The notes under the pieces: generated by a model
What the model saw: the letters and a program-made list of their open reading frames with translations, nothing else
Databases searched by the model: none
Told to the model about the DNA's origin: nothing
Translations under genes and position numbers: made by a program
NCBI RefSeq assembly: GCF_037055355.1
Contig: NZ_CP146350.1
Location: 7,959,001 to 8,023,000 of the forward strand
DNA: 64,000 nucleotides
DNA from: Streptomyces sp. DG1A-41
Lineage (GTDB): Bacteria; Actinomycetota; Actinomycetes; Streptomycetales; Streptomycetaceae
Direction of reading: 5' to 3'
Shown here: positions 1-64,000 of the stretch, one piece after another
Numbering within the stretch: position 1 is the first letter of the stretch
Layout of the letters: each line of letters starts with the position of its first letter

Positions 1-166
1 CCCCTCCCCGGTGAAGGTCGGCTCCCGCATCCGGCTGGTGGCGAAGCTCGCCGAGGTCGAGGAGGTGCCGGGCGGCGTGCAGATCACCGTCGACGGCGCC
101 ATCGAGATCGAGGGCGGCGCCAAGCCGGCCGCGGTGCTCCAGAGCCTGTCGCGGTTCTACGCCTGA
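1..166 (+). CDS. MaoC family dehydratase, 3' end only
   Basis: Only the last 54 residues lie in the window (frame starting at base 2, TGA at 164-166). The tail contains VKVGSRIRL, then VPGGVQITV and IEIEGG.KPA, and ends SLSRFYA. This is the typical C-terminal pattern of MaoC-like (hot-dog fold) enoyl-CoA hydratases/dehydratases. Such enzymes hydrate 2-enoyl-CoAs in the cytoplasm. The catalytic Asp/His region lies outside the window, so activity cannot be judged. It is convergent with the PaaX-type gene that follows. Confidence 0.75.
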   Translation, partial: PSPVKVGSRIRLVAKLAEVEEVPGGVQITVDGAIEIEGGAKPAAVLQSLSRFYA

Positions 167-208
167 GGCCGAGTCCAGGCCTGAGCCCGCGTTCTACGCC
201 TGAGGCCG
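154..208. repeat. 18-bp direct repeat at convergent gene ends
   Basis: GTTCTACGCCTGAGGCCG occurs at 154-171 (covering the stop of the MaoC-like gene) and again at 191-208 (covering the stop of the PaaX-like gene), 37 bp apart. It looks like a small local duplication of the dehydratase gene tail that now supplies the last codons of the convergent gene. Confidence 0.6.
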
Positions 209-1030
209 CGCGGGCACCAGGTCGAGCAGGCGTTCCGAGGCGTCGCGCGCGAGCGGTGAGAGCCGGTCGTGCACCGCCCGGAACGTCTTCTCGGCCTGTT
301 CCGCCGGCCAGTGGTCCGGCAGGTGCTTGACGGGCAGGCGCGGATCGCGCCGGACGATCCGCAGCCACTCGGTCTGGAGCCGCAGCCGCAGCACGAGCGA
401 ATCGTCGGCGTCCGGCAGTTCGTCCTCCCACGGCTGCCAGCGCCGTACGAACGCCTCGTAGCGGTCGGCCAGGTCGGACAGCTCCCACGTCTCCTCGATC
501 ATCTGGCCGATGTCCATCCCGGCGTCGGCGTGCGCCCGGAAGACCTTGACATGGGCGGACAGGCCGAGCTCGGCGACCAGCGCCGACACGTCGACCTCGC
601 CCGGCGCGATCCACAGTCCGTTGAACAGCGGGCCGAAGCCGCTCCAGGTCAGCTGGGAGCGCAGGTCGTGGCGCTGGCGCTGCCAGGACTCGGGCAGGGA
701 GAAGCCGAGCAGCGTCCAGGTGCCGTCCCAGTGCCGGTTGACGGCACCGGTCTGCCAGATGCGCCGCTCGCCGTCGCGCAGCACGGCTTCCGAGCGCTCG
801 GTCAGCCCGAAGTACATCCGGCGGCCCTCGCGCTGGCGGCGCAGCAGGTCACGGTTCACCATCCGGGTCAGCGTGGAGCGGGTCGCCTGCTCGCCGATCC
901 CGGCGCGGGCGAACACGTCGATGACGCTGCCCGAGTACACGCACACATCGCGCCCGAGCACCTGGTCGCCCAGGAACGTCAGCATGAGGGACTGGGGCCG
1001 CAGCGACTCTTCACCGGTCACGCGGCCCAC
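194..1030 (-). CDS. PaaX family transcriptional regulator
   Basis: 278 aa from a GTG start. Residues about 12-90 form the PaaX-type winged HTH (RPQSLMLTFLGDQVL, then RSTLTRMVNRDLLRR and LTERSE). The middle and C-terminal parts carry the family pattern (WDGTWTLLGFSLPE, GFGPLFNGLWIAP, a Trp-rich stretch WRPWEDELPD-like, RDPRLPVKHLPDHWP). PaaX proteins are cytoplasmic repressors that release DNA on binding aryl- or acyl-CoA thioesters. The neighbouring MaoC-like dehydratase gene fits control of acyl/aryl-CoA metabolism, but the ligand here is inferred. Length is normal for the family (about 260-300 aa). A second GTG four codons in is an alternative start. Confidence 0.88.
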   Translation of the reverse strand: MGRVTGEESLRPQSLMLTFLGDQVLGRDVCVYSGSVIDVFARAGIGEQATRSTLTRMVNRDLLRRQREGRRMYFGLTERSEAVLRDGERRIWQTGAVNRHWDGTWTLLGFSLPESWQRQRHDLRSQLTWSGFGPLFNGLWIAPGEVDVSALVAELGLSAHVKVFRAHADAGMDIGQMIEETWELSDLADRYEAFVRRWQPWEDELPDADDSLVLRLRLQTEWLRIVRRDPRLPVKHLPDHWPAEQAEKTFRAVHDRLSPLARDASERLLDLVPARPQA

Positions 1031-1045
1031 CGTACCTCCGCTCGA

Positions 1046-1894
1046 TCAGCGGGTGACCTGCTGGTACGCGTGGACGGCCGTCGTCACCGCGCACACGCCC
1101 GGCGGGATCATCTGCACGCGCAGGGTGCCGGTGCTCACGTCGTGGTCGACGCCCTCCGTCTCGAACGTGCCGGTGCACACGCTGCGCTGCGGCAGCGCGA
1201 ACAGGCTGGTGACCGTGCCGGTGACCGGCTGCCCGTCCAGCCTGCGGGGCAGGTCGACCTGGAGCAGCGGGCGGATCTCCGGGAAGAGGGTGCCGGTCGC
1301 GTCGTTCGAGGCGCACAGCAGGCGGGTGTCCGTCACGAAGTCGCAGCCCTGGATGTCCCGCACGGGCTTGTCCAGGGTGATCCGCCCGGCCTCCTTCAGC
1401 TCCCCGCCGGTCTGCGGCGTCGAGGGGTTGAGCAGGGGAGCGGGGAACACCTGGAGCCGTCTCTGTTCGCCCCACTCGCCCGACACCAGCCACTGCGCGT
1501 CGGGCGAGACGGCGGCGAAGGAGTTGTTCAGCTTCTCGCCCGGGTTCAGCGGGTGCACGTACTCGTAGCGCTTCCCGGCCGGGGTGGTGACCGCGAACAT
1601 CTTGGACGTGGCCGTGTCCGGGCCCTGGTAGGCGTCGAAGACATGGCCGCGCGCGATGTCCGGGTCACCTATGTGGTTCCAGCCCTTGGCCCGCAGGTTC
1701 AGCGGGATGGAGGCAAGACCGCGGTACAGCAGGGAGCCGTCCGCGCGGCTGGCCAGGCCCTGCCCGCCGCCGAGGGTGTCGGTGTACGCCGTGCCGGTCT
1801 GAGCCCACTGCGGGGCACCGGCGGCCGAGGCCGTGCCGGCGCCCAGCGCGAAGGCGCCCAATAACGCGATGGCGGCGAGCAGTTGACGTCTCAT
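1046..1894 (-). CDS. secreted protein of unknown function
   Basis: 282 aa if read from the ATG of MRRQLLAAIALLG. That start gives a classical Sec signal peptide: two Arg, a hydrophobic core LLAAIALLGAFALG and an AxA-type cleavage site near TASAAGA. The open frame extends 23 codons upstream, but doing so would bury the signal peptide. The mature part has repeated short strands (GSLLYRGLASIPLNL, AVSPDAQWLVSGEW, VRDIQGCDFVTDTRLLCAS), which suggests an all-beta, propeller-like domain. I do not recognise a named family. Stop at 1046. It lies downstream of a gene for an exported metallophosphoesterase in the same orientation (126 bp gap). Confidence 0.75.
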   Translation of the reverse strand: MRRQLLAAIALLGAFALGAGTASAAGAPQWAQTGTAYTDTLGGGQGLASRADGSLLYRGLASIPLNLRAKGWNHIGDPDIARGHVFDAYQGPDTATSKMFAVTTPAGKRYEYVHPLNPGEKLNNSFAAVSPDAQWLVSGEWGEQRRLQVFPAPLLNPSTPQTGGELKEAGRITLDKPVRDIQGCDFVTDTRLLCASNDATGTLFPEIRPLLQVDLPRRLDGQPVTGTVTSLFALPQRSVCTGTFETEGVDHDVSTGTLRVQMIPPGVCAVTTAVHAYQQVTR

Positions 1895-2020
1895 CGGGTC
1901 AGGTACCTTCCACGTCGACGAATACCGGGTTCGAATAGAACCACGTATCCGCCCCCGGGTCACCGTTCCCGGGCGGGTGCGGAACGGGCCCGTGCGGGTC
2001 GACCGACGCGCCTCGAAAAC

Positions 2021-3847
2021 TCAGTGGTTCATAAAGGAGGTGACCGGCAGCGCCCGTTCGACGATCCGGACGTCGCCGAGCCGGCCGTGGAAGATCTGGT
2101 CGATCTTTCCGCCGTACTCGTAGCCGCCGAGCAGCCACGGCAGGCCGACGGAGGTGATGCCGATCGCGGCGGCCCTGGGATTGCGGACGACGGGGCAGCC
2201 CTCGACGTACATCGTCGTGCTCTCACCGTCGTTGACGACCGCCAGATGCCACCAGGTCTCCAGCGGCGTCTCCTGACCCCAGTTGGTGGCGATGCCCTGC
2301 TGGTTGAGCGGGCGCATCGCCCACTGTGGCTCCCGGTCGTTGGACAGGGACAGCGTGGCGAGCGGCTCGTCGGGGTCGTCGGCGGTCTTGCCGGCGGCGC
2401 CGCCCGTGCCCGTGCGGCCGACCAGGCCCGACCAGGCGTGGTGGTCCGGGTCCCAGTCGGCGGGCAGGCGGTAGAAGGCCTCGATGGTGTAACCGGCCTC
2501 GAACGTCATCGCGTTGAGCGGGGCGCCGTCGACCGTGCGCAGATACGCGCCCTTCAGCGGGGACTTGAAGCCCTGGAACTCCAGGCTGCCGTGGCCGGGC
2601 TGGTCGGGGTGGTGGTCCGCCGACCAGCCCAGCTCGCCGCCGCCCACCGTGGCGAGGGAGAGGTCGTTGCCGCGCCCGGACAGGTCCCGGACCGTTCCGG
2701 CCACGGGCCTCTCGAAGCGCCAGTACGCCACCGTGCCCGGGACCAGCATCTGCGGCACAGGCCGTACCGGTCGCGCGGGCACGGGCGCGAAGCCCGAGAA
2801 GCGCTCCTCGAAGTCGATCTCGACGGAGAAACGGTCGGCGTCGCCGCTCAGCTCCATCTCCTGCCGCTCCAGCTCGTTCAGGCCCTTCGCGGCCCGGCCG
2901 AGGATCCACGGGGAGACCGTCTCCACGTCGATGACGTTCCGGTCCAGGTCGAACCGGTAGAGGCGGATCATCGCCGCGCCGCCGAAGTAGCGGTTCTGGT
3001 AGTTCGTCAGATGCAGGTGGACATCGTGCCCGGCCGCGTTCTTCCGCGTCGCGCGGGCCGCGGGCCAGTAGTGCCCGTTGAGGGTGAGGAAGATCTGGTC
3101 GTGGTCCTCGATCAGCTGGTCCCAGAGCTGCTGCCCGTAGGCCGACAACGCGTCGTCCTCGACGACCAGTTCGTGCGTCGTGAGGATCACCGGCGTCTTC
3201 GGATGCCGCGCCATGACCTCTTTCGCCCACGCGTAACCCTGCGGCGACAGCCGCCAGTCCAGTGCCAGCACCATCCACTCCCGGCCGCCCGCGGTGAACA
3301 GGTGGAAGGTGTTGTAGCCGTCCGGTGAGGCACCGCCGAACGTCGGCTTCCCCTTGAACCGCTGCGGCCCGAAGGCCTCCAGGTACGGTGTGGCGCCGCG
3401 CTGGTCGGTCGTCGGCGACTTCACGTCGTGGTTGCCGGCCAGGACGCTGTAGCCGACGCCCCGCCGGTCCAGCAGCGAGAACGCCTCGCCGATGGCCGCG
3501 AACTCCTCCTTGGCGCCGTTCTGCGTGAGGTCCCCGAGGTGGGACAGGAAGACGATGTTCTCCTCCCTGCCGTGCTCCAGCAGATACCGCAGTGACGCCT
3601 CGACCGGCGCCTTGTCGATGCTCGGCCCGTCGAACAGGTACTGCGTGTCCGGCATCACGGCGAGGGTGAAGCGGCGGCTGCGCGGGTCGGGGCGCCAACG
3701 CGCCGGTGCCGCCTCTGCGGTGACGGCCGGCAGCGCGGCCACCGCCGTGGCGGCCGCGCCGAGCAGCGCGGCGGCGCGCAGGAAACCGCGTCGTCCGGCA
3801 CCGGCCTGGGGGCCCTCGTCCAGGTCGTGGTCATGCGAAATGCACAC
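2021..3847 (-). CDS. Tat-exported metallophosphoesterase with LamG-like C-terminal domain
   Basis: 608 aa from GTG at 3847, chosen because GGAG lies 5 nt upstream and because the N-terminus then carries a clean twin-arginine signal (GRRGFLRAAALLG followed by a hydrophobic run and AEAAPA). Residues about 50-330 are a calcineurin-like phosphoesterase: MPDTQYL, LGDLTQNG, LAGNHDVKSP, TTHELVVEDD and LNGHYWP supply the metal-binding Asp, Asn and His positions. About residues 370-600 form a concanavalin/LamG-like domain (VAYWRFERPVAGTVRDLSG, YTIEAFYRLP, WHLAVVNDG, LLGGYEYGG), probably for glycan or surface binding. Exported and probably periplasmic/extracellular; the phosphoester substrate is unknown. 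Confidence 0.88.
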   Translation of the reverse strand: MCISHDHDLDEGPQAGAGRRGFLRAAALLGAAATAVAALPAVTAEAAPARWRPDPRSRRFTLAVMPDTQYLFDGPSIDKAPVEASLRYLLEHGREENIVFLSHLGDLTQNGAKEEFAAIGEAFSLLDRRGVGYSVLAGNHDVKSPTTDQRGATPYLEAFGPQRFKGKPTFGGASPDGYNTFHLFTAGGREWMVLALDWRLSPQGYAWAKEVMARHPKTPVILTTHELVVEDDALSAYGQQLWDQLIEDHDQIFLTLNGHYWPAARATRKNAAGHDVHLHLTNYQNRYFGGAAMIRLYRFDLDRNVIDVETVSPWILGRAAKGLNELERQEMELSGDADRFSVEIDFEERFSGFAPVPARPVRPVPQMLVPGTVAYWRFERPVAGTVRDLSGRGNDLSLATVGGGELGWSADHHPDQPGHGSLEFQGFKSPLKGAYLRTVDGAPLNAMTFEAGYTIEAFYRLPADWDPDHHAWSGLVGRTGTGGAAGKTADDPDEPLATLSLSNDREPQWAMRPLNQQGIATNWGQETPLETWWHLAVVNDGESTTMYVEGCPVVRNPRAAAIGITSVGLPWLLGGYEYGGKIDQIFHGRLGDVRIVERALPVTSFMNH

Positions 3848-3920
3848 GGGTGCTCCAACAAGGTGGCAGGAGGAAGTCTCGGTGAATCGACGAAGGTGAC
3901 AGAACAGAGAGGGGGAGAAC

Positions 3921-6851
<2,931 letters not shown>

Positions 6852-6855
<4 letters not shown>

Positions 6856-7760
6856 GACCATTCCGGAGTAGGTGCGGTGGGCCGGGGCAGCACACGGCCC
6901 GGCAGGCCCCAGGCGGGGTCGACGGGGATGCCGAGACGGTCCAGGACGGTGGGGGCGATGTCGATGAGGCGGGGCGTGTCGAGCCGGGTGCCCGCGGGCG
7001 GGCCGGGCTCGGCGAGGACGACGAAGACCTCCTGCTCGGCACGCGTGTCGCCGCCGTGGCCGCCGGTGTCGAGGTGACCATGGTCCGTGGTGACGAGTAC
7101 GGTCCAGTGCTCGTGGGCGCGCCGCGCGTCGATCGCCTCCAGCAGCCGCCCGAGGTGGGCGTCCTGGGTGAGAAGGGCCCGGTCGTAGGCGGTGGAGAGG
7201 GGGCCGGTGGCGTGACCGGCCTCGTCGGTGGCGCCGAAGTACACGAACACGACGTCCGGGTCGTCCTCGGTGAGCCAGCGTGCGGCGGTGTCGGCGACGA
7301 GGCCGTCCGCGGTCGCGTAGCCGTCGGATTCGCCGTCGTGGGCCACACGCCGGCCGATGGTGGGACCGAGGACGCCGCGGCGGACCAGCTCCGGCCAGGA
7401 CACCACGGCCGCCGTGCGCAGACCGGGCCGGGCGGTGCCGGCGCGGCTCAGGAAGTCGGGGTAGCGGGTGTAGTCGGCGCCGGTGAAGTCGTTGCCGGTC
7501 ACCCCGTGACGGTCGGGCCACACCCCGGTCAGCACGCTCGACCAGCCGGGCCCGGAGTCGGTGTAGGCCGTGCCGGTCGACGGTCCGCCCTCGGCCCGGC
7601 CGTAGGGCAGCACGCTGGTGCCGTGGGCGCCGGTGGCCATCAGGCCGTGCAGTACGGGTGCGGTGGCGGGGGACCGGATCAGCCGGTCGTGGCGGAGCCC
7701 GTCCATGCCGACGACGAGCACCTTGGCGCGTGTGCTGCCGTCGGCGTCGATGTCCGTCAC
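6852..7760 (-). CDS. alkaline-phosphatase-superfamily phosphodiesterase/nucleotide pyrophosphatase
   Basis: 302 aa from GTG at 7760, chosen because GGAGG sits 6 nt upstream; the longer open frame lacks family sequence. Motifs of the type I phosphodiesterase/AP superfamily are present in order: VLVVGMDGLRHDRL (first metal-binding Asp), SGPGWSSVLTGVWPDRHGV (nucleophile Ser/Thr region), VFVYFGATDEAGHATG and VTTDHGHLDTGGHGG (metal-binding Asp/His). No signal peptide, so probably cytoplasmic. It sits between a sugar ABC transporter and a beta-galactosidase and overlaps the latter by ATGA, so it probably removes a phosphodiester, phosphonate or similar substituent from an imported glycan. That role is inferred from position only. 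Confidence 0.87.
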
Positions 7761-7916
7761 TGTTTGCCTCCCTCGTCGCTCGTGCGTGCTGCACCGGCCG
7801 GATCGACCAGGAGCTCGGGACCGCCTGCCCGTTGTCGGCGGCGCGTCCGCTGTGGCTGGTCGCGCCCACGCGGCGGAACCGCATATCGACACAGACCCGG
7901 GCCCCTTGGGGGCGCG

Positions 7917-8765
7917 TCAGCTGCCCTGCACCGCTCCCTCGGTGGCGCCCGCGATGAACCCGCGGGCGAAGAGGGTGAAGACCACCACCAGCGGGACGGA
8001 CGCCATGAGCACGCCGGCCATGACCATGCTGTAGTCGGTGGTGTGGCCGACATGGAGCTGGGCGAGCGCCACCTGAAGGGTGAGGTGGCCCGGATCGGTG
8101 AGCACGACGAGCGGCCAGATGTAGTCGTTCCAGGCACCGACGAAGGCGTAGATGGCGAGGAACGACAGCGCGGGTTTGATCATCGGCAGCACGATGTTCC
8201 AGTACTGGCGGAAGAAGCCCGCGCCGTCGATGCGCGCGGCGTCGAGGAGTTCGTCCGGCACGCCGTTCTCGATGTACTGGCGCAGCCAGAAGATGCCGAA
8301 GGCGTTGGCGAGGGCGGGCGGGACCAGCGCCTTGAGCGTGCCGACCCAGCCGAGGTCGGACATGAGGATGAACTGCGGGAGGATGGCCAGCTGGAGCGGC
8401 AGCATCATGAACCCCACCAGCATGGCGAACAGCACCTTGCGTCCGGGGAAGTCGAACTTGGCGAAGGCGAAGGCCGCCAGGGAGTCGACGAACAGGACCA
8501 GGACGGTGGTGACGGTCGCGACGACGAGCGTGTTCAGCATCGACCCGAAGAAGTCGATGGTGTCGAGCACGTGCCGGATGTTCTCCAGCAGCTGGGAGCC
8601 GAAGGTCAGCTTCGGCGGGCTCTTGTAGATGTCCTGGGTGGTGTTCGTCGCCATGACGATCGTCCACACGAACGGGAAGACCGAGATCACGACGGCCAGG
8701 ACGAGAACGATGTGCGCGGTCAGGCCCTTGGGGCGCCGGGACCGCCTCGTGACCGCTGCGGTCAT
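7917..8765 (-). CDS. carbohydrate ABC transporter permease (MalG/CUT1 type)
   Basis: 282 aa with six predicted membrane segments, starting near AHIVLVLAVVISVFPFVWTI. The cytoplasmic EAA loop (PDELLDAARIDGAGFFRQYW) that contacts the ATPase is intact. Length and pattern are typical of the second permease of CUT1 sugar importers. The ATG at 8765 overlaps the stop of the preceding permease gene (ATGA), giving translational coupling. No ATPase gene is linked; Streptomyces CUT1 systems usually borrow the shared ATPase MsiK, which would explain its absence. Substrate is probably an oligosaccharide, judging by the surrounding glycosidase genes. Confidence 0.93.
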   Translation of the reverse strand: MTAAVTRRSRRPKGLTAHIVLVLAVVISVFPFVWTIVMATNTTQDIYKSPPKLTFGSQLLENIRHVLDTIDFFGSMLNTLVVATVTTVLVLFVDSLAAFAFAKFDFPGRKVLFAMLVGFMMLPLQLAILPQFILMSDLGWVGTLKALVPPALANAFGIFWLRQYIENGVPDELLDAARIDGAGFFRQYWNIVLPMIKPALSFLAIYAFVGAWNDYIWPLVVLTDPGHLTLQVALAQLHVGHTTDYSMVMAGVLMASVPLVVVFTLFARGFIAGATEGAVQGS

Positions 8766-9769
8766 GACTTCCTCCCGCGCTGGACGAGGCGCCAGTTGAC
8801 GGCGACCAGCACCATGATCAGTACGAAGAAGGCCCACACGATGGCCGCGCCGTAGCCGTAGTCGTTGTTGACGAAAGCCGACTGGTAGAAGTACAGCAGC
8901 GTGGTCAGGCCCGCCTGGCCCGGGCCGCCGAGGTTCGGGTTGGCGGCGTTGCTGCCGAACAGGACCTGGGGTTCGCTGAAGCTCTGCAGGCCGTTGATGG
9001 TCGAGATGATGACGGTGAACAGGATGATGGGCCGCATGATCGGCATGGTGATCTGGAAGAACGTGCGGACGGGTCCGGCGCCGTCCAGCCTGGCGGCCTC
9101 GTAGATCTGCGTGGGGATGGCCTGCAGACCCGCGAGGTAGATGATCATGTTGTAGCCGGTCCACATCCAGGTCATCAGCAGCGCGATGACCAGTTTGATC
9201 AGCCACGGGTTGCTCAGCCACGGGACGGGTGAGATGCCGACGGTGCCCAGGATCGCGTTGACCAGGCCGAAGTTGTTGCTGAAGACCGCGCCGAAGAAGA
9301 TCGACACGGCGACGATCGAGGTGACGTTCGGTATGTAGAGGGCGATGCGGTAGAAGCCCTTGAAACGGCGCACCGAATGCAGCAGCGTCGCCAGCACCAG
9401 GGCGCCGAACAGCGTGGGGACGGTGGACAGCGCCCAGATCACCAAGGTGTTGCGGATCGACATCCAGAAGACCGGGTCGTCCCACAGGAACCGGAACTGG
9501 TCCAGACCCACGAACTGCATGGTGCCCATGCCGTCCCAGCGCTGGAAGGCGAGGTACAGCGAGTAGAAGACCGGGAAGAACGAGAAGACGCCGAAGATCA
9601 CGAAGAAGGGCGAGATCGCCAGGTACTGCCGCCAGTGGGACAGCACCCCGCGACGTGTCGGCCGCACGGTGCCCGCGGGCGGCGTGCGCCGCGGGCGGAA
9701 GCGGGCCGGGCCCGGCCCGCCCCGGTGCCGTGGCACCGAGGCGGGACCGGTGACCGGAGGTGACGTCAC
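8762..9769 (-). CDS. carbohydrate ABC transporter permease (MalF/CUT1 type)
   Basis: 335 aa from a GTG one base past the stop of the binding-protein gene. A Pro/Arg-rich cytoplasmic N-terminus of about 45 residues precedes six membrane helices (first YLAISPFFVIFGVFSFFPVF). The EAA-type loop reads IYEAARLDGAGPVRTFFQ. Forms the heterodimeric channel with the downstream permease. Start is uncertain: no clear ribosome-binding site lies ahead of 9769, so coupling to the upstream gene is likely. Confidence 0.92.
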   Translation of the reverse strand: MTSPPVTGPASVPRHRGGPGPARFRPRRTPPAGTVRPTRRGVLSHWRQYLAISPFFVIFGVFSFFPVFYSLYLAFQRWDGMGTMQFVGLDQFRFLWDDPVFWMSIRNTLVIWALSTVPTLFGALVLATLLHSVRRFKGFYRIALYIPNVTSIVAVSIFFGAVFSNNFGLVNAILGTVGISPVPWLSNPWLIKLVIALLMTWMWTGYNMIIYLAGLQAIPTQIYEAARLDGAGPVRTFFQITMPIMRPIILFTVIISTINGLQSFSEPQVLFGSNAANPNLGGPGQAGLTTLLYFYQSAFVNNDYGYGAAIVWAFFVLIMVLVAVNWRLVQRGRKS

Positions 9770-9770
9770 C

Positions 9771-11048
9771 TCACTTCACCCCCTGTCGCCTGGCGATCTG
9801 CTTGGCCTGGGCGACCGCGTCCTTCCAGGCGTCGTCGGGCTTCTTGCCCTTGGCCTCGATGTTGGTCAGTTCGGTGAAGTAGGGGGCCATGACGGCGGCG
9901 TCGGCGGGTGCCTCGTAGCTGGCCGGGATGGCCTTGGCGGCCGGGCCGAAGACCTCGATGACCTTCTGCCCGCCGAAGAAGGGGTCGCCGCCCGTCATGG
10001 CCGGCATGGAGTACGCCGCCGGCGCGGCGGGGAAGATCGCGGCGTCGGCGAAGCCGCGGGCGTCGTTCTCCGGGCTGAGGATCCAGCTGATGATCTTGAA
10101 TGCCTCTTCGGGGTTCCGGCACTGCTTGGGCAGGGCCAGGTAGGAGCCGCCCTGGTTGGCCGGTCCGCCGGGCGTCGCGCAGACCCGCCACTTGCCCTTG
10201 GTGTCCGGGGCGGCCTGCTCGATGTCCAGCGCGTGCCAGGCCGCGCCGAGTTCGGTGGTCAGGCTCTTGCCGATGGCGGCGTTCCAGGTGTTGTCGTTGA
10301 TCTTGGCGTCGATGCCCAGGGAGTACGGGCGGACCGCCGTGTTCCACGCGGTGCGGATGTGGTCCTGGTCGCCGATGAAGCGGTTGTTCTTGTCGATGAA
10401 CCGCTCGGTGCCCTGGCCGACCGCGATGTTGAACACCGAGCTGATGTTGTTGACCAGGTAGGTGCCGGGCAGCTTCTTCCGCAGCTCGGTACCCAGCGCG
10501 AAGTAGTCCTCCCAGGTCCCGGCCTCGGCGGCGACCTTCTCGGGGTCGGTGGGCAGCCCGGCCTTGTCGAACAGGTCCGCGCGGTAGAAGAGCGCGGTGG
10601 GACCGATGTCGATCGGGAAGCCGATCTGCTTGCCGTCCTCGGTCTGGGCGAGTTTGGTCTTCCAGTCCAGGTACTTGGACGAGAGCTCCTTGAAGCCCAG
10701 GTCGTTCAGGTCGAGGAAGCGGTTCCCGTTGGGCAGGAAGGACGCCATGTCCTCGCCCTTGATGCCGGTGATGTCGGGCACGGAGGTGCCCGCCGCGAGG
10801 GTGGTGGTGAGCTTCTGCTTGAAGTCGCCGCCGATGGAGGCGGCGGTCAGCTTGACCTGGCCGCTGAAGTGCGTCTTGGCCTCGGCGACCACCTTGTCGC
10901 TGAGCGCACCTCCCCAGTACCACAAGGTGAGGTTCTTGCCGTTCTTGCCGCCGGCCGAACCTGAGCCGTTGCCGCATGCGACGGTCAGACCGGAGGCGGC
11001 CGCGGTGAGCGCGGCGGCCTGGAGGAAGCCTCTACGAGAAAGGTCCAC
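9771..11048 (-). CDS. extracellular sugar-binding lipoprotein (family 1 SBP)
   Basis: 425 aa from GTG at 11048 with AGGAG upstream. The N-terminus MDLSRRGFLQAAALTAAASGLTVACGNG combines a twin-arginine motif with a lipobox (TVAC), so it is probably a Tat-exported lipoprotein. The mature part follows the MalE/UgpB type family 1 binding-protein pattern (LTLWYWGGALSDKVV, GIKGEDMASFLPNG, TALFYRADLFDKAGLP, ETWEDYF-like TWEDYFALGTEL). It feeds the two CUT1 permeases encoded immediately downstream. A probable ligand is a mannose-, galactose- or fucose-containing oligosaccharide, inferred from the glycosidase genes on either side. Confidence 0.93.
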   Translation of the reverse strand: MDLSRRGFLQAAALTAAASGLTVACGNGSGSAGGKNGKNLTLWYWGGALSDKVVAEAKTHFSGQVKLTAASIGGDFKQKLTTTLAAGTSVPDITGIKGEDMASFLPNGNRFLDLNDLGFKELSSKYLDWKTKLAQTEDGKQIGFPIDIGPTALFYRADLFDKAGLPTDPEKVAAEAGTWEDYFALGTELRKKLPGTYLVNNISSVFNIAVGQGTERFIDKNNRFIGDQDHIRTAWNTAVRPYSLGIDAKINDNTWNAAIGKSLTTELGAAWHALDIEQAAPDTKGKWRVCATPGGPANQGGSYLALPKQCRNPEEAFKIISWILSPENDARGFADAAIFPAAPAAYSMPAMTGGDPFFGGQKVIEVFGPAAKAIPASYEAPADAAVMAPYFTELTNIEAKGKKPDDAWKDAVAQAKQIARRQGVK

Positions 11049-11109
11049 GGGTCACTCCTGTTGTTCCTGTTCGACGTGCCAAGGGGCGTGAGGGTCAGTA
11101 CCGCCGCTC

Positions 11110-12177
11110 TCAGGCGCGCGGGCCGACCGGCGTGTGAGGGGCCGGCGGGGTGACGGGGGCGTGACGCACGGGCGGGCCGACGTCAGCCGGGATGCGGTCG
11201 GCCAGGAAGCCGTACGCGCGTCGCAGTTCCGGGTCGGTCAGCGAGCTCCACCAGCGGTCGACTCCGTACCAGCCCGGGGCCGCGAGGGCACCACCGTGGT
11301 GCTGGACCGACAGCCCGGAGGCGAGCACCGCGAACCGCAGCCGCTGCTCCAGCGGCCAGCCGCCGAGCGAGGCCGCGACGAAGCTCGCGCCGAAGACGTC
11401 CCCGGCACCTGTCGCGTCCACGACATTGATGTCGAGGGCGGGAACCTCCGCGTACTCGCCGGTGATCTGGTCGACGGCGATCGCGCCGTCCCCGCCCCGC
11501 GTCACGACGGCCACCGGCACCAGCTCGGAGAGCGTGCCGAGCGCCGCGACCGCGGTGTCGGTGCGGGTGTAGGCCATCGCCTCGGTCTCGTTGGGGAGGA
11601 AGGCGTGGCACAGGGCGAGCTGGTCCAGCAGATCCGTGGACCACTCCTGGGCGGGGTCCCAGCCGACGTCGGCGTAGATCTGTGTGCCGTTCGCCGCGGC
11701 CTTGGCGAGCCACTCGCGCGGCTGGGCCTCGATGTGGACGAGAGCGGTGCGTGCCTCGGGCGGGTCGCCCATCAGCACGTCCTGGGAGTACGGCGGCTCC
11801 TGGCCGTGGGTGATCAGGGCCCGGTCGTGGCCGTACGCGACGGAGACGGTGACCGGTGTCGGCCAGCCGTCCGCCGTACGGGAGAGCGAGAGGTCGATGT
11901 CCTCCTGGTCGCAGAGGACGTCCCGGCAGTGCTCGCCGTAGAAGTCGTCGCCGAACACCGTGGCCAGCGAGGTGCGCAGGCCGAAGCGGCCCGCGGCCAC
12001 CGCCAGGTTGGCGATGCCGCCCGGGCCGCAGCCCATGCCCGCCGTCCAGATCTCCTCGCCCGGCGTCGGCGGCTTCCCCAGTCCCGTGAGGACGAGGTCG
12101 TAGAAGAGCAGCCCGGTCAGCAGCACATCGGGCCGGTCGTCGTCCACGGAAGCGTCCTCTCGGTCAGAATCGCTCAT
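11110..12177 (-). CDS. PfkB family carbohydrate kinase
   Basis: 355 aa from ATG at 12177 (MSDSDREDAS); the open frame extends upstream but without family sequence. The ribokinase-like fold is evident: GGIANLAVAAGRFG near the N-terminus (substrate region) and DATGAGDVFGASFVAA near residue 255, the PfkB C-terminal signature with the anion-hole Gly-Ala-Gly and catalytic Asp. It phosphorylates a sugar or sugar derivative with ATP in the cytoplasm. It is the first gene of the leftward sugar-import run and is divergent from the deoR-type gene, a classic arrangement in which the kinase product is the inducer. Confidence 0.9.
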   Translation of the reverse strand: MSDSDREDASVDDDRPDVLLTGLLFYDLVLTGLGKPPTPGEEIWTAGMGCGPGGIANLAVAAGRFGLRTSLATVFGDDFYGEHCRDVLCDQEDIDLSLSRTADGWPTPVTVSVAYGHDRALITHGQEPPYSQDVLMGDPPEARTALVHIEAQPREWLAKAAANGTQIYADVGWDPAQEWSTDLLDQLALCHAFLPNETEAMAYTRTDTAVAALGTLSELVPVAVVTRGGDGAIAVDQITGEYAEVPALDINVVDATGAGDVFGASFVAASLGGWPLEQRLRFAVLASGLSVQHHGGALAAPGWYGVDRWWSSLTDPELRRAYGFLADRIPADVGPPVRHAPVTPPAPHTPVGPRA

Positions 12178-12254
12178 CTCGGTGCACGGAATCGTGCGCC
12201 GCTCCGGGAGTTTGGTCAATACCTGAGCAGAAGCGAGCATAGAAATGATTGAAG
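12178..12254. promoter_or_regulatory. divergent control region between pfkB-like and deoR-like genes
   Basis: A 77-bp AT-richer spacer separates the divergent starts. GAAATGATTGAAGATGA at 12243-12259 is a short A/T-rich direct-repeat stretch of the kind bound by DeoR-family repressors. No perfect palindrome or clear -35/-10 pair stood out. Assignment as the DeoR operator is inferred from position and base composition. Confidence 0.35.
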
Positions 12255-13040
12255 ATGACGAGTAGTGTGCGCGGCGTGCTGGCAGAACGACGACACCAAC
12301 TCATCCTGCGGGCCCTGCGCTCCGGCGGGCCCGCGTCCGTGACCGACCTCTCGGAGCAACTGGGCGTGAGTCCCGCCACAATCAGGCGTGACCTGGTCAA
12401 ACTGGAAGAAGACGGGCTGCTGACGCGCGTCCACGGCGGCGCCGTGGTCGAGGAGGGCGACCAGCCCTTCGCCGAGGTCGCCGAGGTGCGCGTGGCCGAG
12501 AAGGACGCCATAGCCGAACGTGCGGCGGCCATGATCAAGGACGGCCAGTCGGTGCTGCTGGACATCGGGACGACGGCCTACCGCCTGGCCCGGCAGCTGC
12601 ACGGCCGCCGGCTCACCGTGATCACCAGCAACCTGGTGGTCTACGAGGAGCTCGCCGACGACGAGGGCATCGAGCTGGTCCTGCTCGGCGGCATGGTCCG
12701 CCGCGAGTACCGCTCCCTGGTCGGCTTCCTCACCGAGGACAACCTGCGCCAGTTGCACGCCGACTGGCTCTTCCTCGGCACCAGCGGTGTGCGGCCCGGC
12801 GGCCAGGTCATGGACACGACGGTCGTGGAGGTGCCGGTCAAGCGCGCCATGATCAAGGCAGGCGAGAAAGTCGTGCTACTCGCCGACGCGGCGAAGTTCC
12901 CGGGGCACGGGATGGCGCAGGTCTGCGGTCCCGGGGACCTGGACGTGGTGGTGACGAACGAGCCGGTCGATCCGGCGACGCGGGCCTCTTTGCAGGAGGC
13001 AGGCGTCGAGGTCGTCGTGACGGGAAGGGTGCAGACGTGA
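12255..13040 (+). CDS. DeoR family transcriptional regulator
   Basis: 261 aa from ATG at 12255 (TTG 12249 and GTG 12267 are alternatives; none has a strong ribosome-binding site). Residues about 8-65 are the DeoR HTH (RHQLILRALRSGGPASVTDL, then LGVSPATIRRDLVKLEEDGLL and RVHGGAV). The C-terminal DeoRC sensor domain carries the sugar-phosphate binding elements (LDIGTTAYRLARQL, VITSNLVVYEEL, LLGGMVRREYRSLVG, FLGTSG). It probably represses both divergent runs and responds to the phosphorylated sugar made by the PfkB-type kinase. The stop overlaps the next start (GTGA). Confidence 0.92.
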   Translation: MTSSVRGVLAERRHQLILRALRSGGPASVTDLSEQLGVSPATIRRDLVKLEEDGLLTRVHGGAVVEEGDQPFAEVAEVRVAEKDAIAERAAAMIKDGQSVLLDIGTTAYRLARQLHGRRLTVITSNLVVYEELADDEGIELVLLGGMVRREYRSLVGFLTEDNLRQLHADWLFLGTSGVRPGGQVMDTTVVEVPVKRAMIKAGEKVVLLADAAKFPGHGMAQVCGPGDLDVVVTNEPVDPATRASLQEAGVEVVVTGRVQT

Positions 13041-14377
13041 AGCTGACCATTCTGGGCGGCGGAGGATTCCGCGTGCCGCTGGTGTACGGGGCGCTCCTCC
13101 AGGACCACGCCGAGGGCCGGGTGACGCACGTCGTCCTGCACGATCCGGATGCCGCGAGACTGTCCGCGGTGACGCGTGTCCTCGCCGAGCAGGCGGCCGG
13201 CGTCCCCGACGCGCCCGAGGTGACCGCCACCACCGATCTGGACGAGGCCCTGCGCGGCGCCGACTTCGTGTTCTCCGCGATCCGCGTCGGCGGCCTGGAG
13301 GGCCGCGCGAACGACGAGCGGGTGGCCCTGGCCGAGGGTGTCCTCGGCCAGGAGACGGTCGGCGCGGGCGGCATCGCCTACGGCCTGCGCACCGTCCCGG
13401 TCGCCGTCGACATCGCCCGGCGGGTCGCCCGCCTGGCGCCGGACGCCTGGGTCATCAATTTCACCAACCCGGCCGGCCTGGTCACCGAGGCCATGTCCCG
13501 CCACCTCGGCGACCGCGTCATCGGCATCTGCGACTCTCCGGTCGGCCTCGGCCGCCGCATCGCGCGCGTGCTCGGCGTGAAGAACCCGGGCGAGGCGTGG
13601 ATCGACTACGTCGGCCTCAACCACCTGGGCTGGGTGCGCGGCCTGCGCGTCGCCGGCCGCGACGAGCTCCCGCGTCTGCTCGCCGACCCGGACCTGCTGG
13701 GCTCCTTCGAGGAGGGCAAGCTCTTCGGCGTCGACTGGCTCCGGTCCCTGGGCGCGATCCCCAACGAGTACCTGCACTACTACTACTTCAACCGGGAAGC
13801 CGTGCGCGCCTACCAGCAGGCCGAGAAGACCCGCGGCGCCTTCCTGCACGACCAGCAGGCTCGCTTCTACGCCGAGATGAGGAACCCGGACGCCCCGGCG
13901 TGGAAGGTCTGGGACCAGACCCGAGCCGAGCGCGAGGCCACCTACATGGCCGAGAACCGCGAGACCGCCGGCGCCGGCGAACGCGACGAGGACGACCTGT
14001 CCGGCGGCTACGAGAAGGTGGCCCTCGCGCTGATGCGGGCGATCGCCCGGGACGAGCGCACGACCCTGATCCTCAATGTCCGCAACCAGCGCACCCTGTC
14101 GGTCCTGGACACGGACGCCGTCATCGAGGTCCCGTGCCTCGTCGACGCCAACGGCGCCCACCCCGTCACCGTCGATCCGCTGCCCGGCCACGCCACCGGG
14201 CTGGTCTGCGCGGTCAAGGCGGTCGAGCGCGAGGTGCTGGCCGCCGCCGACTCCGGCTCCCGCGCGACCGCGGTGAAGGCATTCGCGCTGCACCCGCTCG
14301 TCGACTCCGTCACTGTGGCCCGCAGGCTGGTCGAGGGCTACACCGAGGTCCACCCCGGACTGGCGTACCTTAGGTGA
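13037..14377 (+). CDS. GH4 family glycosidase (6-phospho-beta-glucosidase type)
   Basis: 446 aa from GTG at 13037, coupled to the regulator gene. The N-terminal Rossmann motif LTILGGGGFRVPLV binds NAD. FTNPAGLVTEAM and the metal-binding Cys segment VIGICDSPVGLGRRI, followed by DYVGLNHLGWV with its His, are hallmark GH4 positions for Mn and catalysis. GH4 enzymes hydrolyse glycosidic bonds through a redox-elimination mechanism, usually on 6-phosphorylated or acidic sugars. The linked kinase would fit a phosphorylated substrate. Exact specificity cannot be set from sequence alone. Confidence 0.92.
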   Translation: MKLTILGGGGFRVPLVYGALLQDHAEGRVTHVVLHDPDAARLSAVTRVLAEQAAGVPDAPEVTATTDLDEALRGADFVFSAIRVGGLEGRANDERVALAEGVLGQETVGAGGIAYGLRTVPVAVDIARRVARLAPDAWVINFTNPAGLVTEAMSRHLGDRVIGICDSPVGLGRRIARVLGVKNPGEAWIDYVGLNHLGWVRGLRVAGRDELPRLLADPDLLGSFEEGKLFGVDWLRSLGAIPNEYLHYYYFNREAVRAYQQAEKTRGAFLHDQQARFYAEMRNPDAPAWKVWDQTRAEREATYMAENRETAGAGERDEDDLSGGYEKVALALMRAIARDERTTLILNVRNQRTLSVLDTDAVIEVPCLVDANGAHPVTVDPLPGHATGLVCAVKAVEREVLAAADSGSRATAVKAFALHPLVDSVTVARRLVEGYTEVHPGLAYLR

Positions 14378-14386
14378 GCGCCGTTC

Positions 14387-14400
14387 GGTAAGCGCTTTCC
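14387..14400. promoter_or_regulatory. LacI-type palindromic operator candidate
   Basis: GGTAAGCGCTTTCC lies between the GH4 and GH38 genes. It is a palindrome around the central CG with one mismatched pair, matching the AAnCGnTT core bound by LacI/GalR-family repressors. No lacI-type gene is in the window, so the regulator would be elsewhere. A ribosome-binding site (TGGAG) follows before the ATG at 14432. Confidence 0.55.
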
Positions 14401-14431
14401 CGCCGCTCTTCCCGTTTCCTGGAGACATCTC

Positions 14432-17400
14432 ATGCACGACGAAAGCCGCCGGATCGAGGAGCGCGTGCAGCGCCTTCACGACCAGCGCATCAAGACCGCG
14501 ATCTACGCGGCCACCGTCCCCTTCGAGGTGGAGGCCTGGCAGGCCCCGGGGGAGCCGGTCCCGTTCGAGGAGGCCGCGGCCGCCTCGTACGCGCCCTTCG
14601 TGATGGGCACCCCGTGGGGCCCGCCCTGGGGCACCACGTGGTTCCGCATGCGCGGACAGGTGCCCGAGGAGTGGGCGGGCCGCCGCGTCGAGGCCGTCAT
14701 CGACCTCGGTTTCGTGGGCGACTGGCCCGGCAATCAGGCCGAGGCCCTCGTCCACCTCACGGACGGCACCCCGCTGAAGGCCGTCAACCCGCTCAACCAG
14801 TACGTGGCGATCGCCGACCCGGCGACCGGCGGCGAGACGGTCGAGTACCTGGTCGAGGCCGCCTCCAACCCGGACATCCTCGCCGACAACTTCTCGAAGA
14901 CCACCCCGCTCGGCGACATCCTCACCGCCGGGGACAAGCCGCTCTACACCTTCCGCGGCGCCGACATCGCCATCCTCGACGAGGAGGTCTGGCACCTCGA
15001 CCTCGACGTCCAGGTGCTGCGCGAGCTGATGCTGGAGCTCGGCGAGCACGACCCGCGCCGGCACGAGATCGCGCACGCGCTCGACCGGGCGATGGACCTG
15101 CTGGACCTGGACGACGTCTCCGGCTCCGCCGCCGCCGTGCGCGAAGCGCTGAAGCCGGTGCTGTCCAAGCCCGCGCATGCCAGCGCGCACACGATCTCCG
15201 GCGTCGGCCACGCCCACATCGACTCGGCCTGGCTCTGGCCGATCCGGGAGACCAAGCGCAAGACGTCCCGCACGTTCTCCAACGTCACGTCCCTGGCCGA
15301 CGAGTACGACGACTTCATCTTCGCCTGCTCCCAGGCCCAGCAGTACGAGTGGGTGCGCGACAACTACCCCAAGGTGTGGGCCCGCATCCAGGAGTCGGTC
15401 AAGAAGGGCCAGTGGGCACCGGTCGGCGGCATGTGGGTCGAGGCCGACGGCAACCTGCCCGGCGGCGAGGCCGTCGCCCGCCAGTTCATCCACGGCAAGC
15501 GGTTCTTCATCGAGAACTTCGGCATCGAGACCAAGGGCGTGTGGCTGCCGGACTCCTTCGGCTACAACGCGGCCTACCCGCAGCTGGCCAAGCTCGCCGG
15601 CAACGAGTGGTTCCTCACCCAGAAGATCTCCTGGAACCAGACCAACAGGTTCCCCCACCACACCTTCTGGTGGGAGGGCATCGACGGCACCCGCATCTTC
15701 ACCCACTTCCCGCCGGTCGACACCTACAACGCCCGCTTCAGCGGCGAGGAGATGTCCCGGGCGGTCCGCAACTACCGGGAGAAGGGCGGCGCCAGCCGCT
15801 CCCTGGCCCCCTTCGGCTGGGGCGACGGCGGTGGCGGCCCCACCCGCGAGATCATGGAGCGCGCCCGCAGGCTGGCGGACCTGGAGGGCTCCGCGAAGGT
15901 CGTCGTCGAACACCCCGACGAGTTCTTCGCCAAGGCCCGCGAGGAGTACCCGGACGCGCCCGTCTGGGTCGGAGAGCTCTACCTGGAGCTGCACCGCGCC
16001 ACCTACACCTCCCAGGCCCGCACCAAGCAGGGCAACCGCCGCTCCGAGCACCTCCTGCGCGAGGCGGAACTGTGGGCGACCACGGCCGCGCTGCACGCGC
16101 GGGGCTACACGTACCCGTACGAGAAGCTGGACCGGCTCTGGAAGACGGTGCTGCTGCACCAGTTCCACGACATCCTGCCCGGCTCGTCCATCGCCTGGGT
16201 GCACCGGGAGGCCGAGGCCGAGTACGCCCGCGTCGCCCGCGAGCTCCAGGCGCTGACCGCCGAGGCGATGGCCGCGCTCGGCACCGGCGGGACCCGCGTC
16301 TTCAACACCAGCCCCTACGACCGTGCCGAGGTGGTCCGCACCGCCGACGGCGCACCGGTGTACGTGGAGGTGCCCGCGAGCGGCTCCGCGCCCCTCGTCG
16401 ACGCCGAGCCCCCGCAGCCGGTGACGGTGAGCGGCCGGGTGCTCGACAACGGGCTGGTCCGGGTGGAGGTGGCCGAGGACGGCACCCTGTCGTCCGTCCG
16501 CGACCTGCGCGCCGACCGCGAGGTCCTGGCCGACCAGGGCAACCTGCTCCGCCTGCACACCGACCTGCCCAACTACTGGGACGCCTGGGACATCGACAAG
16601 CACTACAAGAACCGCTACACGGACCTCCTGGACGCCTCGTGGGTCGCGGTCGTCGAGCAGGACCCGCTGGTCGGTGCGATCCGCGTCGAGCGGGCCTTCG
16701 GCAAAGGCTCGACGATCACCCAGACGATCACCGTCCGCGCGGGCAGCCCCCGGATCGACATCGAGACGGACATCGACTGGCACGAGAGCGAGAAGATCCT
16801 CAAGGCGGCCTTCCCGGTCGACATCCGCGCCCCGCACTCCTCCGCCGAGATCCAGTTCGGCCACATCCAGCGGCCCACGCACACCAACACCAGCTGGGAG
16901 GCGGCCCGCTTCGAGGTCTCCGGCCACCGCTGGGTGCACATCGGCGAACCCGGCTACGGCGTCGCGGTCATCAACGACTCGACGTACGGCCACGACGTCT
17001 CCCGCACGGTGCGCGAGGACGGCGGCACCACGACCACCGTCCGCCTCAGCCTGGTCCGCGCCCCGCGCATCCCGGACCCCGAGGCCGACCAGGGCCGCCA
17101 CCGCTTCACCTACTCGCTGCTGCCGGGCGCGAGCATCGAGGACGCCGTCGCCGAGGGCTACGCCCTCAACCTCCCGCTCCGGGTGGCCGACGCGGCCGGC
17201 GCCCCCGCACCGGTCGTCTCCACCGAGGGCGAGGGCGTGACGGTGGAGGCGGTCAAGCTCGCCGACGACGCCTCCGGCGACGTGGTCGTACGGCTCTACG
17301 AGTCCCGTGGCGGCCGGGCCCAGGGCGTCCTGCGCACCGGCTTCCCGCTCGTCGGTGCGCACATCACCGACCTGCTGGAGCGACCGCTGGAGGAAACGCG

Positions 17401-17476
17401 CGTGGACGGCGACGGCGGTGTCCCCGTCGAACTGCGGCCCTTCCAGATCCTGACACTGCGGCTGCGCAGGGGCTGA
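14432..17476 (+). CDS. GH38 alpha-mannosidase
   Basis: 1014 aa, the usual length of bacterial GH38 enzymes. An N-terminal beta domain (to about residue 245) is followed by the catalytic domain. It contains the zinc ligands in GHAHIDSAWLWP and the nucleophile Asp in GVWLPDSFGYNAAYPQ. FHDILPGSSI closes the three-helix bundle region, and beta-sandwich domains follow (NGLVRVEVAEDGTLSSVRDL, LPNYWDAWDIDKHY, SYGTQFGHIQRP-like IQFGHIQRPTHTNTS). It removes alpha-linked mannose from N-glycan or similar oligosaccharides; no signal peptide, so it acts in the cytoplasm on imported sugars. It is followed 3 nt later by the fucosidase gene. Confidence 0.95.
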   Translation: MHDESRRIEERVQRLHDQRIKTAIYAATVPFEVEAWQAPGEPVPFEEAAAASYAPFVMGTPWGPPWGTTWFRMRGQVPEEWAGRRVEAVIDLGFVGDWPGNQAEALVHLTDGTPLKAVNPLNQYVAIADPATGGETVEYLVEAASNPDILADNFSKTTPLGDILTAGDKPLYTFRGADIAILDEEVWHLDLDVQVLRELMLELGEHDPRRHEIAHALDRAMDLLDLDDVSGSAAAVREALKPVLSKPAHASAHTISGVGHAHIDSAWLWPIRETKRKTSRTFSNVTSLADEYDDFIFACSQAQQYEWVRDNYPKVWARIQESVKKGQWAPVGGMWVEADGNLPGGEAVARQFIHGKRFFIENFGIETKGVWLPDSFGYNAAYPQLAKLAGNEWFLTQKISWNQTNRFPHHTFWWEGIDGTRIFTHFPPVDTYNARFSGEEMSRAVRNYREKGGASRSLAPFGWGDGGGGPTREIMERARRLADLEGSAKVVVEHPDEFFAKAREEYPDAPVWVGELYLELHRATYTSQARTKQGNRRSEHLLREAELWATTAALHARGYTYPYEKLDRLWKTVLLHQFHDILPGSSIAWVHREAEAEYARVARELQALTAEAMAALGTGGTRVFNTSPYDRAEVVRTADGAPVYVEVPASGSAPLVDAEPPQPVTVSGRVLDNGLVRVEVAEDGTLSSVRDLRADREVLADQGNLLRLHTDLPNYWDAWDIDKHYKNRYTDLLDASWVAVVEQDPLVGAIRVERAFGKGSTITQTITVRAGSPRIDIETDIDWHESEKILKAAFPVDIRAPHSSAEIQFGHIQRPTHTNTSWEAARFEVSGHRWVHIGEPGYGVAVINDSTYGHDVSRTVREDGGTTTTVRLSLVRAPRIPDPEADQGRHRFTYSLLPGASIEDAVAEGYALNLPLRVADAAGAPAPVVSTEGEGVTVEAVKLADDASGDVVVRLYESRGGRAQGVLRTGFPLVGAHITDLLERPLEETRVDGDGGVPVELRPFQILTLRLRRG

Positions 17477-17479
17477 CCC

Positions 17480-18730
17480 ATGGCCGTGCAACCCTGGTTC
17501 ACCGACGCCAAGCTGGGGATCTTCATCCACTGGGGCGTCTACGCCGTCGACGGCGTCCAGGAGTCCTGGTCGTTCTACGACGGCATCGTCCCCTACGACC
17601 GGTACATGTCCCAGTTCGACCGCTTCACGGCCTCCCGCTACGACCCGCGCGACTGGGCGAGGCTCTTCGCGCGGGCCGGCGCGAAGTACGCCGTGCTGAC
17701 CAGCCGCCACCACGACGGCGTCGCCCTGTGGGACACGGCGTACGGCGACCTGAACGTGGGCCGCGACCTCATCGGCGGCTACGCCGACGCCCTGCGCGAG
17801 CAGGGCCTCAAGGTCGGGCTCTACTACTCGCACTCGGACTGGAGCCACCCCGACTACGCCTCCACGCGCAAGCCGGACCGCCCACCGGAGCTGGAGGACA
17901 ACCGCTACTCGGAGGCCGCCGCCGAGGACGAGGACCTGGAGGCCTGGGAGAGGTTCCTCGCCTATCGCGACGGTCAGGTAGGGGAGCTGGCGGCACGTTA
18001 CAAGCCCGACCTGCTGTGGTTCGACGGCGAGTGGGACCGCAGCGAGGAACAGTGGCGCATCCCCGAACTCGCCGCCCTCGTCCGCTCCGAGGTGCCGGAC
18101 GTCGTCTTCAACGCCCGCATGCTCGGCGAGGGCGACTACGCGACGCCGGAACAGGGCGCCCCGGTCGTCCCGCCCGAGGGCCCCTGGGAGCTGTGCCTGA
18201 CGATCAACGACTCCTGGGGCCACCAGCACCACGACCACAACCACAAGTCGGTCGACCAGCTGATCCGCTACTTCACCGAGACCATCGGCGGCGGAGGCAA
18301 CCTGCTGCTCAGCGTCGGCCCACGGGAGGACGGCACGATTCCGGCCGAGCAGGCGGAGCGGCTGGAAGGGCTCGGCGACTGGATCGCCGGGCACGCGGAG
18401 GCGGTGTACGGCACCGAACGAGGACTCCCGCCGGGCCACCACTACGGCCCGAGCACCCTCTCCAAGGACCGCCGCACCCTCTACCTGATCCTCTTCGACG
18501 CCCCACGCGCCGAGATCAACGTGCGCGGCCTCATCGGGAAAGTGCGCAGGGCTTCGGTGCTCGGCAGCGGCACGGAACTGGCCCACCGTGTCACCGGCGG
18601 CCTCCACGACACCCCGGGCGTCCTGTGGATCGAGCCTCCCGCCGCGCCGGACCTCGACCCGCACGCCACCGTGCTGGCCGTCGAACTGGAAGGGGAACTG
18701 GAGCTGTATCGCGGAGCCGGCCGATTCTGA
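17480..18730 (+). CDS. GH29 alpha-L-fucosidase
   Basis: 416 aa. Family features: LGIFIHWGVYAVDG at the N-terminus, LTSRHHDGVALWDT, GLYYSHSDWSHPDY and the nucleophile Asp in LLWFDGEWDRSEEQW. GGGGNLLLSVGPREDG precedes a short C-terminal beta domain (residues about 330-416). No signal peptide, so cytoplasmic, releasing fucose from imported oligosaccharides together with the adjacent alpha-mannosidase. The ATG follows the GH38 stop by 3 nt, so they share a transcript that ends at the hairpin at 18760. Confidence 0.94.
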   Translation: MAVQPWFTDAKLGIFIHWGVYAVDGVQESWSFYDGIVPYDRYMSQFDRFTASRYDPRDWARLFARAGAKYAVLTSRHHDGVALWDTAYGDLNVGRDLIGGYADALREQGLKVGLYYSHSDWSHPDYASTRKPDRPPELEDNRYSEAAAEDEDLEAWERFLAYRDGQVGELAARYKPDLLWFDGEWDRSEEQWRIPELAALVRSEVPDVVFNARMLGEGDYATPEQGAPVVPPEGPWELCLTINDSWGHQHHDHNHKSVDQLIRYFTETIGGGGNLLLSVGPREDGTIPAEQAERLEGLGDWIAGHAEAVYGTERGLPPGHHYGPSTLSKDRRTLYLILFDAPRAEINVRGLIGKVRRASVLGSGTELAHRVTGGLHDTPGVLWIEPPAAPDLDPHATVLAVELEGELELYRGAGRF

Positions 18731-18759
18731 CGAAAGTTTAAGAAACGGGTAAGTGGCCT

Positions 18760-18790
18760 GCTCACGGGCGGTATGTGGACGCCCGTGAGC
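18760..18790 (+). terminator. rho-independent-type hairpin after the fucosidase gene
   Basis: A perfect 11-bp inverted repeat (GCTCACGGGCG at 18760-18770, CGCCCGTGAGC at 18780-18790) with a 9-nt loop lies 30 bp beyond the GH29 stop. It lacks a U tract, as is common in Streptomyces. Confidence 0.75.
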
Positions 18791-18873
18791 ACGCCCGTTC
18801 GCCTTCCGGACATCTGAAGTTCGCCCGTTCCCCCTGGGATGCGGAATGCACAACGCGAACGAAAGGTGTCACC

Positions 18874-19707
18874 GTGCGAGACCCGCGTATGGCTGCGATC
18901 GGCAAGGGCCTGAAGCGTCGCGGAAGGCTGGTGATGCAGGCGGTCAGTCCACCGCGCCGGAAACTCGACGCCATCCCCGCCCCCCGCCCGGCCGCCGACA
19001 CCTACACCGCCCCGCCCGCCCCCCGGCTGGTGGACTCTCCGGTCTTCGTGCTGTCGTCGGTGCGCTCCGGTTCGACTCTGCTGCGCGTCCTGCTCAACAG
19101 CCACAGCCGCATCCGCGCCCCGCACGAGATGCACCTGCGCACCGTGCACGTCAACCTCTCCCGCGACTTCACCGCGGACGCCATGCGGGCGCTCCACCTC
19201 GACAAGGACGAGCTGGAACACGTGCTGTGGGACCGGGTGCTGCACCTGGAGCTCACCCGCAGCGGCAAGGACGTCATCGTCGACAAGACCCCGCCGAACA
19301 CCCTCATCTGGCCCCGGTTGCACCGGTGTTGGCCGAACGCCCGCTACATCCTGCTGCTCCGCCACCCCGGCGCGGTCGTCACGTCCCTCACCGACCGCCG
19401 CGCCGAGCCCGATCACGAAGCCGTCCGCGCGGAAGTCCTCGGTTACAGCGAGAAGCTGGAGGAGGCCCGCCTGAACCTCGACCCCCATGTGATCACCTAC
19501 GAGGAGCTCACCGCCGCGCCGGAGAAGGTCACCCGGGGCATCTGCGACCACCTCGGTGTGCCCTGGGAGCCCGGCATGCTCGACTACGGCAGCAAGGACC
19601 ACGGCACCTTCCGCCCCCAGCTCGGCGACTGGTCCAGCACCATCAAGTCCGGCCGCATCCAGTCGGCCCGCTCCGCCGACCCGGGCGTCGAACTCCCCCA
19701 CGCCTGA
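18874..19707 (+). CDS. sulfotransferase family protein
   Basis: 277 aa from GTG at 18874, chosen because AAAGG lies 7 nt upstream; the open frame continues farther upstream through the terminator hairpin. The 5'-phosphosulfate-binding loop FVLSSVRSGSTLLRVLLNSH (about residues 51-70) and the 3'-phosphate motif RYILLLRHPGAVVTSL identify a PAPS-dependent sulfotransferase. TYEELTAAPEKV and a C-terminal WSSTIKSGRIQ region match the Sulfotransfer_3-like group. It transfers sulfate from PAPS to an unknown acceptor in the cytoplasm. It converges on the ATP-grasp gene with a shared hairpin between them. Confidence 0.88.
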   Translation: MRDPRMAAIGKGLKRRGRLVMQAVSPPRRKLDAIPAPRPAADTYTAPPAPRLVDSPVFVLSSVRSGSTLLRVLLNSHSRIRAPHEMHLRTVHVNLSRDFTADAMRALHLDKDELEHVLWDRVLHLELTRSGKDVIVDKTPPNTLIWPRLHRCWPNARYILLLRHPGAVVTSLTDRRAEPDHEAVRAEVLGYSEKLEEARLNLDPHVITYEELTAAPEKVTRGICDHLGVPWEPGMLDYGSKDHGTFRPQLGDWSSTIKSGRIQSARSADPGVELPHA

Positions 19708-19730
19708 GGGAACTGGCCCAGGCGTGGGGG
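19695..19730. terminator. bidirectional terminator between convergent genes
   Basis: A perfect 11-bp stem (CCCCCACGCCT at 19695-19705, AGGCGTGGGGG at 19720-19730) with a 14-nt loop. The stop codon of the sulfotransferase gene (19705-19707) lies at the top of the stem, so the hairpin also covers the end of that gene. Confidence 0.7.
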
Positions 19731-19755
19731 TACAGGGACTAGAGCGGCACAGGGG

Positions 19756-20913
19756 CTAGAGAGGCAGGGCCTCGACCGTGGCCTGCGGGGCCGCCGTGCC
19801 TACGGAGCCGGCCGACACCGCGGGCAGCGGCTGTTGGTCGGTCGCGTCCGCTCGCTGCTCCGTCGCCTCCGGCCGCTGGTGCGGCAGCTGCACCGGCCGC
19901 AGCGGACGCGGCCCCGACACCACCGTGTAGTCCTGGCCAAGGAACGGCGGGACCACCACGCCCGGGTCCTCGCCGAGCGCCAGCTGGACGGCGGCCCAGG
20001 GGGCGTTGACACCGCACAGGGACAGCTGGTGCAGGCCGCCGGCCGGGCGGGTGTTGACGTCCATCAGGACCGGCCGGTCGCCGAACATCCGGAACTGGAT
20101 GTTGGACAGGTAGTGAAGACCGAAGCCCTCCGCGATCCGCCGGGCCGGGTCCAGCCACTGCTCGTGCAGCGTGAAGCCCCGGCGGCGCCCGTTCTTGGTG
20201 CGGCCGATGGCCAGCCGGACCCGGTTGTCCGGACCGGTCAGGCAGTCCACCGACACCTCGGGCTGCTCCAGGCGCGGCATCACCAGCCAGTCGACCGGCT
20301 CCTCGGCCCGCCGCAGCGCCTCCAGCACCAGGTCGAACGGCACGTACGGGCTCGGGAAGCCGCTCAGGTGCGTCAGCGAGAAGGGCGAGCGCGTGATCAC
20401 GCGGAAGCCCACCCCGCCCGCCCCGGACGCCGGCTTGAAACACGCCTTGTGCCCCGCGGCCTCCAACTCCTCGACGGCCGCGACGAGTTCGTCACTGGAC
20501 CGGACCCGCCACCACGGCGGCACCGGCACGCCGATCGCCTGGACCGCCTCGTAGGCGATCACCTTGTCCTGGAAGACGGCCACCGCCTCGGGCGGCGGTG
20601 CCAGCACCGCCGTGCCGGCCGCCTCGAACTCGGCGCGGTGCGCCACGATCGCCGACTGGTGCAGCCGGGGCACGAACACGTCGATACCGCGCCGCGCGCA
20701 CTGGTCCAGCGCGTACTCGACGTACCCGGCGGGGGAGAGGTTCTCGGGTTCCAGCTCGGCGGTGTCGGCGGCGGCCAGCACGGGGGAGTCGGAGTCGCCG
20801 TGCGTCGCATGGATCTCGACGGCCCGGTCGCTGGGATTTCTCCGCAGCTGATCCATGAAGAACACGTTCTCCGCGTACGTGCGGTTGAGCCAGACGCGTA
20901 CGCGAGAGACCAT
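19756..20913 (-). CDS. ATP-grasp domain protein
   Basis: 385 aa. N-terminal VWLNRTYAENVFFMDQLRR and VFVPRLHQSAI precede an ATP-grasp fold: DKVIAYEAVQAIGVPVPPWW (start of ATP-grasp), HKACFKPASGAGGVGFR (ATP-binding Lys and Gly-rich loop), VDWLVMPRLEQPEVSVDCL and the Mg-binding RPVLMDVNTRPAGGLHQLSL. Such ligases join a carboxylate to an amine or thiol through an acyl phosphate. Residues after about 325 are a low-complexity Pro/Gln/Ala tail. The substrate is unknown and no partner gene is linked. Confidence 0.85.
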   Translation of the reverse strand: MVSRVRVWLNRTYAENVFFMDQLRRNPSDRAVEIHATHGDSDSPVLAAADTAELEPENLSPAGYVEYALDQCARRGIDVFVPRLHQSAIVAHRAEFEAAGTAVLAPPPEAVAVFQDKVIAYEAVQAIGVPVPPWWRVRSSDELVAAVEELEAAGHKACFKPASGAGGVGFRVITRSPFSLTHLSGFPSPYVPFDLVLEALRRAEEPVDWLVMPRLEQPEVSVDCLTGPDNRVRLAIGRTKNGRRRGFTLHEQWLDPARRIAEGFGLHYLSNIQFRMFGDRPVLMDVNTRPAGGLHQLSLCGVNAPWAAVQLALGEDPGVVVPPFLGQDYTVVSGPRPLRPVQLPHQRPEATEQRADATDQQPLPAVSAGSVGTAAPQATVEALPL

Positions 20914-21175
20914 GCAGGCCGCCTTTCACGGTTCGCGGGCAGGGCTCAGCAGCCCGTGCCCGGGCAGGATGATTGGAGGGTCACCAAACCGCCCCTTGAG
21001 AGGGAAGTTCTTAGCGGTGGTGTTGGGGCAGATCATACGGCTTCGGCGGGCCGTGTCGTGCAACACGCGGGTTACGGATTTGCGATCACGGCCGTCCGGC
21101 CGCCCTTGTCGTCCGGCCCGGTGATGTGATCTCGTGGTGGCGTTCGCGTTCGGGCGCGCGGAAGGGGGGCGAGGG

Positions 21176-22036
21176 GTGACGTCGACGGCCGGTGACGCCG
21201 CACACCTCCTGGCCATCAGCGATCTGCACATCGGCTACCCGGAGAACCGCGCGCTGGTCGAGCGGATGCGGCCCGGGACGGACGACGACTGGCTGCTCGT
21301 GGCCGGGGACGTCGCCGAGACCGTGGCCGACGTCCGCTGGACCCTCGAGACGCTCGCCGGCCGCTTCCGCAAGGTCGTCTGGGTGCCCGGGAACCACGAG
21401 CTGTGGACCCATCCGAGCGACCCCGTCACCCTGCGCGGCGTCGCCCGATACGACCACCTGGTCGAGCTGTGCCGGGACCTCGGCGTGATCACACCGGAGG
21501 ACCCCTACCCCGTCTGGGACGGCCCCGGCGGCCCCGTGGCCGTCGCCCCGCTGTTCCTGCTGTACGACTACTCCTTCCTGCCCTTGGGATGCGCGACCAA
21601 GGAGCAGGGCCTGGAGTACGCCCAGGGCACGGGGATCGTGTGCACCGACGAGTACCTGCTGCACCCCGACCCGTACCCGAGCCGGGAGGCCTGGTGCCGG
21701 GCCCGGGTCGCCGAGACCGAACGCAGACTCGCCGAACTGCCCGACGGCCTGCCCGTGATCCCCGTCAACCACTACCCGCTGCACCGGCATCCGACGGACG
21801 TGCTGTGGCACCCCGAGTTCGCCATGTGGTGCGGCACCGGCCTGACCGCCGACTGGCACCGCAGGTTCCGCGTCCACACGATGGTCTACGGCCATCTGCA
21901 CATCCCGCGTACGACCTGGCACGAGGGCGTGCGCTTCGAGGAGGTGTCGGTGGGCTACCCCCGCGAGTGGCGCAAGCGGGCCGGGGAGCCGGGGCGGCTG
22001 CGGCGCATCCTGCCGAGGGAGGACGAGGAGCGGTGA
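21176..22036 (+). CDS. metallophosphoesterase, PptH-like (possible 4'-phosphopantetheinyl hydrolase)
   Basis: 286 aa from GTG at 21176, chosen for the AAGGGGGG stretch just upstream; an in-frame start at 21134 is also open. Calcineurin-like motifs appear in order: LAISDLHIGYPENR, LLVAGDVAETV, VWVPGNHELW, VIPVNHYPLH and TMVYGHLHIPRT. The gene overlaps the phosphopantetheinyl transferase gene by GTGA. In Mycobacterium the equivalent pair is PptT with Rv2795c/PptH, a hydrolase that strips phosphopantetheine from carrier proteins. The same antagonistic role is inferred here from the motifs and the conserved pairing. Confidence 0.85.
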   Translation: MTSTAGDAAHLLAISDLHIGYPENRALVERMRPGTDDDWLLVAGDVAETVADVRWTLETLAGRFRKVVWVPGNHELWTHPSDPVTLRGVARYDHLVELCRDLGVITPEDPYPVWDGPGGPVAVAPLFLLYDYSFLPLGCATKEQGLEYAQGTGIVCTDEYLLHPDPYPSREAWCRARVAETERRLAELPDGLPVIPVNHYPLHRHPTDVLWHPEFAMWCGTGLTADWHRRFRVHTMVYGHLHIPRTTWHEGVRFEEVSVGYPREWRKRAGEPGRLRRILPREDEER

Positions 22037-22710
22037 TCGAGGAACTGCTGCCACCGACGGTCGTGACCGTGGAGGCGTACGGCCACGAGGGCGCGGACGC
22101 CCCGCTGTATCCCGAGGAGGCGGCGCTCATGACGCGGGCGGTCGCCAAGCGGCGCCGGGAGTTCGCCGCCGTCCGCTCCTGTGCCCGCCGTGCCATGGAG
22201 AAGCTCGGCGTGCCGCCGCAGCCGATCCTGCCCGGGGAACGCGGCGCCCCGGGCTGGCCGGCCGGGCTGGCCGGCAGCATGACCCACTGCGACGACTACT
22301 GCGCCGCCGCACTGGTCCGCGCCACCGACCTGGCCTCCGTCGGCATCGACGCCGAGGTCCACGGGCCGCTGCCCGAGGGCGTCCTGCCCGCCGTGTCCCT
22401 GCCGGCCGAGGCCGAGCGCCTGCGGCGGCTGGCGGCACAGAGCCCCGACGTCCACTGGGACCGGCTGCTGTTCAGCGCGAAGGAGTCCGTCTACAAGGCG
22501 TGGTTCCCCCTCACCGGCCGATGGCTGGACTTCACGGAGGCCGACATCGAGATCGCCGCCGGCCGCGGCGAACGTCCACGCGGCACCTTCCGCGCCACGC
22601 TCCTCGTCCCCGGCCCCCAGGTCGGCAACCGCCGCCTCGCCCATTTCGACGGCCACTGGACCGCCGACCGCGGCCTGATCGCGACGGCGGTCGCCGTACC
22701 GCACGACTGA
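22033..22710 (+). CDS. 4'-phosphopantetheinyl transferase (Sfp/EntD-PptT type)
   Basis: 225 aa from GTG at 22033, translationally coupled to the preceding phosphoesterase. Diagnostic motifs: FAAVRSCARRAMEKLG, then LAGSMTHCDDYCAAAL, SVGIDAEVHGPLPEGV (Mg-binding Asp and Glu) and LLFSAKESVYKAWFPLTGRWLDF (the KES motif). It transfers phosphopantetheine from CoA to carrier proteins of fatty-acid, polyketide or non-ribosomal peptide synthases in the cytoplasm. Length is standard for PptT-like enzymes. Confidence 0.94.
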   Translation: MIEELLPPTVVTVEAYGHEGADAPLYPEEAALMTRAVAKRRREFAAVRSCARRAMEKLGVPPQPILPGERGAPGWPAGLAGSMTHCDDYCAAALVRATDLASVGIDAEVHGPLPEGVLPAVSLPAEAERLRRLAAQSPDVHWDRLLFSAKESVYKAWFPLTGRWLDFTEADIEIAAGRGERPRGTFRATLLVPGPQVGNRRLAHFDGHWTADRGLIATAVAVPHD

Positions 22711-22756
22711 GACCGGCGATCAGGCTGATCGGTTCGGTCGTTCATCGGCCGTAGGC

Positions 22757-22999
22757 TCAGGGCCCCGGCTTGGGGCACCAGTTCTGGAGGAGTCGGAAGA
22801 ACGTCTCCTCGTTGCCGGTCAGGCCTGCTTGTTCGAGGGCCTCTTCCGCCTCGGCGAGGACGCTGGGCGGGACGACCGGGGGGCGGTGGGTGCCGGGCGG
22901 GCCGGGCTCCAGGTCGAAGGCGGCACGGACGGTGCGCAGCAGCCGCAGATAGGCCTGGACGGCGGTGCGTTCGCGGTCGGTCAGTACGGCGGTGGGCAT
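22757..22999 (-). CDS. small conserved hypothetical protein
   Basis: 80 aa, MPTAVLTDRERTAVQAYLRL then a Pro-rich middle (PGPPGTHRPPVVPPS) and a helical C-terminus (LAEAEEALEQAGLTGNEETF). Soluble, predicted helical, no motif I can name. It lies in the same orientation as the regulator/metallopeptidase pair, 120 bp downstream of it, and convergent with the phosphopantetheinyl transferase gene. Confidence 0.6.
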   Translation of the reverse strand: MPTAVLTDRERTAVQAYLRLLRTVRAAFDLEPGPPGTHRPPVVPPSVLAEAEEALEQAGLTGNEETFFRLLQNWCPKPGP

Positions 23000-23118
23000 C
23001 GGTCGGCTCTCCCCGTGTCGGAGTCATCGGTCACGCCCGCACGCAAGGGGCGCACCTCCAGCTTGCCGTCCACCACTGACAATCCGGCCCGTTTCAGCCC
23101 GGGGCCACCCGACCCGCG

Positions 23119-23685
23119 TCAGCCCTGCGGCCCCGGATACCCCAGCGACGCCTCGATCCGTCCCGCCAGATGGTCCCGCTGCACCGGCCCCCGGGACGAC
23201 GAACCCGCCAGCCACGCCCGGCACCTGCTGGCCAGCAGCAGGCCGAAGCTCTCGGCCTCCTTCTCGTCGTCGAGGTCGAAGCGGGTACGCGCGGCGACCT
23301 TCAGCACCGTCGCCTGGAGGTCGGCGTCGTCGTGGAGCAGCCGGGCCGCGACGGTTGCGCCCTCGACGTGGTGGGAGCAGTGCCCCGCCTTCATGTGCCA
23401 CAGCTCGTGGCCCAGGATCACCAACTGGTGGTCCGGAGCCGTGCGTTCCTCGATCACGACGAGGTCCTGCTCGGCCATGTCGAGCCACAGCCCGCTCGCG
23501 GTGCCGGGCGGGAAGGCGGCCGTGCGGAAGTGGACGGGGCGGCCCCGGCGTCTGCTCATGGCGTCGCACAGCGCGGCGTACAGCTCCTCGGGCCGTGCCG
23601 GCGCGGGGAGGGTCAGCTCCGCGACCAGTTCGCCGCACAGGCGGCGCATTTCCCTACCGATGCCCACAGTTCTCCCCACGGTCAC
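23119..23685 (-). CDS. ImmA/IrrE-like metallopeptidase (toxin-type partner of an XRE regulator)
   Basis: 188 aa from GTG at 23685, overlapping the stop of the upstream regulator gene (GTGA). The zinc-peptidase motif is in QLVILGHELWHMKAGHCSHH (HExxH). LWLDMAEQDLVVIEERTAPDHQ precedes it, as in ImmA/IrrE proteins. Members cleave a cognate repressor or act as the effector of a regulator/peptidase pair. The C-terminal part (DDEKEAESFGLLLASRCRAWL) supplies the third, acidic zinc ligand region. Translational coupling ties it to the XRE gene, which appears frameshifted here. Confidence 0.85.
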   Translation of the reverse strand: MTVGRTVGIGREMRRLCGELVAELTLPAPARPEELYAALCDAMSRRRGRPVHFRTAAFPPGTASGLWLDMAEQDLVVIEERTAPDHQLVILGHELWHMKAGHCSHHVEGATVAARLLHDDADLQATVLKVAARTRFDLDDEKEAESFGLLLASRCRAWLAGSSSRGPVQRDHLAGRIEASLGYPGPQG

Positions 23686-24339
23686 GACTCGGGCCGCTTG
23701 ACGCTCTCCAGGAGCATGTCCAGCCACTCCGCCACCTTGTCGCGGTGCTGGTCGGTGGGCAGCTGCGCGGCCCGCCAGGCGATGCCGCGCACGCCGTGGT
23801 CCTGCAACAGCCGCTCCAGCGGGTCGTCGGCCGCCGCGGCCGCTTTCCGATCGCGGTCGGCGAGCTTCTGGAGCAGCTCCTGCTCGGTGTGCTGGAGGGC
23901 GCTCACCAGTGCCTCGGGGTCCTCGGCCGTGAGGAAACCGGCATGCACCCGGAAGAACCGCTGGAGGGCGTCGCAGTGCTCCATGGTCGGCCGCCGGTCA
24001 CCGTTGATGAGGGCGCCGGCCTGCTGCCGGGACATGCCCGCGCCGTCGGCGATCTCCTGCTGGGTGTACTTGCGGCCGTTGGGCTTGAGCCTGGTCCGGC
24101 GCAGCAGGTCCAGGCGCTGGAGGAACCGGGCCTGCACATCGGGCTCGCCCGGCCTGGCCACCGAGCAGGGCCTTGACCACGGGCTCCGGGACGCCGGAGG
24201 CGACGGACAGCCGGCCGATGTCGAAGACCTCGGCGTGCGGCACGCCGAGCCGGTCGGCGAGCGCGGTGACACGGGAGGTGACGGCCGCCAGCACGGCCGT
24301 CGGCGTGGCGCCCGGACCTTCGACGAAGCCACCCGTCAC
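23682..24339 (-). pseudogene. XRE family HTH regulator gene, frameshifted
   Basis: Two reading frames join into one protein of about 218 aa. The first part starts at GTG 24339 (AGGAG 8 nt upstream) and reads VTGGFVEGPGATPTAV through VPEPVVKALLGGQ. The second reads PGEPDVQARFLQRLDLLRR, then the HTH (KYTQQEIADGAGMSRQQAG) and ends KRPES at 23682. The frames meet near 24151-24160, where one extra base (likely in GGCCTGG) breaks the frame. The HTH itself is intact. Regulates, and is coupled to, the ImmA-like gene. Either a sequencing error or inactivation of the DNA-binding partner. Confidence 0.75.
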
Positions 24340-24450
24340 CGACAGATCTCCTACGTCTCTCACAGGCTTCTCACAAGTGGATGCCGTGACCTACCCCCGG
24401 CGTGAACTTCCCGGAGCGTAGCCGGTGGTTCGAACTCACATCCAGGTCTC

Positions 24451-24518
24451 GCCACAACTGTGGCCAATTTCAGCCGTCAACAGGCATGAAATGCCACGAT
24501 AGTTGACACGCCTCAACT
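24451..24518. promoter_or_regulatory. two palindromic operator candidates in a divergent spacer
   Basis: The 239-bp spacer between the leftward XRE gene and the rightward MmyB-like gene holds GCCACAACTGTGGC (24451-24464, perfect 6-bp arms) and AGTTGACACGCCTCAACT (24501-24518, perfect 6-bp arms, 6-bp centre). The second overlaps a TTGACA that could be a -35 element for the rightward gene, so a bound repressor would block it. Confidence 0.5.
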
Positions 24519-24578
24519 CGGGGCAGCAGGATCGGGGCGCCGCGTCAAGGCCGCACAGGCAAGAGGGGTGACCTCCCG

Positions 24579-25238
24579 ATGGCATATCAGGCAGGAGGGC
24601 AGCGGCCGGTACCGCGGCCCGTCCCCGAGACTTCCGATGTCCAGGCCTACCTGGAGGACTACACCGGGCTTCTGGAGTCCGTCTCCTTCCCCTCGCTCGT
24701 CGTCGACCACTGCTGGGACGTGGTGCTCACCAACAGCGCGTTCCGGTCACTTTTCGGCGGCGTCGGTCCGCACCCGACGGCCATGCCGGGCGACAACTTC
24801 CTCAGGTTCGTGCTGTTCCACCCCGACGCTCCCACGGTGCTCGGCGAGCACGAGGCGAGCTGGTGCCTGCCGATGCTCGCGCACTTCGCCCGGACCGTGG
24901 AGAGCCACGGCCCCGACCACGGGCTCCAGGCCATCCGCCGCGACATCGCCCAGGACCCGATCATGGAGGCCGCCTACCGGCACGGCCTGCCGCACTGGAT
25001 CCGCTCGGTCGGCGAGAGCGCCGTCGAACAGGACGGTGCCGTACGGCCGCTGCTGCACCCGGATCCGCGCTGGGGCGCCACCGACTGCCGGATCGTCGTC
25101 GAGACGTCCAGGACGCTCGAGGAACTGGGCTGCGCCCGGCTCACGTTCGTGCTGCGCGAGGCCCGCCGCACCCCGTCCCGGGACCGCCGGACACGCCGTA
25201 CCGCCTCCCATCTGAGGGTCGTCCCGGCGGCCGACTGA
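24579..25238 (+). CDS. MmyB/MltR-type ligand-binding domain protein lacking an HTH
   Basis: 219 aa. LEDYTGLLESVSFPSLVVDH, WDVVLTNSAFRSLFGG, NFLRFVLFHPDAP, WCLPMLAHFARTVESHG and LRPLLHPDPRWGATDCRIV match the PAS-like ligand-binding half of MmyB-type regulators. That half normally follows an N-terminal HTH. No HTH is encoded here; the first 20 residues are a short Pro-rich lead. It may act as a sensor partner for a separate DNA-binding protein such as the divergent XRE regulator. Soluble and cytoplasmic. Confidence 0.75.
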   Translation: MAYQAGGQRPVPRPVPETSDVQAYLEDYTGLLESVSFPSLVVDHCWDVVLTNSAFRSLFGGVGPHPTAMPGDNFLRFVLFHPDAPTVLGEHEASWCLPMLAHFARTVESHGPDHGLQAIRRDIAQDPIMEAAYRHGLPHWIRSVGESAVEQDGAVRPLLHPDPRWGATDCRIVVETSRTLEELGCARLTFVLREARRTPSRDRRTRRTASHLRVVPAAD

Positions 25239-25290
25239 GCCCTGCTCGTTCCCCGCACCTCCTGTGGCCGTCCCATTCCCAAAGAGTGTG

Positions 25291-25311
25291 GTGTGTGACA
25301 TAGTACTGGCG
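25291..25311 (+). promoter_or_regulatory. probable promoter giving a leaderless hydroxyproline-operon transcript
   Basis: The GTG at 25311 has no ribosome-binding site, but GTGTGACATAGTAC ends 5 bp upstream. CATAGT or TAGTAC is a plausible -10 element placed so that transcription would begin at or next to the start codon. The surrounding GTGTGTGACA could be part of a GntR-type site. Confidence 0.4.
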
Positions 25312-26465
25312 TGAGCGAGCCGCTGACCTGCGATGTCGTGGTGGTCGGAGCCGGAGTCGTGGGCGCCGCCTGCGCCCTGTACGCGGCCCGCGCGGGCCTG
25401 GACACCGTCGTGGTGGACCGGGGCCCGGTGGCCGGCGGTACGACCGGCGCGGGGGAGGGCAACCTCCTCGTCTCCGACAAGGAACCCGGACCCGAGCTCG
25501 ACCTGGCCCTGCTGTCCGCCCGGTTGTGGGCCGAACTGGCCGAGGAAGGGCTGGGGAAGGCGGTCGAGTACCAGGCCAAGGGCGGGGTCGTCGTCGCCGG
25601 CACCGGCGAAGCGCTGGCCGGGCTGGAGAGGCTCGCCGCCGGGCAGCGCGCGGCCGGGGTCGAGGCGGTCCCGGTGCCGCCCGACCGGCTCGTCGACCTG
25701 GAGCCGTATCTGGCCCCCGGCCTCGCGGGCGGCGTGCACTACCCGCAGGACGCCCAGGTGATGCCCGCCCTGGCGGCGGCGCACCTGCTGCGCGCCTCGC
25801 ACGCCCGGCTGTTCACCGGCCGTGAGATGACCGGGGTGCTGCGCGGCCCCGACGGCGCGGTGCGCGGAGTGCGCACCGACCGGGGCGACATCCACGCCCC
25901 GGCGGTCGTCAACGCGTCCGGCACCTGGGGCGGCGAGGTGGCGGCCCGCGCCGGGGTGTCGCTGCCGGTGCTGCCCCGGCGCGGTTTCGTCCTGGTCACC
26001 GAGCCGCTGCCGCCCCGTGTCCGGCACAAGGTGTACGCCGCCGACTACGTGGCCGACGTCGCCAGCGACTCGGCGGCCCTCCAGACCTCGCCGGTCGTCG
26101 AGGGCACATCCGCCGGGCCGGTCCTCATCGGCGCCAGCCGCGAACGGGTCGGCTTCGACCGGTCGTTGTCGCTCCCGGCGCTGCGGGCGCTGGCGGCGGG
26201 CGCGACGCGGCTCTTCCCGTTCCTCGCCGGAGTCCGGGCCATGCGGACGTACGCGGGCTTCCGGCCGTATCTGCCGGACCATCTGCCCGCGATCGGCCCC
26301 GACCCCCGGGCGCCCGGACTCCTGCACGCCTGCGGGCACGAGGGGGCGGGCATCGGCCTCGCCACCGGCACCGGACAGTTGATCGCCCGGGTGCTGACCG
26401 GGCGGACGCCCGGCCTGGACCTCTCCCCGTTCCGGCCCGACCGCTTTCCCGAGGGGGCCGGGTGA
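25311..26465 (+). CDS. D-hydroxyproline dehydrogenase, FAD (DadA-like) subunit
   Basis: 384 aa. The N-terminal VVVVGAGVVGAACALYAARAG is the FAD Rossmann loop and HEGAGIGLATGTGQLIA near the C-terminus the second FAD contact, as in glycine/D-amino-acid oxidases. TTGAGEGNLLVSDK fits the family substrate region. In P. aeruginosa the matching protein (LhpB) oxidises cis-4-hydroxy-D-proline as part of a three-subunit enzyme. Here the other two subunit genes and the epimerase and deaminase genes follow directly, which supports that assignment. The stop overlaps the next start (GTGA). Confidence 0.88.
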   Translation: MSEPLTCDVVVVGAGVVGAACALYAARAGLDTVVVDRGPVAGGTTGAGEGNLLVSDKEPGPELDLALLSARLWAELAEEGLGKAVEYQAKGGVVVAGTGEALAGLERLAAGQRAAGVEAVPVPPDRLVDLEPYLAPGLAGGVHYPQDAQVMPALAAAHLLRASHARLFTGREMTGVLRGPDGAVRGVRTDRGDIHAPAVVNASGTWGGEVAARAGVSLPVLPRRGFVLVTEPLPPRVRHKVYAADYVADVASDSAALQTSPVVEGTSAGPVLIGASRERVGFDRSLSLPALRALAAGATRLFPFLAGVRAMRTYAGFRPYLPDHLPAIGPDPRAPGLLHACGHEGAGIGLATGTGQLIARVLTGRTPGLDLSPFRPDRFPEGAG

Positions 26466-26821
26466 ATCCACTGGAGCTGGCGGGGGCCAGGCCCGGCCCC
26501 GCCTTCACGGTCATGTTCGACGGGCGGCCGGTCCGGGCGCTGCCCGGCCAGACGGTCGCCGCCGTGCTGTGGGCGGCGGGCGTCATGTCCTGGCGCGCCA
26601 CCCGGGGCGAGGGCCGTCCGCGTGGGGTGTTCTGCGGGATCGGCGTCTGCTTCGACTGCCTCGTGACCGTCAACGACCGCCCCAACCAACGCGCCTGTCT
26701 GGTGCCGGTGCGGCCGGGTGACGTGATCTCCACTCAGGAGGGGACGGGCCATGGAGGGACGGGCCATGCGGGGGCGGACGACGAGCGGGCGGACGACGGG
26801 GGAGACGGTCATGCCGGATGA
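26462..26821 (+). CDS. D-hydroxyproline dehydrogenase, [2Fe-2S] subunit
   Basis: 119 aa. A ferredoxin-like domain with FTVMFDGRPVRALPGQTVAA at the N-terminus and cluster ligands in FCGIGVCFDCLVTVN followed by RACLVPV (C-x4-C-x2-C and a distal Cys). This is the small gamma subunit (LhpF-type) of heterotrimeric hydroxyproline or sarcosine-like dehydrogenases. The last 25 residues are low-complexity Gly/Asp/His/Ala. It overlaps both neighbours, by 4 nt upstream and 11 nt downstream, so the three subunits should be made in step. Confidence 0.88.
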   Translation: MNPLELAGARPGPAFTVMFDGRPVRALPGQTVAAVLWAAGVMSWRATRGEGRPRGVFCGIGVCFDCLVTVNDRPNQRACLVPVRPGDVISTQEGTGHGGTGHAGADDERADDGGDGHAG

Positions 26822-28175
26822 ACTCGTCGTGATCGGCGCGGGACCGGCCGGGCTGGCCGCGTCGCTGGCGGCGAGCGCGCGCGGCACCCGGGTCGTGCTC
26901 GTCGACGCGGCGACGGAGACCGGCGGGCAGTTCTACCGGCAGCCCGCCGCCGGGCTAGGAGCCGGGCGACCCGAGGCGCTGCACCACCAGTGGCGGACCT
27001 GGGAGCGGCTGCGGGACGGCCTCGCCGCCAGCTCCGTACGCGTGCTGACCGATCATCACGTGTGGTGCGTCGAACAAAAGTCCGGCGGCTTCACCGTGCA
27101 CGCGCTGCTCGCCCCGGAGCAGGAGGAGCCGGCCGAGGTGCACGCCCGTGCCGTGCTCCTGGCCACCGGCGGATATGAGCACGTGCTGCCCTTCCCCGGC
27201 TGGACCCTCCCGGGCGTCGTCACCGCAGGGGGCGCCCAGGCCATGCTCAAGGGCGGACTCGTGGTGCCGGGGCGCACAGCCGTCGTGGCCGGGACCGGGC
27301 CGCTGCTGCTGCCCGTGGCGGCCGGGCTCGCGGCGGCGGGCGTCGAGGTCGCCGGGCTCGTCGAGTCCACCGGCCCCGGGCGCCTTGCCCGCAACGCCGC
27401 GGCCCTGGCCGGCAAGCTCCCCGAGGGCGCCGGATACGCCGCGCGGCTGCTGCGTCACCGCGTGCCGGTCCTGGCCCGCCACACCGTCGTCCGCGCCCAC
27501 GGCGACGACCGGCTGACCGGCGTCACGGTCGCCGCCCTCGACACCGCCGGGCGCGTCCGGCCCGGCACCGAGCGGCAGTTGCCCTGCGACACCCTGGCCG
27601 TCGGTCACGGCATGCTCCCGCACACCGACCTGGCGGAGGGCCTCGGCTGCCGCCTGGACGGGCTCGCAGTGGCCGTCGACGCCGAGCAGCGCACGGACGT
27701 CCCCGGCGTGTGGGCGGCCGGGGAGTCCACCGGTATCGGCGGCGCGGCCCTCGCCCTCGCCGAGGGGCACATCGCCGGGTGCTCCGCCGCCGCCCACCTG
27801 CGCGGCACCGCCCCCGACCCGGCCCCCGCCGCCCTCAGGGCCCGTACACGGCTCAGGAGTTCCGCAGCCGCTCTCGACGCCGCGTACGCGCCGCCCGCGC
27901 GCTGGCCCGAGCAGGTCACCGACGACACCGTGGTCTGCCGCTGCGAGGAGGTCACCGCCGGTGCCGTGCGCGACGCCCTGGACCTCGGAGCGGGCGACGA
28001 GCGCACCGTGAAGCTGCTGACCCGGGCCGGAATGGGCTGGTGCCAGGGCCGGATGTGCCAGGTGGCCGTCGCGGGGCTCGCCGGCTGCCCGCCCGCCCCG
28101 TCCCGAAGGCCGTTCGCCCGTCCCGTACCGCTCGGCGTCCTCGCACGGCAACACACCCAGGAGGAACTGTCATGA
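26811..28175 (+). CDS. D-hydroxyproline dehydrogenase, NAD/FAD-binding large subunit
   Basis: 454 aa from ATG at 26811 (GGGGGAG upstream; an earlier ATG lies inside the preceding gene). ELVVIGAGPAGLAASLAASA is the first dinucleotide-binding motif and VVAGTGPLLLPVAAGLAAAG the second. GVWAAGESTGIGGAALALAE closes the FAD site. A C-terminal BFD-like [2Fe-2S] domain carries VVCRCEEVTAG and GMGWCQGRMCQ (four Cys). Matches LhpE-type subunits that pass electrons on from the DadA-like subunit. ATGA overlap with the next gene. Confidence 0.87.
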   Translation: MPDELVVIGAGPAGLAASLAASARGTRVVLVDAATETGGQFYRQPAAGLGAGRPEALHHQWRTWERLRDGLAASSVRVLTDHHVWCVEQKSGGFTVHALLAPEQEEPAEVHARAVLLATGGYEHVLPFPGWTLPGVVTAGGAQAMLKGGLVVPGRTAVVAGTGPLLLPVAAGLAAAGVEVAGLVESTGPGRLARNAAALAGKLPEGAGYAARLLRHRVPVLARHTVVRAHGDDRLTGVTVAALDTAGRVRPGTERQLPCDTLAVGHGMLPHTDLAEGLGCRLDGLAVAVDAEQRTDVPGVWAAGESTGIGGAALALAEGHIAGCSAAAHLRGTAPDPAPAALRARTRLRSSAAALDAAYAPPARWPEQVTDDTVVCRCEEVTAGAVRDALDLGAGDERTVKLLTRAGMGWCQGRMCQVAVAGLAGCPPAPSRRPFARPVPLGVLARQHTQEELS

Positions 28176-29062
28176 CCGACCACCGCCCCTGGCACGGCGT
28201 CCTCGTCGCCACCGCGCTCCCGCTGAACGACGACCTCTCCGTGAACTACGACCAGTACGCCGAGCACTGCGCCTGGCTGGTCGAGAACGGCTGCGACGGC
28301 GTCGTGCCGAACGGCTCCCTCGGCGAGTACCAGGTGCTCACCCCCGAGGAGCGCGCCCGGGTCGTCGAGACGGCCGTCGCCGCGATCGGCGGGCAGCGCG
28401 TCATGCCCGGCGTCGCCGCGTACGGGTCCGCCGAGTCCCGGCGCTGGGCCGAGCAGGCGGGCGATGCGGGCTGCCGGGCGGTGATGCTGCTTCCGCCGAA
28501 CGCCTACCGCGCCGACGAGCGTTCCGTCCTCGCCCACTACGCCGAGGTCGCGAAGGCGGGCCTGCCGGTCGTCGCGTACAACAACCCGATCGACACCAAG
28601 GTCGACCTCGTGCCGGAGCTGCTCGCCCGACTGCACGGCGAGGGGTACATCCGGGCGGTGAAGGAGTTCTCCGGAGACGTCCGCAGGGCCTACCGTATCG
28701 CCGAACTCGCCCCCGAGCTCGACCTGTTGATCGGCGCGGACGACGTCCTGCTGGAGCTGGCCGTCGCGGGCGCCAAGGGCTGGGTGGCGGGCTACCCGAA
28801 CGCGTTGCCGCAGTCCTCGGTCGAGCTGTACCACGCGGCCGTCGACGGCGACCTCGACACCGCGCGGTCCCTGTACCGGCAGCTGCACCCGCTGCTGCGG
28901 TGGGACTCGCGGGTGGAGTTCGTCCAGGCCATCAAACTGTCCATGGACCTCGTCGGCCGCCACGGCGGACCCTGCCGCCCGCCGCGCATGCCACTGTTGC
29001 CCGAGCAGGAGGTAACCGTCCGAGCCGCCACCGAGAAGGCCGTAGCGGCCGGATTGTCGTAG
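28172..29062 (+). CDS. DHDPS-family 1-pyrroline-4-hydroxy-2-carboxylate deaminase
   Basis: 296 aa TIM-barrel of the dihydrodipicolinate-synthase superfamily. GVVPNGSLGEYQVLTPEER is the phosphate/carboxylate loop, LPVVAYNNP supplies the catalytic Tyr, and RAVKEFSGDVRR the Schiff-base Lys. In hydroxyproline catabolism this family (LhpC/HypD) deaminates and dehydrates the pyrroline product to 2-oxoglutarate semialdehyde. The position directly after the dehydrogenase subunits supports this over lysine synthesis. Start overlaps the upstream stop. Confidence 0.88.
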   Translation: MTDHRPWHGVLVATALPLNDDLSVNYDQYAEHCAWLVENGCDGVVPNGSLGEYQVLTPEERARVVETAVAAIGGQRVMPGVAAYGSAESRRWAEQAGDAGCRAVMLLPPNAYRADERSVLAHYAEVAKAGLPVVAYNNPIDTKVDLVPELLARLHGEGYIRAVKEFSGDVRRAYRIAELAPELDLLIGADDVLLELAVAGAKGWVAGYPNALPQSSVELYHAAVDGDLDTARSLYRQLHPLLRWDSRVEFVQAIKLSMDLVGRHGGPCRPPRMPLLPEQEVTVRAATEKAVAAGLS

Positions 29063-29067
29063 GGATC

Positions 29068-30069
29068 ATGCGCAGCAAACTCGTCCTGCACGCCGTCGAC
29101 TCGCACACCGAGGGCATGCCGACCCGTGTGATCACCGGCGGTATCGGTACCATCCCCGGCGCCACCATGAACGAGCGGCGGCTGTGGTTCCGCGAACACC
29201 GCGACGACGTCAAGCGGTTGCTGATGAACGAGCCGCGCGGCCACTCCGCCATGAGCGGCGCCATCCTCCAGCCGCCGACCCGGCTCGACTGCGACTGGGG
29301 CGTCGTCTACATCGAGGTCTCCGGCTATCTGCCGATGTGCGGGCACGGCACGATCGGCGTGGCGACCGTGCTCGTCGAGACGGGCATGGTCGAGGTCACC
29401 GAGCCGGTCACCACCATCCGGCTCGACACTCCGGCGGGCCCGGTCGTCGCCGAGGTGGCCGTGGCGGACGGCGCCGCCACGTCCGTCACCCTCCGGAACG
29501 TGCCCTCCTTCGCCGTCGGCCTCGACCGCAAGGCCACCCTCGCCGACGGCCGGACGGTGACGTACGACCTCGCCTTCGGCGGCAACTTCTACGCCGTCCT
29601 GCCGCTGGAGCGGTTCGGCCTGCCCTTCGACCGGTCCCGCAAGGACGACATCCTCAGGGCCGGTTTGGCCCTCATGGCCGCCGTCAACGCCGAGGACCCG
29701 CCCGTCCACCCGGAGGACCCGTCCATCCACGGCCTCCACCACGTCTACCTGGCCGCCCCCGGCTCGACCGCCCGCCACTCCCGGCACGCCATGGCCATCC
29801 ACCCCGGCTGGTTCGACCGCTCGCCGTGCGGCACGGGCACCAGTGCCCGCATGGCACAGTTGCACGCGCGCGGCGAACTCCCGCTGCACACCGAGTTCGT
29901 GAACGAGTCCTTCATCGGCACCCGGTTCACCGGCAGACTGCTCGGCACCACCGAGGTGGCCGGCCGCCCGGCCGTGCTGCCCAGCTTCTCCGGACGCGCC
30001 TGGATCACCGGCACCGCGCAGTATCTGCTGGACCCCGAGGACCCGTTCCCGGCGGGGTTCGTCCTGTAA
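29068..30069 (+). CDS. 4-hydroxyproline 2-epimerase (proline racemase family)
   Basis: 333 aa. Both catalytic Cys are present: YLPMCGHGTIGVATV (first) and SPCGTGTSARMAQL (second), which points to epimerase rather than the Ser/Thr-containing dehydratase branch. HAVDSHTEGMPTRVITGG at the N-terminus and FVNESFIGTRFTG near the C-terminus are family signatures. It converts trans-4-hydroxy-L-proline to the cis-D form, the first step of the pathway encoded by the preceding four genes. Start 5 bp after the deaminase gene stop. Confidence 0.92.
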   Translation: MRSKLVLHAVDSHTEGMPTRVITGGIGTIPGATMNERRLWFREHRDDVKRLLMNEPRGHSAMSGAILQPPTRLDCDWGVVYIEVSGYLPMCGHGTIGVATVLVETGMVEVTEPVTTIRLDTPAGPVVAEVAVADGAATSVTLRNVPSFAVGLDRKATLADGRTVTYDLAFGGNFYAVLPLERFGLPFDRSRKDDILRAGLALMAAVNAEDPPVHPEDPSIHGLHHVYLAAPGSTARHSRHAMAIHPGWFDRSPCGTGTSARMAQLHARGELPLHTEFVNESFIGTRFTGRLLGTTEVAGRPAVLPSFSGRAWITGTAQYLLDPEDPFPAGFVL

Positions 30070-30099
30070 GACCGTCACGCCCCCGGGAGGAACACCCTC

Positions 30100-30855
30100 A
30101 TGCCCCCGCCGCACACCCCCGCCCTGCCCGTGCTGGGCAGCAGGAAACCCAGCCACCGGGAGCGGGTCGCGGACGCGCTGCGGGCCGCCCTGATCGCCGG
30201 CGAACTGCTCCCCGGCGAGGTCTACTCGGCCCCCGGCCTCGCCGCCCGCTTCGGCGTCTCCGCCACCCCCGTGCGCGAGGCCCTGCTCGACCTCGCCAAG
30301 GAGGGCCTCGTCGACACCGTGCCCAACAAGGGCTTCCGCGTCACGGCCGTCTCCGAGAAGCAACTCGACGAGTACACCCACATCCGGGCGCTGATCGAGA
30401 TCCCCACGACGGCGGGCATCGCGGCCACGGCCGACCCGGTGGCGCTGGAGGCGCTCCGCCCGGTCGCCCAGGAGATCGTCACCTCCGCGTCGGCCGGCGA
30501 CCTCATCGCCTACGTCGAGGCCGACCTGCGTTTCCACCTCGGCCTGCTGGCCCTCGCCGGCAACGACCATCTCGTCGACGTCGTACGGGACCTCAGACGC
30601 CGCTCCCGGCTGTACGGACTGACCGCGCTCGCCGAACAGGGACGGCTGGAGGCGTCGGCGGAGGAACACCTGGAGATCCTGGACGCGCTGCTCGCCCGGG
30701 ACGAGGAGGCCGTACGGGCGGTGATGACCCGGCACCTCGGGCACGTCCGGGGCCTGTGGGCACGTGCCCGCCCGAAGGCCGATGAAGATCTTGGTGAGGG
30801 GCTGTCCGGCCGGAGGCTGGATGGCCCCTCACCAAGATCTTCACCAGCCTTCTAG
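30100..30855 (+). CDS. GntR family regulator (FCD type)
   Basis: 251 aa. The winged HTH covers residues about 15-80 (SHRERVADALRAALIAGELL, FGVSATPVREALLDLAKEGLV, PNKGFRV). The helical FCD effector domain follows (EKQLDEYTHIRALIEIP, DLRFHLGLLALAGNDHLVDV, EHLEILDALLARDEEAV, MTRHLGHVRGL). The FCD acidic/His metal positions are present. It is the last gene of the hydroxyproline operon and probably represses it. The frame continues about 25 residues beyond the normal FCD end, through the hairpin at 30783-30843, and stops at the edge of the IS630 insertion. The tail may therefore be altered. Confidence 0.88.
   Translation: MPPPHTPALPVLGSRKPSHRERVADALRAALIAGELLPGEVYSAPGLAARFGVSATPVREALLDLAKEGLVDTVPNKGFRVTAVSEKQLDEYTHIRALIEIPTTAGIAATADPVALEALRPVAQEIVTSASAGDLIAYVEADLRFHLGLLALAGNDHLVDVVRDLRRRSRLYGLTALAEQGRLEASAEEHLEILDALLARDEEAVRAVMTRHLGHVRGLWARARPKADEDLGEGLSGRRLDGPSPRSSPAF
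30783..30843. terminator. perfect 20-bp stem-loop inside the 3' end of the GntR frame
   Basis: TGAAGATCTTGGTGAGGGGC at 30783-30802 pairs perfectly with 30824-30843 across a 21-nt loop. Such a long hairpin normally ends transcription. Here it lies inside the open frame of the GntR gene, 10 bp before the IS630 boundary. Confidence 0.65.
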
Positions 30856-30863
30856 TGTGGTGC

Positions 30864-30885
30864 GCCCGAAATCTCGGGCTTAAGT
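30864..30885 (+). repeat. left terminal inverted repeat of the IS630 element
   Basis: Contains GCCCGAAATCTCGGGC followed by TTAAGT; its reverse complement is at 32241-32262. Confidence 0.7.
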
Positions 30886-31956
30886 TTCTTCCTGGTTTTT
30901 GTTGGCTGGCGGAGTGACTTTGGTGAGGTAGTCGGCGAGTGAGTTGAGGATCTCGTCGGCGGTCTTGGTCCAGGTGAAGGGCCGCGGATTCTCGTTCCAG
31001 GTGTCGATCCACGCGGTGATGTCGTCCTCCAGGGCCTTCACGGAGGTGTGGACGCCCCGACGGATGAGTTTGTCGGTCAACAGGCCGAACCACCGCTCGA
31101 CCTGGTTCATCCAGGAGGAGCCGGTCGGAGTGAAGTGGACGTGGAACCGGGGGTGTTTGCTGAGCCACGTCCTGATCTCGGCGGTGTTGTGGGTGGCGTA
31201 GTTGTCACAGACCAGATGGACGTCGAGGCCGGCCGGTACCGCTTTGTCGATCGTGACCAGGAACTTCTTGAACTCGATCGCCCGGTGGCGGCGGTGCAGT
31301 GCCGATATGACGGTGCCGTCGGCGATGTTGAAGGCGGCGAACAGGCTGGTGATGCCGTGCCGTAGGTAGTCGTGGGTGCGCCGCTCGGGCATGCCCGGCA
31401 TCATCGGCAGCACCGGCTGCGAGCGGTCCAGCGCCTGAATCTGGCTCTTCTCGTCCACGCACAGAACCACCGCCTTCTCCGGCGGGTGGTGATACAGGCC
31501 GACGACGTCGACGACCTTCGCGACGAACTGCGGATCGGTGGAGAGCTTGAAGGCATCCTGCAGGTGCGGCTTGAGGTCGAACCGCTTCCAGATCCGCCCG
31601 ATGGTGGACTTCGACAGCCCGGTGCGCTCGGCCATCGAAGTCCGCGACCAGTGCGTGTCCTTACCTGGCGTGGATTCCAGCGTCGCGATGACCACGTCCT
31701 CGACCTGGTCGAGCAGGATCGAGGGCGGCCTGCCGGGCCGCGGCTCGTCGACCAGCCCGTCCAGCCGCCGCTTGACGAACCGGGCCCGCCAGCGGCTCAC
31801 CGACTGCTCGCGCACCCCCAGTTCGGCCGCCACCTGCTTGTTCGTCCCGCCCTCCGCGCACAGCAGCACGATTCTCGCGCGCAGAGCCAGGAACTGCGCG
31901 GTCTTGGCGCGCCTCGCCCAACGCGTCAGCTGAGCCCGTTCGTCATCACTGAGCAC
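30880..31956 (-). CDS. IS630 family transposase
   Basis: 358 aa. Two N-terminal HTH segments ([41 protein letters not shown]) are followed by a linker [10 protein letters not shown]. The DDE integrase core has [19 protein letters not shown] (first Asp), [15 protein letters not shown] (second Asp) and [15 protein letters not shown] (Glu). All three acidic residues are present. It inserts at TA. One extra base at about 31985 separates this frame from an ATG that reads MSRGR. Without that base the protein would be about 10 residues longer; as is, translation must start at an internal codon near LVLSDDE. Confidence 0.9.
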
Positions 31957-32225
31957 CAGCTCCGACTTGCGCCTGCCGGCCGCGGCTCATCTGCAAGTCC
32001 GGCCATCCGCCGGGCAGCAAACCGCGACCGCCACTTCCTCACCGTGTCCGCGGTTACCTTGAACTCCGCCGCCACACGCGTATTCGGCTTCCCGTCCGCG
32101 CACGCCAAGACGATGCGTGCCCGCTCGACAAGACGGGGCGCCACCGCCCCGCCCGCCCAGCGCAGCAACTCGGCGCGCTCCTCATCGGACAGCACAACTT
32201 CGACGGCACGAGGACCCCGAGACAT
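31926..32225 (-). pseudogene. N-terminal remnant of a second IS630 transposase
   Basis: 99 codons. The first 83 ([48 protein letters not shown]) are an IS630 N-terminal HTH pair that differs from the neighbouring transposase. After DEPRP the frame runs out of phase into the start of that transposase. The junction is at about 31980-31990, where DEPRP coding sequence of one copy coincides with the start region of the other. Confidence 0.75.
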
Positions 32226-32237
32226 GAAAACAGGCTA

Positions 32238-32271
32238 CAGACTTAAGCCCGAGATTTCGGGCTTAAGTCTG
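32238..32271. repeat. 34-bp perfect palindrome at the right IS630 end
   Basis: CAGACTTAAGCCCGA at 32238-32252 pairs with TCGGGCTTAAGTCTG at 32257-32271 around a 4-nt loop. It looks like two IS630 ends lying head to head. Some of it duplicates the left terminal repeat. Confidence 0.6.
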
Positions 32272-32273
32272 TA

Positions 32274-32402
32274 GATCCAGCGCAGGCCTGAGCCTCTACC
32301 AGGTCGTCCGTGAACTGCAGACACTCCTCGCCACCTGGACCGGCGCCTGCCCCACCTGTCACCGCGACATACCCACACCCATACGAACCCGACCAAGCCC
32401 TA
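32274..32402 (+). other. short coding remnant next to the IS630 element
   Basis: An open stretch reads LSLYQVVRELQTLLATWTG then ACPTCHRDIPTP, with a Cys-x2-Cys pair, and stops at the border of the next gene. It has no start and looks like the 3' end of a gene cut by the insertion. I cannot name the family. Confidence 0.35.
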
Positions 32403-32903
32403 CTAGTACCAGGCGGTCTCGGCCAGGCGCTGGTTGTCGCAGAACAGCACCGCCTTGCTCTGCCGGCCGTTGAGGTTGTTGATCACCTTGGTGTAGGCGT
32501 AGTTGATGCCCGGGTCGACCGTTTCGAGCACCCACACGATCCCGGAATTGGTGAGGCGGTTGCTGTGTGCGGCGCAGCCCTGGGGCGCGTTCTCTATGCG
32601 GGCGAACGAGCCGCAGCCGGGGCTGTAGAAGTACTTCAGGGTGATGGTGCGCCCACCGTAGACCGCCGTCTTCGTCGCCCCGCCGGGCACGCTGGGCTGG
32701 TAGTAGCTCCCCGAGCAGGAGGTCTGCTCGGGGTAGAGGCCCTCGTTGGGGAGCGTGCCGTAGCCAGCGCTCTGGATGGGGGCCGCCTGGGCCTGGAGCG
32801 GCGTCAGCGCCGCCAGGCCGAACGCGAAGGCGACGCCGAGCAGCGCGCGCCACCCCCGGCGGCCGGTCCCCCGGTCGGTCCTTCTGTTCCGTTTTGAGAT
32901 CAC
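32403..32903 (-). CDS. small secreted protein
   Basis: 166 aa. The N-terminus MISKRNRRTDRGTGRRGW followed by ALLGVAFAFGLAALTPL and AQAAP is a Sec signal peptide of about 40 residues. The mature protein has four Cys (SCSGSYYQ, SPGCGSFAR, PQGCAAH, LFCDNQ), probably two disulfides. TAVYGGRTITLKYFYSPGCG resembles the secreted DUF2690-like small proteins of Streptomyces. No catalytic motif is visible. It lies alone between the IS630 element and degraded DNA, so any operon partner has been lost. Confidence 0.75.
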   Translation of the reverse strand: MISKRNRRTDRGTGRRGWRALLGVAFAFGLAALTPLQAQAAPIQSAGYGTLPNEGLYPEQTSCSGSYYQPSVPGGATKTAVYGGRTITLKYFYSPGCGSFARIENAPQGCAAHSNRLTNSGIVWVLETVDPGINYAYTKVINNLNGRQSKAVLFCDNQRLAETAWY

Positions 32904-33368
32904 GTTCGTCTTCCTCCTAGAGATCGAGGTCGCGAGGTGTCGCCGGGCCGTTTTCCAGGCTGTTCGCCCACGTCGTGAGCCGCCAGGTATTTACAGGTCA
33001 TCTCAATTTGGCGGGTCGGTAGCTGCCGGGCCCGTAGGCGTCGCTGAATCCACCCGCGAAGCGTTCAGCAACACTCCCATCGGCGATGCACCACGGGCAG
33101 AAGCGTCCGTTGACCTCGTGGGCGGTGTAGATGGTGGCCGTGTAGATCCAAGCCCGTGTTGCGCTTGCAGAGCCTGCTCCCCGAACCCGCGGGGAGCACG
33201 CGGCGCGTGTTGGGAGTGCTCGCTTTGCAGGTCCGTTCTCCAGGGGCGAATTGAGGCGTATGCCGGAATCGATGAAAGTGCTGTGTCCTGTTGACGTGAC
33301 CGAGCGTCACCAGAGCTCGTTGACGGAGGGCCTGCCTCTAGCCCGAGATCGACGCATAGGGTGCTGCC
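32904..33368. other. 465-bp degraded spacer
   Basis: No intact gene. The 3' end of a CbrC-like gene is recognisable on the minus strand (32998-33150). A hairpin GCTCCCCG..CGGGGAGC at 33176-33197 has some likeness to the CRISPR-type repeats about 0.8 kb away. Otherwise nothing supported. Confidence 0.6.
32998..33150 (-). pseudogene. CbrC-family protein, 3' remnant
   Basis: One frame reads WIYTATIYTAHEVNGR, FCPWCIADGSVAERF and ends at a TGA at 32998. CPWCIADGSxAERF is the characteristic zinc-knuckle segment of CbrC (UPF0167) proteins. The upstream two thirds, including the first Cys pair, are missing. Function of the family is poorly known (colicin E2 tolerance in E. coli). Confidence 0.65.
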
Positions 33369-33803
33369 GTGAGCAGCGAGAACAAGTATGCAGGCCGATT
33401 CCTCGGGGAGTTCCAGGAGCTTGAGCATGGCCGCACCGATGGGCCCTCACTGAGGGATTGCAGGCGAAGAGAGGGCGAGGCCTATGAGGCGGACCTCGTT
33501 CGCTACCTGCGTGCCGGCTCGGTGCTGGCCGCGACTACCTCAGGAGTCCACGATGTCCTCAGCCCCAGTAACGAGCTGATCGGCGGGCTGCATCTCCTCA
33601 CCGACGGTGAGTGGTTCTGGTACACGGACCTGGCGCACTACGTCGAGCACTACCACGTTCCACTGGAAGCCCGGTTCGTCGACCACGCACGTGGCCGTGG
33701 CTGGACACCGGCTCAGCTGAGCGACGCCGAACTCGTCCGGATCGCCGACGCCTTCTTCCCCAACGATGGCCCTGTACCCGTTGTCATTGACGGCCCGCAT
33801 TAG
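33369..33803 (+). CDS. conserved hypothetical protein
   Basis: 144 aa from GTG at 33369. Soluble, acidic, with SVLAATTSGVHDVLSPSNEL, LHLLTDGEWFWYTDLAHYVE and a C-terminal helix-rich part (WTPAQLSDAELVRIADAFFP). Aromatic-rich WFWYTDLAHYVEHYHV looks like the core of a small immunity-like or regulatory domain, but I cannot name a family. It stands alone between degraded segments, and codon use looks normal for Streptomyces, so it is probably functional. Confidence 0.65.
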   Translation: MSSENKYAGRFLGEFQELEHGRTDGPSLRDCRRREGEAYEADLVRYLRAGSVLAATTSGVHDVLSPSNELIGGLHLLTDGEWFWYTDLAHYVEHYHVPLEARFVDHARGRGWTPAQLSDAELVRIADAFFPNDGPVPVVIDGPH

Positions 33804-33938
33804 AGAGTGTCGGGGACGCCCAGCACCGGGGCCGCTCGACTCCGTGGCCGTAGGACGTGTGTGCCCAGTCGAACGGCTTTCGGATGACCGCAACCCCGTC
33901 ACAGGAAGATCGACCGTCACACTGTGTACGGGAGCACA

Positions 33939-34029
33939 ATAAGTGGACCGCTCGCGGGGATGGTCACACGGCCTCGGTAAAGGTGCCAGTGGTACCCACC
34001 TGCTTCCCCGCACGCGCGGGGACGGTCCC
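33939..34029. CRISPR. orphan two-repeat type I-E-like CRISPR remnant
   Basis: A 29-nt unit at 34001-34029 has the I-E form seen in Streptomyces: CCCCGC, a 4-nt turn, GCGGGGA and a GGTCCC end. A second unit at 33939-33967 matches it at 16 of the last 20 positions (CGCGGGGATGGTCAC end) but its 5' half is degenerate, as in a terminal repeat. The interval is 33 nt, the right spacer length for I-E. No third repeat follows and no cas gene is in the window. Confidence 0.5.
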
Positions 34030-34322
34030 AGCAGCGCAACGTCGGGGTCCTGGCGGCCTTGTAGCCGGTGATCACCGCCGGATCGGCGTCGGGACCGCTG
34101 TCGTCGAGCCCGACGAATCCCAGGTCGGCGGTGGCTGCGCGGTCGGCGAGCTTGGTCATCTTCGCGCGCAGCGGTTCCAGCTTGCCGCGCACCGCCACCC
34201 GCAGGCCCAGCTCCTCGCCCACCACCCTGACCTGCACCGGGCCGTCGGCGGCCCGCACGATGGCCAGGATCCCGCGGTAGTCAGCGGGCAGGGCGGACTC
34301 GTCGGGAGTTTCGCTGCGGTGT

Positions 34323-34396
34323 GGGACCAGCAGAACCGCCTGGCCCGCCACCCGGGTGGGGGACCAGCAGAACCGCCTGTCCCGCCACCCTGGTGG
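34323..34396. repeat. 37-bp tandem duplication
   Basis: Two adjacent 37-bp copies (34323-34359 and 34360-34396), each beginning GGGACCAGCAGAACCGCCTG, differ at two positions. Because 37 is not a multiple of three, the duplication breaks the reading frame of the surrounding gene. Confidence 0.85.
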
Positions 34397-34644
34397 GCGT
34401 CCGGGCGGCAGCCGCGGTGGCTTCCTGGGCGGCCCGGTCCTGCTCAGCCAGCCAGTTCAGGACCCGCTCGACGATCACAAGCTCCTCCCTTTCGGCCTGG
34501 ACCTCCCGCAGCTGCTTGGCCAACTCCTCAGCGTGCTGCGCAGCACGGCCATGGCCTGCACGCGTTCTGCGTCCCCGGCCAGATTCCGGGCGGTCGCTGC
34601 CTGACGTTGGCGTCCAATCCGAAGTCCCGAGGACACAGGACGGT

Positions 34645-35553
34645 TCAAACCCGCCCGCGAGCCCTTCGACGAGCGCCCAGCAGCACTCGTAGCGAGCCCA
34701 CCAACGGCGGTGATACGGACCCGCGCAGCAGCCGGGCGCCATGCGCGAGCGCCGCGTCCGCAGTGAGCAGCTCGATCTCGACGACTGCCTCCAACAACAC
34801 GCCGTTGCGGCTCGCGGTCAGGGCGGGCAGTTCCTTGGCCGCCAGCAGGGAGGTGCGCGCCGCTTCGAGCTGACACTCCAACAATTCCCGTACGCCCGGT
34901 GATTCGCGCCCCTCTGTGAGGTCCTTCTCCGTCACCGAGAAGCGTGCCAGCGTTTCCGTCGGAATGCCCAGCCGCCCTTCCGCCAGGTCATCGGCGAGGT
35001 CGTTGATGAAGTCCAGCCGCTGGCTGCCGTCGATGAACATCCGGCACCCGGCCCGGAAGTCTTCGTCTTCGTGCTCCGGCCTCAGCAGGGACGCGACCAG
35101 CATGAACGCGGGCAGCGAGTAGGCGTCCACATACACCTGGTAGTCGGCCTCGGTGGCGAAGCCGGCGAACTCCAACTCGGCGGTGGCGGTGGCCAAGTAC
35201 TCCTCAACCACCTCCCGCAGCCGCGGGTACGCCGCCGTGGTATGCAGCAGCGTACGGATCAGCGGATCGTCGCTCACCCCGCTGTCCAGCGCCTTACGCA
35301 CCTCCTGCTCCCACGACGCCCACGCCGACACTCGCTGTGGCTTCGGGCCGGTGTCCAGCAGGTAGTCCCCGTGATGCATCACTGCCGTCGCCGCCACCAC
35401 ATGGGGCAGCACCGCTTTCGGCAACAGCAGACGGGCCGCGAGGTATGAGGCACGTCTAAAACGCGCAACTGACTCCCGCTGGGCGCTGTAATCGCGCCGG
35501 AGCTCCGGCTCCCGTATCCCCGCAGCATCCAAGCTCTGATTCCAGGCACTCAT
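34645..35553 (-). CDS. squalene/phytoene synthase family protein
   Basis: 302 aa from ATG at 35553 (MSAWNQSLDAAG). Head-to-head prenyl-synthase features: RRDYSAQRESVARFRRASYLAARLL region, a first Asp-rich segment TAVMHHGDYLLDTG (DxxxD), YVDAYSLPAFMLVASLL and a second Asp-rich segment DFINDLADDLAEGRLGIP. These Asp bind Mg-diphosphate. Such enzymes condense two prenyl diphosphates to squalene or phytoene. No other terpenoid gene is nearby, and both flanks are mobile-element debris, so it may be a stranded remnant of a cluster or an independent acquisition. The C-terminal 20 residues are Arg-rich. Confidence 0.82.
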   Translation of the reverse strand: MSAWNQSLDAAGIREPELRRDYSAQRESVARFRRASYLAARLLLPKAVLPHVVAATAVMHHGDYLLDTGPKPQRVSAWASWEQEVRKALDSGVSDDPLIRTLLHTTAAYPRLREVVEEYLATATAELEFAGFATEADYQVYVDAYSLPAFMLVASLLRPEHEDEDFRAGCRMFIDGSQRLDFINDLADDLAEGRLGIPTETLARFSVTEKDLTEGRESPGVRELLECQLEAARTSLLAAKELPALTASRNGVLLEAVVEIELLTADAALAHGARLLRGSVSPPLVGSLRVLLGARRRARGRV

Positions 35554-35706
35554 GCGCCGATAGTAGGCAGGGTGGGCCTGCCGGTCAGCCAGCCCAGCCG
35601 ATGTTACAGACCTCGATCGCGCCAGCGTGCGGCATGTAGTGGATCCAGCTTCTCTGCACCAAGTCAAGGCAGGCGAATTCTGAAGGCGGAGGCCGAGCAG
35701 ACGTGG

Positions 35707-36028
35707 GGACCGTGATGCTGCCGTAGACCCGCGGCACCATCCACCAGGCGTACCGGGACGGCGGTGGAGGACCAGTTCAGCTCGCTCAGTCTGTCCTCAG
35801 CACCATCGGGCTCTGGACGACCCGTTACGTCGACGCCGCCGTCGCCCAGCTACCAGGTCGAGGGCCACGCGATCCGCGAGGAGGACATCACCCGGCCCTC
35901 CCCTCAGCACCGCAACCTGAACCTGCTCGGCCGCTACATTCACCGCCTCGACTCCGGTCGCCGGCGCCCTGCGCCGGCTGAGCGACGCGGACGCGCTCGA
36001 GCTGGACGAGAACGACGAAGGCGCGGAC
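35707..36028 (+). pseudogene. Tn3-family transposase, C-terminal remnant
   Basis: Three frames together read the end of a Tn3 TnpA: TIHQAYRDGGGG.. then STIGLWTTRYVDAAVAQL, VEGHAIREEDITRPSP, LNLLGRYIHR and ALRRLSDADALELDEND. The order and spacing match the C-terminus of Tn3 transposases, but at least two frameshifts and small losses separate the pieces. Confidence 0.7.
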
Positions 36029-36680
36029 TGAACGCCTACATCGGGTGACGCGGGCATATCAGGTGGCCGGGTGCTCGGAAATCGCAAGTGCCGGTAGGGG
36101 AGCTGATGTCAGGCTGCCTGATCTGTCCGACTAAGCCTTGATTGATGCGGCCGACCTGGCGGCCTGCTCGATCTTCGCGCAGTAGGCTGCACGGGCTTCC
36201 TCGTCGAGCTGCTGCTCGGTGGGGAGTGCCTGGCCTGCCTCGAGCGGCGCGCTTCCCGGCGGGCCAGCTCGAGAACAGCAGCGGCAAGAGGACCGGGAGC
36301 GGGCAGGCGCCGGAGTGCGTCATCTGCCAGGCCCCGTTCCACGGCGACGTCCGCCGGCGGTGAATGCCTGCGATGCCAGAAGGAGGCCGCGGCGGCCTTC
36401 GAAGCCCTCAGCGCCCGACCGGGCCGCCCGCCGCCGACTGGGTGGACCTGGACGCGCAGACTGGCGAGGAGGCGCCACAGGGCCCGCAGGATGAGCCCGA
36501 GGTCGACCAGGAGACGGCCCGGCTGCGCGCCTTCTACGCCCGCCAGTTCGGCACTGGCGATCAGGTGGAGGCCTACTGCGGCGCGGCAGACGCAAACTCC
36601 TACGGCCCTCCCCCGTTCTGACGCAAGCGGCCCCGGACCACCTTCCGGGGCCGCCTCGCCCTGCTCGCCCTGGACTGTCG
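36029..36680 (+). pseudogene. degraded zinc-knuckle protein of mobile-element type
   Basis: APECVICQAPFHGDVRRR and, one base out of frame, ECLRCQKEAAAAFEAL form a C-x2-C...C-x2-C zinc pattern. A third frame then reads VDLDAQTGEEAPQGPQ and ETARLRAFYARQFG (to a stop at 36621). Coding-like but frameshifted, so probably dead. The opposite strand also has coding-like composition, so the assignment is tentative. Confidence 0.35.
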
Positions 36681-36684
36681 GCAC

Positions 36685-37125
36685 CGTGTGGAGCCTGATC
36701 GGACTCTTCGTGAACCGCGATGCCTGGGGGCCTGTGGCGAGCATTGAACTCGAGCTGTACACCGACGATCCGCGTGAAGCGGCCGCACTGCGCGCCTACT
36801 GGACCCTCGCCGAGGATGGGGAGACGTGGGCGCAGACCGTCACGGCGATCCGCGACGAGTACGAGTTCACTCAGCGGGAGATGCAGGTTTTGGTCCAAGA
36901 AGGCGGCACGCTCGCTTGCACGAGGTGCGGTGCCCCGACTGCGGTGAACCGCAGGAAACCACCAGCCGCACCAACTACGCGGAGCTGCTGCGCCGCGGGA
37001 ACGTCCTGTGCGCGGTCTGCAAGGCCGTGGTTGACGAGGCACGCCGGGAGGCCGCTCGCCAGCTGCAGGAGAAGCGCCAGGAAGCCCTGCGGGAGACCTT
37101 CCCCAAGGAGGAGTCGATCACCGCC
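36685..37125 (+). pseudogene. zinc-ribbon protein of mobile-element type, frameshifted and 3' truncated
   Basis: The first frame reads VWSLIGLFVNRDAWGPVASI, YTDDPREAAALRAYWTLAED and TVTAIRDEYEFTQREMQVL. After about 36910 it continues in another frame: LHEVRCPDCGEPQETTSRTN, AELLRRGNVLCAVCKAVVDE and a charged helix ending ETFPKEES. Two C-x2-C pairs give a zinc ribbon. It is cut at about 37125 by an IS5 fragment. Similar proteins occur on Streptomyces integrated elements; function unknown. Confidence 0.55.
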
Positions 37126-37440
37126 CTCGACCAGTCGAGCCTCTTCGCCGACCGCAGCTTCTTCAGCAGCACCAGATGCAGCTGGTCCCACACGCCGGCC
37201 TCGTTCCACTCGGCCAGGCGCCGCCTGCAGGTCATCCCTGAGCCGAAGCCCAGCTCCTGGGGCAGGTACTCCCACTGGATCCCGGTGTGGAGCACGAACA
37301 GGATCCCGCACAACGCCTGGCGGTCGGGAACCCGCGGTCGGCCCGAGACCAGCTTCGGCCCCGGCTTGGGCAGCAACAACTCGATGAGCGACCACACTTA
37401 CGTCCGACACGATCCACGGCCGCGACTGACGCTTCCCCAC
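37100..37440 (-). pseudogene. IS5-family transposase fragment (first, divergent copy)
   Basis: Reading from 37440: GKRQSRPWIVSD, then after a frameshift LIELLLPKPGPKLVSGRPRV, FVLHTGIQWEYLPQELGFGS, RRLAEWNEAGVWDQLHLV and DWSRAVIDSS, where it is cut off. This is the N-terminal third of an IS5/IS427-type transposase, distinct in sequence from the two closely matching copies at 37.6 and 49.9 kb. Confidence 0.75.
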
Positions 37441-37501
37441 GATCCGCCCAACGAGCAGACAAACCTATGGTTACTTGATCAACAACTTTTGTTAGGAGCT
37501 A

Positions 37502-38340
37502 TAAGGGGTCCTTGCGGAGAGATCTTGTTGTGGCACGGTGGAGACGTATGTGATCACGTGCTTTGTGGGGTGTGACCATGGCGCGGCGGAAGCCGTGGGA
37601 GGTCAGTGACGAGTTGTGGGCGGTGATCGAGCCGCTGCTGCCGAGGCATGAGCGGCGGTTCCGGTACCCGGGGCGCAAGCGGATCGATGACCGCAGGACG
37701 CTGCAGGGTGTGCTGTTCGTCCTCTACACCGGGATCCAGTGGGAGTACCCGCCGCAGGAGTTGGGGTTCGGTTCCGGGCCTACCCGCTGGCGGCGATTGG
37801 CTGAATGGCAGGAGGCCGGGGTGTGGGAGGAACTCCAGCGGGTGCTGCTGGACCGGTTGCGGTCGGCGGACCGCCTGGACTTCTCCCGCGTCACCGTTGA
37901 TGCCTCGCACGTGCAGGCCAAGCGGGGGTGAAGCAGCGCAAAAGTGGGTCCGAGTCCGGTTGACCGCGCGCGGCCGGGCTCGAAGCACCACGTGCTGACC
38001 GAGGCGCACGGTATTTCGCTGCGGGTGTCGTTGACGGGCGGGCACCGCAACGACGTCACGCAGCTCCTGCCGCTGGTCGACAGCGTGCCGCCGGTGCGGG
38101 GCAAGCGGGGCCGGCCTCGGCGCAAGCCCCGGGCGTTGTATGCCGACCGTGGCTACGACCACGACATCTACCGCCGTCGTCTGCGCGAGCGCGGCATAGT
38201 CCCGAAGATCGCCCGGCGCGGCGAGCCGCACGGTTCAGGTCTGGCCGCATTTGGTGGATAGCGGAATCCGCCATCGCCTGGCTCCATGGCCCCCGCCGTT
38301 TACGGACCCGCTGGGAAACCCGAGACGACATGCACGACGC
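37502..38340 (+). mobile_element. IS5-family element, copy 1, right end lost
   Basis: The left tip TAAGGGGTCCTT at 37502-37513 matches the inner end of the second copy (49384-49395), so it is the terminal repeat. The transposase frame starts at 37578. After DDMHDAF (about 38340) the sequence changes abruptly to an ISKra4-type remnant and no right terminal repeat is found. Confidence 0.75.
37578..38340 (+). pseudogene. IS5-family transposase, copy 1, interrupted by an in-frame TGA
   Basis: ATG at 37578: MARRKPWEVSDELWAVIEPL, PGRKRIDDRRTLQGVLFVLY, TGIQWEYPPQELGFGSG and DFSRVTVDASHVQAKRG (first DDE Asp), then TGA at 37929. The same frame resumes GPSPVDRARPGSKHHVLTEA (second part of the catalytic core), LYADRGYDHDIYRRRLRERG and a stop at 38261. 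The remaining IAESAIAWLHGPRRLRTRWE (with Glu) follows only in another frame because of small indels near 38240-38265. Dead copy. Confidence 0.8.
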
Positions 38341-38975
38341 CTTCCTGGCCAGCCAGGTCGACGGCAAGGGCGTGGTGATGCGTCAGACTGGATCGTGCTG
38401 GTCGACGGCGCCCGCCACCAACGCGACCTGATCCAGGTCGACTTGGTGGCGGGCGCCGCATACGTCTGCACGTCCTGCTCGACTTCGTGCACGTTTGCCG
38501 AGTACTGCTGGACGGCAGCCCACGCCTTCTACCCTCCCGGCAGCCGCGAGGCCGAGACCTGGGCCGCGGACAAACTCACCGAGCCTCGCCGGGCATGCCG
38601 ACCGCGCAGCCCAGGAAATGACTGCCCAGGCCGCAGCCGAACGGCTTCCCGCCACCCGTCGCGAGGCCGTCATGACCTGCCACCGCTACCTCACCGGCCA
38701 CCTCGACCGGCTCCACTACGACATCGCCCTTACCGCCGGCTGGCCGATCGCCACCGGCGCCGTCGAAGGCGCCTGCCGCCGCCTGATCGCCGACCGCCAC
38801 GACATGGCCGGCGCCCCGCTGGGGACTCGACGGAGCCGAAGCCGTCCTCCAACTGCGCGCATTGATCACGAACGGCGACTTCGAGGACTACTGGATCTTC
38901 CACACGGCCCGCGAACACCAACGCCTCTATGCCAGCCCCGACCAGCAGAACTACAGCCTCACCGCTTGGCCCCGA
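38340..38975 (+). pseudogene. ISKra4-family transposase, C-terminal remnant
   Basis: Pieces in alternating frames read SQVDGKGVVMRQ, DWIVLVDGARHQRDLIQVD, FAEYCWTAAHAFYPPGSREA, QEMTAQAAAERLPATRREAV, YDIALTAGWPIATGAVEGAC, RRLIADRHDMAG and ITNGDFEDYWIFHTAREHQR and end NYSLTA. This order is the C-terminal half of ISKra4-type transposases. Several frameshifts; not functional. Confidence 0.72.
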
Positions 38976-39003
38976 CCATCACTTCAGAGGATCCGCAACC
39001 TAT

Positions 39004-39618
39004 TCAGATCCAGCCCCGGAGGCGGGCGATGTGCGCGGCGCTGTGGCGGTTGGCGGCACCGAGCTTGGCGACGGCCTGGGAGAGATAGTTGCGTACGGTG
39101 CCGGGCGCCAGGGTGGCGCGGTGCGCGATCTCGCTGACGGTCGCACCGTCGGCGGCGAGCGCCAGGATGTCGGCCTCGCGGGCGGAGAGGGGGGAGTCGC
39201 CTGCGGCGATGGCATCCGCGGCGAGGGAGGGGTCGATATACCGGTTACCCGTATGGACGGTGCGGATGACGGTGGCGAGCTGGGCGGCGGAGACGGTTTT
39301 CGGGACGAAGCCCTTGACGCCCGCCTCCAGGGCCCGCTTCAGATGGCCGGGAAGCCCGTGGCTGGTGACGATGAGCGTCCGGCAGCCGGAATCCCGCGCG
39401 GTGATCGTACGAGCGGCGGTGATGCCGTCGGCCTCCGGCATCTGAAGGTCCAGGACGGCGACATCGGGTCGGTGGTCCCGGGCGGCGCTGATGGCTTCGG
39501 TGCCGGTGGCGGCCTGGGCGACGACCTCCAGATCGGTCTCCAGGGCGAGCAGTGCCGCGAGGGATTCGCGGATGAGGCGTTCGTCCTCGGCGAGCAGCAC
39601 GCTGATCACGGGGTCCAT
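39004..39618 (-). CDS. NarL/LuxR-type response regulator
   Basis: 204 aa from ATG at 39618. The receiver domain has the acidic pair in VLLAEDERLIRESLAALLAL, the phospho-acceptor Asp in DVAVLDLQMPEADGI, LIVTSHG (Thr/Ser switch) and KGFVPKTVS (Lys). The C-terminal LuxR HTH is LSAREADILALAADGATVSE, IAHRATLAPGTVRNYLSQAV and KLGAANR. It is last in a four-gene leftward operon (ABC ATPase, permease, kinase, regulator) and overlaps the kinase stop (TGATG). It probably controls that exporter operon and the divergent linaridin-like precursor genes through the repeats at 42567-42699. Confidence 0.93.
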   Translation of the reverse strand: MDPVISVLLAEDERLIRESLAALLALETDLEVVAQAATGTEAISAARDHRPDVAVLDLQMPEADGITAARTITARDSGCRTLIVTSHGLPGHLKRALEAGVKGFVPKTVSAAQLATVIRTVHTGNRYIDPSLAADAIAAGDSPLSAREADILALAADGATVSEIAHRATLAPGTVRNYLSQAVAKLGAANRHSAAHIARLRGWI

Positions 39619-40781
39619 CACGGATGCTCCTGGGCTGGTATGCGGGCGGTGACGAGGTAGGTGCCGTCGCTCTCCGGGCCATGGGTGAGGGTTCCGGCGT
39701 GGTCCGCCAGGCGCTGCGCGAGTCCTTTGAGGCCGGTGCCGGCGGTGGCGCCCGTGGCGGGGGCGGGGTCTGGGTTGTTGTTGGCGACGGTGAGGGTGCT
39801 GGCCGCGGCGGAGTGGGTGAGCGTGATGGCGCAGTAGCTGGCGCGGGAGTGACGTATGACGTTCGTGGCGGTCTCGCGTACCGCCCAGCCCAGGACGCTC
39901 TGCACGGTCGGGTCCGGTTCGGCGCCGGTGGTGCGGACCCGGCAGGTGATGCCCGCGGCGGCGAGGACGGAGCGGGCGCCGTCGAGTTCGGTCTCCAGAT
40001 CGGTGGTGTGGTAGCCCCGGACGACCTCGCGGATCTCCTGCTGGGACTCGCGGGCAAGCCGCTGGATCTCCGTCAGTTCGGACTCGGCTCTGGGGACAGG
40101 GGAAAGCCTGGCGGCGAGTTCGGCCTTGAGGGCGATGACCGCGAGAGTGCGGCCGAGGGTGTCGTGCAGATCGCGGGCGAAGCGGAGACGTTCCTCGGCG
40201 ACGGCGAGCCGGGTCTCGCTCTGGCGTGCGCTGTTCAGTTGGTGCATGACCTGTAGGGACCACTGTGAGGTGCGTACGCCGAGGGTGGTGATGACCCAGA
40301 GGGTCAGGACGGCTGAGGTGCCGGGCAGGGCCTCGGGCCCGGCCGCCCAGCCGGTGGCGAGGGTGCTGGTCAGCGCGAGGGCGCTGCTGAACCGCCAGTG
40401 CGCGCAGGACCAGGCGGCGGCGGTGGGGATGACGGCCAGGGCGCAGGCGGCGGTGGCGACCTTCGGGGCCTCGGGGAGCCATCCGTGGTCGAGTGCGGGC
40501 CGCACGAGGCCGAGCCCGGCGGCCGTCGCGAGCGCGGTGACGGCCAGCAGGGCGGGTCTGGCGCCGGGCGGCGGGGTGTGCAGAGCCAGCGTCGCCGTGT
40601 GGGTCGCGGCCAGCGTCAGACCTGCGTAAGCCGTGAAGACGATCAGGCCGGGGATGTCATCGGTCAGCGGCGCGACGACGGGCCAGGCGAAGGCGGAGGC
40701 GGAGACGAGGACGGCGAAGGCGAGGGCCCAACGGGAGACGACGGTCACCCGCTGGACGCCCGCGTGCGGGGAGCCGGGCAT
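39618..40781 (-). CDS. sensor histidine kinase (HisKA_3/NarX type)
   Basis: 387 aa from ATG at 40781, overlapping the permease stop (TGATG). Five or six hydrophobic segments in the first 190 residues (LAFAVLVSASAFAWPVV, LIVFTAYAGLTLAATHTATL, ALLAVTALATAAGLG) form a membrane sensor with no large extracellular loop. The dimerisation/phospho-acceptor box is RFARDLHDTLGRTLAVIALK. The ATPase has VRETATNVIRHS (N box) and GTGLKGLAQRLADHAG (G box). Such intramembrane-sensing kinases beside ABC-2 exporters often respond to peptide antibiotics. Partner of the response regulator downstream. Confidence 0.92.
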   Translation of the reverse strand: MPGSPHAGVQRVTVVSRWALAFAVLVSASAFAWPVVAPLTDDIPGLIVFTAYAGLTLAATHTATLALHTPPPGARPALLAVTALATAAGLGLVRPALDHGWLPEAPKVATAACALAVIPTAAAWSCAHWRFSSALALTSTLATGWAAGPEALPGTSAVLTLWVITTLGVRTSQWSLQVMHQLNSARQSETRLAVAEERLRFARDLHDTLGRTLAVIALKAELAARLSPVPRAESELTEIQRLARESQQEIREVVRGYHTTDLETELDGARSVLAAAGITCRVRTTGAEPDPTVQSVLGWAVRETATNVIRHSRASYCAITLTHSAAASTLTVANNNPDPAPATGATAGTGLKGLAQRLADHAGTLTHGPESDGTYLVTARIPAQEHP

Positions 40782-41545
40782 CAGGTGCGGGGCTCCCAGC
40801 GGAACCAGCGGCGGGCCGCGCCCAGTGCGAGAACCGTCCAGCCGGCCAGGACCGCCAGCCGCAGCAGCGCCTCGGACGTGGTGAGGGTGCCTGTCCAGGC
40901 GTTGCGTACGAGGTCGATGACCGGAGTCATCGGCAGCCACTGGCAGATGTCCTGCATCAGCCGCGGCATGGCTTCGAGGGGAAAGAAGGTGCCGGACGTG
41001 GTGGGCAGGAGGAAAAGCAGCGGCAGCACGGCGACTTGCACATTCTCGGTGGTGCGGGCCAGCGCGCTGGTGGCCGCCGCCAGGGCGCACATCAGCACGA
41101 TGCCCAGGACCACGGCGGCGAGGGCCCAGTGCGCCGCGTCGGGAGCGCCCGCCCCGGTCAGCGGCAGCAGGACCGCAGTGATCAGGGCGGTCTGGATCAG
41201 GACGATCGCCGCGGAGGGAAGCGCGGTGCCGGTGAGCAGGGTGGGGTCGGCGACCTCGCCGGTCCGCAGGCGCTTGAGGAGGAGTTCGTCGCGGCGTGCG
41301 ACGTATGTGGTGGTGAGGGGAACGTACAGGGAGAAGACGAGGACGATTCCGGCGGAGGTCGCCACCATGACGGGCCCCATGGACAGTCCCAGGTTGCCGA
41401 GTTCGAACTTGCTCATGGTGATGTGGAGGGCGGCGAGGGTGAAGACGGGGATGAACAGGACGTTGACGACATTGGTCTTGGCACGGAAGAAGAGGGTTGC
41501 CTCGGCCCGGCCGAGGGCGGCGAGCTGGCGTGCGGGGCTGCTCAT
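40781..41545 (-). CDS. ABC-2 type transporter permease (peptide/drug export)
   Basis: 254 aa with six membrane segments: VNVLFIPVFTLAALHITM, MGPVMVATSAGIVLVFSLYV, SAAIVLIQTALITAVLLPLTG, ALAAVVLGIVLMCALAAATS, VAVLPLLFLLPTTSGTFFPL and LAVLAGWTVLALGAARR. YVARRDELLLKRLRTG between the second and third is the ABC-2 coupling region. It pairs with the ATPase encoded just upstream (ATGA overlap). The likely cargo is the linaridin-like peptide encoded across the divergent promoter region, or the pair gives self-resistance. Confidence 0.9.
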   Translation of the reverse strand: MSSPARQLAALGRAEATLFFRAKTNVVNVLFIPVFTLAALHITMSKFELGNLGLSMGPVMVATSAGIVLVFSLYVPLTTTYVARRDELLLKRLRTGEVADPTLLTGTALPSAAIVLIQTALITAVLLPLTGAGAPDAAHWALAAVVLGIVLMCALAAATSALARTTENVQVAVLPLLFLLPTTSGTFFPLEAMPRLMQDICQWLPMTPVIDLVRNAWTGTLTTSEALLRLAVLAGWTVLALGAARRWFRWEPRT

Positions 41546-42519
41546 GCGGTTTGGGGCTCCTCGCTGCGGGTGAGGCCGTTCCGGGCGATGTGGAGAAAGG
41601 CCTCTTCGAGGCTCGCGGAGCGCGCGTCGAGGCCGGTCAGGGTGATGTCGTGGTCGCGGGCCCAGATGAGCAGTTCGGTGGTGGTGTGCTGCAGATGCGG
41701 GGTCTCGATCCGCAGGGTGCGGCCCTGGGCGCAGACGCGGCTGGCGGAGAGCACTTCGGGTGACGGCAGGTCGGTGGGGCGGTGGGTGTCGGGCAGGCCG
41801 AAGGAGAGCGTCGCCGGGTACTGGCCGACGATCTCGGGGACCGTGCCGTGGGCGGCGATCTGCCCGGCGTGCATGATCGCGAGATGGTCGGCGAGGGCTT
41901 CGGCCTCTTCGAGGTAATGGGTCGTCAGAACAATGGTGGTGCCCATGTCTTTCAGACTTCTGATGAGGCGCCAGGTGTCGTGGCGTCCCTCCGGGTCCAT
42001 GCCCGTGGTGGGCTCGTCGAGGAAGAGCAGATCGGGATCCGCGAGGGTGGCCAGGGCCAGGTCGAGGCGGCGCTTCTCGCCACCGGAGAGGTTCTTGACC
42101 TGCACGTCGGCGCGATGAGTGAGACCCACCAGGGCGATGGCGTCCCGCACGGGACGAGGGCGGCTGATGCAGCCGGCCCACATGCGGGCGGTCTCGGCCA
42201 CGGTGAGCTGCTCGGCGAATCCGCTGTGCTGGAGCATGGCACCGGTGCGCGGCCTGGTCTGTTTGCGGTCGCGGAACGGGTCGTACCTGCCGAAGAGTCG
42301 GATGCTTCCTTCGGCGGGCCTGGCCAGGCCTTCGAGCAGTTCGATGGTGGAGGTCTTGCCTGCGCCGTTCGTACCGAGGAGGCCGAAGAGTTCGCCTTTT
42401 CGCACGGTGAAGCTGACGCCGCGCACGGCGTCGAAGGCCTTGGTGCCGCTTCCGTACCGGCGCCAGAGATCTGTGACCTCGATCACATTTTCCTGGGAAG
42501 GGGGGATCATGCGACTCAT
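41542..42519 (-). CDS. ABC transporter ATP-binding protein (exporter type)
   Basis: 325 aa if started at ATG 42519 (MSRMIPPSQENVIEV). The frame is open to GTG 42582, but that would place the operator-like repeats inside the gene, and no start has a clear ribosome-binding site. Walker A is LLGTNGAGKTSTIELLEGL, the signature VKNLSGGEKRRLDLAL, Walker B DLLFLDEPTTGMDPEG and the switch His is in TTHYLEEAEALADH. The C-terminal 90 residues (SLEEAFLHIAR end) match DrrA-type antibiotic exporters. First gene of the leftward exporter/two-component operon. Confidence 0.92.
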   Translation of the reverse strand: MSRMIPPSQENVIEVTDLWRRYGSGTKAFDAVRGVSFTVRKGELFGLLGTNGAGKTSTIELLEGLARPAEGSIRLFGRYDPFRDRKQTRPRTGAMLQHSGFAEQLTVAETARMWAGCISRPRPVRDAIALVGLTHRADVQVKNLSGGEKRRLDLALATLADPDLLFLDEPTTGMDPEGRHDTWRLIRSLKDMGTTIVLTTHYLEEAEALADHLAIMHAGQIAAHGTVPEIVGQYPATLSFGLPDTHRPTDLPSPEVLSASRVCAQGRTLRIETPHLQHTTTELLIWARDHDITLTGLDARSASLEEAFLHIARNGLTRSEEPQTA

Positions 42520-42566
42520 CGTCGAGCCGATGGGCGGCCTCCTCCAGTGCAGCGTGTCATCGGTTT

Positions 42567-42699
42567 CCATGACAGACGTCACGCTCCAGTGTGATAAATG
42601 TCATGGGAAAATACGGCCGTGTTCCCAAGTTCGTGCGTGATGTGCGTCATGTTGCACTGGCAGGTTCGAGTGATTGTCTCCTTTCCGTGGCGCACGTCA
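42567..42699. promoter_or_regulatory. repeated TGAN6TCA-type operators in the linaridin-cluster divergent region
   Basis: Four 14-bp sites share the form TGAYGTGYGTCATG: TGACGTCTGTCATG (minus strand, 42568-42581), TGATAAATGTCATG (42592-42605), TGATGTGCGTCATG (42638-42651) and TGACGTGCGCCACG (minus, 42686-42699). The first two sit in a larger inverted repeat, CCATGACAGACGTCAC and GTGATAAATGTCATGG (42567-42582 and 42591-42606, 8-bp centre). They lie between the leftward ABC/two-component operon and the rightward precursor genes, the expected place for binding of the cluster response regulator. Confidence 0.6.
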
Positions 42700-42803
42700 C
42701 ACGCCTCAACGGGGGCACGGGGGACAACATCTGCACAACTGGGCCATGCCCACCTCCGCGACCCCTCGACGGGCGGAATCGTTTCGTCTAGAGGGAGAAA
42801 ACC

Positions 42804-42950
42804 GTGCAGGAACTTCTGTCGCACTTCGACGCCGAGGACATCAACACCAACGAGGGCGAGGTCATGATCGACCACGCTCCTGTGATGGCCACGCCGATCA
42901 CCGTCACCATCACGGCGACGACCGCGACCACTGCCACCACCGCCAACTGA
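42804..42950 (+). CDS. linaridin-like RiPP precursor peptide A1
   Basis: 48 aa from GTG at 42804, with GAGGGAG 6 nt upstream. The leader reads MQELLSHFDAEDINTNEGEV then MIDHAPVMA. The PVMATP border matches the PxxxTP motif described at the leader/core junction of linaridins. If cleaved before Ala, the core is ATPITVTITATTATTATTAN: 20 residues with ten Thr, one Pro and no Cys or Ser. In linaridins Thr is dehydrated to dehydrobutyrine and an N-terminal Ala is dimethylated. Unmodified core mass calculates to about 1920.0 Da. A close paralogue follows 75 bp downstream. Absence of Cys excludes the aminovinylcysteine ring of cypemycin. Confidence 0.85.
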   Translation: MQELLSHFDAEDINTNEGEVMIDHAPVMATPITVTITATTATTATTAN

Positions 42951-43025
42951 CCGCGCGCCGGCTCCGCCGGCTCCGTACAGACAGCCTGCGTGCTGACGCC
43001 ACAGCCAGGAAGGGGGTGACGACTG

Positions 43026-43172
43026 ATGAAGGAGATCATCGAACACTTCGACGCCCAGGACATCGAGGGCGACAAAGGTGAGGTCCGTATCGACCACGCC
43101 CCGGTGATGGCCACGCCGATCACGGTGACGACCACCGCCACCACGGCGACCACCGCCACATTCGGCGCCTGA
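43026..43172 (+). CDS. linaridin-like RiPP precursor peptide A2
   Basis: 48 aa from ATG at 43026, with AGGAAGGGGG upstream. The leader MKEIIEHFDAQDIEGDKGEV plus RIDHAPVMA is nearly the same as A1: HFDAxDI, GEV, IDHAPVMA are shared, while the middle varies. Predicted core ATPITVTTTATTATTATFGA again has ten Thr and no Cys; it differs from A1 by Ile to Thr and by the last three residues (FGA for TAN). Unmodified core mass calculates to about 1897.0 Da. Two nearly parallel substrates for one set of enzymes suggest either a product family or a two-component peptide. Confidence 0.85.
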   Translation: MKEIIEHFDAQDIEGDKGEVRIDHAPVMATPITVTTTATTATTATFGA

Positions 43173-43226
43173 CACAGCTGAAGCAACGGCGAACAGCTGA
43201 GGCAGCCGAGCAGCAATGCGATGAAC

Positions 43227-43261
43227 CCCGCCGGGCCACAGGGCTGATGTGGCCCGGCGGG
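43227..43261 (+). terminator. hairpin between precursor genes and modification genes
   Basis: A perfect 14-bp stem (CCCGCCGGGCCACA at 43227-43240, TGTGGCCCGGCGGG at 43248-43261) with a 7-nt loop, followed by CTCTTGTTC. Partial termination here would give far more precursor than enzyme mRNA, as is usual in RiPP operons. Confidence 0.75.
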
Positions 43262-43289
43262 CTCTTGTTCAGGACTCACGGAGGAGCCG

Positions 43290-45170
43290 GTGAACCGTAC
43301 CCGCAAGTTAGCAGCAGCTCTCTTCAGACCACTGCCCGTCTCGCGCGAACGGGCCGTCGGCATTTCCGAACGGCTGTCCGCCCTCACCTCCCTACAGGCG
43401 TCACTCGAATATCTGCGCCTGCGGCACGAGATGAAGCCCGGTGGCCTGCACGACTGGGACGTCATGCGAGAGGCGCACCGCGCCGGTACACCCGCCACCC
43501 GCAAGCTCCTTGACGCCGTTGCCCGTCCGCGCGTAACCACCGCCGTTCATGTGTCGAGGACAGTGGTGTCCGCCGCCATGCTGCTGCCGGGCACCTCCCG
43601 GTGGCGGGGCGCGGGAAGCGCCTTTCTCGCCGTCTCCGGAGCCGCCGTCTACGCCCGCCACCGCTACGGCACCGACGGCTCCGATCAGGTCTCCGTGCTC
43701 GTCCAGGGCGGCAACGCCCTGGCCAGGCTGTCCCGTTCACCCGCCGTGCAAGACGCGGTGATCTGGCACACCGCCCTCCAGTCCAACCTGTCTTACGCCG
43801 TGTCCGGCTGGTTCAAGCTGGTCGGCTCCTCCTGGCGCGACGGCACCGCCCTGCGCAACATCATGCGCACCCGGACGTACGGTCACGAACCTGCCTTCAC
43901 TCTCGCCGACCGGTACCCCAGGGCGGCCAAGGCCATGGTCCACTCCGTACTAATTCTTGAGTGCGGCTTCCCTCTCCTCTACGCCTTCCGCGGCCGGCTC
44001 GTCGCGCCCGTGCTCGCCTCCGCCGTCGCCTTCCACGGCGCGAACGGATTCCTGCTCGGCCTGGGCCGGTTCCTGTCGGCGTTCACCTCGATGCACCCGT
44101 ACGTGGCGTACACCTCCACGCCCAGGGACCACCCGGCTGTCGCCGGGCGGGACGACCGTACGGTGCCCGCCGCCCTCATCGCCCTCGGCGCGGCCGCCGC
44201 CGGAGCCGGTGTCGCCGCGGTGCAGCGGCGCGCCCGGGTGCTCGAAGGGCCGCCCGGCACCGAGCGCATCACCACAGCGCCCGGTAACACCCTCGCGTAC
44301 CAGCTGCACGAGGGTGAAGCGGGCGAGCCGGTGGTGGTTCTTGTCTACGGACTTGCCTCCATGCCGGAGCAATTCGCCTGGATCTCCGCCACACTCCGCG
44401 ACGAGAGCCGGCTGGGGATCATGACATACGACCGGGCCGGCGACGGCGCGAGCCGGCGCGGACCGGATGCCGCCGAGGACCTGGACACGCTCGCCGCGGA
44501 TCTCGCGGAGCTGGCCAGGCGTGCGGTGCCCGCCGACCGGAAGGTGATCCTCGCCGGGCACTCGCTCGGCGGCGACCTGGCACGCCGCGCGGCCCGGCTG
44601 CTCGGGGACCGGCTCGCCGGGGTCGTCTACCTGGACGCCGCGCACCCGGGCGAACTACAGCGGTCCAAACGGCAGCGGGACGCGGCCGGGCGTTTCCACG
44701 AGCTCCTCGCGGTGATGGACTGGTCGAACCGGGTCGGCGCGGGAGCGGTCATGACCCGCCCGCCGTGGCTGGAGTCCCTGCCGTTCACGGCGCGCAGGCG
44801 CGCGATGTGGCAGTACGCGGACGCCGGCATGTGGTGCGCCGCCCGGCGGGAGTGGTCCGCGGTCAAGGCCGACTACGACCGCTTCGGCGGCGAACTGCCC
44901 CCGGTGAACTGCCCGGCACTGGTCGTCTCGGCGCAGCAGACGGTGGACTCGGATCCCGAACAGCTCCTCATGCACCACGAGATCGCGCAGGCCCACCGGG
45001 CGACGGGCGCGCAGGCGCAGACGTTGGTCATCGAGGGGTCCCATCACGATTCACTCATGACAAACGGCACTTACGCGACGCGGGTCGCCCGGCACATCCT
45101 GGCTTTCGTGAACGACGCCGCCGCACGTCCGGCGGCGGAGACCGACCACCGGAAGGAGGCCCGTTCGTGA
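43290..45170 (+). CDS. linaridin-cluster membrane/alpha-beta-hydrolase fusion protein (LinH-like)
   Basis: 626 aa from GTG at 43290 (GGAGGAG upstream). Codon 7 is TTA (43308-43310), the rare bldA-dependent leucine codon. Residues about 90-310 are a multi-helix membrane domain resembling HTTM/VKGC-type proteins (YAVSGWFKLVGSSWRDGTAL, LILECGFPLLYAFRGRLVAP, GLGRFLSAFTSMHPYVAYTS). From about 330 an alpha/beta-hydrolase follows: VVVLVYGLASMPEQFAWI, the nucleophile elbow LAGHSLGGDLARR (Ser), a VVYLDAAHPG strand and the His in IEGSHHDSLM. Hydrolase-type LinH proteins are core linaridin enzymes; in related clusters LinH has been linked to residue epimerisation, which I cannot confirm here. Membrane-bound; coupled to the next gene. 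Confidence 0.75.
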   Translation: MNRTRKLAAALFRPLPVSRERAVGISERLSALTSLQASLEYLRLRHEMKPGGLHDWDVMREAHRAGTPATRKLLDAVARPRVTTAVHVSRTVVSAAMLLPGTSRWRGAGSAFLAVSGAAVYARHRYGTDGSDQVSVLVQGGNALARLSRSPAVQDAVIWHTALQSNLSYAVSGWFKLVGSSWRDGTALRNIMRTRTYGHEPAFTLADRYPRAAKAMVHSVLILECGFPLLYAFRGRLVAPVLASAVAFHGANGFLLGLGRFLSAFTSMHPYVAYTSTPRDHPAVAGRDDRTVPAALIALGAAAAGAGVAAVQRRARVLEGPPGTERITTAPGNTLAYQLHEGEAGEPVVVLVYGLASMPEQFAWISATLRDESRLGIMTYDRAGDGASRRGPDAAEDLDTLAADLAELARRAVPADRKVILAGHSLGGDLARRAARLLGDRLAGVVYLDAAHPGELQRSKRQRDAAGRFHELLAVMDWSNRVGAGAVMTRPPWLESLPFTARRRAMWQYADAGMWCAARREWSAVKADYDRFGGELPPVNCPALVVSAQQTVDSDPEQLLMHHEIAQAHRATGAQAQTLVIEGSHHDSLMTNGTYATRVARHILAFVNDAAARPAAETDHRKEARS

Positions 45171-45751
45171 AGACACTCAACTTCCTTGGCGGAGCAGCAC
45201 GCTCGGCCTTCACCGGGCCCGGTGCCTGGACCAGGGTCGCCGCCGCGGCAGCGGTCGTGGCGACGGTGGCGACCCAGCATTACCACATCACCGTCTACAA
45301 CCGGGTGCAGTCCAAGGACCAACTCTCGCTCATCCCCAACTGGCGATTCTTCGCGCCGGAGCCCGGCGTCCACGACTACGCCTTCATCTACCGCACCACC
45401 GACGTCGACGGAGTGCGGTCGCGGTGGCAGGGCGTGGATCTGATCACGGGCCGGAAGATGCGGCAGCTGGTGTGGTTCCCCACCCGGCGCCCGGAGAAAG
45501 CCGTGTTCGACCTGGCGACGGAGCTGCTGCACGTCATCGACAAGGACTTCGCGGTCATCACGAGGATGCCCGCCTACCGGCTGCTCGAGCGCTACCTGGT
45601 GTCCCGGATCCGCGCCGCCGACCCGGAAAGTCGCGTGGTGGGTCATCAGATCGCGATGGTCAAGTCCACCGGCTACGACAACGGCCACGAACCGCAGATG
45701 GTGCTGCTGTCGCCGTACACCCCGCTGGACCGAGTACTGGAGCAATTTTGA
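45167..45751 (+). CDS. linaridin-cluster membrane-anchored protein (LinG/LinL-like, tentative)
   Basis: 194 aa from GTG at 45167 with GGAAGGAGG upstream, overlapping the previous stop. One membrane segment (WTRVAAAAAVVATVATQHYH, about residues 20-37) precedes a soluble domain with LIPNWRFFAPEPGVHDYAFI, FIYRTTDVDGVRSRWQGVDL, KAVFDLATELLHVIDKDF and GYDNGHEPQMVLLSPYTPL. The NWRFFAPxPG motif is typical of small proteins paired with HTTM-like membrane proteins. I infer that it works with the preceding fusion protein at the membrane, probably in dehydration or its support. No known catalytic motif. Confidence 0.6.
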   Translation: MKTLNFLGGAARSAFTGPGAWTRVAAAAAVVATVATQHYHITVYNRVQSKDQLSLIPNWRFFAPEPGVHDYAFIYRTTDVDGVRSRWQGVDLITGRKMRQLVWFPTRRPEKAVFDLATELLHVIDKDFAVITRMPAYRLLERYLVSRIRAADPESRVVGHQIAMVKSTGYDNGHEPQMVLLSPYTPLDRVLEQF

Positions 45752-45912
45752 TGAAGCAAGCCCTCGGCGTCCTTGCCGCGTTCGCGTTCGCCGGCCTGAT
45801 GATCCTGCTGACCTATCTGGAGATCCTCTCGCTGTGGGCCGCCATGGGCATCGCGGCCGTCGTGTGGGTGGCGATCCTGGTCTTCGCCCCGAAGAAGAGC
45901 GAGCACCGATGA
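45751..45912 (+). CDS. small two-helix membrane protein of the linaridin-like cluster
   Basis: 53 aa from ATG at 45751, overlapping the preceding stop (TGATG) and overlapping the next start (ATGA). Two hydrophobic segments, LGVLAAFAFAGLMILLTYLE and LWAAMGIAAVVWVAILVFAP, and a basic tail KKSEHR. Its coupling on both sides argues that it is a real part of the machine, perhaps a membrane scaffold or immunity peptide. No family recognised. Confidence 0.7.
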   Translation: MKQALGVLAAFAFAGLMILLTYLEILSLWAAMGIAAVVWVAILVFAPKKSEHR

Positions 45913-46721
45913 CGGGGCGGGGAGCGGGGCCTCGGCCAGGCCCCATGGACGACATCGGCTACGGGCTACAGTTCGACGGCTGGTACGACCGGCTGTTCCC
46001 CGATGCGGAGGCGGCCCGCCGGACAGCGAAGAACCTCGCCGCCCGCCACCCGGACCCCGCCCTGGGCAGCTGCGAATTCGGAGTGGGCACCGGTCGTATC
46101 GCCATCCCGCTGTCCCACCAGGTGGGCGAGGTGGTCGGCGTGGACTCCTCCCCTCAGATGCTCGCCGCACTCGGCCGGGCCGTACGCGAGCAGCGCGAAC
46201 CGACCGCGGCCGTCACCGCAGTCCACGCGGACATCCGCAGCTTCCGCAGCGAACGGCGCTTCGGCCTGGTGTACGCGGTCTGCGCGACGCTGAACCAGCT
46301 GCTGTCCCGCGAGGACCAGCAGGAGGTGGTCCGGCGCGCCGCCGAACTGCTCGTCCCCGGTGGCCTCCTGGTACTCGAAGGCCACAACCACCCGTGGGTG
46401 GAAGCCCTGCACGAAGGGCGGGCGCGTACCACCTTGTTCACCCCGTACCCCGAACCGGGCACAGGGCTGCAGACTCACTCCACGTTCGACGCCGGCAGGG
46501 GCCTGTGGCAGTGCTCGCACATCTGGTACGAGAAGGACGGCACGACCCGGGTCGGCACCGAGTACTCGCTGCTGCTCACCCCGTCCCGTACCGACGCCTA
46601 TGCGCGGGCAGCCGGGCTGCGCCCTGCCGCCGAGGGCGCCTTGCACGGGGACTGGGAGCACGGCGAGTACACCGAGGCGTCTCCCACGTTCGTCGCCGTC
46701 TACGAGAAGCCCGCCCCCTGA
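45909..46721 (+). CDS. SAM-dependent methyltransferase (CypM-like, probable alpha-N-methyltransferase)
   Basis: 270 aa from ATG at 45909; a second ATG at 45945 (MDDIGYGLQFDGWYDRLF) is a plausible start too. The class I SAM fold shows motif I as SCEFGVGTGRIAIPL, motif II VVGVDSSPQMLAALG, VHADIRSFRSERRFGLVYAV and GGLLVLEGHNHPW. YGLQFDGWYDRLFPD before motif I resembles the N-terminal part of CypM-type enzymes, which add two methyl groups to the peptide N-terminus in linaridins. Predicted acceptor here is the core N-terminal Ala. Soluble. Confidence 0.82.
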   Translation: MTGRGAGPRPGPMDDIGYGLQFDGWYDRLFPDAEAARRTAKNLAARHPDPALGSCEFGVGTGRIAIPLSHQVGEVVGVDSSPQMLAALGRAVREQREPTAAVTAVHADIRSFRSERRFGLVYAVCATLNQLLSREDQQEVVRRAAELLVPGGLLVLEGHNHPWVEALHEGRARTTLFTPYPEPGTGLQTHSTFDAGRGLWQCSHIWYEKDGTTRVGTEYSLLLTPSRTDAYARAAGLRPAAEGALHGDWEHGEYTEASPTFVAVYEKPAP

Positions 46722-46815
46722 CCGACGCCCGGCCGCCACGGCATTCCCCCGTCCGTGGCGACCGGGCGTCCCCGCTCCATCCGCCCCCGTCCGCTCGAGA
46801 GCGAGGAGTTGAGTG

Positions 46816-48267
46816 ATGAGCGTCGATGCTGTCGTCGTCGGCTCGGGACCCAACGGGCTCGCCGCCGCCGTCACCCTCGCCCGCGCGGGCCTTGCGGTCG
46901 AGGTCTTCGAGGCCCACGACACCATCGGCGGGGGCCTGCGCACCGAAGCCCTCTTCGACAGCGACGTCGTCCACGACATCTGCTCCGCGGTGCACCCGAT
47001 GGCCGTCGCCGCCCCGTTCTTCCGCGAGTTCGACCTGCCCGCGCGCGGCGTCGAACTCCGCCGTTCCGACGCCGCGTACGCCCATCCCCTTCCGGACGGC
47101 CCGGCGGCTGTCGCGTACCGCGACCTGGCCCGCACCTGCGAACGTCTTGGCCGGGACGGGCCGCGCTGGCGCCGACTGATGGAGCCACTGACGGCGCACA
47201 GCGAGGACTTCGTCCGGCTGATTCTCCAGGGGCCCACCGCGCTGGGCCGGGTCGGCCCGCGGGTGCTGCTCGCCCTCGGCACCCGCGTCCTCGCGCACGG
47301 AACGCCCCGGGCGCCCGGCCAGTTCACCGACGAACCCGCCCGCGCCCTGCTCACCGGCGTCGCCGCGCACGCCATCGGCCCGCTGCCCAGCATCGCCTCG
47401 GGCACAGTGGCCATGCTGCTCGGGCATCTCGCGCACACCAGCGGGTGGCCGCTGCCCCGTGGCGGCAGCGCGCGCATCGCCCAGGCCCTGGCCGACGACC
47501 TCATCGCCCACGGCGGCACCCTCTACACCGGCATCCGCGTGGATGACCTGCGGGACCTGCCACCCGCCCGGATCGTCCTGCTCGACATCAGCCCGAAGGA
47601 GGTCATCCGTATCGCCGGGCACGCCCTGCCCGCCGGGTACGCCCGACGGCTGCGCCGCTTCCGGTACGGCCCCGGCGCCGCGAAGGCGGACTTCCTGCTG
47701 AGCGAGCCCGTCCCGTGGGCCGACCCGGACACCGCGGCCGCCGCCACGGTCCATCTCGGCGGCACCCAGCAGGAGATGTTCCACCAGGAGACCCGCACCG
47801 CCCGCGGGAGCGCCACTGGCGAGCCGTTCGTCCTCCTCGTCGACCCGACCGTGGCCGACCCCACACGCGCCCGCCCCGGCAAGCGGCCCCTCTGGGCCTA
47901 CGCCCATGTACCCAACGGCAGCACCGAGGATCCGCTGCCTCTCATCCGTGCCCGCATCGAGCGCTACGCCCCGGGTTTCACCGACACGGTCGTCGCCGAG
48001 CGGGCCACCAGCGCGGCGGCGATGGAGCAGTACAACCCCAACTACGTCGGCGGGGACATCGGCGCCGGCGCGATGACGCTCGGCCAGTCCCTCTTCCGCC
48101 CCACGATCCAGCGCGACCCGTACCGCACCCCCCTGCCCGGCGTGTACCTGTGCTCGGCCTCCACCCCGCCGGGGCCCAGTGTGCACGGTATGTCCGGATA
48201 CCTCGCGGCGCGCTCAGCGCTGCGCCGTGAGGCCGGCGTCCGCGAGTTCCCGGCGCTCGCCCCGTAG
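46816..48267 (+). CDS. FAD-dependent oxidoreductase, phytoene-desaturase-like (LinE-type)
   Basis: 483 aa from ATG at 46816 (GAGGAG upstream). N-terminal VVVGSGPNGLAAAVTLARAG with VEVFEAHDTIGGGLRTEA is the FAD-binding motif of the phytoene-desaturase/CrtI superfamily. GVYLCSASTPPGPSVHGMSG near the C-terminus is the second FAD contact. The middle (LPRGGSARIAQALADDLIAH) is the family substrate domain. Oxidoreductases of this type recur in type-B linaridin clusters (legonaridin-like), although their chemistry is not settled. The last gene of the rightward operon, followed by a terminator. Confidence 0.85.
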   Translation: MSVDAVVVGSGPNGLAAAVTLARAGLAVEVFEAHDTIGGGLRTEALFDSDVVHDICSAVHPMAVAAPFFREFDLPARGVELRRSDAAYAHPLPDGPAAVAYRDLARTCERLGRDGPRWRRLMEPLTAHSEDFVRLILQGPTALGRVGPRVLLALGTRVLAHGTPRAPGQFTDEPARALLTGVAAHAIGPLPSIASGTVAMLLGHLAHTSGWPLPRGGSARIAQALADDLIAHGGTLYTGIRVDDLRDLPPARIVLLDISPKEVIRIAGHALPAGYARRLRRFRYGPGAAKADFLLSEPVPWADPDTAAAATVHLGGTQQEMFHQETRTARGSATGEPFVLLVDPTVADPTRARPGKRPLWAYAHVPNGSTEDPLPLIRARIERYAPGFTDTVVAERATSAAAMEQYNPNYVGGDIGAGAMTLGQSLFRPTIQRDPYRTPLPGVYLCSASTPPGPSVHGMSGYLAARSALRREAGVREFPALAP

Positions 48268-48283
48268 GGAAGGGCGAAGGGCC

Positions 48284-48299
48284 GACCCGTTTTCGGGTC
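48284..48299 (+). terminator. terminator at the end of the linaridin-like operon
   Basis: GACCCG, TTTT, CGGGTC: a 6-bp stem with a tetraloop 17 bp beyond the stop of the oxidoreductase gene. Confidence 0.65.
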
Positions 48300-48309
48300 T
48301 GTACGCTCA

Positions 48310-48480
48310 CCGGCTCTGTCCCGTAATCGGTGGTAGCGAAGGGTGACGGCCGTCGCTGGCATGGTGTGCGCGATGTCAATGAGCTTGTGCGGGTGGCGAT
48401 TTCGGGCCTGTCGGCCCCCGTCGTCGAGGGCGTGACGGACGAGGGTGAGGGGGCGCCGACGGAACTCGCTGATCAGGCCC
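48310..48480 (+). pseudogene. ISL3-like transposase, N-terminal remnant with terminal repeat
   Basis: GGCTCTGTCCCGTAATCGG at 48312-48330 looks like the tip of an insertion sequence. After it, RDVNELVRVAISGLSAPVVE and GVTDEGEG resemble the first residues of Streptomyces ISL3-type transposases. The rest is lost. It marks the right border of the linaridin-like cluster. Confidence 0.45.
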
Positions 48481-48818
48481 TGCGCCCAAGAAGAGGAGAT
48501 CATTTTCCGCGCTGCACCCCCACGTTTCCCACACTCCTGATCAGCAGCACGCAAGACGCCCAGCCACATCAGCAAGCTCCGACTCCGTCCCTACGGGCCG
48601 CGCGGCACCAGACCAGGGCGGGCACAGCATCCAGGGCACCGTGTCTTCCTCAAGGGCGGCGAGGAAGTGAAGCGGGAGCCATTCCGCACGCCCTGCACGC
48701 CCTTTACGCCCTGTACGCCGCGCAACGAGATCGCGTGCGAGTGACAACGGCCAGCCATCAGAGAGGTCAGGCCCGGCCATCCGTTTCCGGATACCGGGCC
48801 TGTTCTCGTACATGACTC
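48481..48818. other. 338-bp stretch without recognisable genes
   Basis: No frame with coding character, no repeat or hairpin of note. It is probably scar sequence left by earlier insertions between the ISL3 remnant and the next gene. Confidence 0.5.
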
Positions 48819-49157
48819 TCAGCGCTGGCCCGCGACATCTGCCAGCAGTGTTCGGACCTCCGCCATCGCCGCCAGGGGCACGGGGTCGGGGCCGCTCACG
48901 GCGAGGAGCAGGTCCGCAAGCAACGCGGCGAGCCGACATCCGTTCTCCCGTACGAAGGCTTCCGCGCCCTCCGTGAAGTCCCCGCGGATGTGCAGTGCGG
49001 TGAGTTCCCCGTCCCCCGCCGACGCGTTGACCAGGAGGCCGGCGATCCGGCGTTCCAGCGCGGTCGGAGTCCACTGGCCGGAGGCCAGATCCTGGCCGAG
49101 GTCGTGCACCCGTTCGCTCAGAAGACTGCCGTCCGGCACGGTGCTCCACGCGATCAT
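48819..49157 (-). CDS. hypothetical protein coupled to a truncated MFS gene
   Basis: 112 aa from ATG at 49157, overlapping the stop of the MFS fragment (ATGA). Helical, acidic: MIAWSTVPDGSLLSERVHDL, TALERRIAGLLVNASAGDGE, FVRENGCRLAALLADLLLAV and MAEVRTLLADVAGQR. No recognised domain. Since its usual upstream partner is interrupted, it is probably not expressed as before unless read from the IS. Confidence 0.6.
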   Translation of the reverse strand: MIAWSTVPDGSLLSERVHDLGQDLASGQWTPTALERRIAGLLVNASAGDGELTALHIRGDFTEGAEAFVRENGCRLAALLADLLLAVSGPDPVPLAAMAEVRTLLADVAGQR

Positions 49158-49383
49158 GCGGAGACCGCGCTCGCGGCCTTTCGGCCGGTGCCGAGCCTGA
49201 GGAGTAGCGAAGTCGCGGTCAGCGCCACACCAAACCACACGACGCTGGTGACACCCATATTGTCGGCGAACAGTCCGCCCAGAAGCGCTCCGAGCGCGAT
49301 GGACGTGTTGTAGGCCATGGTATTGAGCGACATCGCGGCTTCGAAGGTCTCGGGCGCGGCAGCGAGAGTCATGTTGACCTGGC
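49154..49383 (-). pseudogene. MFS transporter, C-terminal fragment
   Basis: About 75 codons: VNMTLAAAPETFEAAMSLNT, AYNTSIALGALLGGLFADNM and SVVWFGVALTATSLLLRL, ending in SAVSA*. These are the last two helices of a DHA1-type MFS exporter. The frame continues upstream directly into the IS5 copy, so the first 80 percent of the gene has been replaced. Confidence 0.75.
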
Positions 49384-50212
49384 TAAGGGGTCCTTTCAGA
49401 ATGCTGGGTTCTCGCGGGCGAGGGTCATGCAGTGGGCGAGCTGGAGGAACGAACGCGTCGTGCATGTCGTCCCGCGTTTCCCAGCGGGTCCGTAAGCGGC
49501 GTGGGCCGTGGAGCCAGGCGATGGCGGACTCGGCAACCCACCGCACCCGGCCCAGGCCCGAGCCGTGCGGTTCTCCGCGCCGGGCGATCTTCGGGACGAT
49601 GCCGCGCTCGCGCAGACGACGGCGGTAGATGTCGTGGTCGTAGCCACGGTCGGCATACAACGCCCGGGGCTTGCGCCGAGGCCGGCCCCGCTTGCCCCGC
49701 ACCGGCGGCACGCTGTCGACCAGCGGCAGGAGCTGCGTGACGTCGTTGCGGTGCCCGCCCGTCAACGACACCCGCAGCGAAATACCGTGCGCCTCGGTCA
49801 GCACGTGGTGCTTCGAGCCCGGCCGCGCGCGGTCAACCGGACTCGGACCCACTTTTGCGCTGCTTCACCCCCGCTTGGCCTGCACGTGCGAGGCATCGAC
49901 GGTGACGCGGGAGAAGTCCAGGCGGTCCGCCGCCCGCAACCGGTCCAGCAGCACCCGCTGGAGTTCCTCCCACACCCCGGCCTCCTGCCATTCAGCCAAT
50001 CGCCGCCAGCGGGTAGGCCCGGAACCGAACCCCAACTCCTGCGGCGGGTACTCCCACTGGATCCCGGTGTAGAGGACGAACAGCACACCCTGCAGCGTCC
50101 TGCGGTCATCGATCCGCTTGCGCCCCGGGTACCGGAACCGCCGCTCATGCCTCGGCAGCAGCGGCTCGATCACCGCCCACAGCTCGTCACTGATCTCCCA
50201 CGGCTTCCGCCC
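49384..50212 (-). mobile_element. IS5-family element, copy 2, 5' end lost
   Basis: Very similar to copy 1 at 37502-38340 but inverted. It keeps the terminal repeat TAAGGGGTCCTT next to the transposase C-terminus (49384-49395). At its 5' side it is cut at about 50212, inside the first codons of the transposase, where a zinc-ribbon gene begins. Confidence 0.78.
49396..50212 (-). pseudogene. IS5-family transposase, copy 2, with the same in-frame TGA
   Basis: Reads RKPWEISDELWAVIEPLLPR through DASHVQAKRG, then the same TGA as copy 1 (49862-49864 region), then GPSPVDRARPGSKHHVLTEA, ARRGEPHGSGLGRVRWVAES, AIAWLHGPRRLRTRWETRDD and, after one frameshift at DAF, LQLAHCMTLARENPAF*. The DDE residues are all represented, but the reading frame is broken three times (5' end, TGA, C-terminal shift). 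Confidence 0.78.
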
Positions 50213-50357
50213 GGAGGACACGGTCCTTGCCGCAGACCGGGCACGTTGCCTTCGCGGCCTGTTCCTGCATCCGGCGCCAGCGCCGGCAGCAGTGCTCACG
50301 GTCGAGATAGCCGACTGGTGCCCCGCAGGTGACGCAGTCGCGTTGCCTCTTGCCCAC
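50213..50357 (-). pseudogene. zinc-ribbon protein of mobile-element type, N-terminal fragment
   Basis: From GTG 50357: VGKRQRDCVTCGAPVGYLDR, EHCCRRWRRMQEQAAKATCP and VCGKDRVL, then the IS5 junction. Three Cys pairs. Genes of this kind follow small XRE genes on Streptomyces integrative elements, the same order as here. Confidence 0.6.
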
Positions 50358-50372
50358 CGCTGTCTCCGCCGG

Positions 50373-50605
50373 TCACAGCGGCGGCATTGACCGGCCGCGT
50401 CCGGAGACGGCCTTGGGAAGTTCGGTGACGGGCCGGCGCGAAGCCACGGGCCGCTCGACGGGGGTGGTGTCGACTTCGATCAGGTCGTTCGGGGTGCACT
50501 CCAGCGCGGTGCACAACGCTGCCAGGGTGGTCATCTTCACCTGCGAGGGTTCCTTGGTGAACAGCGCGGACACCGAGGCGGAGGACAGCTCCAGGCCGGC
50601 CTCAC
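50373..50605 (-). pseudogene. XRE-type HTH regulator, 5' truncated
   Basis: EAGLELSSASVSALFTKEPS, QVKMTTLAALCTALECTPND and LIEVDTTPVERP are the second half of a Cro/C1-type HTH of the YozG/HTH_26 kind, followed by a basic tail ending SMPPL*. The beginning is missing; the junction to the NmrA-like gene lies at about 50605. Confidence 0.65.
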
Positions 50606-51309
50606 ACCTTGATGTTCTTTCCGGCCCGGCTGCCCATCAGGTCGGCCATCTCGCGCATGCTGACCGGACGGTCCCAGCCGATGTCGATGCGCTCACCGTC
50701 CTCGGCCTCGGCGTCGACCGCGGCCGCCAGGTACGCCGCGAGATCGGAGGTGTGGACGAAGGTCAGCGGGACGGTGGTCTTGCCCACCCACATCAGGCGG
50801 CCCTTGTCGATCGGGTGGCCCGCCATGGTCGCGATCTGGTCGACGAACGCTCCCGGGCGCAGTGCGACGAACGGGACGCCGAGCTGTTCGAGCTTGTCCT
50901 CGGCGATCTTCTTGTGCCAGAAGTGCGGGACATGAGTCGTCTGGTCGCTGGTGAGGATGCTGGTCAGGACGAACCGGCGGATGCCGGCGCGGTGGGCCGC
51001 CTCGGCGAGGTTGGCGTTGCCGCCGGTGTCGATGGCGTGCGCGTTCCTGCCGCCGCGGGTGTAGCCGGCGGCGGTGGTGATGACGGCATCGGCGCCGTCC
51101 ATGGCGGCGACGAGCGAGTCGACGTCGAGCATGTCGCCGCGGGCGATCTCGACACCCCGGCTTTCGAGCCCGCTCGCGTCGGTGGCCGGCCGGACCAGGG
51201 CACGGACTATCTTGCCGCGCCCCAGCAGTTCGTCGACGACCTTGCCCCCGAGGGAGCCGGTCGCCCCGACGACGAGGACCGGGAGGGTGGTGAAACGGGT
51301 GGTGCTCAT
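50602..51309 (-). CDS. NmrA-like NAD(P)-binding oxidoreductase, 3' end altered
   Basis: 235 aa from ATG at 51309. The glycine-rich loop VLVVGATGSLGGKVVDELLG, ARGDMLDVDSLVAAMDGADA and FVLTSILTSDQTTHVPHFWH are typical of atypical SDR/NmrA proteins; KKIAEDKLEQLGVPFVALRP contains the Lys. It binds NAD(P)H, acting as a reductase or redox sensor. The protein ends at SRAGKNIKV*, about 40 residues earlier than usual, and the end coincides with the start of the truncated XRE fragment. It lies next to a MarR-type gene remnant, the usual partner. Confidence 0.8.
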   Translation of the reverse strand: MSTTRFTTLPVLVVGATGSLGGKVVDELLGRGKIVRALVRPATDASGLESRGVEIARGDMLDVDSLVAAMDGADAVITTAAGYTRGGRNAHAIDTGGNANLAEAAHRAGIRRFVLTSILTSDQTTHVPHFWHKKIAEDKLEQLGVPFVALRPGAFVDQIATMAGHPIDKGRLMWVGKTTVPLTFVHTSDLAAYLAAAVDAEAEDGERIDIGWDRPVSMREMADLMGSRAGKNIKV

Positions 51310-51475
51310 GGGGGTCTCACTACCCATCAGGTCAGGGGTGGGGGCTTGGGCGGGCGCGGACGTGGGCGCCGTCGGCCCGGGTCGCTCAGCGGGCGGGCCT
51401 GTGATGGGCGGTTCCGCGGCTCGCGCTCGCCCAGGACGCCGAGGCCGGGGAGCCTGTCTCCGTTGAGCACGGGCC

Positions 51476-51745
51476 TTACGTGGACCCTTCTCGCGGAGGA
51501 GCGCTGCTGCTGATCGCGTCGGCGATGGCGTAGGCGGTGCGGACGAAGGACTCGGCCTGCTGCGCCGACAGGTTCCGCGCGGAGGTCTCCTCCAGGGCCT
51601 GCCACATGGCTGCGAGGGGCTCACGCATGGCACGGCCCTTGTCGGTGAGGTGGACGACCATGACGCGCCGGTCATGTTCGGCCGGCTCGCGGATGAGCAG
51701 TCCGGCGTCCTGCATACGGCGTAGGGAGACCGATTCCCGGTCCCG
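51476..51745 (-). pseudogene. MarR family regulator, C-terminal fragment
   Basis: The frame has RDRESVSLRRMQDAGLLIRE, EHDRRVMVVHLTDKGRAMRE and AESFVRTAYAIADAISS: the recognition helix end, the wing and the dimerisation helix of a MarR protein. The first half is absent, replaced by unrelated GC-rich sequence from about 51745 on. Confidence 0.7.
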
Positions 51746-51883
51746 GGCCCGGTGCGGCGCCGGGACGGATGCCGCTGAGCCGGTAGGGCGCGCCGCGGCA
51801 TCGGGCACACGCCGGGCACGCCGAGCGCGAGGCGCACCCGAGGCCGTCGAACAGGCCCACGCCGCCTTCGCCCCGAGGTCGTC

Positions 51884-52663
51884 TCAGGACGCGGCGGCTC
51901 CCCTCTTGGCGGCCTGGATCTGCTCGTACACATGCGTCCGCAGCTCGGTGAAGCGCGGATCCACCCTCGTGTGCAGCTGATCCCGCGCGACGGGCAGTTC
52001 TACCTTCAGCTGCTCCCGCACGACGGTGGGGGAGGCGGACAGCACGATCACCCGCTCCCCGAGGTAGACGGCCTCGTCGATGTCGTGAGTGACGAACAGG
52101 ATCGTGATGCCGCGCTCCCGCCACAGCCCCCGTACCAGGTCTTCCAGATCGGCCCGGGTCTGGGCGTCCACCGCCGCGAACGGCTCGTCCATCAGCAGCA
52201 CACGGGGCTCGTACGCCAGCGCCCGGGCGATGGCGACCCGCTGCTGCATACCGCCGGACAACTGCCAGGGATACGCCCCCACCGCGTCCGCCAGCCCCAC
52301 CGACTCCAGCGCGTCGCGGACCAGTTCCCGGCGTCGGGCCTTGCTCAAGTCCTTCTGTCTGAGCGGAAGTTCGACGTTCTCGCCGACGCGCATCCAGGGG
52401 AAGAGGCTGCGCCCGTACTCCTGGAAGACGATCGCCATCCCGGGTGGCGGACCGCTCACCTTCAGCCCCTCCAGGAGCACTTCACCGCCGGTCGGTGTGA
52501 GCAGCCCTCCCACGCACTTCAGCAGCGTGGTCTTGCCACAGCCCGACGGCCCGACGAGACAGACCAGTTCTCCGGCGTCGATGGTGAAGCTGAGGTCGCG
52601 GACCGCCTCCACACGCCGCCCCGACCCCTCGTAGACCTTCTTCAGACCCCGTACGTCGAGCAT
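51884..52663 (-). CDS. ABC transporter ATP-binding protein (SsuB/TauB type)
   Basis: 259 aa from ATG at 52663 (GAAAGG upstream). Walker A is CLVGPSGCGKTTLLKCVGGL, the Q loop IVFQEYGRSLFPWMRV, the signature YPWQLSGGMQQRVAIARALA, Walker B VLLMDEPFAAVDAQTR and the switch ILFVTHDIDEAVYLGER. FQEYGRSLFPWM and the MDEPFAAVDAQTR pattern are typical of the nitrate/sulfonate/taurine importer ATPases. It drives the two permeases encoded upstream in the same operon. Confidence 0.93.
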   Translation of the reverse strand: MLDVRGLKKVYEGSGRRVEAVRDLSFTIDAGELVCLVGPSGCGKTTLLKCVGGLLTPTGGEVLLEGLKVSGPPPGMAIVFQEYGRSLFPWMRVGENVELPLRQKDLSKARRRELVRDALESVGLADAVGAYPWQLSGGMQQRVAIARALAYEPRVLLMDEPFAAVDAQTRADLEDLVRGLWRERGITILFVTHDIDEAVYLGERVIVLSASPTVVREQLKVELPVARDQLHTRVDPRFTELRTHVYEQIQAAKRGAAAS

Positions 52664-52683
52664 GGACCGCCCTTTCAAGAGGC

Positions 52684-53463
52684 TCACGGCGACCGCCGGG
52701 CCGAGGCGCGCAGACCGTGGTACCAGCCGAGCGCCCGCCGCTCGACCCACTGGAAGACGACCGACAGCAGGAAACCGAGCAGACCGAGCACGAGGATGCC
52801 GGTCCACATGTCCGGGATCGCGAAGCCGCGCTGGAACTGGACGATGGTGAAGCCGAGCCCGTTGCTCGCGGCGAACATCTCGCTGATCACCATGAGGATG
52901 ATGCCGATGGACAGGGCCTGGCGCAGGCCCGCGAAGATCTGGGGGCTCGCCGACGGCAGCACCAGGTTCCTGAGCCGCGCCACACCGGTGATGCCGTACG
53001 AGCGCGCCGTCTCGGCCATCACCGGGTCCACCGCCCGCACGCCCTCGACCGTGTTGAGCAGGACGGGCCACACGCAGCCGGCCGCGATCACCGTGACCTT
53101 CATCGTGTCGCCGATCCCCGCGAACAGCATGATGACCGGTACCAGCACCGGCGGCGGCACCGCCCGCAGGAACTCCAGGACCGGCTCGCACACCGCCCGC
53201 ACCCGCCGATAGGACCCGATGACCGTACCGAGCGCCACCCCCAGGGCCGCCGCCAGCGCATAACCGCCCGCCAGCCGCAGCACGCTCGGCAGCACGTCGC
53301 CCCGCAGGCGCTCCGCCGTCCACACGTCCGGGAAGGCCTCCAGGATCGTCCGCAAGGGCGGCCAGTACACGTCCGTACTGCCGGCGGACGCCACCCACCA
53401 GACCGTGACCAGCAGGGCCGGGAGGGCGACGGCGAACACCAGCCGCAGCAGCAGACGCCTCAC
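52684..53463 (-). CDS. ABC transporter permease (SsuC/TauC type), second subunit
   Basis: 259 aa from GTG at 53463, overlapping the stop of the first permease gene (GTGA). Helices include LVFAVALPALLVTVWWVAS, LAGGYALAAALGVALGTVIG, PPVLVPVIMLFAGIGDTMKV and MWTGILVLGLLGFLLSVVFQ. The EAA loop is VMAETARSYGITGVARLRNL. Membrane channel for an NMT1/SsuA-type importer. Confidence 0.92.
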   Translation of the reverse strand: MRRLLLRLVFAVALPALLVTVWWVASAGSTDVYWPPLRTILEAFPDVWTAERLRGDVLPSVLRLAGGYALAAALGVALGTVIGSYRRVRAVCEPVLEFLRAVPPPVLVPVIMLFAGIGDTMKVTVIAAGCVWPVLLNTVEGVRAVDPVMAETARSYGITGVARLRNLVLPSASPQIFAGLRQALSIGIILMVISEMFAASNGLGFTIVQFQRGFAIPDMWTGILVLGLLGFLLSVVFQWVERRALGWYHGLRASARRSP

Positions 53464-54233
53464 ACCGTCACCTCCCCGCGCACCGACTGGTGCCAGGCCA
53501 GCGCCCGCCGCTCCACCGTGCGCGCGCCGACGTTGATCAGCAGACCCAGCAGCCCGGTCACCACGATCAGCGCGTACATCTCGGGCACGGCCTGCGAGGC
53601 CTGAGCCACCCCGATGCGCTTGCCCAGCCCCGGTGCCCCGATGACGAGTTCGGACGTGACGGCGAGGATCAGCGCGACCGCCGCCGCCAGCCGGACGCCG
53701 GTCATGACGTACGGCAGCGCGGTCGGCCACAGCACATGCCGGATCCGCGCCCAGGTACCGAGGCCGTACGACCGCGCCGTCTCGTCGGCGACGGGGTCGA
53801 CGTCCTGGACGCCGTACAGAACCTGGATCAGGATTTGCCAGAACGACGCGTAGACGACGAGGAGGAGCACCGACCGCAGTTCGGTGCCGTACAGCAGTAC
53901 CGCCAGCGGGATCAGCGCGACCGACGGGATGGGGCGCAGGAACTCGATCGTGGAGGCCGTCGCCTCGCGCAGATACGGTACGACCGAGATCAGCACGCCC
54001 GCCACGATTCCCGCACCGGACGCGATCGCCAGGCCCAGCGCCCAGCCGGTGAGCGTGTCGCCGAGCGCAGTCCAGAAGGCGGAGTCGGCCATCTCGTCAG
54101 CGAGTGCTCCGGCGATACGGCTGGTGGGTGGGAAGTAGGTCTCCTCGACCAGGCCGAGCCGTGGTACCACCTCGCCCAGGGCGAGAAGGGCGGCGAGTCC
54201 GGCCGCACCGAGCGCGGCGTTCGCGCCCCTCAT
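53460..54233 (-). CDS. ABC transporter permease (SsuC/TauC type), first subunit
   Basis: 257 aa. GWALGLAIASGAGIVAGVLI, IPSVALIPLAVLLYGTELRS, LLLVVYASFWQILIQVLYGV and MYALIVVTGLLGLLINVGAR are membrane segments, with the EAA-type loop PVADETARSYGLGTWARIRH. Two different permeases rather than one homodimer is less common for this importer class but is seen in some riboflavin, pyrimidine and aromatic-acid systems. 13 bp downstream of the binding-protein gene. Confidence 0.92.
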   Translation of the reverse strand: MRGANAALGAAGLAALLALGEVVPRLGLVEETYFPPTSRIAGALADEMADSAFWTALGDTLTGWALGLAIASGAGIVAGVLISVVPYLREATASTIEFLRPIPSVALIPLAVLLYGTELRSVLLLVVYASFWQILIQVLYGVQDVDPVADETARSYGLGTWARIRHVLWPTALPYVMTGVRLAAAVALILAVTSELVIGAPGLGKRIGVAQASQAVPEMYALIVVTGLLGLLINVGARTVERRALAWHQSVRGEVTV

Positions 54234-54246
54234 GCGTCTGTGCCCC

Positions 54247-55221
54247 TCACGGCAGCAGCTTGTCCAGATCCGGCGTCGACTTGAACAGGCCGTCGTCCTC
54301 GCCGAGCTTCATCAGCGCCTCGATGGAGGCGCGGTTCGGCTCCGCCGGCCACTTCGGCAGGGTCGCCTTCTCCAGCACCGCCGCCGGGATCTTCGTGTAC
54401 GTGGTGACGATCTGGCGGGCTTCGTCCGGGTGGGCGTCGGCGTAGGCGAGGGACTCGGCGGTGGCCTGCTGGAACTTCTTCACCACCTCCGGGTTCTGCT
54501 GGGCGTATTGCGTCGAGGTGAAGTAGAGCGCGACGGTGAGGTCGGGTGCCACGTCCACCAGGTTCGAGGCGATCTCGCGGCCGCCCTGGCTCTTGACGGT
54601 GGCGAGGGCGGGCTCGACCACCTGGGCGGCGTCGATCTGCCCGCTGTCGAGGGCGGCAGGCATCTGGTCGAAGGCGAGCTCGACGAACCTGACCTTGTCC
54701 GGGTCGCCGCCCGCCTTGCGCACCGACGCGCGCACGGACGTCTCGTTGATGTTCTTCAGGGTGTTGATGGCGACCCGCTTGCCCTCCAGGTCCTTCGGCG
54801 ACCTGATCGGACTGTCCTTGCTCACGGTGATCGCGCTGAAGTCCTTGCCGTCGACGCCGGTCGACGCGATCGCGTTCGCGACGGCCTTGATCGGCACGTT
54901 GTTGGACTGGGCGATCATCAGCGACGTCACGTTGGAGAACCCGAACTGGAACTGGCCGCTGGCCACACCCGGCACGATCGCCGCGCCGCCCTGCGCGGTG
55001 GTGAACTTGAGCTTCAGCCCCTGTTTCTCGAAGAAGCCCTTCTCCTGGCCCAGATAGAGGGGTGCCACATCGACGATGGGAATGAGCCCGACCTCGACGG
55101 TGGTCACCCCGCCGGACGAGGCGCCCGCGTCCGAGGTGCCACCGCCGTCGGACGAGCCGCAGGCCGCCGCGGTGAGCAGGACCGACACGGCCGTGAGACG
55201 GGTGAAGAGACGACGACGCAT
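54247..55221 (-). CDS. NMT1/SsuA-type substrate-binding lipoprotein
   Basis: 324 aa. The signal MRRRLFTRLTAVSVLLTAAACGSSDGG is a lipoprotein signal with the lipobox TAAAC. The mature domain is a periplasmic-binding fold of the NMT1/SsuA group: VGLIPIVDVAPLYLGQEKGF, FFEKQGLKLKFTTAQGG, FGFSNVTSLMIAQ, KRVAINTLKNINETSVRASV and AAQVVEPALATV. The group binds sulfonates, nitrate, pyrimidine precursors or aromatic acids. It heads the operon and is divergent from the iclR gene; the Rieske oxygenase operon beyond suggests an aromatic or sulfonated aromatic ligand. Confidence 0.92.
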   Translation of the reverse strand: MRRRLFTRLTAVSVLLTAAACGSSDGGGTSDAGASSGGVTTVEVGLIPIVDVAPLYLGQEKGFFEKQGLKLKFTTAQGGAAIVPGVASGQFQFGFSNVTSLMIAQSNNVPIKAVANAIASTGVDGKDFSAITVSKDSPIRSPKDLEGKRVAINTLKNINETSVRASVRKAGGDPDKVRFVELAFDQMPAALDSGQIDAAQVVEPALATVKSQGGREIASNLVDVAPDLTVALYFTSTQYAQQNPEVVKKFQQATAESLAYADAHPDEARQIVTTYTKIPAAVLEKATLPKWPAEPNRASIEALMKLGEDDGLFKSTPDLDKLLP

Positions 55222-55343
55222 GACTCCTCCTGTGGGACCGGCTGTGGTTCTCCGACAGGTTGTGCGCAGACAGCACGCTTGTGCTCAGCGAGAACGTAGA
55301 GCCGGGCTCGCTCCATGGTCAATGCCTGTGCCTGTACTGATCG

Positions 55344-55387
55344 TTGACATCGCGAGATCCGCACTCCTAGCGTGCGCACAGCGCACG
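55344..55387 (+). promoter_or_regulatory. iclR promoter with overlapping palindromic operator
   Basis: TTGACA (55344-55349), an 18-bp spacer and TAGCGT (55368-55373) make a good Streptomyces promoter for the iclR gene. It is followed by a perfect 17-bp palindrome CGTGCGCACAGCGCACG (55371-55387, 7-bp arms) over the probable start point. The palindrome is the natural site for autoregulation and for control of the divergent ABC operon. Confidence 0.6.
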
Positions 55388-55413
55388 GTCGTACGTCACG
55401 CCGGAGGCCCAGG

Positions 55414-56265
55414 ATGTCCGCTGAAGCCCGCGCACCGCATTTCGTCCGGTCCTTCGAGCGCGGCCTCGCCGTGATCCGCGCCTTCGACGCCGAGCATCCG
55501 GCGCTGACCCTGAGCGAGGTCGCGCGCGCCTGCGAACTGACCCGCGCGGCGGCCCGCCGTTTCCTGCTCACCCTCGCCGACCTCGGCTACGTCCACACCG
55601 ACGGCCGCCGCTTCCGCCTCACCCCGCGGGTGCTGGAACTCGGCTACTCCTACCTCTCCAGCTACACGCTGCCCCAGATCGCCGAGCCCCATCTGGAGCA
55701 ACTCGTCGCGCGAGTACGGGAATCGTCCTCGCTCTGTGTCCTCGACGGCGACGACATCGTGTACGTCGCCCGGGTCCCGACCCGCCGCATCATGACCGCG
55801 TCCATCACGGTCGGCACCCGTTTCCCGGCGTATGTGACGTCGGTGGGCCGGGTGATCCTCGCTCATCTGCCGGACGAGGACGTCGAAGTCAGGCTCGCCC
55901 GTGCGGAGTTGAAGCCCCTTACCGCGCGCACGATCACCACGCCGGAGGCCCTGCGGACGGAGCTGCGCCGCGTCCGCCGGCAGGGTTACGCCGTCGTCGA
56001 CCAGGAGCTGGAGGAGGGGCTGAGGTCGGTCGCCGCCCCGGTTCGGGACCGGGACGGTGACGCGGTCGCGGCCGTCAACATCGCCGTGCACGCCGGCCGC
56101 AACTCCGTCGATTCCGTACGCCGCGACCTGCTGCCGCACCTGCTGGCGACCGTCGCCGGGATCGAGGCCGACCTGCGGATCACAAGTCCAGCACCAGCCG
56201 CCGCCCCCGGCACCGGGACACGCAGATCATCATCGTCTCGCCGCTCTCCCGCTCCTGAGGGGTGA
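55414..56265 (+). CDS. IclR family transcriptional regulator
   Basis: 283 aa from ATG at 55414 (GGAGG 7 nt upstream). HTH residues about 10-70: RSFERGLAVIRAFDAEHPAL, LSEVARACELTRAAARRFLL and LGYVHTDGRRFRLTPRVLEL. The effector domain has IAEPHLEQLVARVRESSSLC, YVARVPTRRIMTASITVGTR, AYVTSVGRVILAHL and QGYAVVDQELEEGLRSVAAP with VNIAVHAGR, the PcaR/PobR subtype of IclR, which senses aromatic acids. The last 28 residues are Ala/Ser/Arg-rich and overlap the convergent reductase gene by 86 bp. Confidence 0.93.
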   Translation: MSAEARAPHFVRSFERGLAVIRAFDAEHPALTLSEVARACELTRAAARRFLLTLADLGYVHTDGRRFRLTPRVLELGYSYLSSYTLPQIAEPHLEQLVARVRESSSLCVLDGDDIVYVARVPTRRIMTASITVGTRFPAYVTSVGRVILAHLPDEDVEVRLARAELKPLTARTITTPEALRTELRRVRRQGYAVVDQELEEGLRSVAAPVRDRDGDAVAAVNIAVHAGRNSVDSVRRDLLPHLLATVAGIEADLRITSPAPAAAPGTGTRRSSSSRRSPAPEG

Positions 56266-57115
56266 GCACGGAGTCCCGGTGTTCCGGGGTGCCGTCGAGG
56301 ACGTCCGTCTCACAGGTTCCGCAGGTGCCCTCGGTGCAGGAGTAGAGCACCTCGACCCCGGCGGCGCGCACGGCGTCCAGGACGGACACGTCCGGCGCGA
56401 CCGTGAGCGTCCGGCCGCTTCGCGCCAGCTCCACGTCGAACGCGGTGTCGCCGCCGGTCTCCTGCTCCTTCGGCCGGAACCGCTCGACGCGCAGCACTCC
56501 GGACGGGCAGCGCTCCTCGACCGCGTCCAGCAGCGGCCCGGGGCCGCAGCAGTAGACGAGCGTGCCGTCGGGTACGTCGTCCAGCACGGACGGCAGGTCC
56601 AGCAGCCCCGTCTCGTCCTCGGGCGCGATCGTCACCCGGTCCCCGTAGCGGGCCAGTTCCTCGCCGAACGCCATCGACCGGCGGGTGCGACCGCCGTACA
56701 GCAGCGTCCACTCGGCGCCCGCCGCCTCAGCCGCCGCCAGCATCGGCAGGATCGGGGTGATGCCGATGCCGCCCGCGACGAAGCGGTAGCGGGGGGCGGG
56801 CTCCAGGCCGAAGTTGTTCCGGGGCCCGCGCACCCGGACCTTGTCGCCCTGCCCGACCTGCTCGTGCACATGGACCGAGCCACCCCGGCCGTCCGGCTCG
56901 CGCAGCACCGCGATCCGCCAGGACGACCGGTCCGCCGGATCGCCGCACAGCGAGTACTGCCGCTCCAGCCCGGGGCCGAGCACCACGTCGATGTGGGCGC
57001 CCGGCTTCCACGCCGGGAGCGGCTCGCCCAACGGGTGGCGCAGGGTGAGGGCGAGCACGCCGTCTGCGGCGAACCCACGCCGCTCGACGACGAGTTCGTC
57101 TTCGTACACGCTCAT
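56180..57115 (-). CDS. oxygenase reductase subunit, phthalate-dioxygenase-reductase (VanB) type
   Basis: 311 aa from ATG at 57115. Order of domains: FMN/FAD-binding barrel (GAHIDVVLGPGLERQYSLCG), NAD-binding domain (FVAGGIGITPILPML, LLYGGRTRRSMAF, YCCGPGPLLDAVEERCP) and a C-terminal plant-type [2Fe-2S] ferredoxin with VLYSCTEGTCGTCETDVLDG and a distal Cys in MMICVSRC. That is the phthalate dioxygenase reductase layout. It passes electrons from NAD(P)H to the Rieske oxygenase encoded two genes upstream; the start overlaps the small gene in between (ATGA). Confidence 0.93.
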   Translation of the reverse strand: MSVYEDELVVERRGFAADGVLALTLRHPLGEPLPAWKPGAHIDVVLGPGLERQYSLCGDPADRSSWRIAVLREPDGRGGSVHVHEQVGQGDKVRVRGPRNNFGLEPAPRYRFVAGGIGITPILPMLAAAEAAGAEWTLLYGGRTRRSMAFGEELARYGDRVTIAPEDETGLLDLPSVLDDVPDGTLVYCCGPGPLLDAVEERCPSGVLRVERFRPKEQETGGDTAFDVELARSGRTLTVAPDVSVLDAVRAAGVEVLYSCTEGTCGTCETDVLDGTPEHRDSVLTPQERESGETMMICVSRCRGRRLVLDL

Positions 57116-57291
57116 GAGCTGTTCCCTCGCGGCTCGTCGACGTCGTGCCCCTGCGGGTGGGCGAGCATCCACTCCCACATCTCCACCGGGTCCTGCGCGG
57201 TGTGCTCACGGCCGCAGTGGCAGGTGCCGTGCAGGATGTCGGTGCCGGGCAGCCAGTCGATGCGGTAGATCTCGCCGGTCGGACTCGTCAC
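57112..57291 (-). CDS. small Cys/His protein of the Rieske oxygenase operon
   Basis: 59 aa from GTG at 57291, overlapping the oxygenase stop (GTGA) and the reductase start (ATGA). Sequence features: RIDWLPGTDILHGTCHCGRE then HTAQDPVEMWEWMLAHPQGH and an acidic end. C-x-C with nearby His could bind a metal. Position inside a fully coupled operon suggests an accessory role for the oxygenase. No family recognised. Confidence 0.75.
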   Translation of the reverse strand: MTSPTGEIYRIDWLPGTDILHGTCHCGREHTAQDPVEMWEWMLAHPQGHDVDEPRGNSS

Positions 57292-58358
57292 TGGACCTTC
57301 TCCACGGGCTTCTCGCCCTCCTCGACCAGCCGGGCGAGGATACGGCGGGCGGCCAGACCACCGGTGTCGATGTTGATGCTCAGCTCCTGGTAGCCGGTGC
57401 GCTCGGTGCCGAGGGTCTTCTGGAGCAGGTTGAGCGCGGTGACGTCCTGCATCACGACGGTGTGGTTGTTGCCGCGCAGGAACTCGGTGACCTCGGCGTC
57501 GTCCGTCGCCCAGTCGCGGGAGACGGCCCAGAAGTCGTACACCTTGCCGTCGCCGGACGGTGTGATCGCGTACGTGATCTCGGTGTGGAAGCCGTTCGGG
57601 TCGCTGCCGTCCGGCTCGGGCAGCACACCGACCGGGGCGATGCGGCTGTGCAGCAGGTACAGGCAGGGGGCGTGGTACTCGATGTCCTGCCAGCGGGTGA
57701 TCCGGCCTTCGATGCCGGTGGACTTGGCGTAGAACGGCGGGCACTCGGCGTCGTCCATGTGCAGGCTCACCCGGACGATCCCGGCGCCCTCGTCGACCTC
57801 CGTGGTGATCGGCGTCTCGGCGACCTCGGGGGTGCCGATGTACCCGCCGTGCAGATACGTCTCGTGCGACAGGTCCAGGAGGTTGTCGACGAGGAGCCCG
57901 TAGTCGCAGTCGATGGGCTCCATGCCGCGCACGGTGACCCAGCCGGGGGAATCGAGGTGCCTGGCCCGCGGGATGCCCTGCGGATCGGCGAGCGCGGGGT
58001 CACCGATCCACACCCAGATCAGCGAGTCCTGCTCGACGACCGGGTAGGAGGCGACCCGGGCCGTGCGCGGCACCCGCTTCTGCCCCGGAACGTACACGCA
58101 GGTACCGGTCGTGTCGTAGGTGAACCCGTGGTACCCGCACACGATCCGGTCGCCGTCGAGCCGCGTCGGGGCCTCCGACAGCGGATAACGCCGGTGCACA
58201 CACCGGTCGTGCAGCACGACCGGTGTGCCCTCCTCCTCGGTCCGGTAGAGCACGAGCGTCTCATCGAGAATCGTCCGTCCGAGCAACTCCCGCCCGACCT
58301 CGTGACTGTAGGCGGCGACGTACCACTGGTTCCTGGCGAAGGCGGTCGTGTGGGGCAT
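57288..58358 (-). CDS. Rieske non-heme iron oxygenase (VanA-like O-demethylase type)
   Basis: 356 aa from ATG at 58358. The Rieske centre has CVHRRYPLSEAP (C-x-H) and VCGYHGFTYDTTG (C-x2-H). The catalytic domain has the mononuclear iron site in LLVDNLLDLSHETYLHGGYI, with Asp and two His in the usual spacing. NQWYVAAYSHEVGRELLGR at the N-terminus and LYRTEEEGTPVVLHDRCVHR match vanillate demethylase/dicamba-monooxygenase-like proteins. It hydroxylates or demethylates an aromatic substrate, with electrons from the linked reductase. The likely inducer and substrate are sensed by the neighbouring PcaR-like IclR protein. Confidence 0.92.
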   Translation of the reverse strand: MPHTTAFARNQWYVAAYSHEVGRELLGRTILDETLVLYRTEEEGTPVVLHDRCVHRRYPLSEAPTRLDGDRIVCGYHGFTYDTTGTCVYVPGQKRVPRTARVASYPVVEQDSLIWVWIGDPALADPQGIPRARHLDSPGWVTVRGMEPIDCDYGLLVDNLLDLSHETYLHGGYIGTPEVAETPITTEVDEGAGIVRVSLHMDDAECPPFYAKSTGIEGRITRWQDIEYHAPCLYLLHSRIAPVGVLPEPDGSDPNGFHTEITYAITPSGDGKVYDFWAVSRDWATDDAEVTEFLRGNNHTVVMQDVTALNLLQKTLGTERTGYQELSINIDTGGLAARRILARLVEEGEKPVEKVQ

Positions 58359-58849
58359 GGGCTTCCCGTCCCTGTCGGCGGGGCGTCGTCGCCCCGCGTG
58401 CCGTGGTTGGAACCAGGGTCGTGACGTTCGCGGCAGCTCGGCAAGGCGGCTTCTGCCAGACGGAAGAGCTTCCACGGGTGGCTCATGCGTGTACTCCGGT
58501 GCTACCGGCCGGGATGCTGGGCACCGTCGGGGCGCCGGGGAGGGGGCCCGGGCGGGACGTTGGGCGAGGACGTCGAAAATGTTGTCGACCGCCAAGTCCA
58601 CCATGGCGGCGCGGGTGGCCTCGGTGGTGATCGAGGACTAGCGACACCGCTCGGGGGATGCCGGACCGGGCTTGGGGCTCTGGTGTGCACGTGGAGAGGG
58701 CCACGACGGGTGTCGTGGCACTCTCTCGGTGCCCTGCATGGAGCGGGGCTGCCTTCCGCCGGCGTGGCGTCGCATGCGCGCGGCTCCCGCTCGCAACTCC
58801 GGGCGGGAGCCGCGTCGCTCGGCTCGTGCAAGCCGGCGCGCACAGGCCA
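58359..58849. other. 491-bp spacer with one gene remnant
   Basis: No complete gene. A 30-codon remnant is seen on the minus strand at 58545-58640 (see that entry). The rest is GC-rich sequence without repeats, hairpins or promoter elements that I can support. It holds whatever promoter drives the Rieske operon. Confidence 0.5.
58545..58640 (-). pseudogene. C-terminal remnant resembling a D-2-hydroxyacid dehydrogenase
   Basis: ITTEATRAAMVDLAVDNIFD followed by VLAQRPARAPS resembles the final helix of D-isomer-specific 2-hydroxyacid dehydrogenases (pattern ATRxRMxxLAVxNIxxVLxGRPP). There is no start and the upstream part is missing, so it is a scar. Short length keeps confidence low. Confidence 0.4.
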
Positions 58850-60859
58850 TCAGGCGGTGCTCTCCGTGAACGCGTCCGCGACGGCGGCGCCTTCGCGGAC
58901 GAAGACCGGGATACGTTCCAGCGGCGCGGGAACGTCGAGCGCGGTGCCGCCCCCGTGGAGCTCACCGGTGGCGGTGTCGGTCCAGTGCGCGCCGGCCGGG
59001 AGGTAGACGGCGCGGCTGCGGGCTCCGGCCTCGGCGACCGGCGCGACGAGGAGGTCGGGCCCGAGGAGGAACTGGTCGTCGACGGTCCAGGAATGGGCGT
59101 CCTCGGGGAAGCCGAAGAACAGGGGACGCATCACCGGCGCCCCGGTGCGGTGCGCCTGTTCGGACAGCTCCTGCAGATAGGGCCGCAGCCGCTCGCGCAG
59201 CCGCAGGTGCGCAGTCAGGATCGGGTATGCCTGTGGTCCGTATGACCAGACCTCGTTCGGACCGCCGGTCATGTCCGCGGAGAAGGTGGGGTGGTTCGGC
59301 GCACGGTCGCCGTGCAGCCGCATGATGGGGCTGAAGGTGCCGTACTGGAACCACCGGACCAGCACTTCCTGGTACGTCGGGTCGGAGGGGTCACCGCCGA
59401 GGAAGCCGCCGATGTCGGTGTTCCACCACGGGATGCCGCTCATCGCGACGTTCAGCCCGGCCCGGATCTGCTGGGCCAGCGACTCGAAGGTGGGCATGAT
59501 GTCACCGGACCACAGGGCGGCGCCGTAGCGCTGGCTGCCCGCCCAGGCTGAGCGGACGAGGCTGAGCGGGCGTTCGTCGCCGGCCTCGTTCAGGCCTTCG
59601 GCGACGGCGCGGGCGACCAACTGCCCGTAGAGGTTGCCCACCTGGACACCGGGGCCCGCCGAGTAGACCGCACGGGCGGCCAGTTCGAGAGGCATGTCCG
59701 GCTCGCAGGCGTCGAGCCAGAAGGCGCAGACACCGAGTGAGCGGTAGTGCTCGCTCAGCTGTTGCCAGAGGTGGCGGCGGGCGGCCGGACGGGTGGCGTC
59801 GACGTAGGTCATCGGCTGGTAATCCGTGCCGTGGCCGCGGGCGGGCCAGGGGAAGGTCAGCAGGCCGCCGTGGCTGTCGCCGACGAGGAGTCCGGCGTCG
59901 TGCAGCGTGTCGTGGTTGCGGCTGCCGGGATCCACGGTGGGCCAGACGGACACCGCCAACTTGACGCCGAGCGACTCCAGTTCCCTGATCATGGCGTCCG
60001 GAGCGGGCCAGTCGGTGGGGTCGAAGTCCCAGTCACCCATGTGGGTCCAGTGGAAGAAGTCGCAGACGATCACCGACAGGGGCAGTCCGCGCCCCTTGTA
60101 CTCCCGGGCGACGGCCAGGAGTTCGTCCTGCGTGCGGTAGCGCAGCTTGGACTGCCAGAAGCCGGCTGCCCATGCGGGCAGCAGCGGCGGGTGCCCGGTG
60201 GCGTCGGCGTACGCCTCCATGATGTGGGCCGGGGTGTCGCCCGCGGTGATCCAGTAGTCGATCTGGTGGGCCGAGTCGGCGACCCAGCGGGTGGCGTCCC
60301 TGCCGAGCTCGACCCTGCCCATGGCGGGGTTGTTCCAGAGCAGGCCGTAGCCGCGCGAGGAGTGCAGGAACGGGATGGCGACCACCGTGTTGCCCTGGAC
60401 CAGATCGATCACCAGGCCCTTCTGGTCGAGGTAGCCGTGCAGATGCTGGCCCAGGCCGTGGATCCGCTCACCGTCGTACGCCTCGAAGCGCTGCTCGATG
60501 CGGTGGGTGCCGTCGTCGAGCGGCGTGTAGGAGCGTGCCTGCGGGCAGGCCGTGTAGGGGCGCTTGTCGGAGAGCAGTTCGCAGCCCGTGGCGGTGTGCA
60601 GGAAGCGCAGCGAGCCGTCCTGGTCGGCCTCCACGGTGAGGCGGCCGTGGACGATGCGGGCGCCGCCGTCCGCGTGCGCGGTCACGGTGGGGGCAGGGCC
60701 TGGGGCGGGGACGCAGAGGGCACCGGGGAGTGTGTGGTCGGGGGCCTGACCGGGGCGGGCGCGGACCCGGACCGAGTGCGGCCCCCAGGGCTCGATGAGG
60801 AGGACCTCGTGCGGGGTGCGTCGTTCGAGGACGTCGCCCTGTGCGGTGAAGACTGCCAT
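58850..60859 (-). CDS. GH31 family glycosidase (alpha-xylosidase/alpha-glucosidase type)
   Basis: 669 aa. N-terminal beta-sandwich (VRVRARPGQAPDHTLPGALC, HGLGQHLHGYLDQKGLVIDL) then a TIM barrel: LLPAWAAGFWQSKLRYRTQD, the nucleophile Asp in VCAFWLDACEPDMPLELAAR, the acid/base Asp in YGAALWSGDIMPTFESLAQQ, and SGIPWWNTDIGGF. WLDACEP with FFHWTHMGDWDFDPTDWPAP is usual in the alpha-xylosidase-like branch. No signal peptide, so it acts inside on an imported oligosaccharide, probably brought in by the ABC system encoded just upstream in the same orientation. Confidence 0.93.
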   Translation of the reverse strand: MAVFTAQGDVLERRTPHEVLLIEPWGPHSVRVRARPGQAPDHTLPGALCVPAPGPAPTVTAHADGGARIVHGRLTVEADQDGSLRFLHTATGCELLSDKRPYTACPQARSYTPLDDGTHRIEQRFEAYDGERIHGLGQHLHGYLDQKGLVIDLVQGNTVVAIPFLHSSRGYGLLWNNPAMGRVELGRDATRWVADSAHQIDYWITAGDTPAHIMEAYADATGHPPLLPAWAAGFWQSKLRYRTQDELLAVAREYKGRGLPLSVIVCDFFHWTHMGDWDFDPTDWPAPDAMIRELESLGVKLAVSVWPTVDPGSRNHDTLHDAGLLVGDSHGGLLTFPWPARGHGTDYQPMTYVDATRPAARRHLWQQLSEHYRSLGVCAFWLDACEPDMPLELAARAVYSAGPGVQVGNLYGQLVARAVAEGLNEAGDERPLSLVRSAWAGSQRYGAALWSGDIMPTFESLAQQIRAGLNVAMSGIPWWNTDIGGFLGGDPSDPTYQEVLVRWFQYGTFSPIMRLHGDRAPNHPTFSADMTGGPNEVWSYGPQAYPILTAHLRLRERLRPYLQELSEQAHRTGAPVMRPLFFGFPEDAHSWTVDDQFLLGPDLLVAPVAEAGARSRAVYLPAGAHWTDTATGELHGGGTALDVPAPLERIPVFVREGAAVADAFTESTA

Positions 60860-61078
60860 AGCTCCGGGGATTCCTTCTCAGATCTGGATGTCGGCGGTGG
60901 TCGACGGTGACAGCCCGATGACGTTCGAGGACAGCGGCGGCGGCGAGAAGGACAGTACTTGTGAACGTTCCGCTCGTCGAAGGACGGTTGGATCCGCTTC
61001 TTCGATTTCAGGCGTGCTCCGGCGTGGTCGCCGGTGGCGACGACCGCAAGGGGTGCCGTTTTCGAGGAGCCGGGCTCG

Positions 61079-61900
61079 TCACTTGAGCCCGGACGTGGCG
61101 GTGCCCGTGACGAAGCCGCGCTGGAGGATCAGGAACAGGACCAGCGAGGGCACGATGTACAGGATGGCTCCCGCCCCGACGACGGTATAGAGCCCGGTTC
61201 CGTGCTCGTTGACGTAGCCGGTGGCCATCTTCACCGCGAGCGTGGTGTGGTCGTCGTCCAGCAGCAGGGCGGGGGAGATGTAGTCGCCCCAGCTCCAGGC
61301 GAAGGAGAGGACCAGGCTGGTGGCGATGACGGGCCAGGACTGCGGGAGGAAGATCCGCCAGAAGATGCGGATCTGACCGCAGCCGTCGATGATCGCCGCC
61401 TCCTCCAGTTCCTTGGGCATGTTGGTGAAGAACTGCCGGAAGAGGAAGATCAGGTACGGTGCGCCGGCCAGCCCCCAGAGCACCCATGGCACATAGGTGT
61501 TGACCAGGCCGGCCCTGGAGAACAGCAGGTAGGTCGGGATGAGGGTGATGATCTGCGGCGTCATCATCGTGGACAGCATGAGCCCGAAGATGATCCGTTT
61601 GCCGGGTCCGCTCAGCCGGGCGAAGCCGTAGCCGGCCCAGGCCGAGGCCAGGGTGATCAGCACCGAGTAGATGCCGGCGAGCGTCAGCGAGTTGCGGGCG
61701 TAGCCGAAGAAGTCGAAGAGGGTCAGGGCCAGGTGGAAGTTCTCCAGGGTCGGGTGGTGCGGCCACCAGTGGATGGGCACCGCGCGCAGTTCGGAGGGGT
61801 CCTTGAACGCGCTGATCAGGAGCCATCCGAAGGGGCTGAGCATGAGCACCAGGGTCGCGACCAGGAGCATGTAGACGACTTTGCGTCGGGCCAGGACCAT
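61079..61900 (-). CDS. carbohydrate ABC transporter permease (MalG/CUT1 type)
   Basis: 273 aa from ATG at 61900, overlapping the stop of the partner permease (TGATG). Six helices beginning YMLLVATLVLMLSPFGWLLI. The EAA loop is KELEEAAIIDGCGQIRIFW. Closely similar in layout to the permease at 7.9 kb but clearly a different system. No ATPase gene linked, so a shared MsiK-type ATPase is expected. 219 bp upstream of the GH31 gene. Confidence 0.93.
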   Translation of the reverse strand: MVLARRKVVYMLLVATLVLMLSPFGWLLISAFKDPSELRAVPIHWWPHHPTLENFHLALTLFDFFGYARNSLTLAGIYSVLITLASAWAGYGFARLSGPGKRIIFGLMLSTMMTPQIITLIPTYLLFSRAGLVNTYVPWVLWGLAGAPYLIFLFRQFFTNMPKELEEAAIIDGCGQIRIFWRIFLPQSWPVIATSLVLSFAWSWGDYISPALLLDDDHTTLAVKMATGYVNEHGTGLYTVVGAGAILYIVPSLVLFLILQRGFVTGTATSGLK

Positions 61901-62928
61901 CAGCTGTCTCCGATCGTCCGGGGCTTGGTCTGGGTCTGCTCGGGATCCACGGCGTAGAAGACAACTCCCCTGCTCATCTTGAAGACGAGGAAGGTGACGG
62001 CCATGACGAACGCGAAGAGCACCCACAGCAGGGCGGAGGCGTAGCCGTAGCGGCCGTTGGAGAAGTACTGCGCGAAGACATCGATCATGATCAGCCGGTT
62101 GCTCTCGGGTACGGCCGCCACCCCTTTGGGTGTGGGGTCGACCGCGATGAGGAGGGGCAGGAAACTCTGCAGTGTGGCGATGATCTGGGTGACCAGCTGG
62201 AAGAACAGCACGGGGGAGAGAAGGGGCAGGGTGATCCGGGTGAAGGACTGCCACCAGCTCGCCCCGTCCACCCGCGCCGCGTCGAGCAGTTCCGCGGGGA
62301 TGTCCTGCAAGCCCGCCAACGAGATGATCATGACGTTTCCGCAGCCCCACACGGTCAGCGTGATCAGCACCCAGCGGGCGTACGGATCCTGAAGCCAGGC
62401 GAGCCCGTTCGCGCCGAAGACGTCCAGCAGGCCGTTGGCCGAGCCCGAGTCACGGTCGAAGATCAGCTTGAACGTGAGGGCGGCACCGACCGGTGGCACC
62501 ACGGCCGGCAGATAGATCATCGTGCGGAACACGCCCCGGGCGCGGATCGGCTGATTCAGCAGCACCGCGAGGAACAGTCCCGCCGCGATGGTCAACGGCA
62601 CCGTGATCGCGGTGAACAGACCGGTGCGGGCCAGTGACGCCAGTGTGTCCGGGTCGGTGAAGACCTCGCGGTAGTTGGCCAGCCCCACATAGCGGGCGTT
62701 CGGGGACAGGCCGTCGGAGTTGGTGAAACTCAGCCACAGCGCGTAGCCCAGCGGAAAGACCGTCAAGGCGAGGAAGCCCAGCAGCCAGGGGCCGGCGAAC
62801 ACATAGAAGGCCCCGGCCCGGCGGGCCCGCAGCGAGCGAGGATGGCGCGCTCGCGGCGAGCTGGGCCGGGCGTCGGCCGCACGCATCGGCGCACGCGCGC
62901 CCGGCCCGGCGAGCTGATCGGTACTCAC
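61900..62928 (-). CDS. carbohydrate ABC transporter permease (MalF/CUT1 type)
   Basis: 342 aa from GTG at 62928, overlapping the binding-protein stop (GTGA). An Arg/Pro-rich cytoplasmic N-terminus (about 38 residues) is followed by AFYVFAGPWLLGFLALTVFP and five further helices. The EAA loop is AELLDAARVDGASWWQSF. It forms the transport channel with the downstream permease. Confidence 0.93.
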   Translation of the reverse strand: MSTDQLAGPGARAPMRAADARPSSPRARHPRSLRARRAGAFYVFAGPWLLGFLALTVFPLGYALWLSFTNSDGLSPNARYVGLANYREVFTDPDTLASLARTGLFTAITVPLTIAAGLFLAVLLNQPIRARGVFRTMIYLPAVVPPVGAALTFKLIFDRDSGSANGLLDVFGANGLAWLQDPYARWVLITLTVWGCGNVMIISLAGLQDIPAELLDAARVDGASWWQSFTRITLPLLSPVLFFQLVTQIIATLQSFLPLLIAVDPTPKGVAAVPESNRLIMIDVFAQYFSNGRYGYASALLWVLFAFVMAVTFLVFKMSRGVVFYAVDPEQTQTKPRTIGDS

Positions 62929-64000
62929 CCCACCAGCTCCTTGCCGCGCGCGAGCTGTTCGTTGATCCGGGAGTTGAGCGTGTCGGCGACCTTCCCGGCC
63001 GAGGTACCGGACTTGACCGCGTCCGGCAGGAACTTGGTGAGCACCGCGTTGAGTGCGTCCACCTGGGCGTACGGGCTGACGGGCAGCACCGAGAAGTAGG
63101 GCAGCTCCCGTTGCTGGACCGCGTAGGACTGTTGGTGGAACGCGGTGTCCCGCGGCATCTTCGAGCGCAGCGAGTTCAGGGAGGGGATGCCCCAGCCGCT
63201 GGTCGCGCGGTCCTGGGCCGGCTTGCCGCCGAAGTACCACTCGAAGTACTTCCAGGCGGCGTCCTTGTTCTTGGCCCCCTTGGGGACCCAGTAGCCGGTG
63301 CCGCTGAAGCAGGGGCTGATGCGGTGGCCGCCGAGCTGGGGTGCGGGGGCGAACCGTGAGACCTCTGCGACCTTGGCGTCGCCGCCGATCGCCCCGCCGA
63401 ACCAGTAGCCGTCGGTGGCCATCGCCATCCGGTTGGCCTGGTAGGTGGGCCAGTCCCAGCCGTCCGGGTTGGGGTTGACGACGCTCGGGCCGATGTCGGA
63501 CTTCGCGTAGTCCAGGTACCACTCCAGCGCCTTGAGCGCCTCGGGCGAGGAGAAGTCCACTGTGGCCAGGTCCGCGGCGAACAGGCTCCCGCCGGCCGAC
63601 GCGGTCATCCACGAGAACGTGGTGAGGGGGCCGCCCACTGTCCCGGCGCTCAGGCCGTACACCTTCACCTTGCCGAGCCTGCGCTTGACCAGCCGCTCGC
63701 CGAGGTCCAGCCACTCGTCGCAGGACAACGGTTCGGTGTCGCTGGGGAGTTCCAGTCCGGCCGCCTCGAACATGTCGGTGCGGTACCAGAACATGCAGTC
63801 CTGAGAGTAGTCCTTGGCCATGCCGTAGCGGGGACCGGTGCCCTGCTTCCTGGACGTGGCGTCGTAGCGCCATACGTCGTTGGCCGGGGCGAGATCGGAG
63901 GGCTTGAGCACGTCGCTCCTGGCGAAGTACGAGTCCAGGTCGGTCATCAGCCCTCGCGCGGCGAAGTAGGGGACGTCGGTCGCACCCACGCCGCGGACCA
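62925..64000 (-). CDS. extracellular sugar-binding protein, N-terminus outside the window
   Basis: At least 357 residues; the frame is still open at base 64000, so signal peptide and lipobox are not seen. Family 1 binding-protein features: DVPYFAARGLMTDLDSYFAR, YGMAKDYSQDCMFWYRTDMF, EPLSCDEWLDLGERLVKRRL, GWDWPTYQANRMAMATDGYW and YWVPKGAKNKDAAWKYFEWY. Extracellular lipoprotein that delivers an oligosaccharide to the two coupled permeases. Confidence 0.92.
   Translation of the reverse strand, partial: VRGVGATDVPYFAARGLMTDLDSYFARSDVLKPSDLAPANDVWRYDATSRKQGTGPRYGMAKDYSQDCMFWYRTDMFEAAGLELPSDTEPLSCDEWLDLGERLVKRRLGKVKVYGLSAGTVGGPLTTFSWMTASAGGSLFAADLATVDFSSPEALKALEWYLDYAKSDIGPSVVNPNPDGWDWPTYQANRMAMATDGYWFGGAIGGDAKVAEVSRFAPAPQLGGHRISPCFSGTGYWVPKGAKNKDAAWKYFEWYFGGKPAQDRATSGWGIPSLNSLRSKMPRDTAFHQQSYAVQQRELPYFSVLPVSPYAQVDALNAVLTKFLPDAVKSGTSAGKVADTLNSRINEQLARGKELVG

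Follow-up and report, generated by a model that had tools for sequence, protein, structure and literature searches.

The window analysed in this study, a stretch of 64,000 nucleotides from Streptomyces sp. DG1A-41, contains a pair of small twin genes followed on the plus strand by a set of putative modification enzymes, with transport and regulatory genes upstream on the minus strand. The features are listed below, with identities to a reference cluster of Streptomyces sp. CT34.

39004..39618, minus strand: LuxR-type response regulator
39618..40898, minus strand: histidine kinase (HisKA_3; start codon approximate)
40781..41545, minus strand: DrrB-like ABC-2 permease (start codon taken from the ORF translation)
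41542..42513, minus strand: DrrA-like ABC ATPase, transcribed away from the precursor genes (a Pfam match; 208.9 bits with NCBIfam drrA, whose cut-off is 312.45)
42804..42950, plus strand: precursor gene A1, GTG start, 28 aa leader, core ATPITVTITATTATTATTAN
43026..43172, plus strand: precursor gene A2, ATG start, 28 aa leader, core ATPITVTTTATTATTATFGA
43227..43261, plus strand: hairpin of 14 pairs between precursor and enzyme genes, a possible partial terminator
43290..45170, plus strand: LinH (626 aa), N-terminal HTTM-like membrane part fused to an alpha/beta hydrolase with GHSLG (Pfam hydrolase matches)
45167..45751, plus strand: LinL, GTG start overlapping the LinH stop, profile homology to reference LinL
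45751..45912, plus strand: small membrane protein of 53 aa, overlapping both neighbours
45909..46721, plus strand: SAM methyltransferase, predicted to perform N-terminal dimethylation, 56% identity to the CT34 methyltransferase
46816..48267, plus strand: FAD oxidoreductase (CrtO/CrtI-like), 67% identity to that of the CT34 cluster

After A1 and A2 the operon runs in the order LinH, LinL, 53-aa membrane protein, methyltransferase and FAD oxidoreductase, with overlapping stop and start codons from LinH through to the methyltransferase. The divergent promoter region (42545-42715) contains several partial inverted repeats around GACGTCA/TGTCAT, which are possible regulator sites, and fragments of IS4/5-type transposases flank the cluster at 36978-37397, 37563-37928 and 49868-50299.

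The twin genes comprise 48 codons each in the ORF listing, and a GGGAG resembling a Shine-Dalgarno sequence lies 5' of the GTG start of A1. They share HFDAxDI, GEV and IDHAPVMATPITVT exactly. Taking the core to begin directly after PVM, both cores have 20 residues with ten Thr, one Pro and neither Ser nor Cys; they differ at position 8 (I/T) and in the final three residues (TAN/FGA), and their computed unmodified monoisotopic masses are 1920.005 Da (A1) and 1896.968 Da (A2). The two 48-residue genes, their common motifs, the core differences, the composition and masses of about 1920.0 and 1897.0 Da had all been put forward in the first-pass annotation, and translation and recalculation reproduced them. 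The GC content of the A1 and A2 codons was 0.54-0.56 at position 1, 0.46-0.48 at position 2 and 0.90 at position 3, the last being a coding-type value. Comparison of the two cores codon by codon gives 9 synonymous and 4 residue-changing differences in 20; for the leaders the tally over 28 codons is 4 synonymous and 11 non-synonymous, but one of the 11 is the GTG/ATG start, so that ten residues differ. When the source genome (8.99 Mb in a single contig) was searched at the DNA level, the precursor stretch turned up once, the other two matches spanning only 43 and 48 bases.

Reference clusters were drawn from the Streptomyces sp. CT34 and S. griseus genomes by way of related loci. We assigned locus L152 of CT34 as legonaridin-type (type B) and locus L153 of S. 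griseus as grisemycin-type (type A). L061 is another LinL/LinH locus of CT34, whose genome also gave a third, weak LinL match, and L152 was chosen on its core mass and gene set: eight dehydrations and two methyl groups bring its core to a computed 3600.87 Da, and a linaridin of 3.6 kDa has been reported from this strain in the available text of PMC4319589. The LinH family profile scored S. griseus LinH at 177.9 bits, CT34 LinG at 168.2 and CT34 LinE at 78.3, and the LinL family profile, which includes the window's own row, scored the CT34 and S. griseus LinL at 102.2 and 69.9 bits; the accompanying E-values (7.7e-56 to 5.5e-23) refer to a search set of five sequences only. Pairwise comparisons with the window gave E-values of 4e-28 for LinH, 9e-26 for LinG, 1e-10 for LinE, and 2e-11 and 6e-10 for LinL. 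The triad residues Ser425, Asp449 and His586 of LinH are identical in all 18 family rows, in S. griseus LinH and in CT34 LinE. LinH had no HTTM match in Pfam, and the HTTM name follows usage in the accessible part of PMC9927463. The 53-aa membrane protein had no match in NCBIfam and only a sub-cut-off match to DoxX_2 (E 0.01) in Pfam; a short membrane-protein ORF also lies directly before the methyltransferase gene of locus L041 (11956-12357), by position like 45751-45912 of the window.

Linaridins are ribosomally made peptides with chemically dehydrated threonines, and LinH and LinL together are the enzymes that determine the family. PxxxTP is described as the linaridin cleavage motif and LinL as the hallmark in the text available from PMC9927463. 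PVMATP is present in both A1 and A2 and fits this motif, so that with the LinL homologue both the published hallmark and the published motif occur here, alongside the fused LinH and a methyltransferase of predicted activity. The reading of A1 and A2 as linaridin precursors, proposed earlier from the letters alone, is thus supported by PxxxTP and by LinH and LinL, which have homologues in the clusters of S. griseus and CT34. With the S. griseus decarboxylase LinD as query, no LinD was found in the window (best match E 0.59), whereas the same query did detect its own gene in L153 and a related one in L190. Type A was rejected, there being no LinD in the window and no Cys in the cores, and because no decarboxylase was found the cluster was taken as type B. 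The FAD enzyme, close to that of CT34, is not matched by name to the oxidoreductase of type B clusters, which the accessible text of PMC9927463 calls short-chain. Two other classes were also considered. A lanthipeptide was rejected, as neither core has a Cys for (methyl)lanthionine. A daptide was rejected as well, since daptide_MTase, the best NCBIfam model for the window methyltransferase, gave 71.7 bits, far under the curated cut-off of 175; it was likewise the best model, below cut-off, for the CT34 methyltransferase.

The threonine density of the twin cores stands apart from that of other precursors. Thr makes up a fraction of 0.50 of each core, whereas 80 other precursors have a median of 0.074 and reach at most 0.20; that background was picked by P-x-x-x-TP, with precursors lacking TP outside the set. 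The background was built from 99 related loci, at least 9 being second copies of a cluster. A LinH alignment yielded 79 loci (the best 80 of 101 relatives); a contig scan with the window LinL as single query gave no match. The motif search returned 94 rows from 65 loci, leaving 34 of 99 loci without a row, and removal of 12 identical peptides and 2 copies of one non-precursor ORF left 80 unique peptides from 56 loci. The first-pass annotation had called the fully dehydrated chain unlike described linaridins such as cypemycin. For Thr density this is borne out by the cores compared here (10/20, versus 2/19 in S. griseus and 8/37 in CT34), but the design is not unique, since it recurs in other genera.

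Three precursor searches, the last of them limited in scoring to the 8000 candidates with the most words in common, identified ten relatives with the Thr-saturated design (organism names as written in the sources). Three are close: P0001, a relative of A1 with the same core, P0003, a relative of A2, and P0002; P0001 and P0003 are annotated as S. nigrescens. Seven are more distant, namely P0004 (Lipingzhangella), P0005 (Nocardiopsis deserti), P0008 (Auritidibacter ignavus), P0006, P0007, P0009 and P0010. The relatives keep the core while their leaders have diverged, which argues that the cores of A1 and A2 are not products of chance, and spurious low-complexity ORFs were rejected on this ground. 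Judged by sequence, Thr-saturated precursors thus form a small subfamily and A1 and A2 are no singleton. The design is sparse in the genomes covered. Outside the genome of the window itself, a profile search of 392 Streptomyces genomes gave no strong match, and a single-sequence search of 296 relatives, a set overlapping the former, gave none in the other 295. Weak matches (E 6e-4 to 9e-3) were seen in four other genomes of the 392, two of them directly upstream of linH, within ordinary linaridin precursors. The filtered Thr scan (123 loci; 41 matches including duplicates and the window) showed no further Thr-saturated precursor among 28 listed, with a GC filter that misses lower-GC loci; the Auritidibacter locus L200 lies outside these 28. 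The G739 family, represented by 226 genomes, yielded two matches, G1000 (locus L200, whose precursor is P0008) and G1017 (locus L201), the latter with two precursor-like ORFs, both ordinary. The contexts of P0004 and P0005 were sought around G733, in 220 genomes of its family and 40 of its genus, with no match; as this search had no known positive, the result is uninformative. In the literature, none of the matches listed links linaridins to Auritidibacter or Lipingzhangella, and no paper was found on threonine-rich linaridins or on bacteriocins of Auritidibacter ignavus; the large survey of linaridins PMC7680433 may list some of these precursors.

We consider it probable (about 0.7) that the twin genes are precursors of two type B linaridins with dense dehydration. 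According to the pathway proposed here, LinH and LinL would bind the leader and convert core Thr to dehydrobutyrine (Dhb), the leader would then be cleaved after PVM, and the newly exposed N-terminal Ala would be dimethylated by the methyltransferase; export of the products, or protection of the producing cell, may fall to the DrrAB-like ABC pair. Each product would be a linear 20-mer in which as many as ten residues are Dhb, largely as an (Ala-Dhb-Dhb) repeat, for which we propose me2-A-Dhb-P-I-Dhb-V-Dhb-(I/Dhb)-Dhb-A-Dhb-Dhb-A-Dhb-Dhb-A-Dhb-(Dhb-A-N / F-G-A), with predicted masses, if fully dehydrated and N-dimethylated, of 1767.93 Da (A1) and 1744.89 Da (A2). The hairpin past the precursor genes would hold the precursor transcript above the enzyme transcript. 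Region 43215-43280 folds at -36.9 kcal/mol (z -4.44); one terminator-like site was seen versus 0.7 expected in shuffles, so that the count alone is no evidence and was reckoned against the preferred reading. Two further points counted against it: the Pro of the TP motif is absent from P0005, P0007 and P0010, and the best NCBIfam model for the methyltransferase is daptide_MTase, albeit far under the cut-off.

The extent of dehydration is where the nearest alternative departs. The same pathway might leave part of the Thr unchanged, epimerise residues or reduce Dhb by means of the FAD enzyme, giving a mixed chain, and this we regard as possible though not the likelier outcome. The accessible text on corynaridin, a type B linaridin of Corynebacterium lactis, reports mass spectrometry in which all seven Thr plus Ser were dehydrated and the precursor was cut at PxxxTP, with under-dehydrated forms also present and the major form fully dehydrated; crdG, crdE and crdL are described there as homologous to genes to which Thr dehydration is tentatively ascribed (PMC9927463). 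The partly dehydrated forms fit a mixed chain, as does the FAD enzyme, to which the pathway assigns no role, and GrmL may be a peptide epimerase, some type A linaridins holding D-residues according to the available part of PMC10373908. Against this stand the fully dehydrated major form of corynaridin and the CT34 mass, which fits dehydration at 8/8 Thr, and from these two we infer dehydration of the twin cores, with full dehydration as a prediction. Within our analysis, the under-dehydration of corynaridin and the load of ten Thr on LinH and LinL would still weigh against dense dehydration.

The function of the products is a further point on which readings may differ. SapB is a surface/morphogenetic peptide, and the twins might have such a role instead of acting as antibiotics, or be active only as a pair. 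The dehydrated cores would be hydrophobic and without charged side chains, a two-component system lies upstream, and the relatives of both twins annotated as S. nigrescens, which probably occur together, would suit paired action. We nevertheless think this improbable, as the transporter pair suggests export or immunity and the accessible text of PMC9927463 reports both corynaridin and cypemycin as antibacterial, a role the twin products would probably share.

The cores also show a three-residue register. Across 12 homologous cores, those of A1 and A2 among them (positions 4-17), Ala, Gly or Ser falls at core position 4, 7, 10, 13 or 16 in 43 of 44 cases, the exception being in P0010, whose Cys at position 13 was left uncounted; an earlier count with ten cores gave 36/36. 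P0011 (E 3.3) and L056 did not enter the count, and P0007-P0009 entered it trimmed of their extensions, with the cut placed at position 17 or later. Six representatives gave the same register (23/24), and composition-keeping shuffles reached the observed register in 0 of 20,000 trials, a p-value that overstates the evidence because the register was seen before testing and the cores are homologous. That the ATT repeat is merely an artefact of replication slippage in a 9-bp unit under weak constraint, with a meaningless Thr excess, is highly unlikely: three-codon repeats do arise so, with period three automatic, and homologous cores offer non-independent tests of a register noticed beforehand, but codons of the repeat unit differ synonymously and the register of the small residue, taken from the cleavage site, is kept in other genera despite diverged leaders.

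Dhb promotes beta-turns or 3-10 helices and dehydroalanine runs are extended, as stated in the available text of PMC10880069, and the three-residue repeat could place the small residues on one face of a 3-10 helix. Tentatively, and with more doubt than belief, we suggest a subfamily of linaridins whose products are natural foldamers (Ala-Dhb-Dhb register, 3-10 helix, small side chains on one face), a design kept or arisen twice in two distant LinL lineages, with fused LinH in Streptomyces and a separate HTTM-like protein in Auritidibacter. If the dense-dehydration reading is true, the locus would be a genetically encoded natural test of the Thr capacity of LinH/LinL and of dense-Dhb folding, with two 20-residue substrates simple enough to reconstitute and masses predicted exactly. 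Cypemycin has four Dhb; were every core Thr dehydrated, Dhb would account for half of each twin peptide, a density above that of any linaridin compared here.

In the LinL tree, locus L056 of Streptomyces sp. 8K308 is the window's sister (support 99/98). L200 lies outside the 94-row LinL group containing the window (97/89) and joins L191 (94/85), on two long branches that make the placement unsure. Of 68 comparable loci (no duplicates, 17 kb or longer, fused LinH at 40% identity or more), 61 carried LinT; the figure is 69 of 89 with every such locus counted, and LinT was present in 12/12 loci with a DrrA-like plus a DrrB-like match. In the window, which has such a DrrAB-like pair, the longest LinT matches cover 208 and 229 of 667 residues, both ATPase parts and one of them the DrrA-like gene; the absence of a fuller LinT match in the window was counted against the preferred reading. 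L200 similarly combines a DrrA-like ATPase with a weaker permease match (30%) and lacks LinT, and these two cases of DrrA-like without LinT are too few for a rule.

Several related loci showed features of their own. Three to five precursor-like ORFs each lie in the linaridin-like clusters of L116 (5830-7131), L131 (8321-9512), L105 (8854-9889) and L114 (8684-9375), with differing cores and near-identical last residues (GSKQPS/GSKQPN in 5/5 of L116, NVELPM in 3/4 of L131, THPTLPHA in three of L105); the near-constant C-termini in these four loci look like a second recognition site. In L038, adjacent linaridin-like clusters, one split and one fused, lie on opposite strands (5463-8549 and 10080-14208).

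Comparison with known and neighbouring systems places the cluster as follows. The S. griseus L153 cluster, a precursor ending PAMATPAVAQFVIQGSTICLVC and then a fused LinH, resembles the window in fused LinH (27.7%), LinL (31%), a PAMATP motif and a weakly similar methyltransferase (27.5%, E 7e-7), but it has a decarboxylase, a C-terminal Cys, a core of 19 aa with 2 Thr and no match to the FAD enzyme. Corynaridin shares PxxxTP, the LinL-type hallmark and many Thr with the window, and by mass spectrometry all of its Thr are dehydrated; it differs, by description and not by sequence, in its 69-aa precursor with seven Thr in the C-terminal part and in the absence of the N-terminal methyltransferase, which is usual in linaridins (PMC9927463, available text). 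L200 of Auritidibacter ignavus has the ATPATTATTATTAIFGF core, LinL (30%), an HTTM-like protein (33%), a DrrA-like ABC protein (44%) and a histidine kinase, whereas it has no fused LinH match, its LinL is placed away and its precursor carries a long C-terminal extension. Such extensions past the core, in L200 (8892-9164), P0007 and P0009, share a ...SV.E(L/M)...AR..A motif and may represent a follower peptide, and the precursor extension in L191 (10815-11111) is alike by eye. In CT34 L152, unlike in the window, the HTTM-like protein and the hydrolase are separate genes, LinG, LinE and LinL are only about 30-34% identical, LinT is present, and the one precursor found has a core of 37 aa with 8 Thr; its likeness lies in a PxxxTP-like motif (PTMITP), LinL, the HTTM-like and hydrolase functions, the methyltransferase and the FAD oxidoreductase. 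Finally, L056 of Streptomyces sp. 8K308 has a different core (CVVAVTVTVTTVAVTIG, 17 residues, Val/Thr-rich, five Thr, no TP), and it is like the window in LinH (63% identity) and in a similar leader, DILSHFDIQDI.
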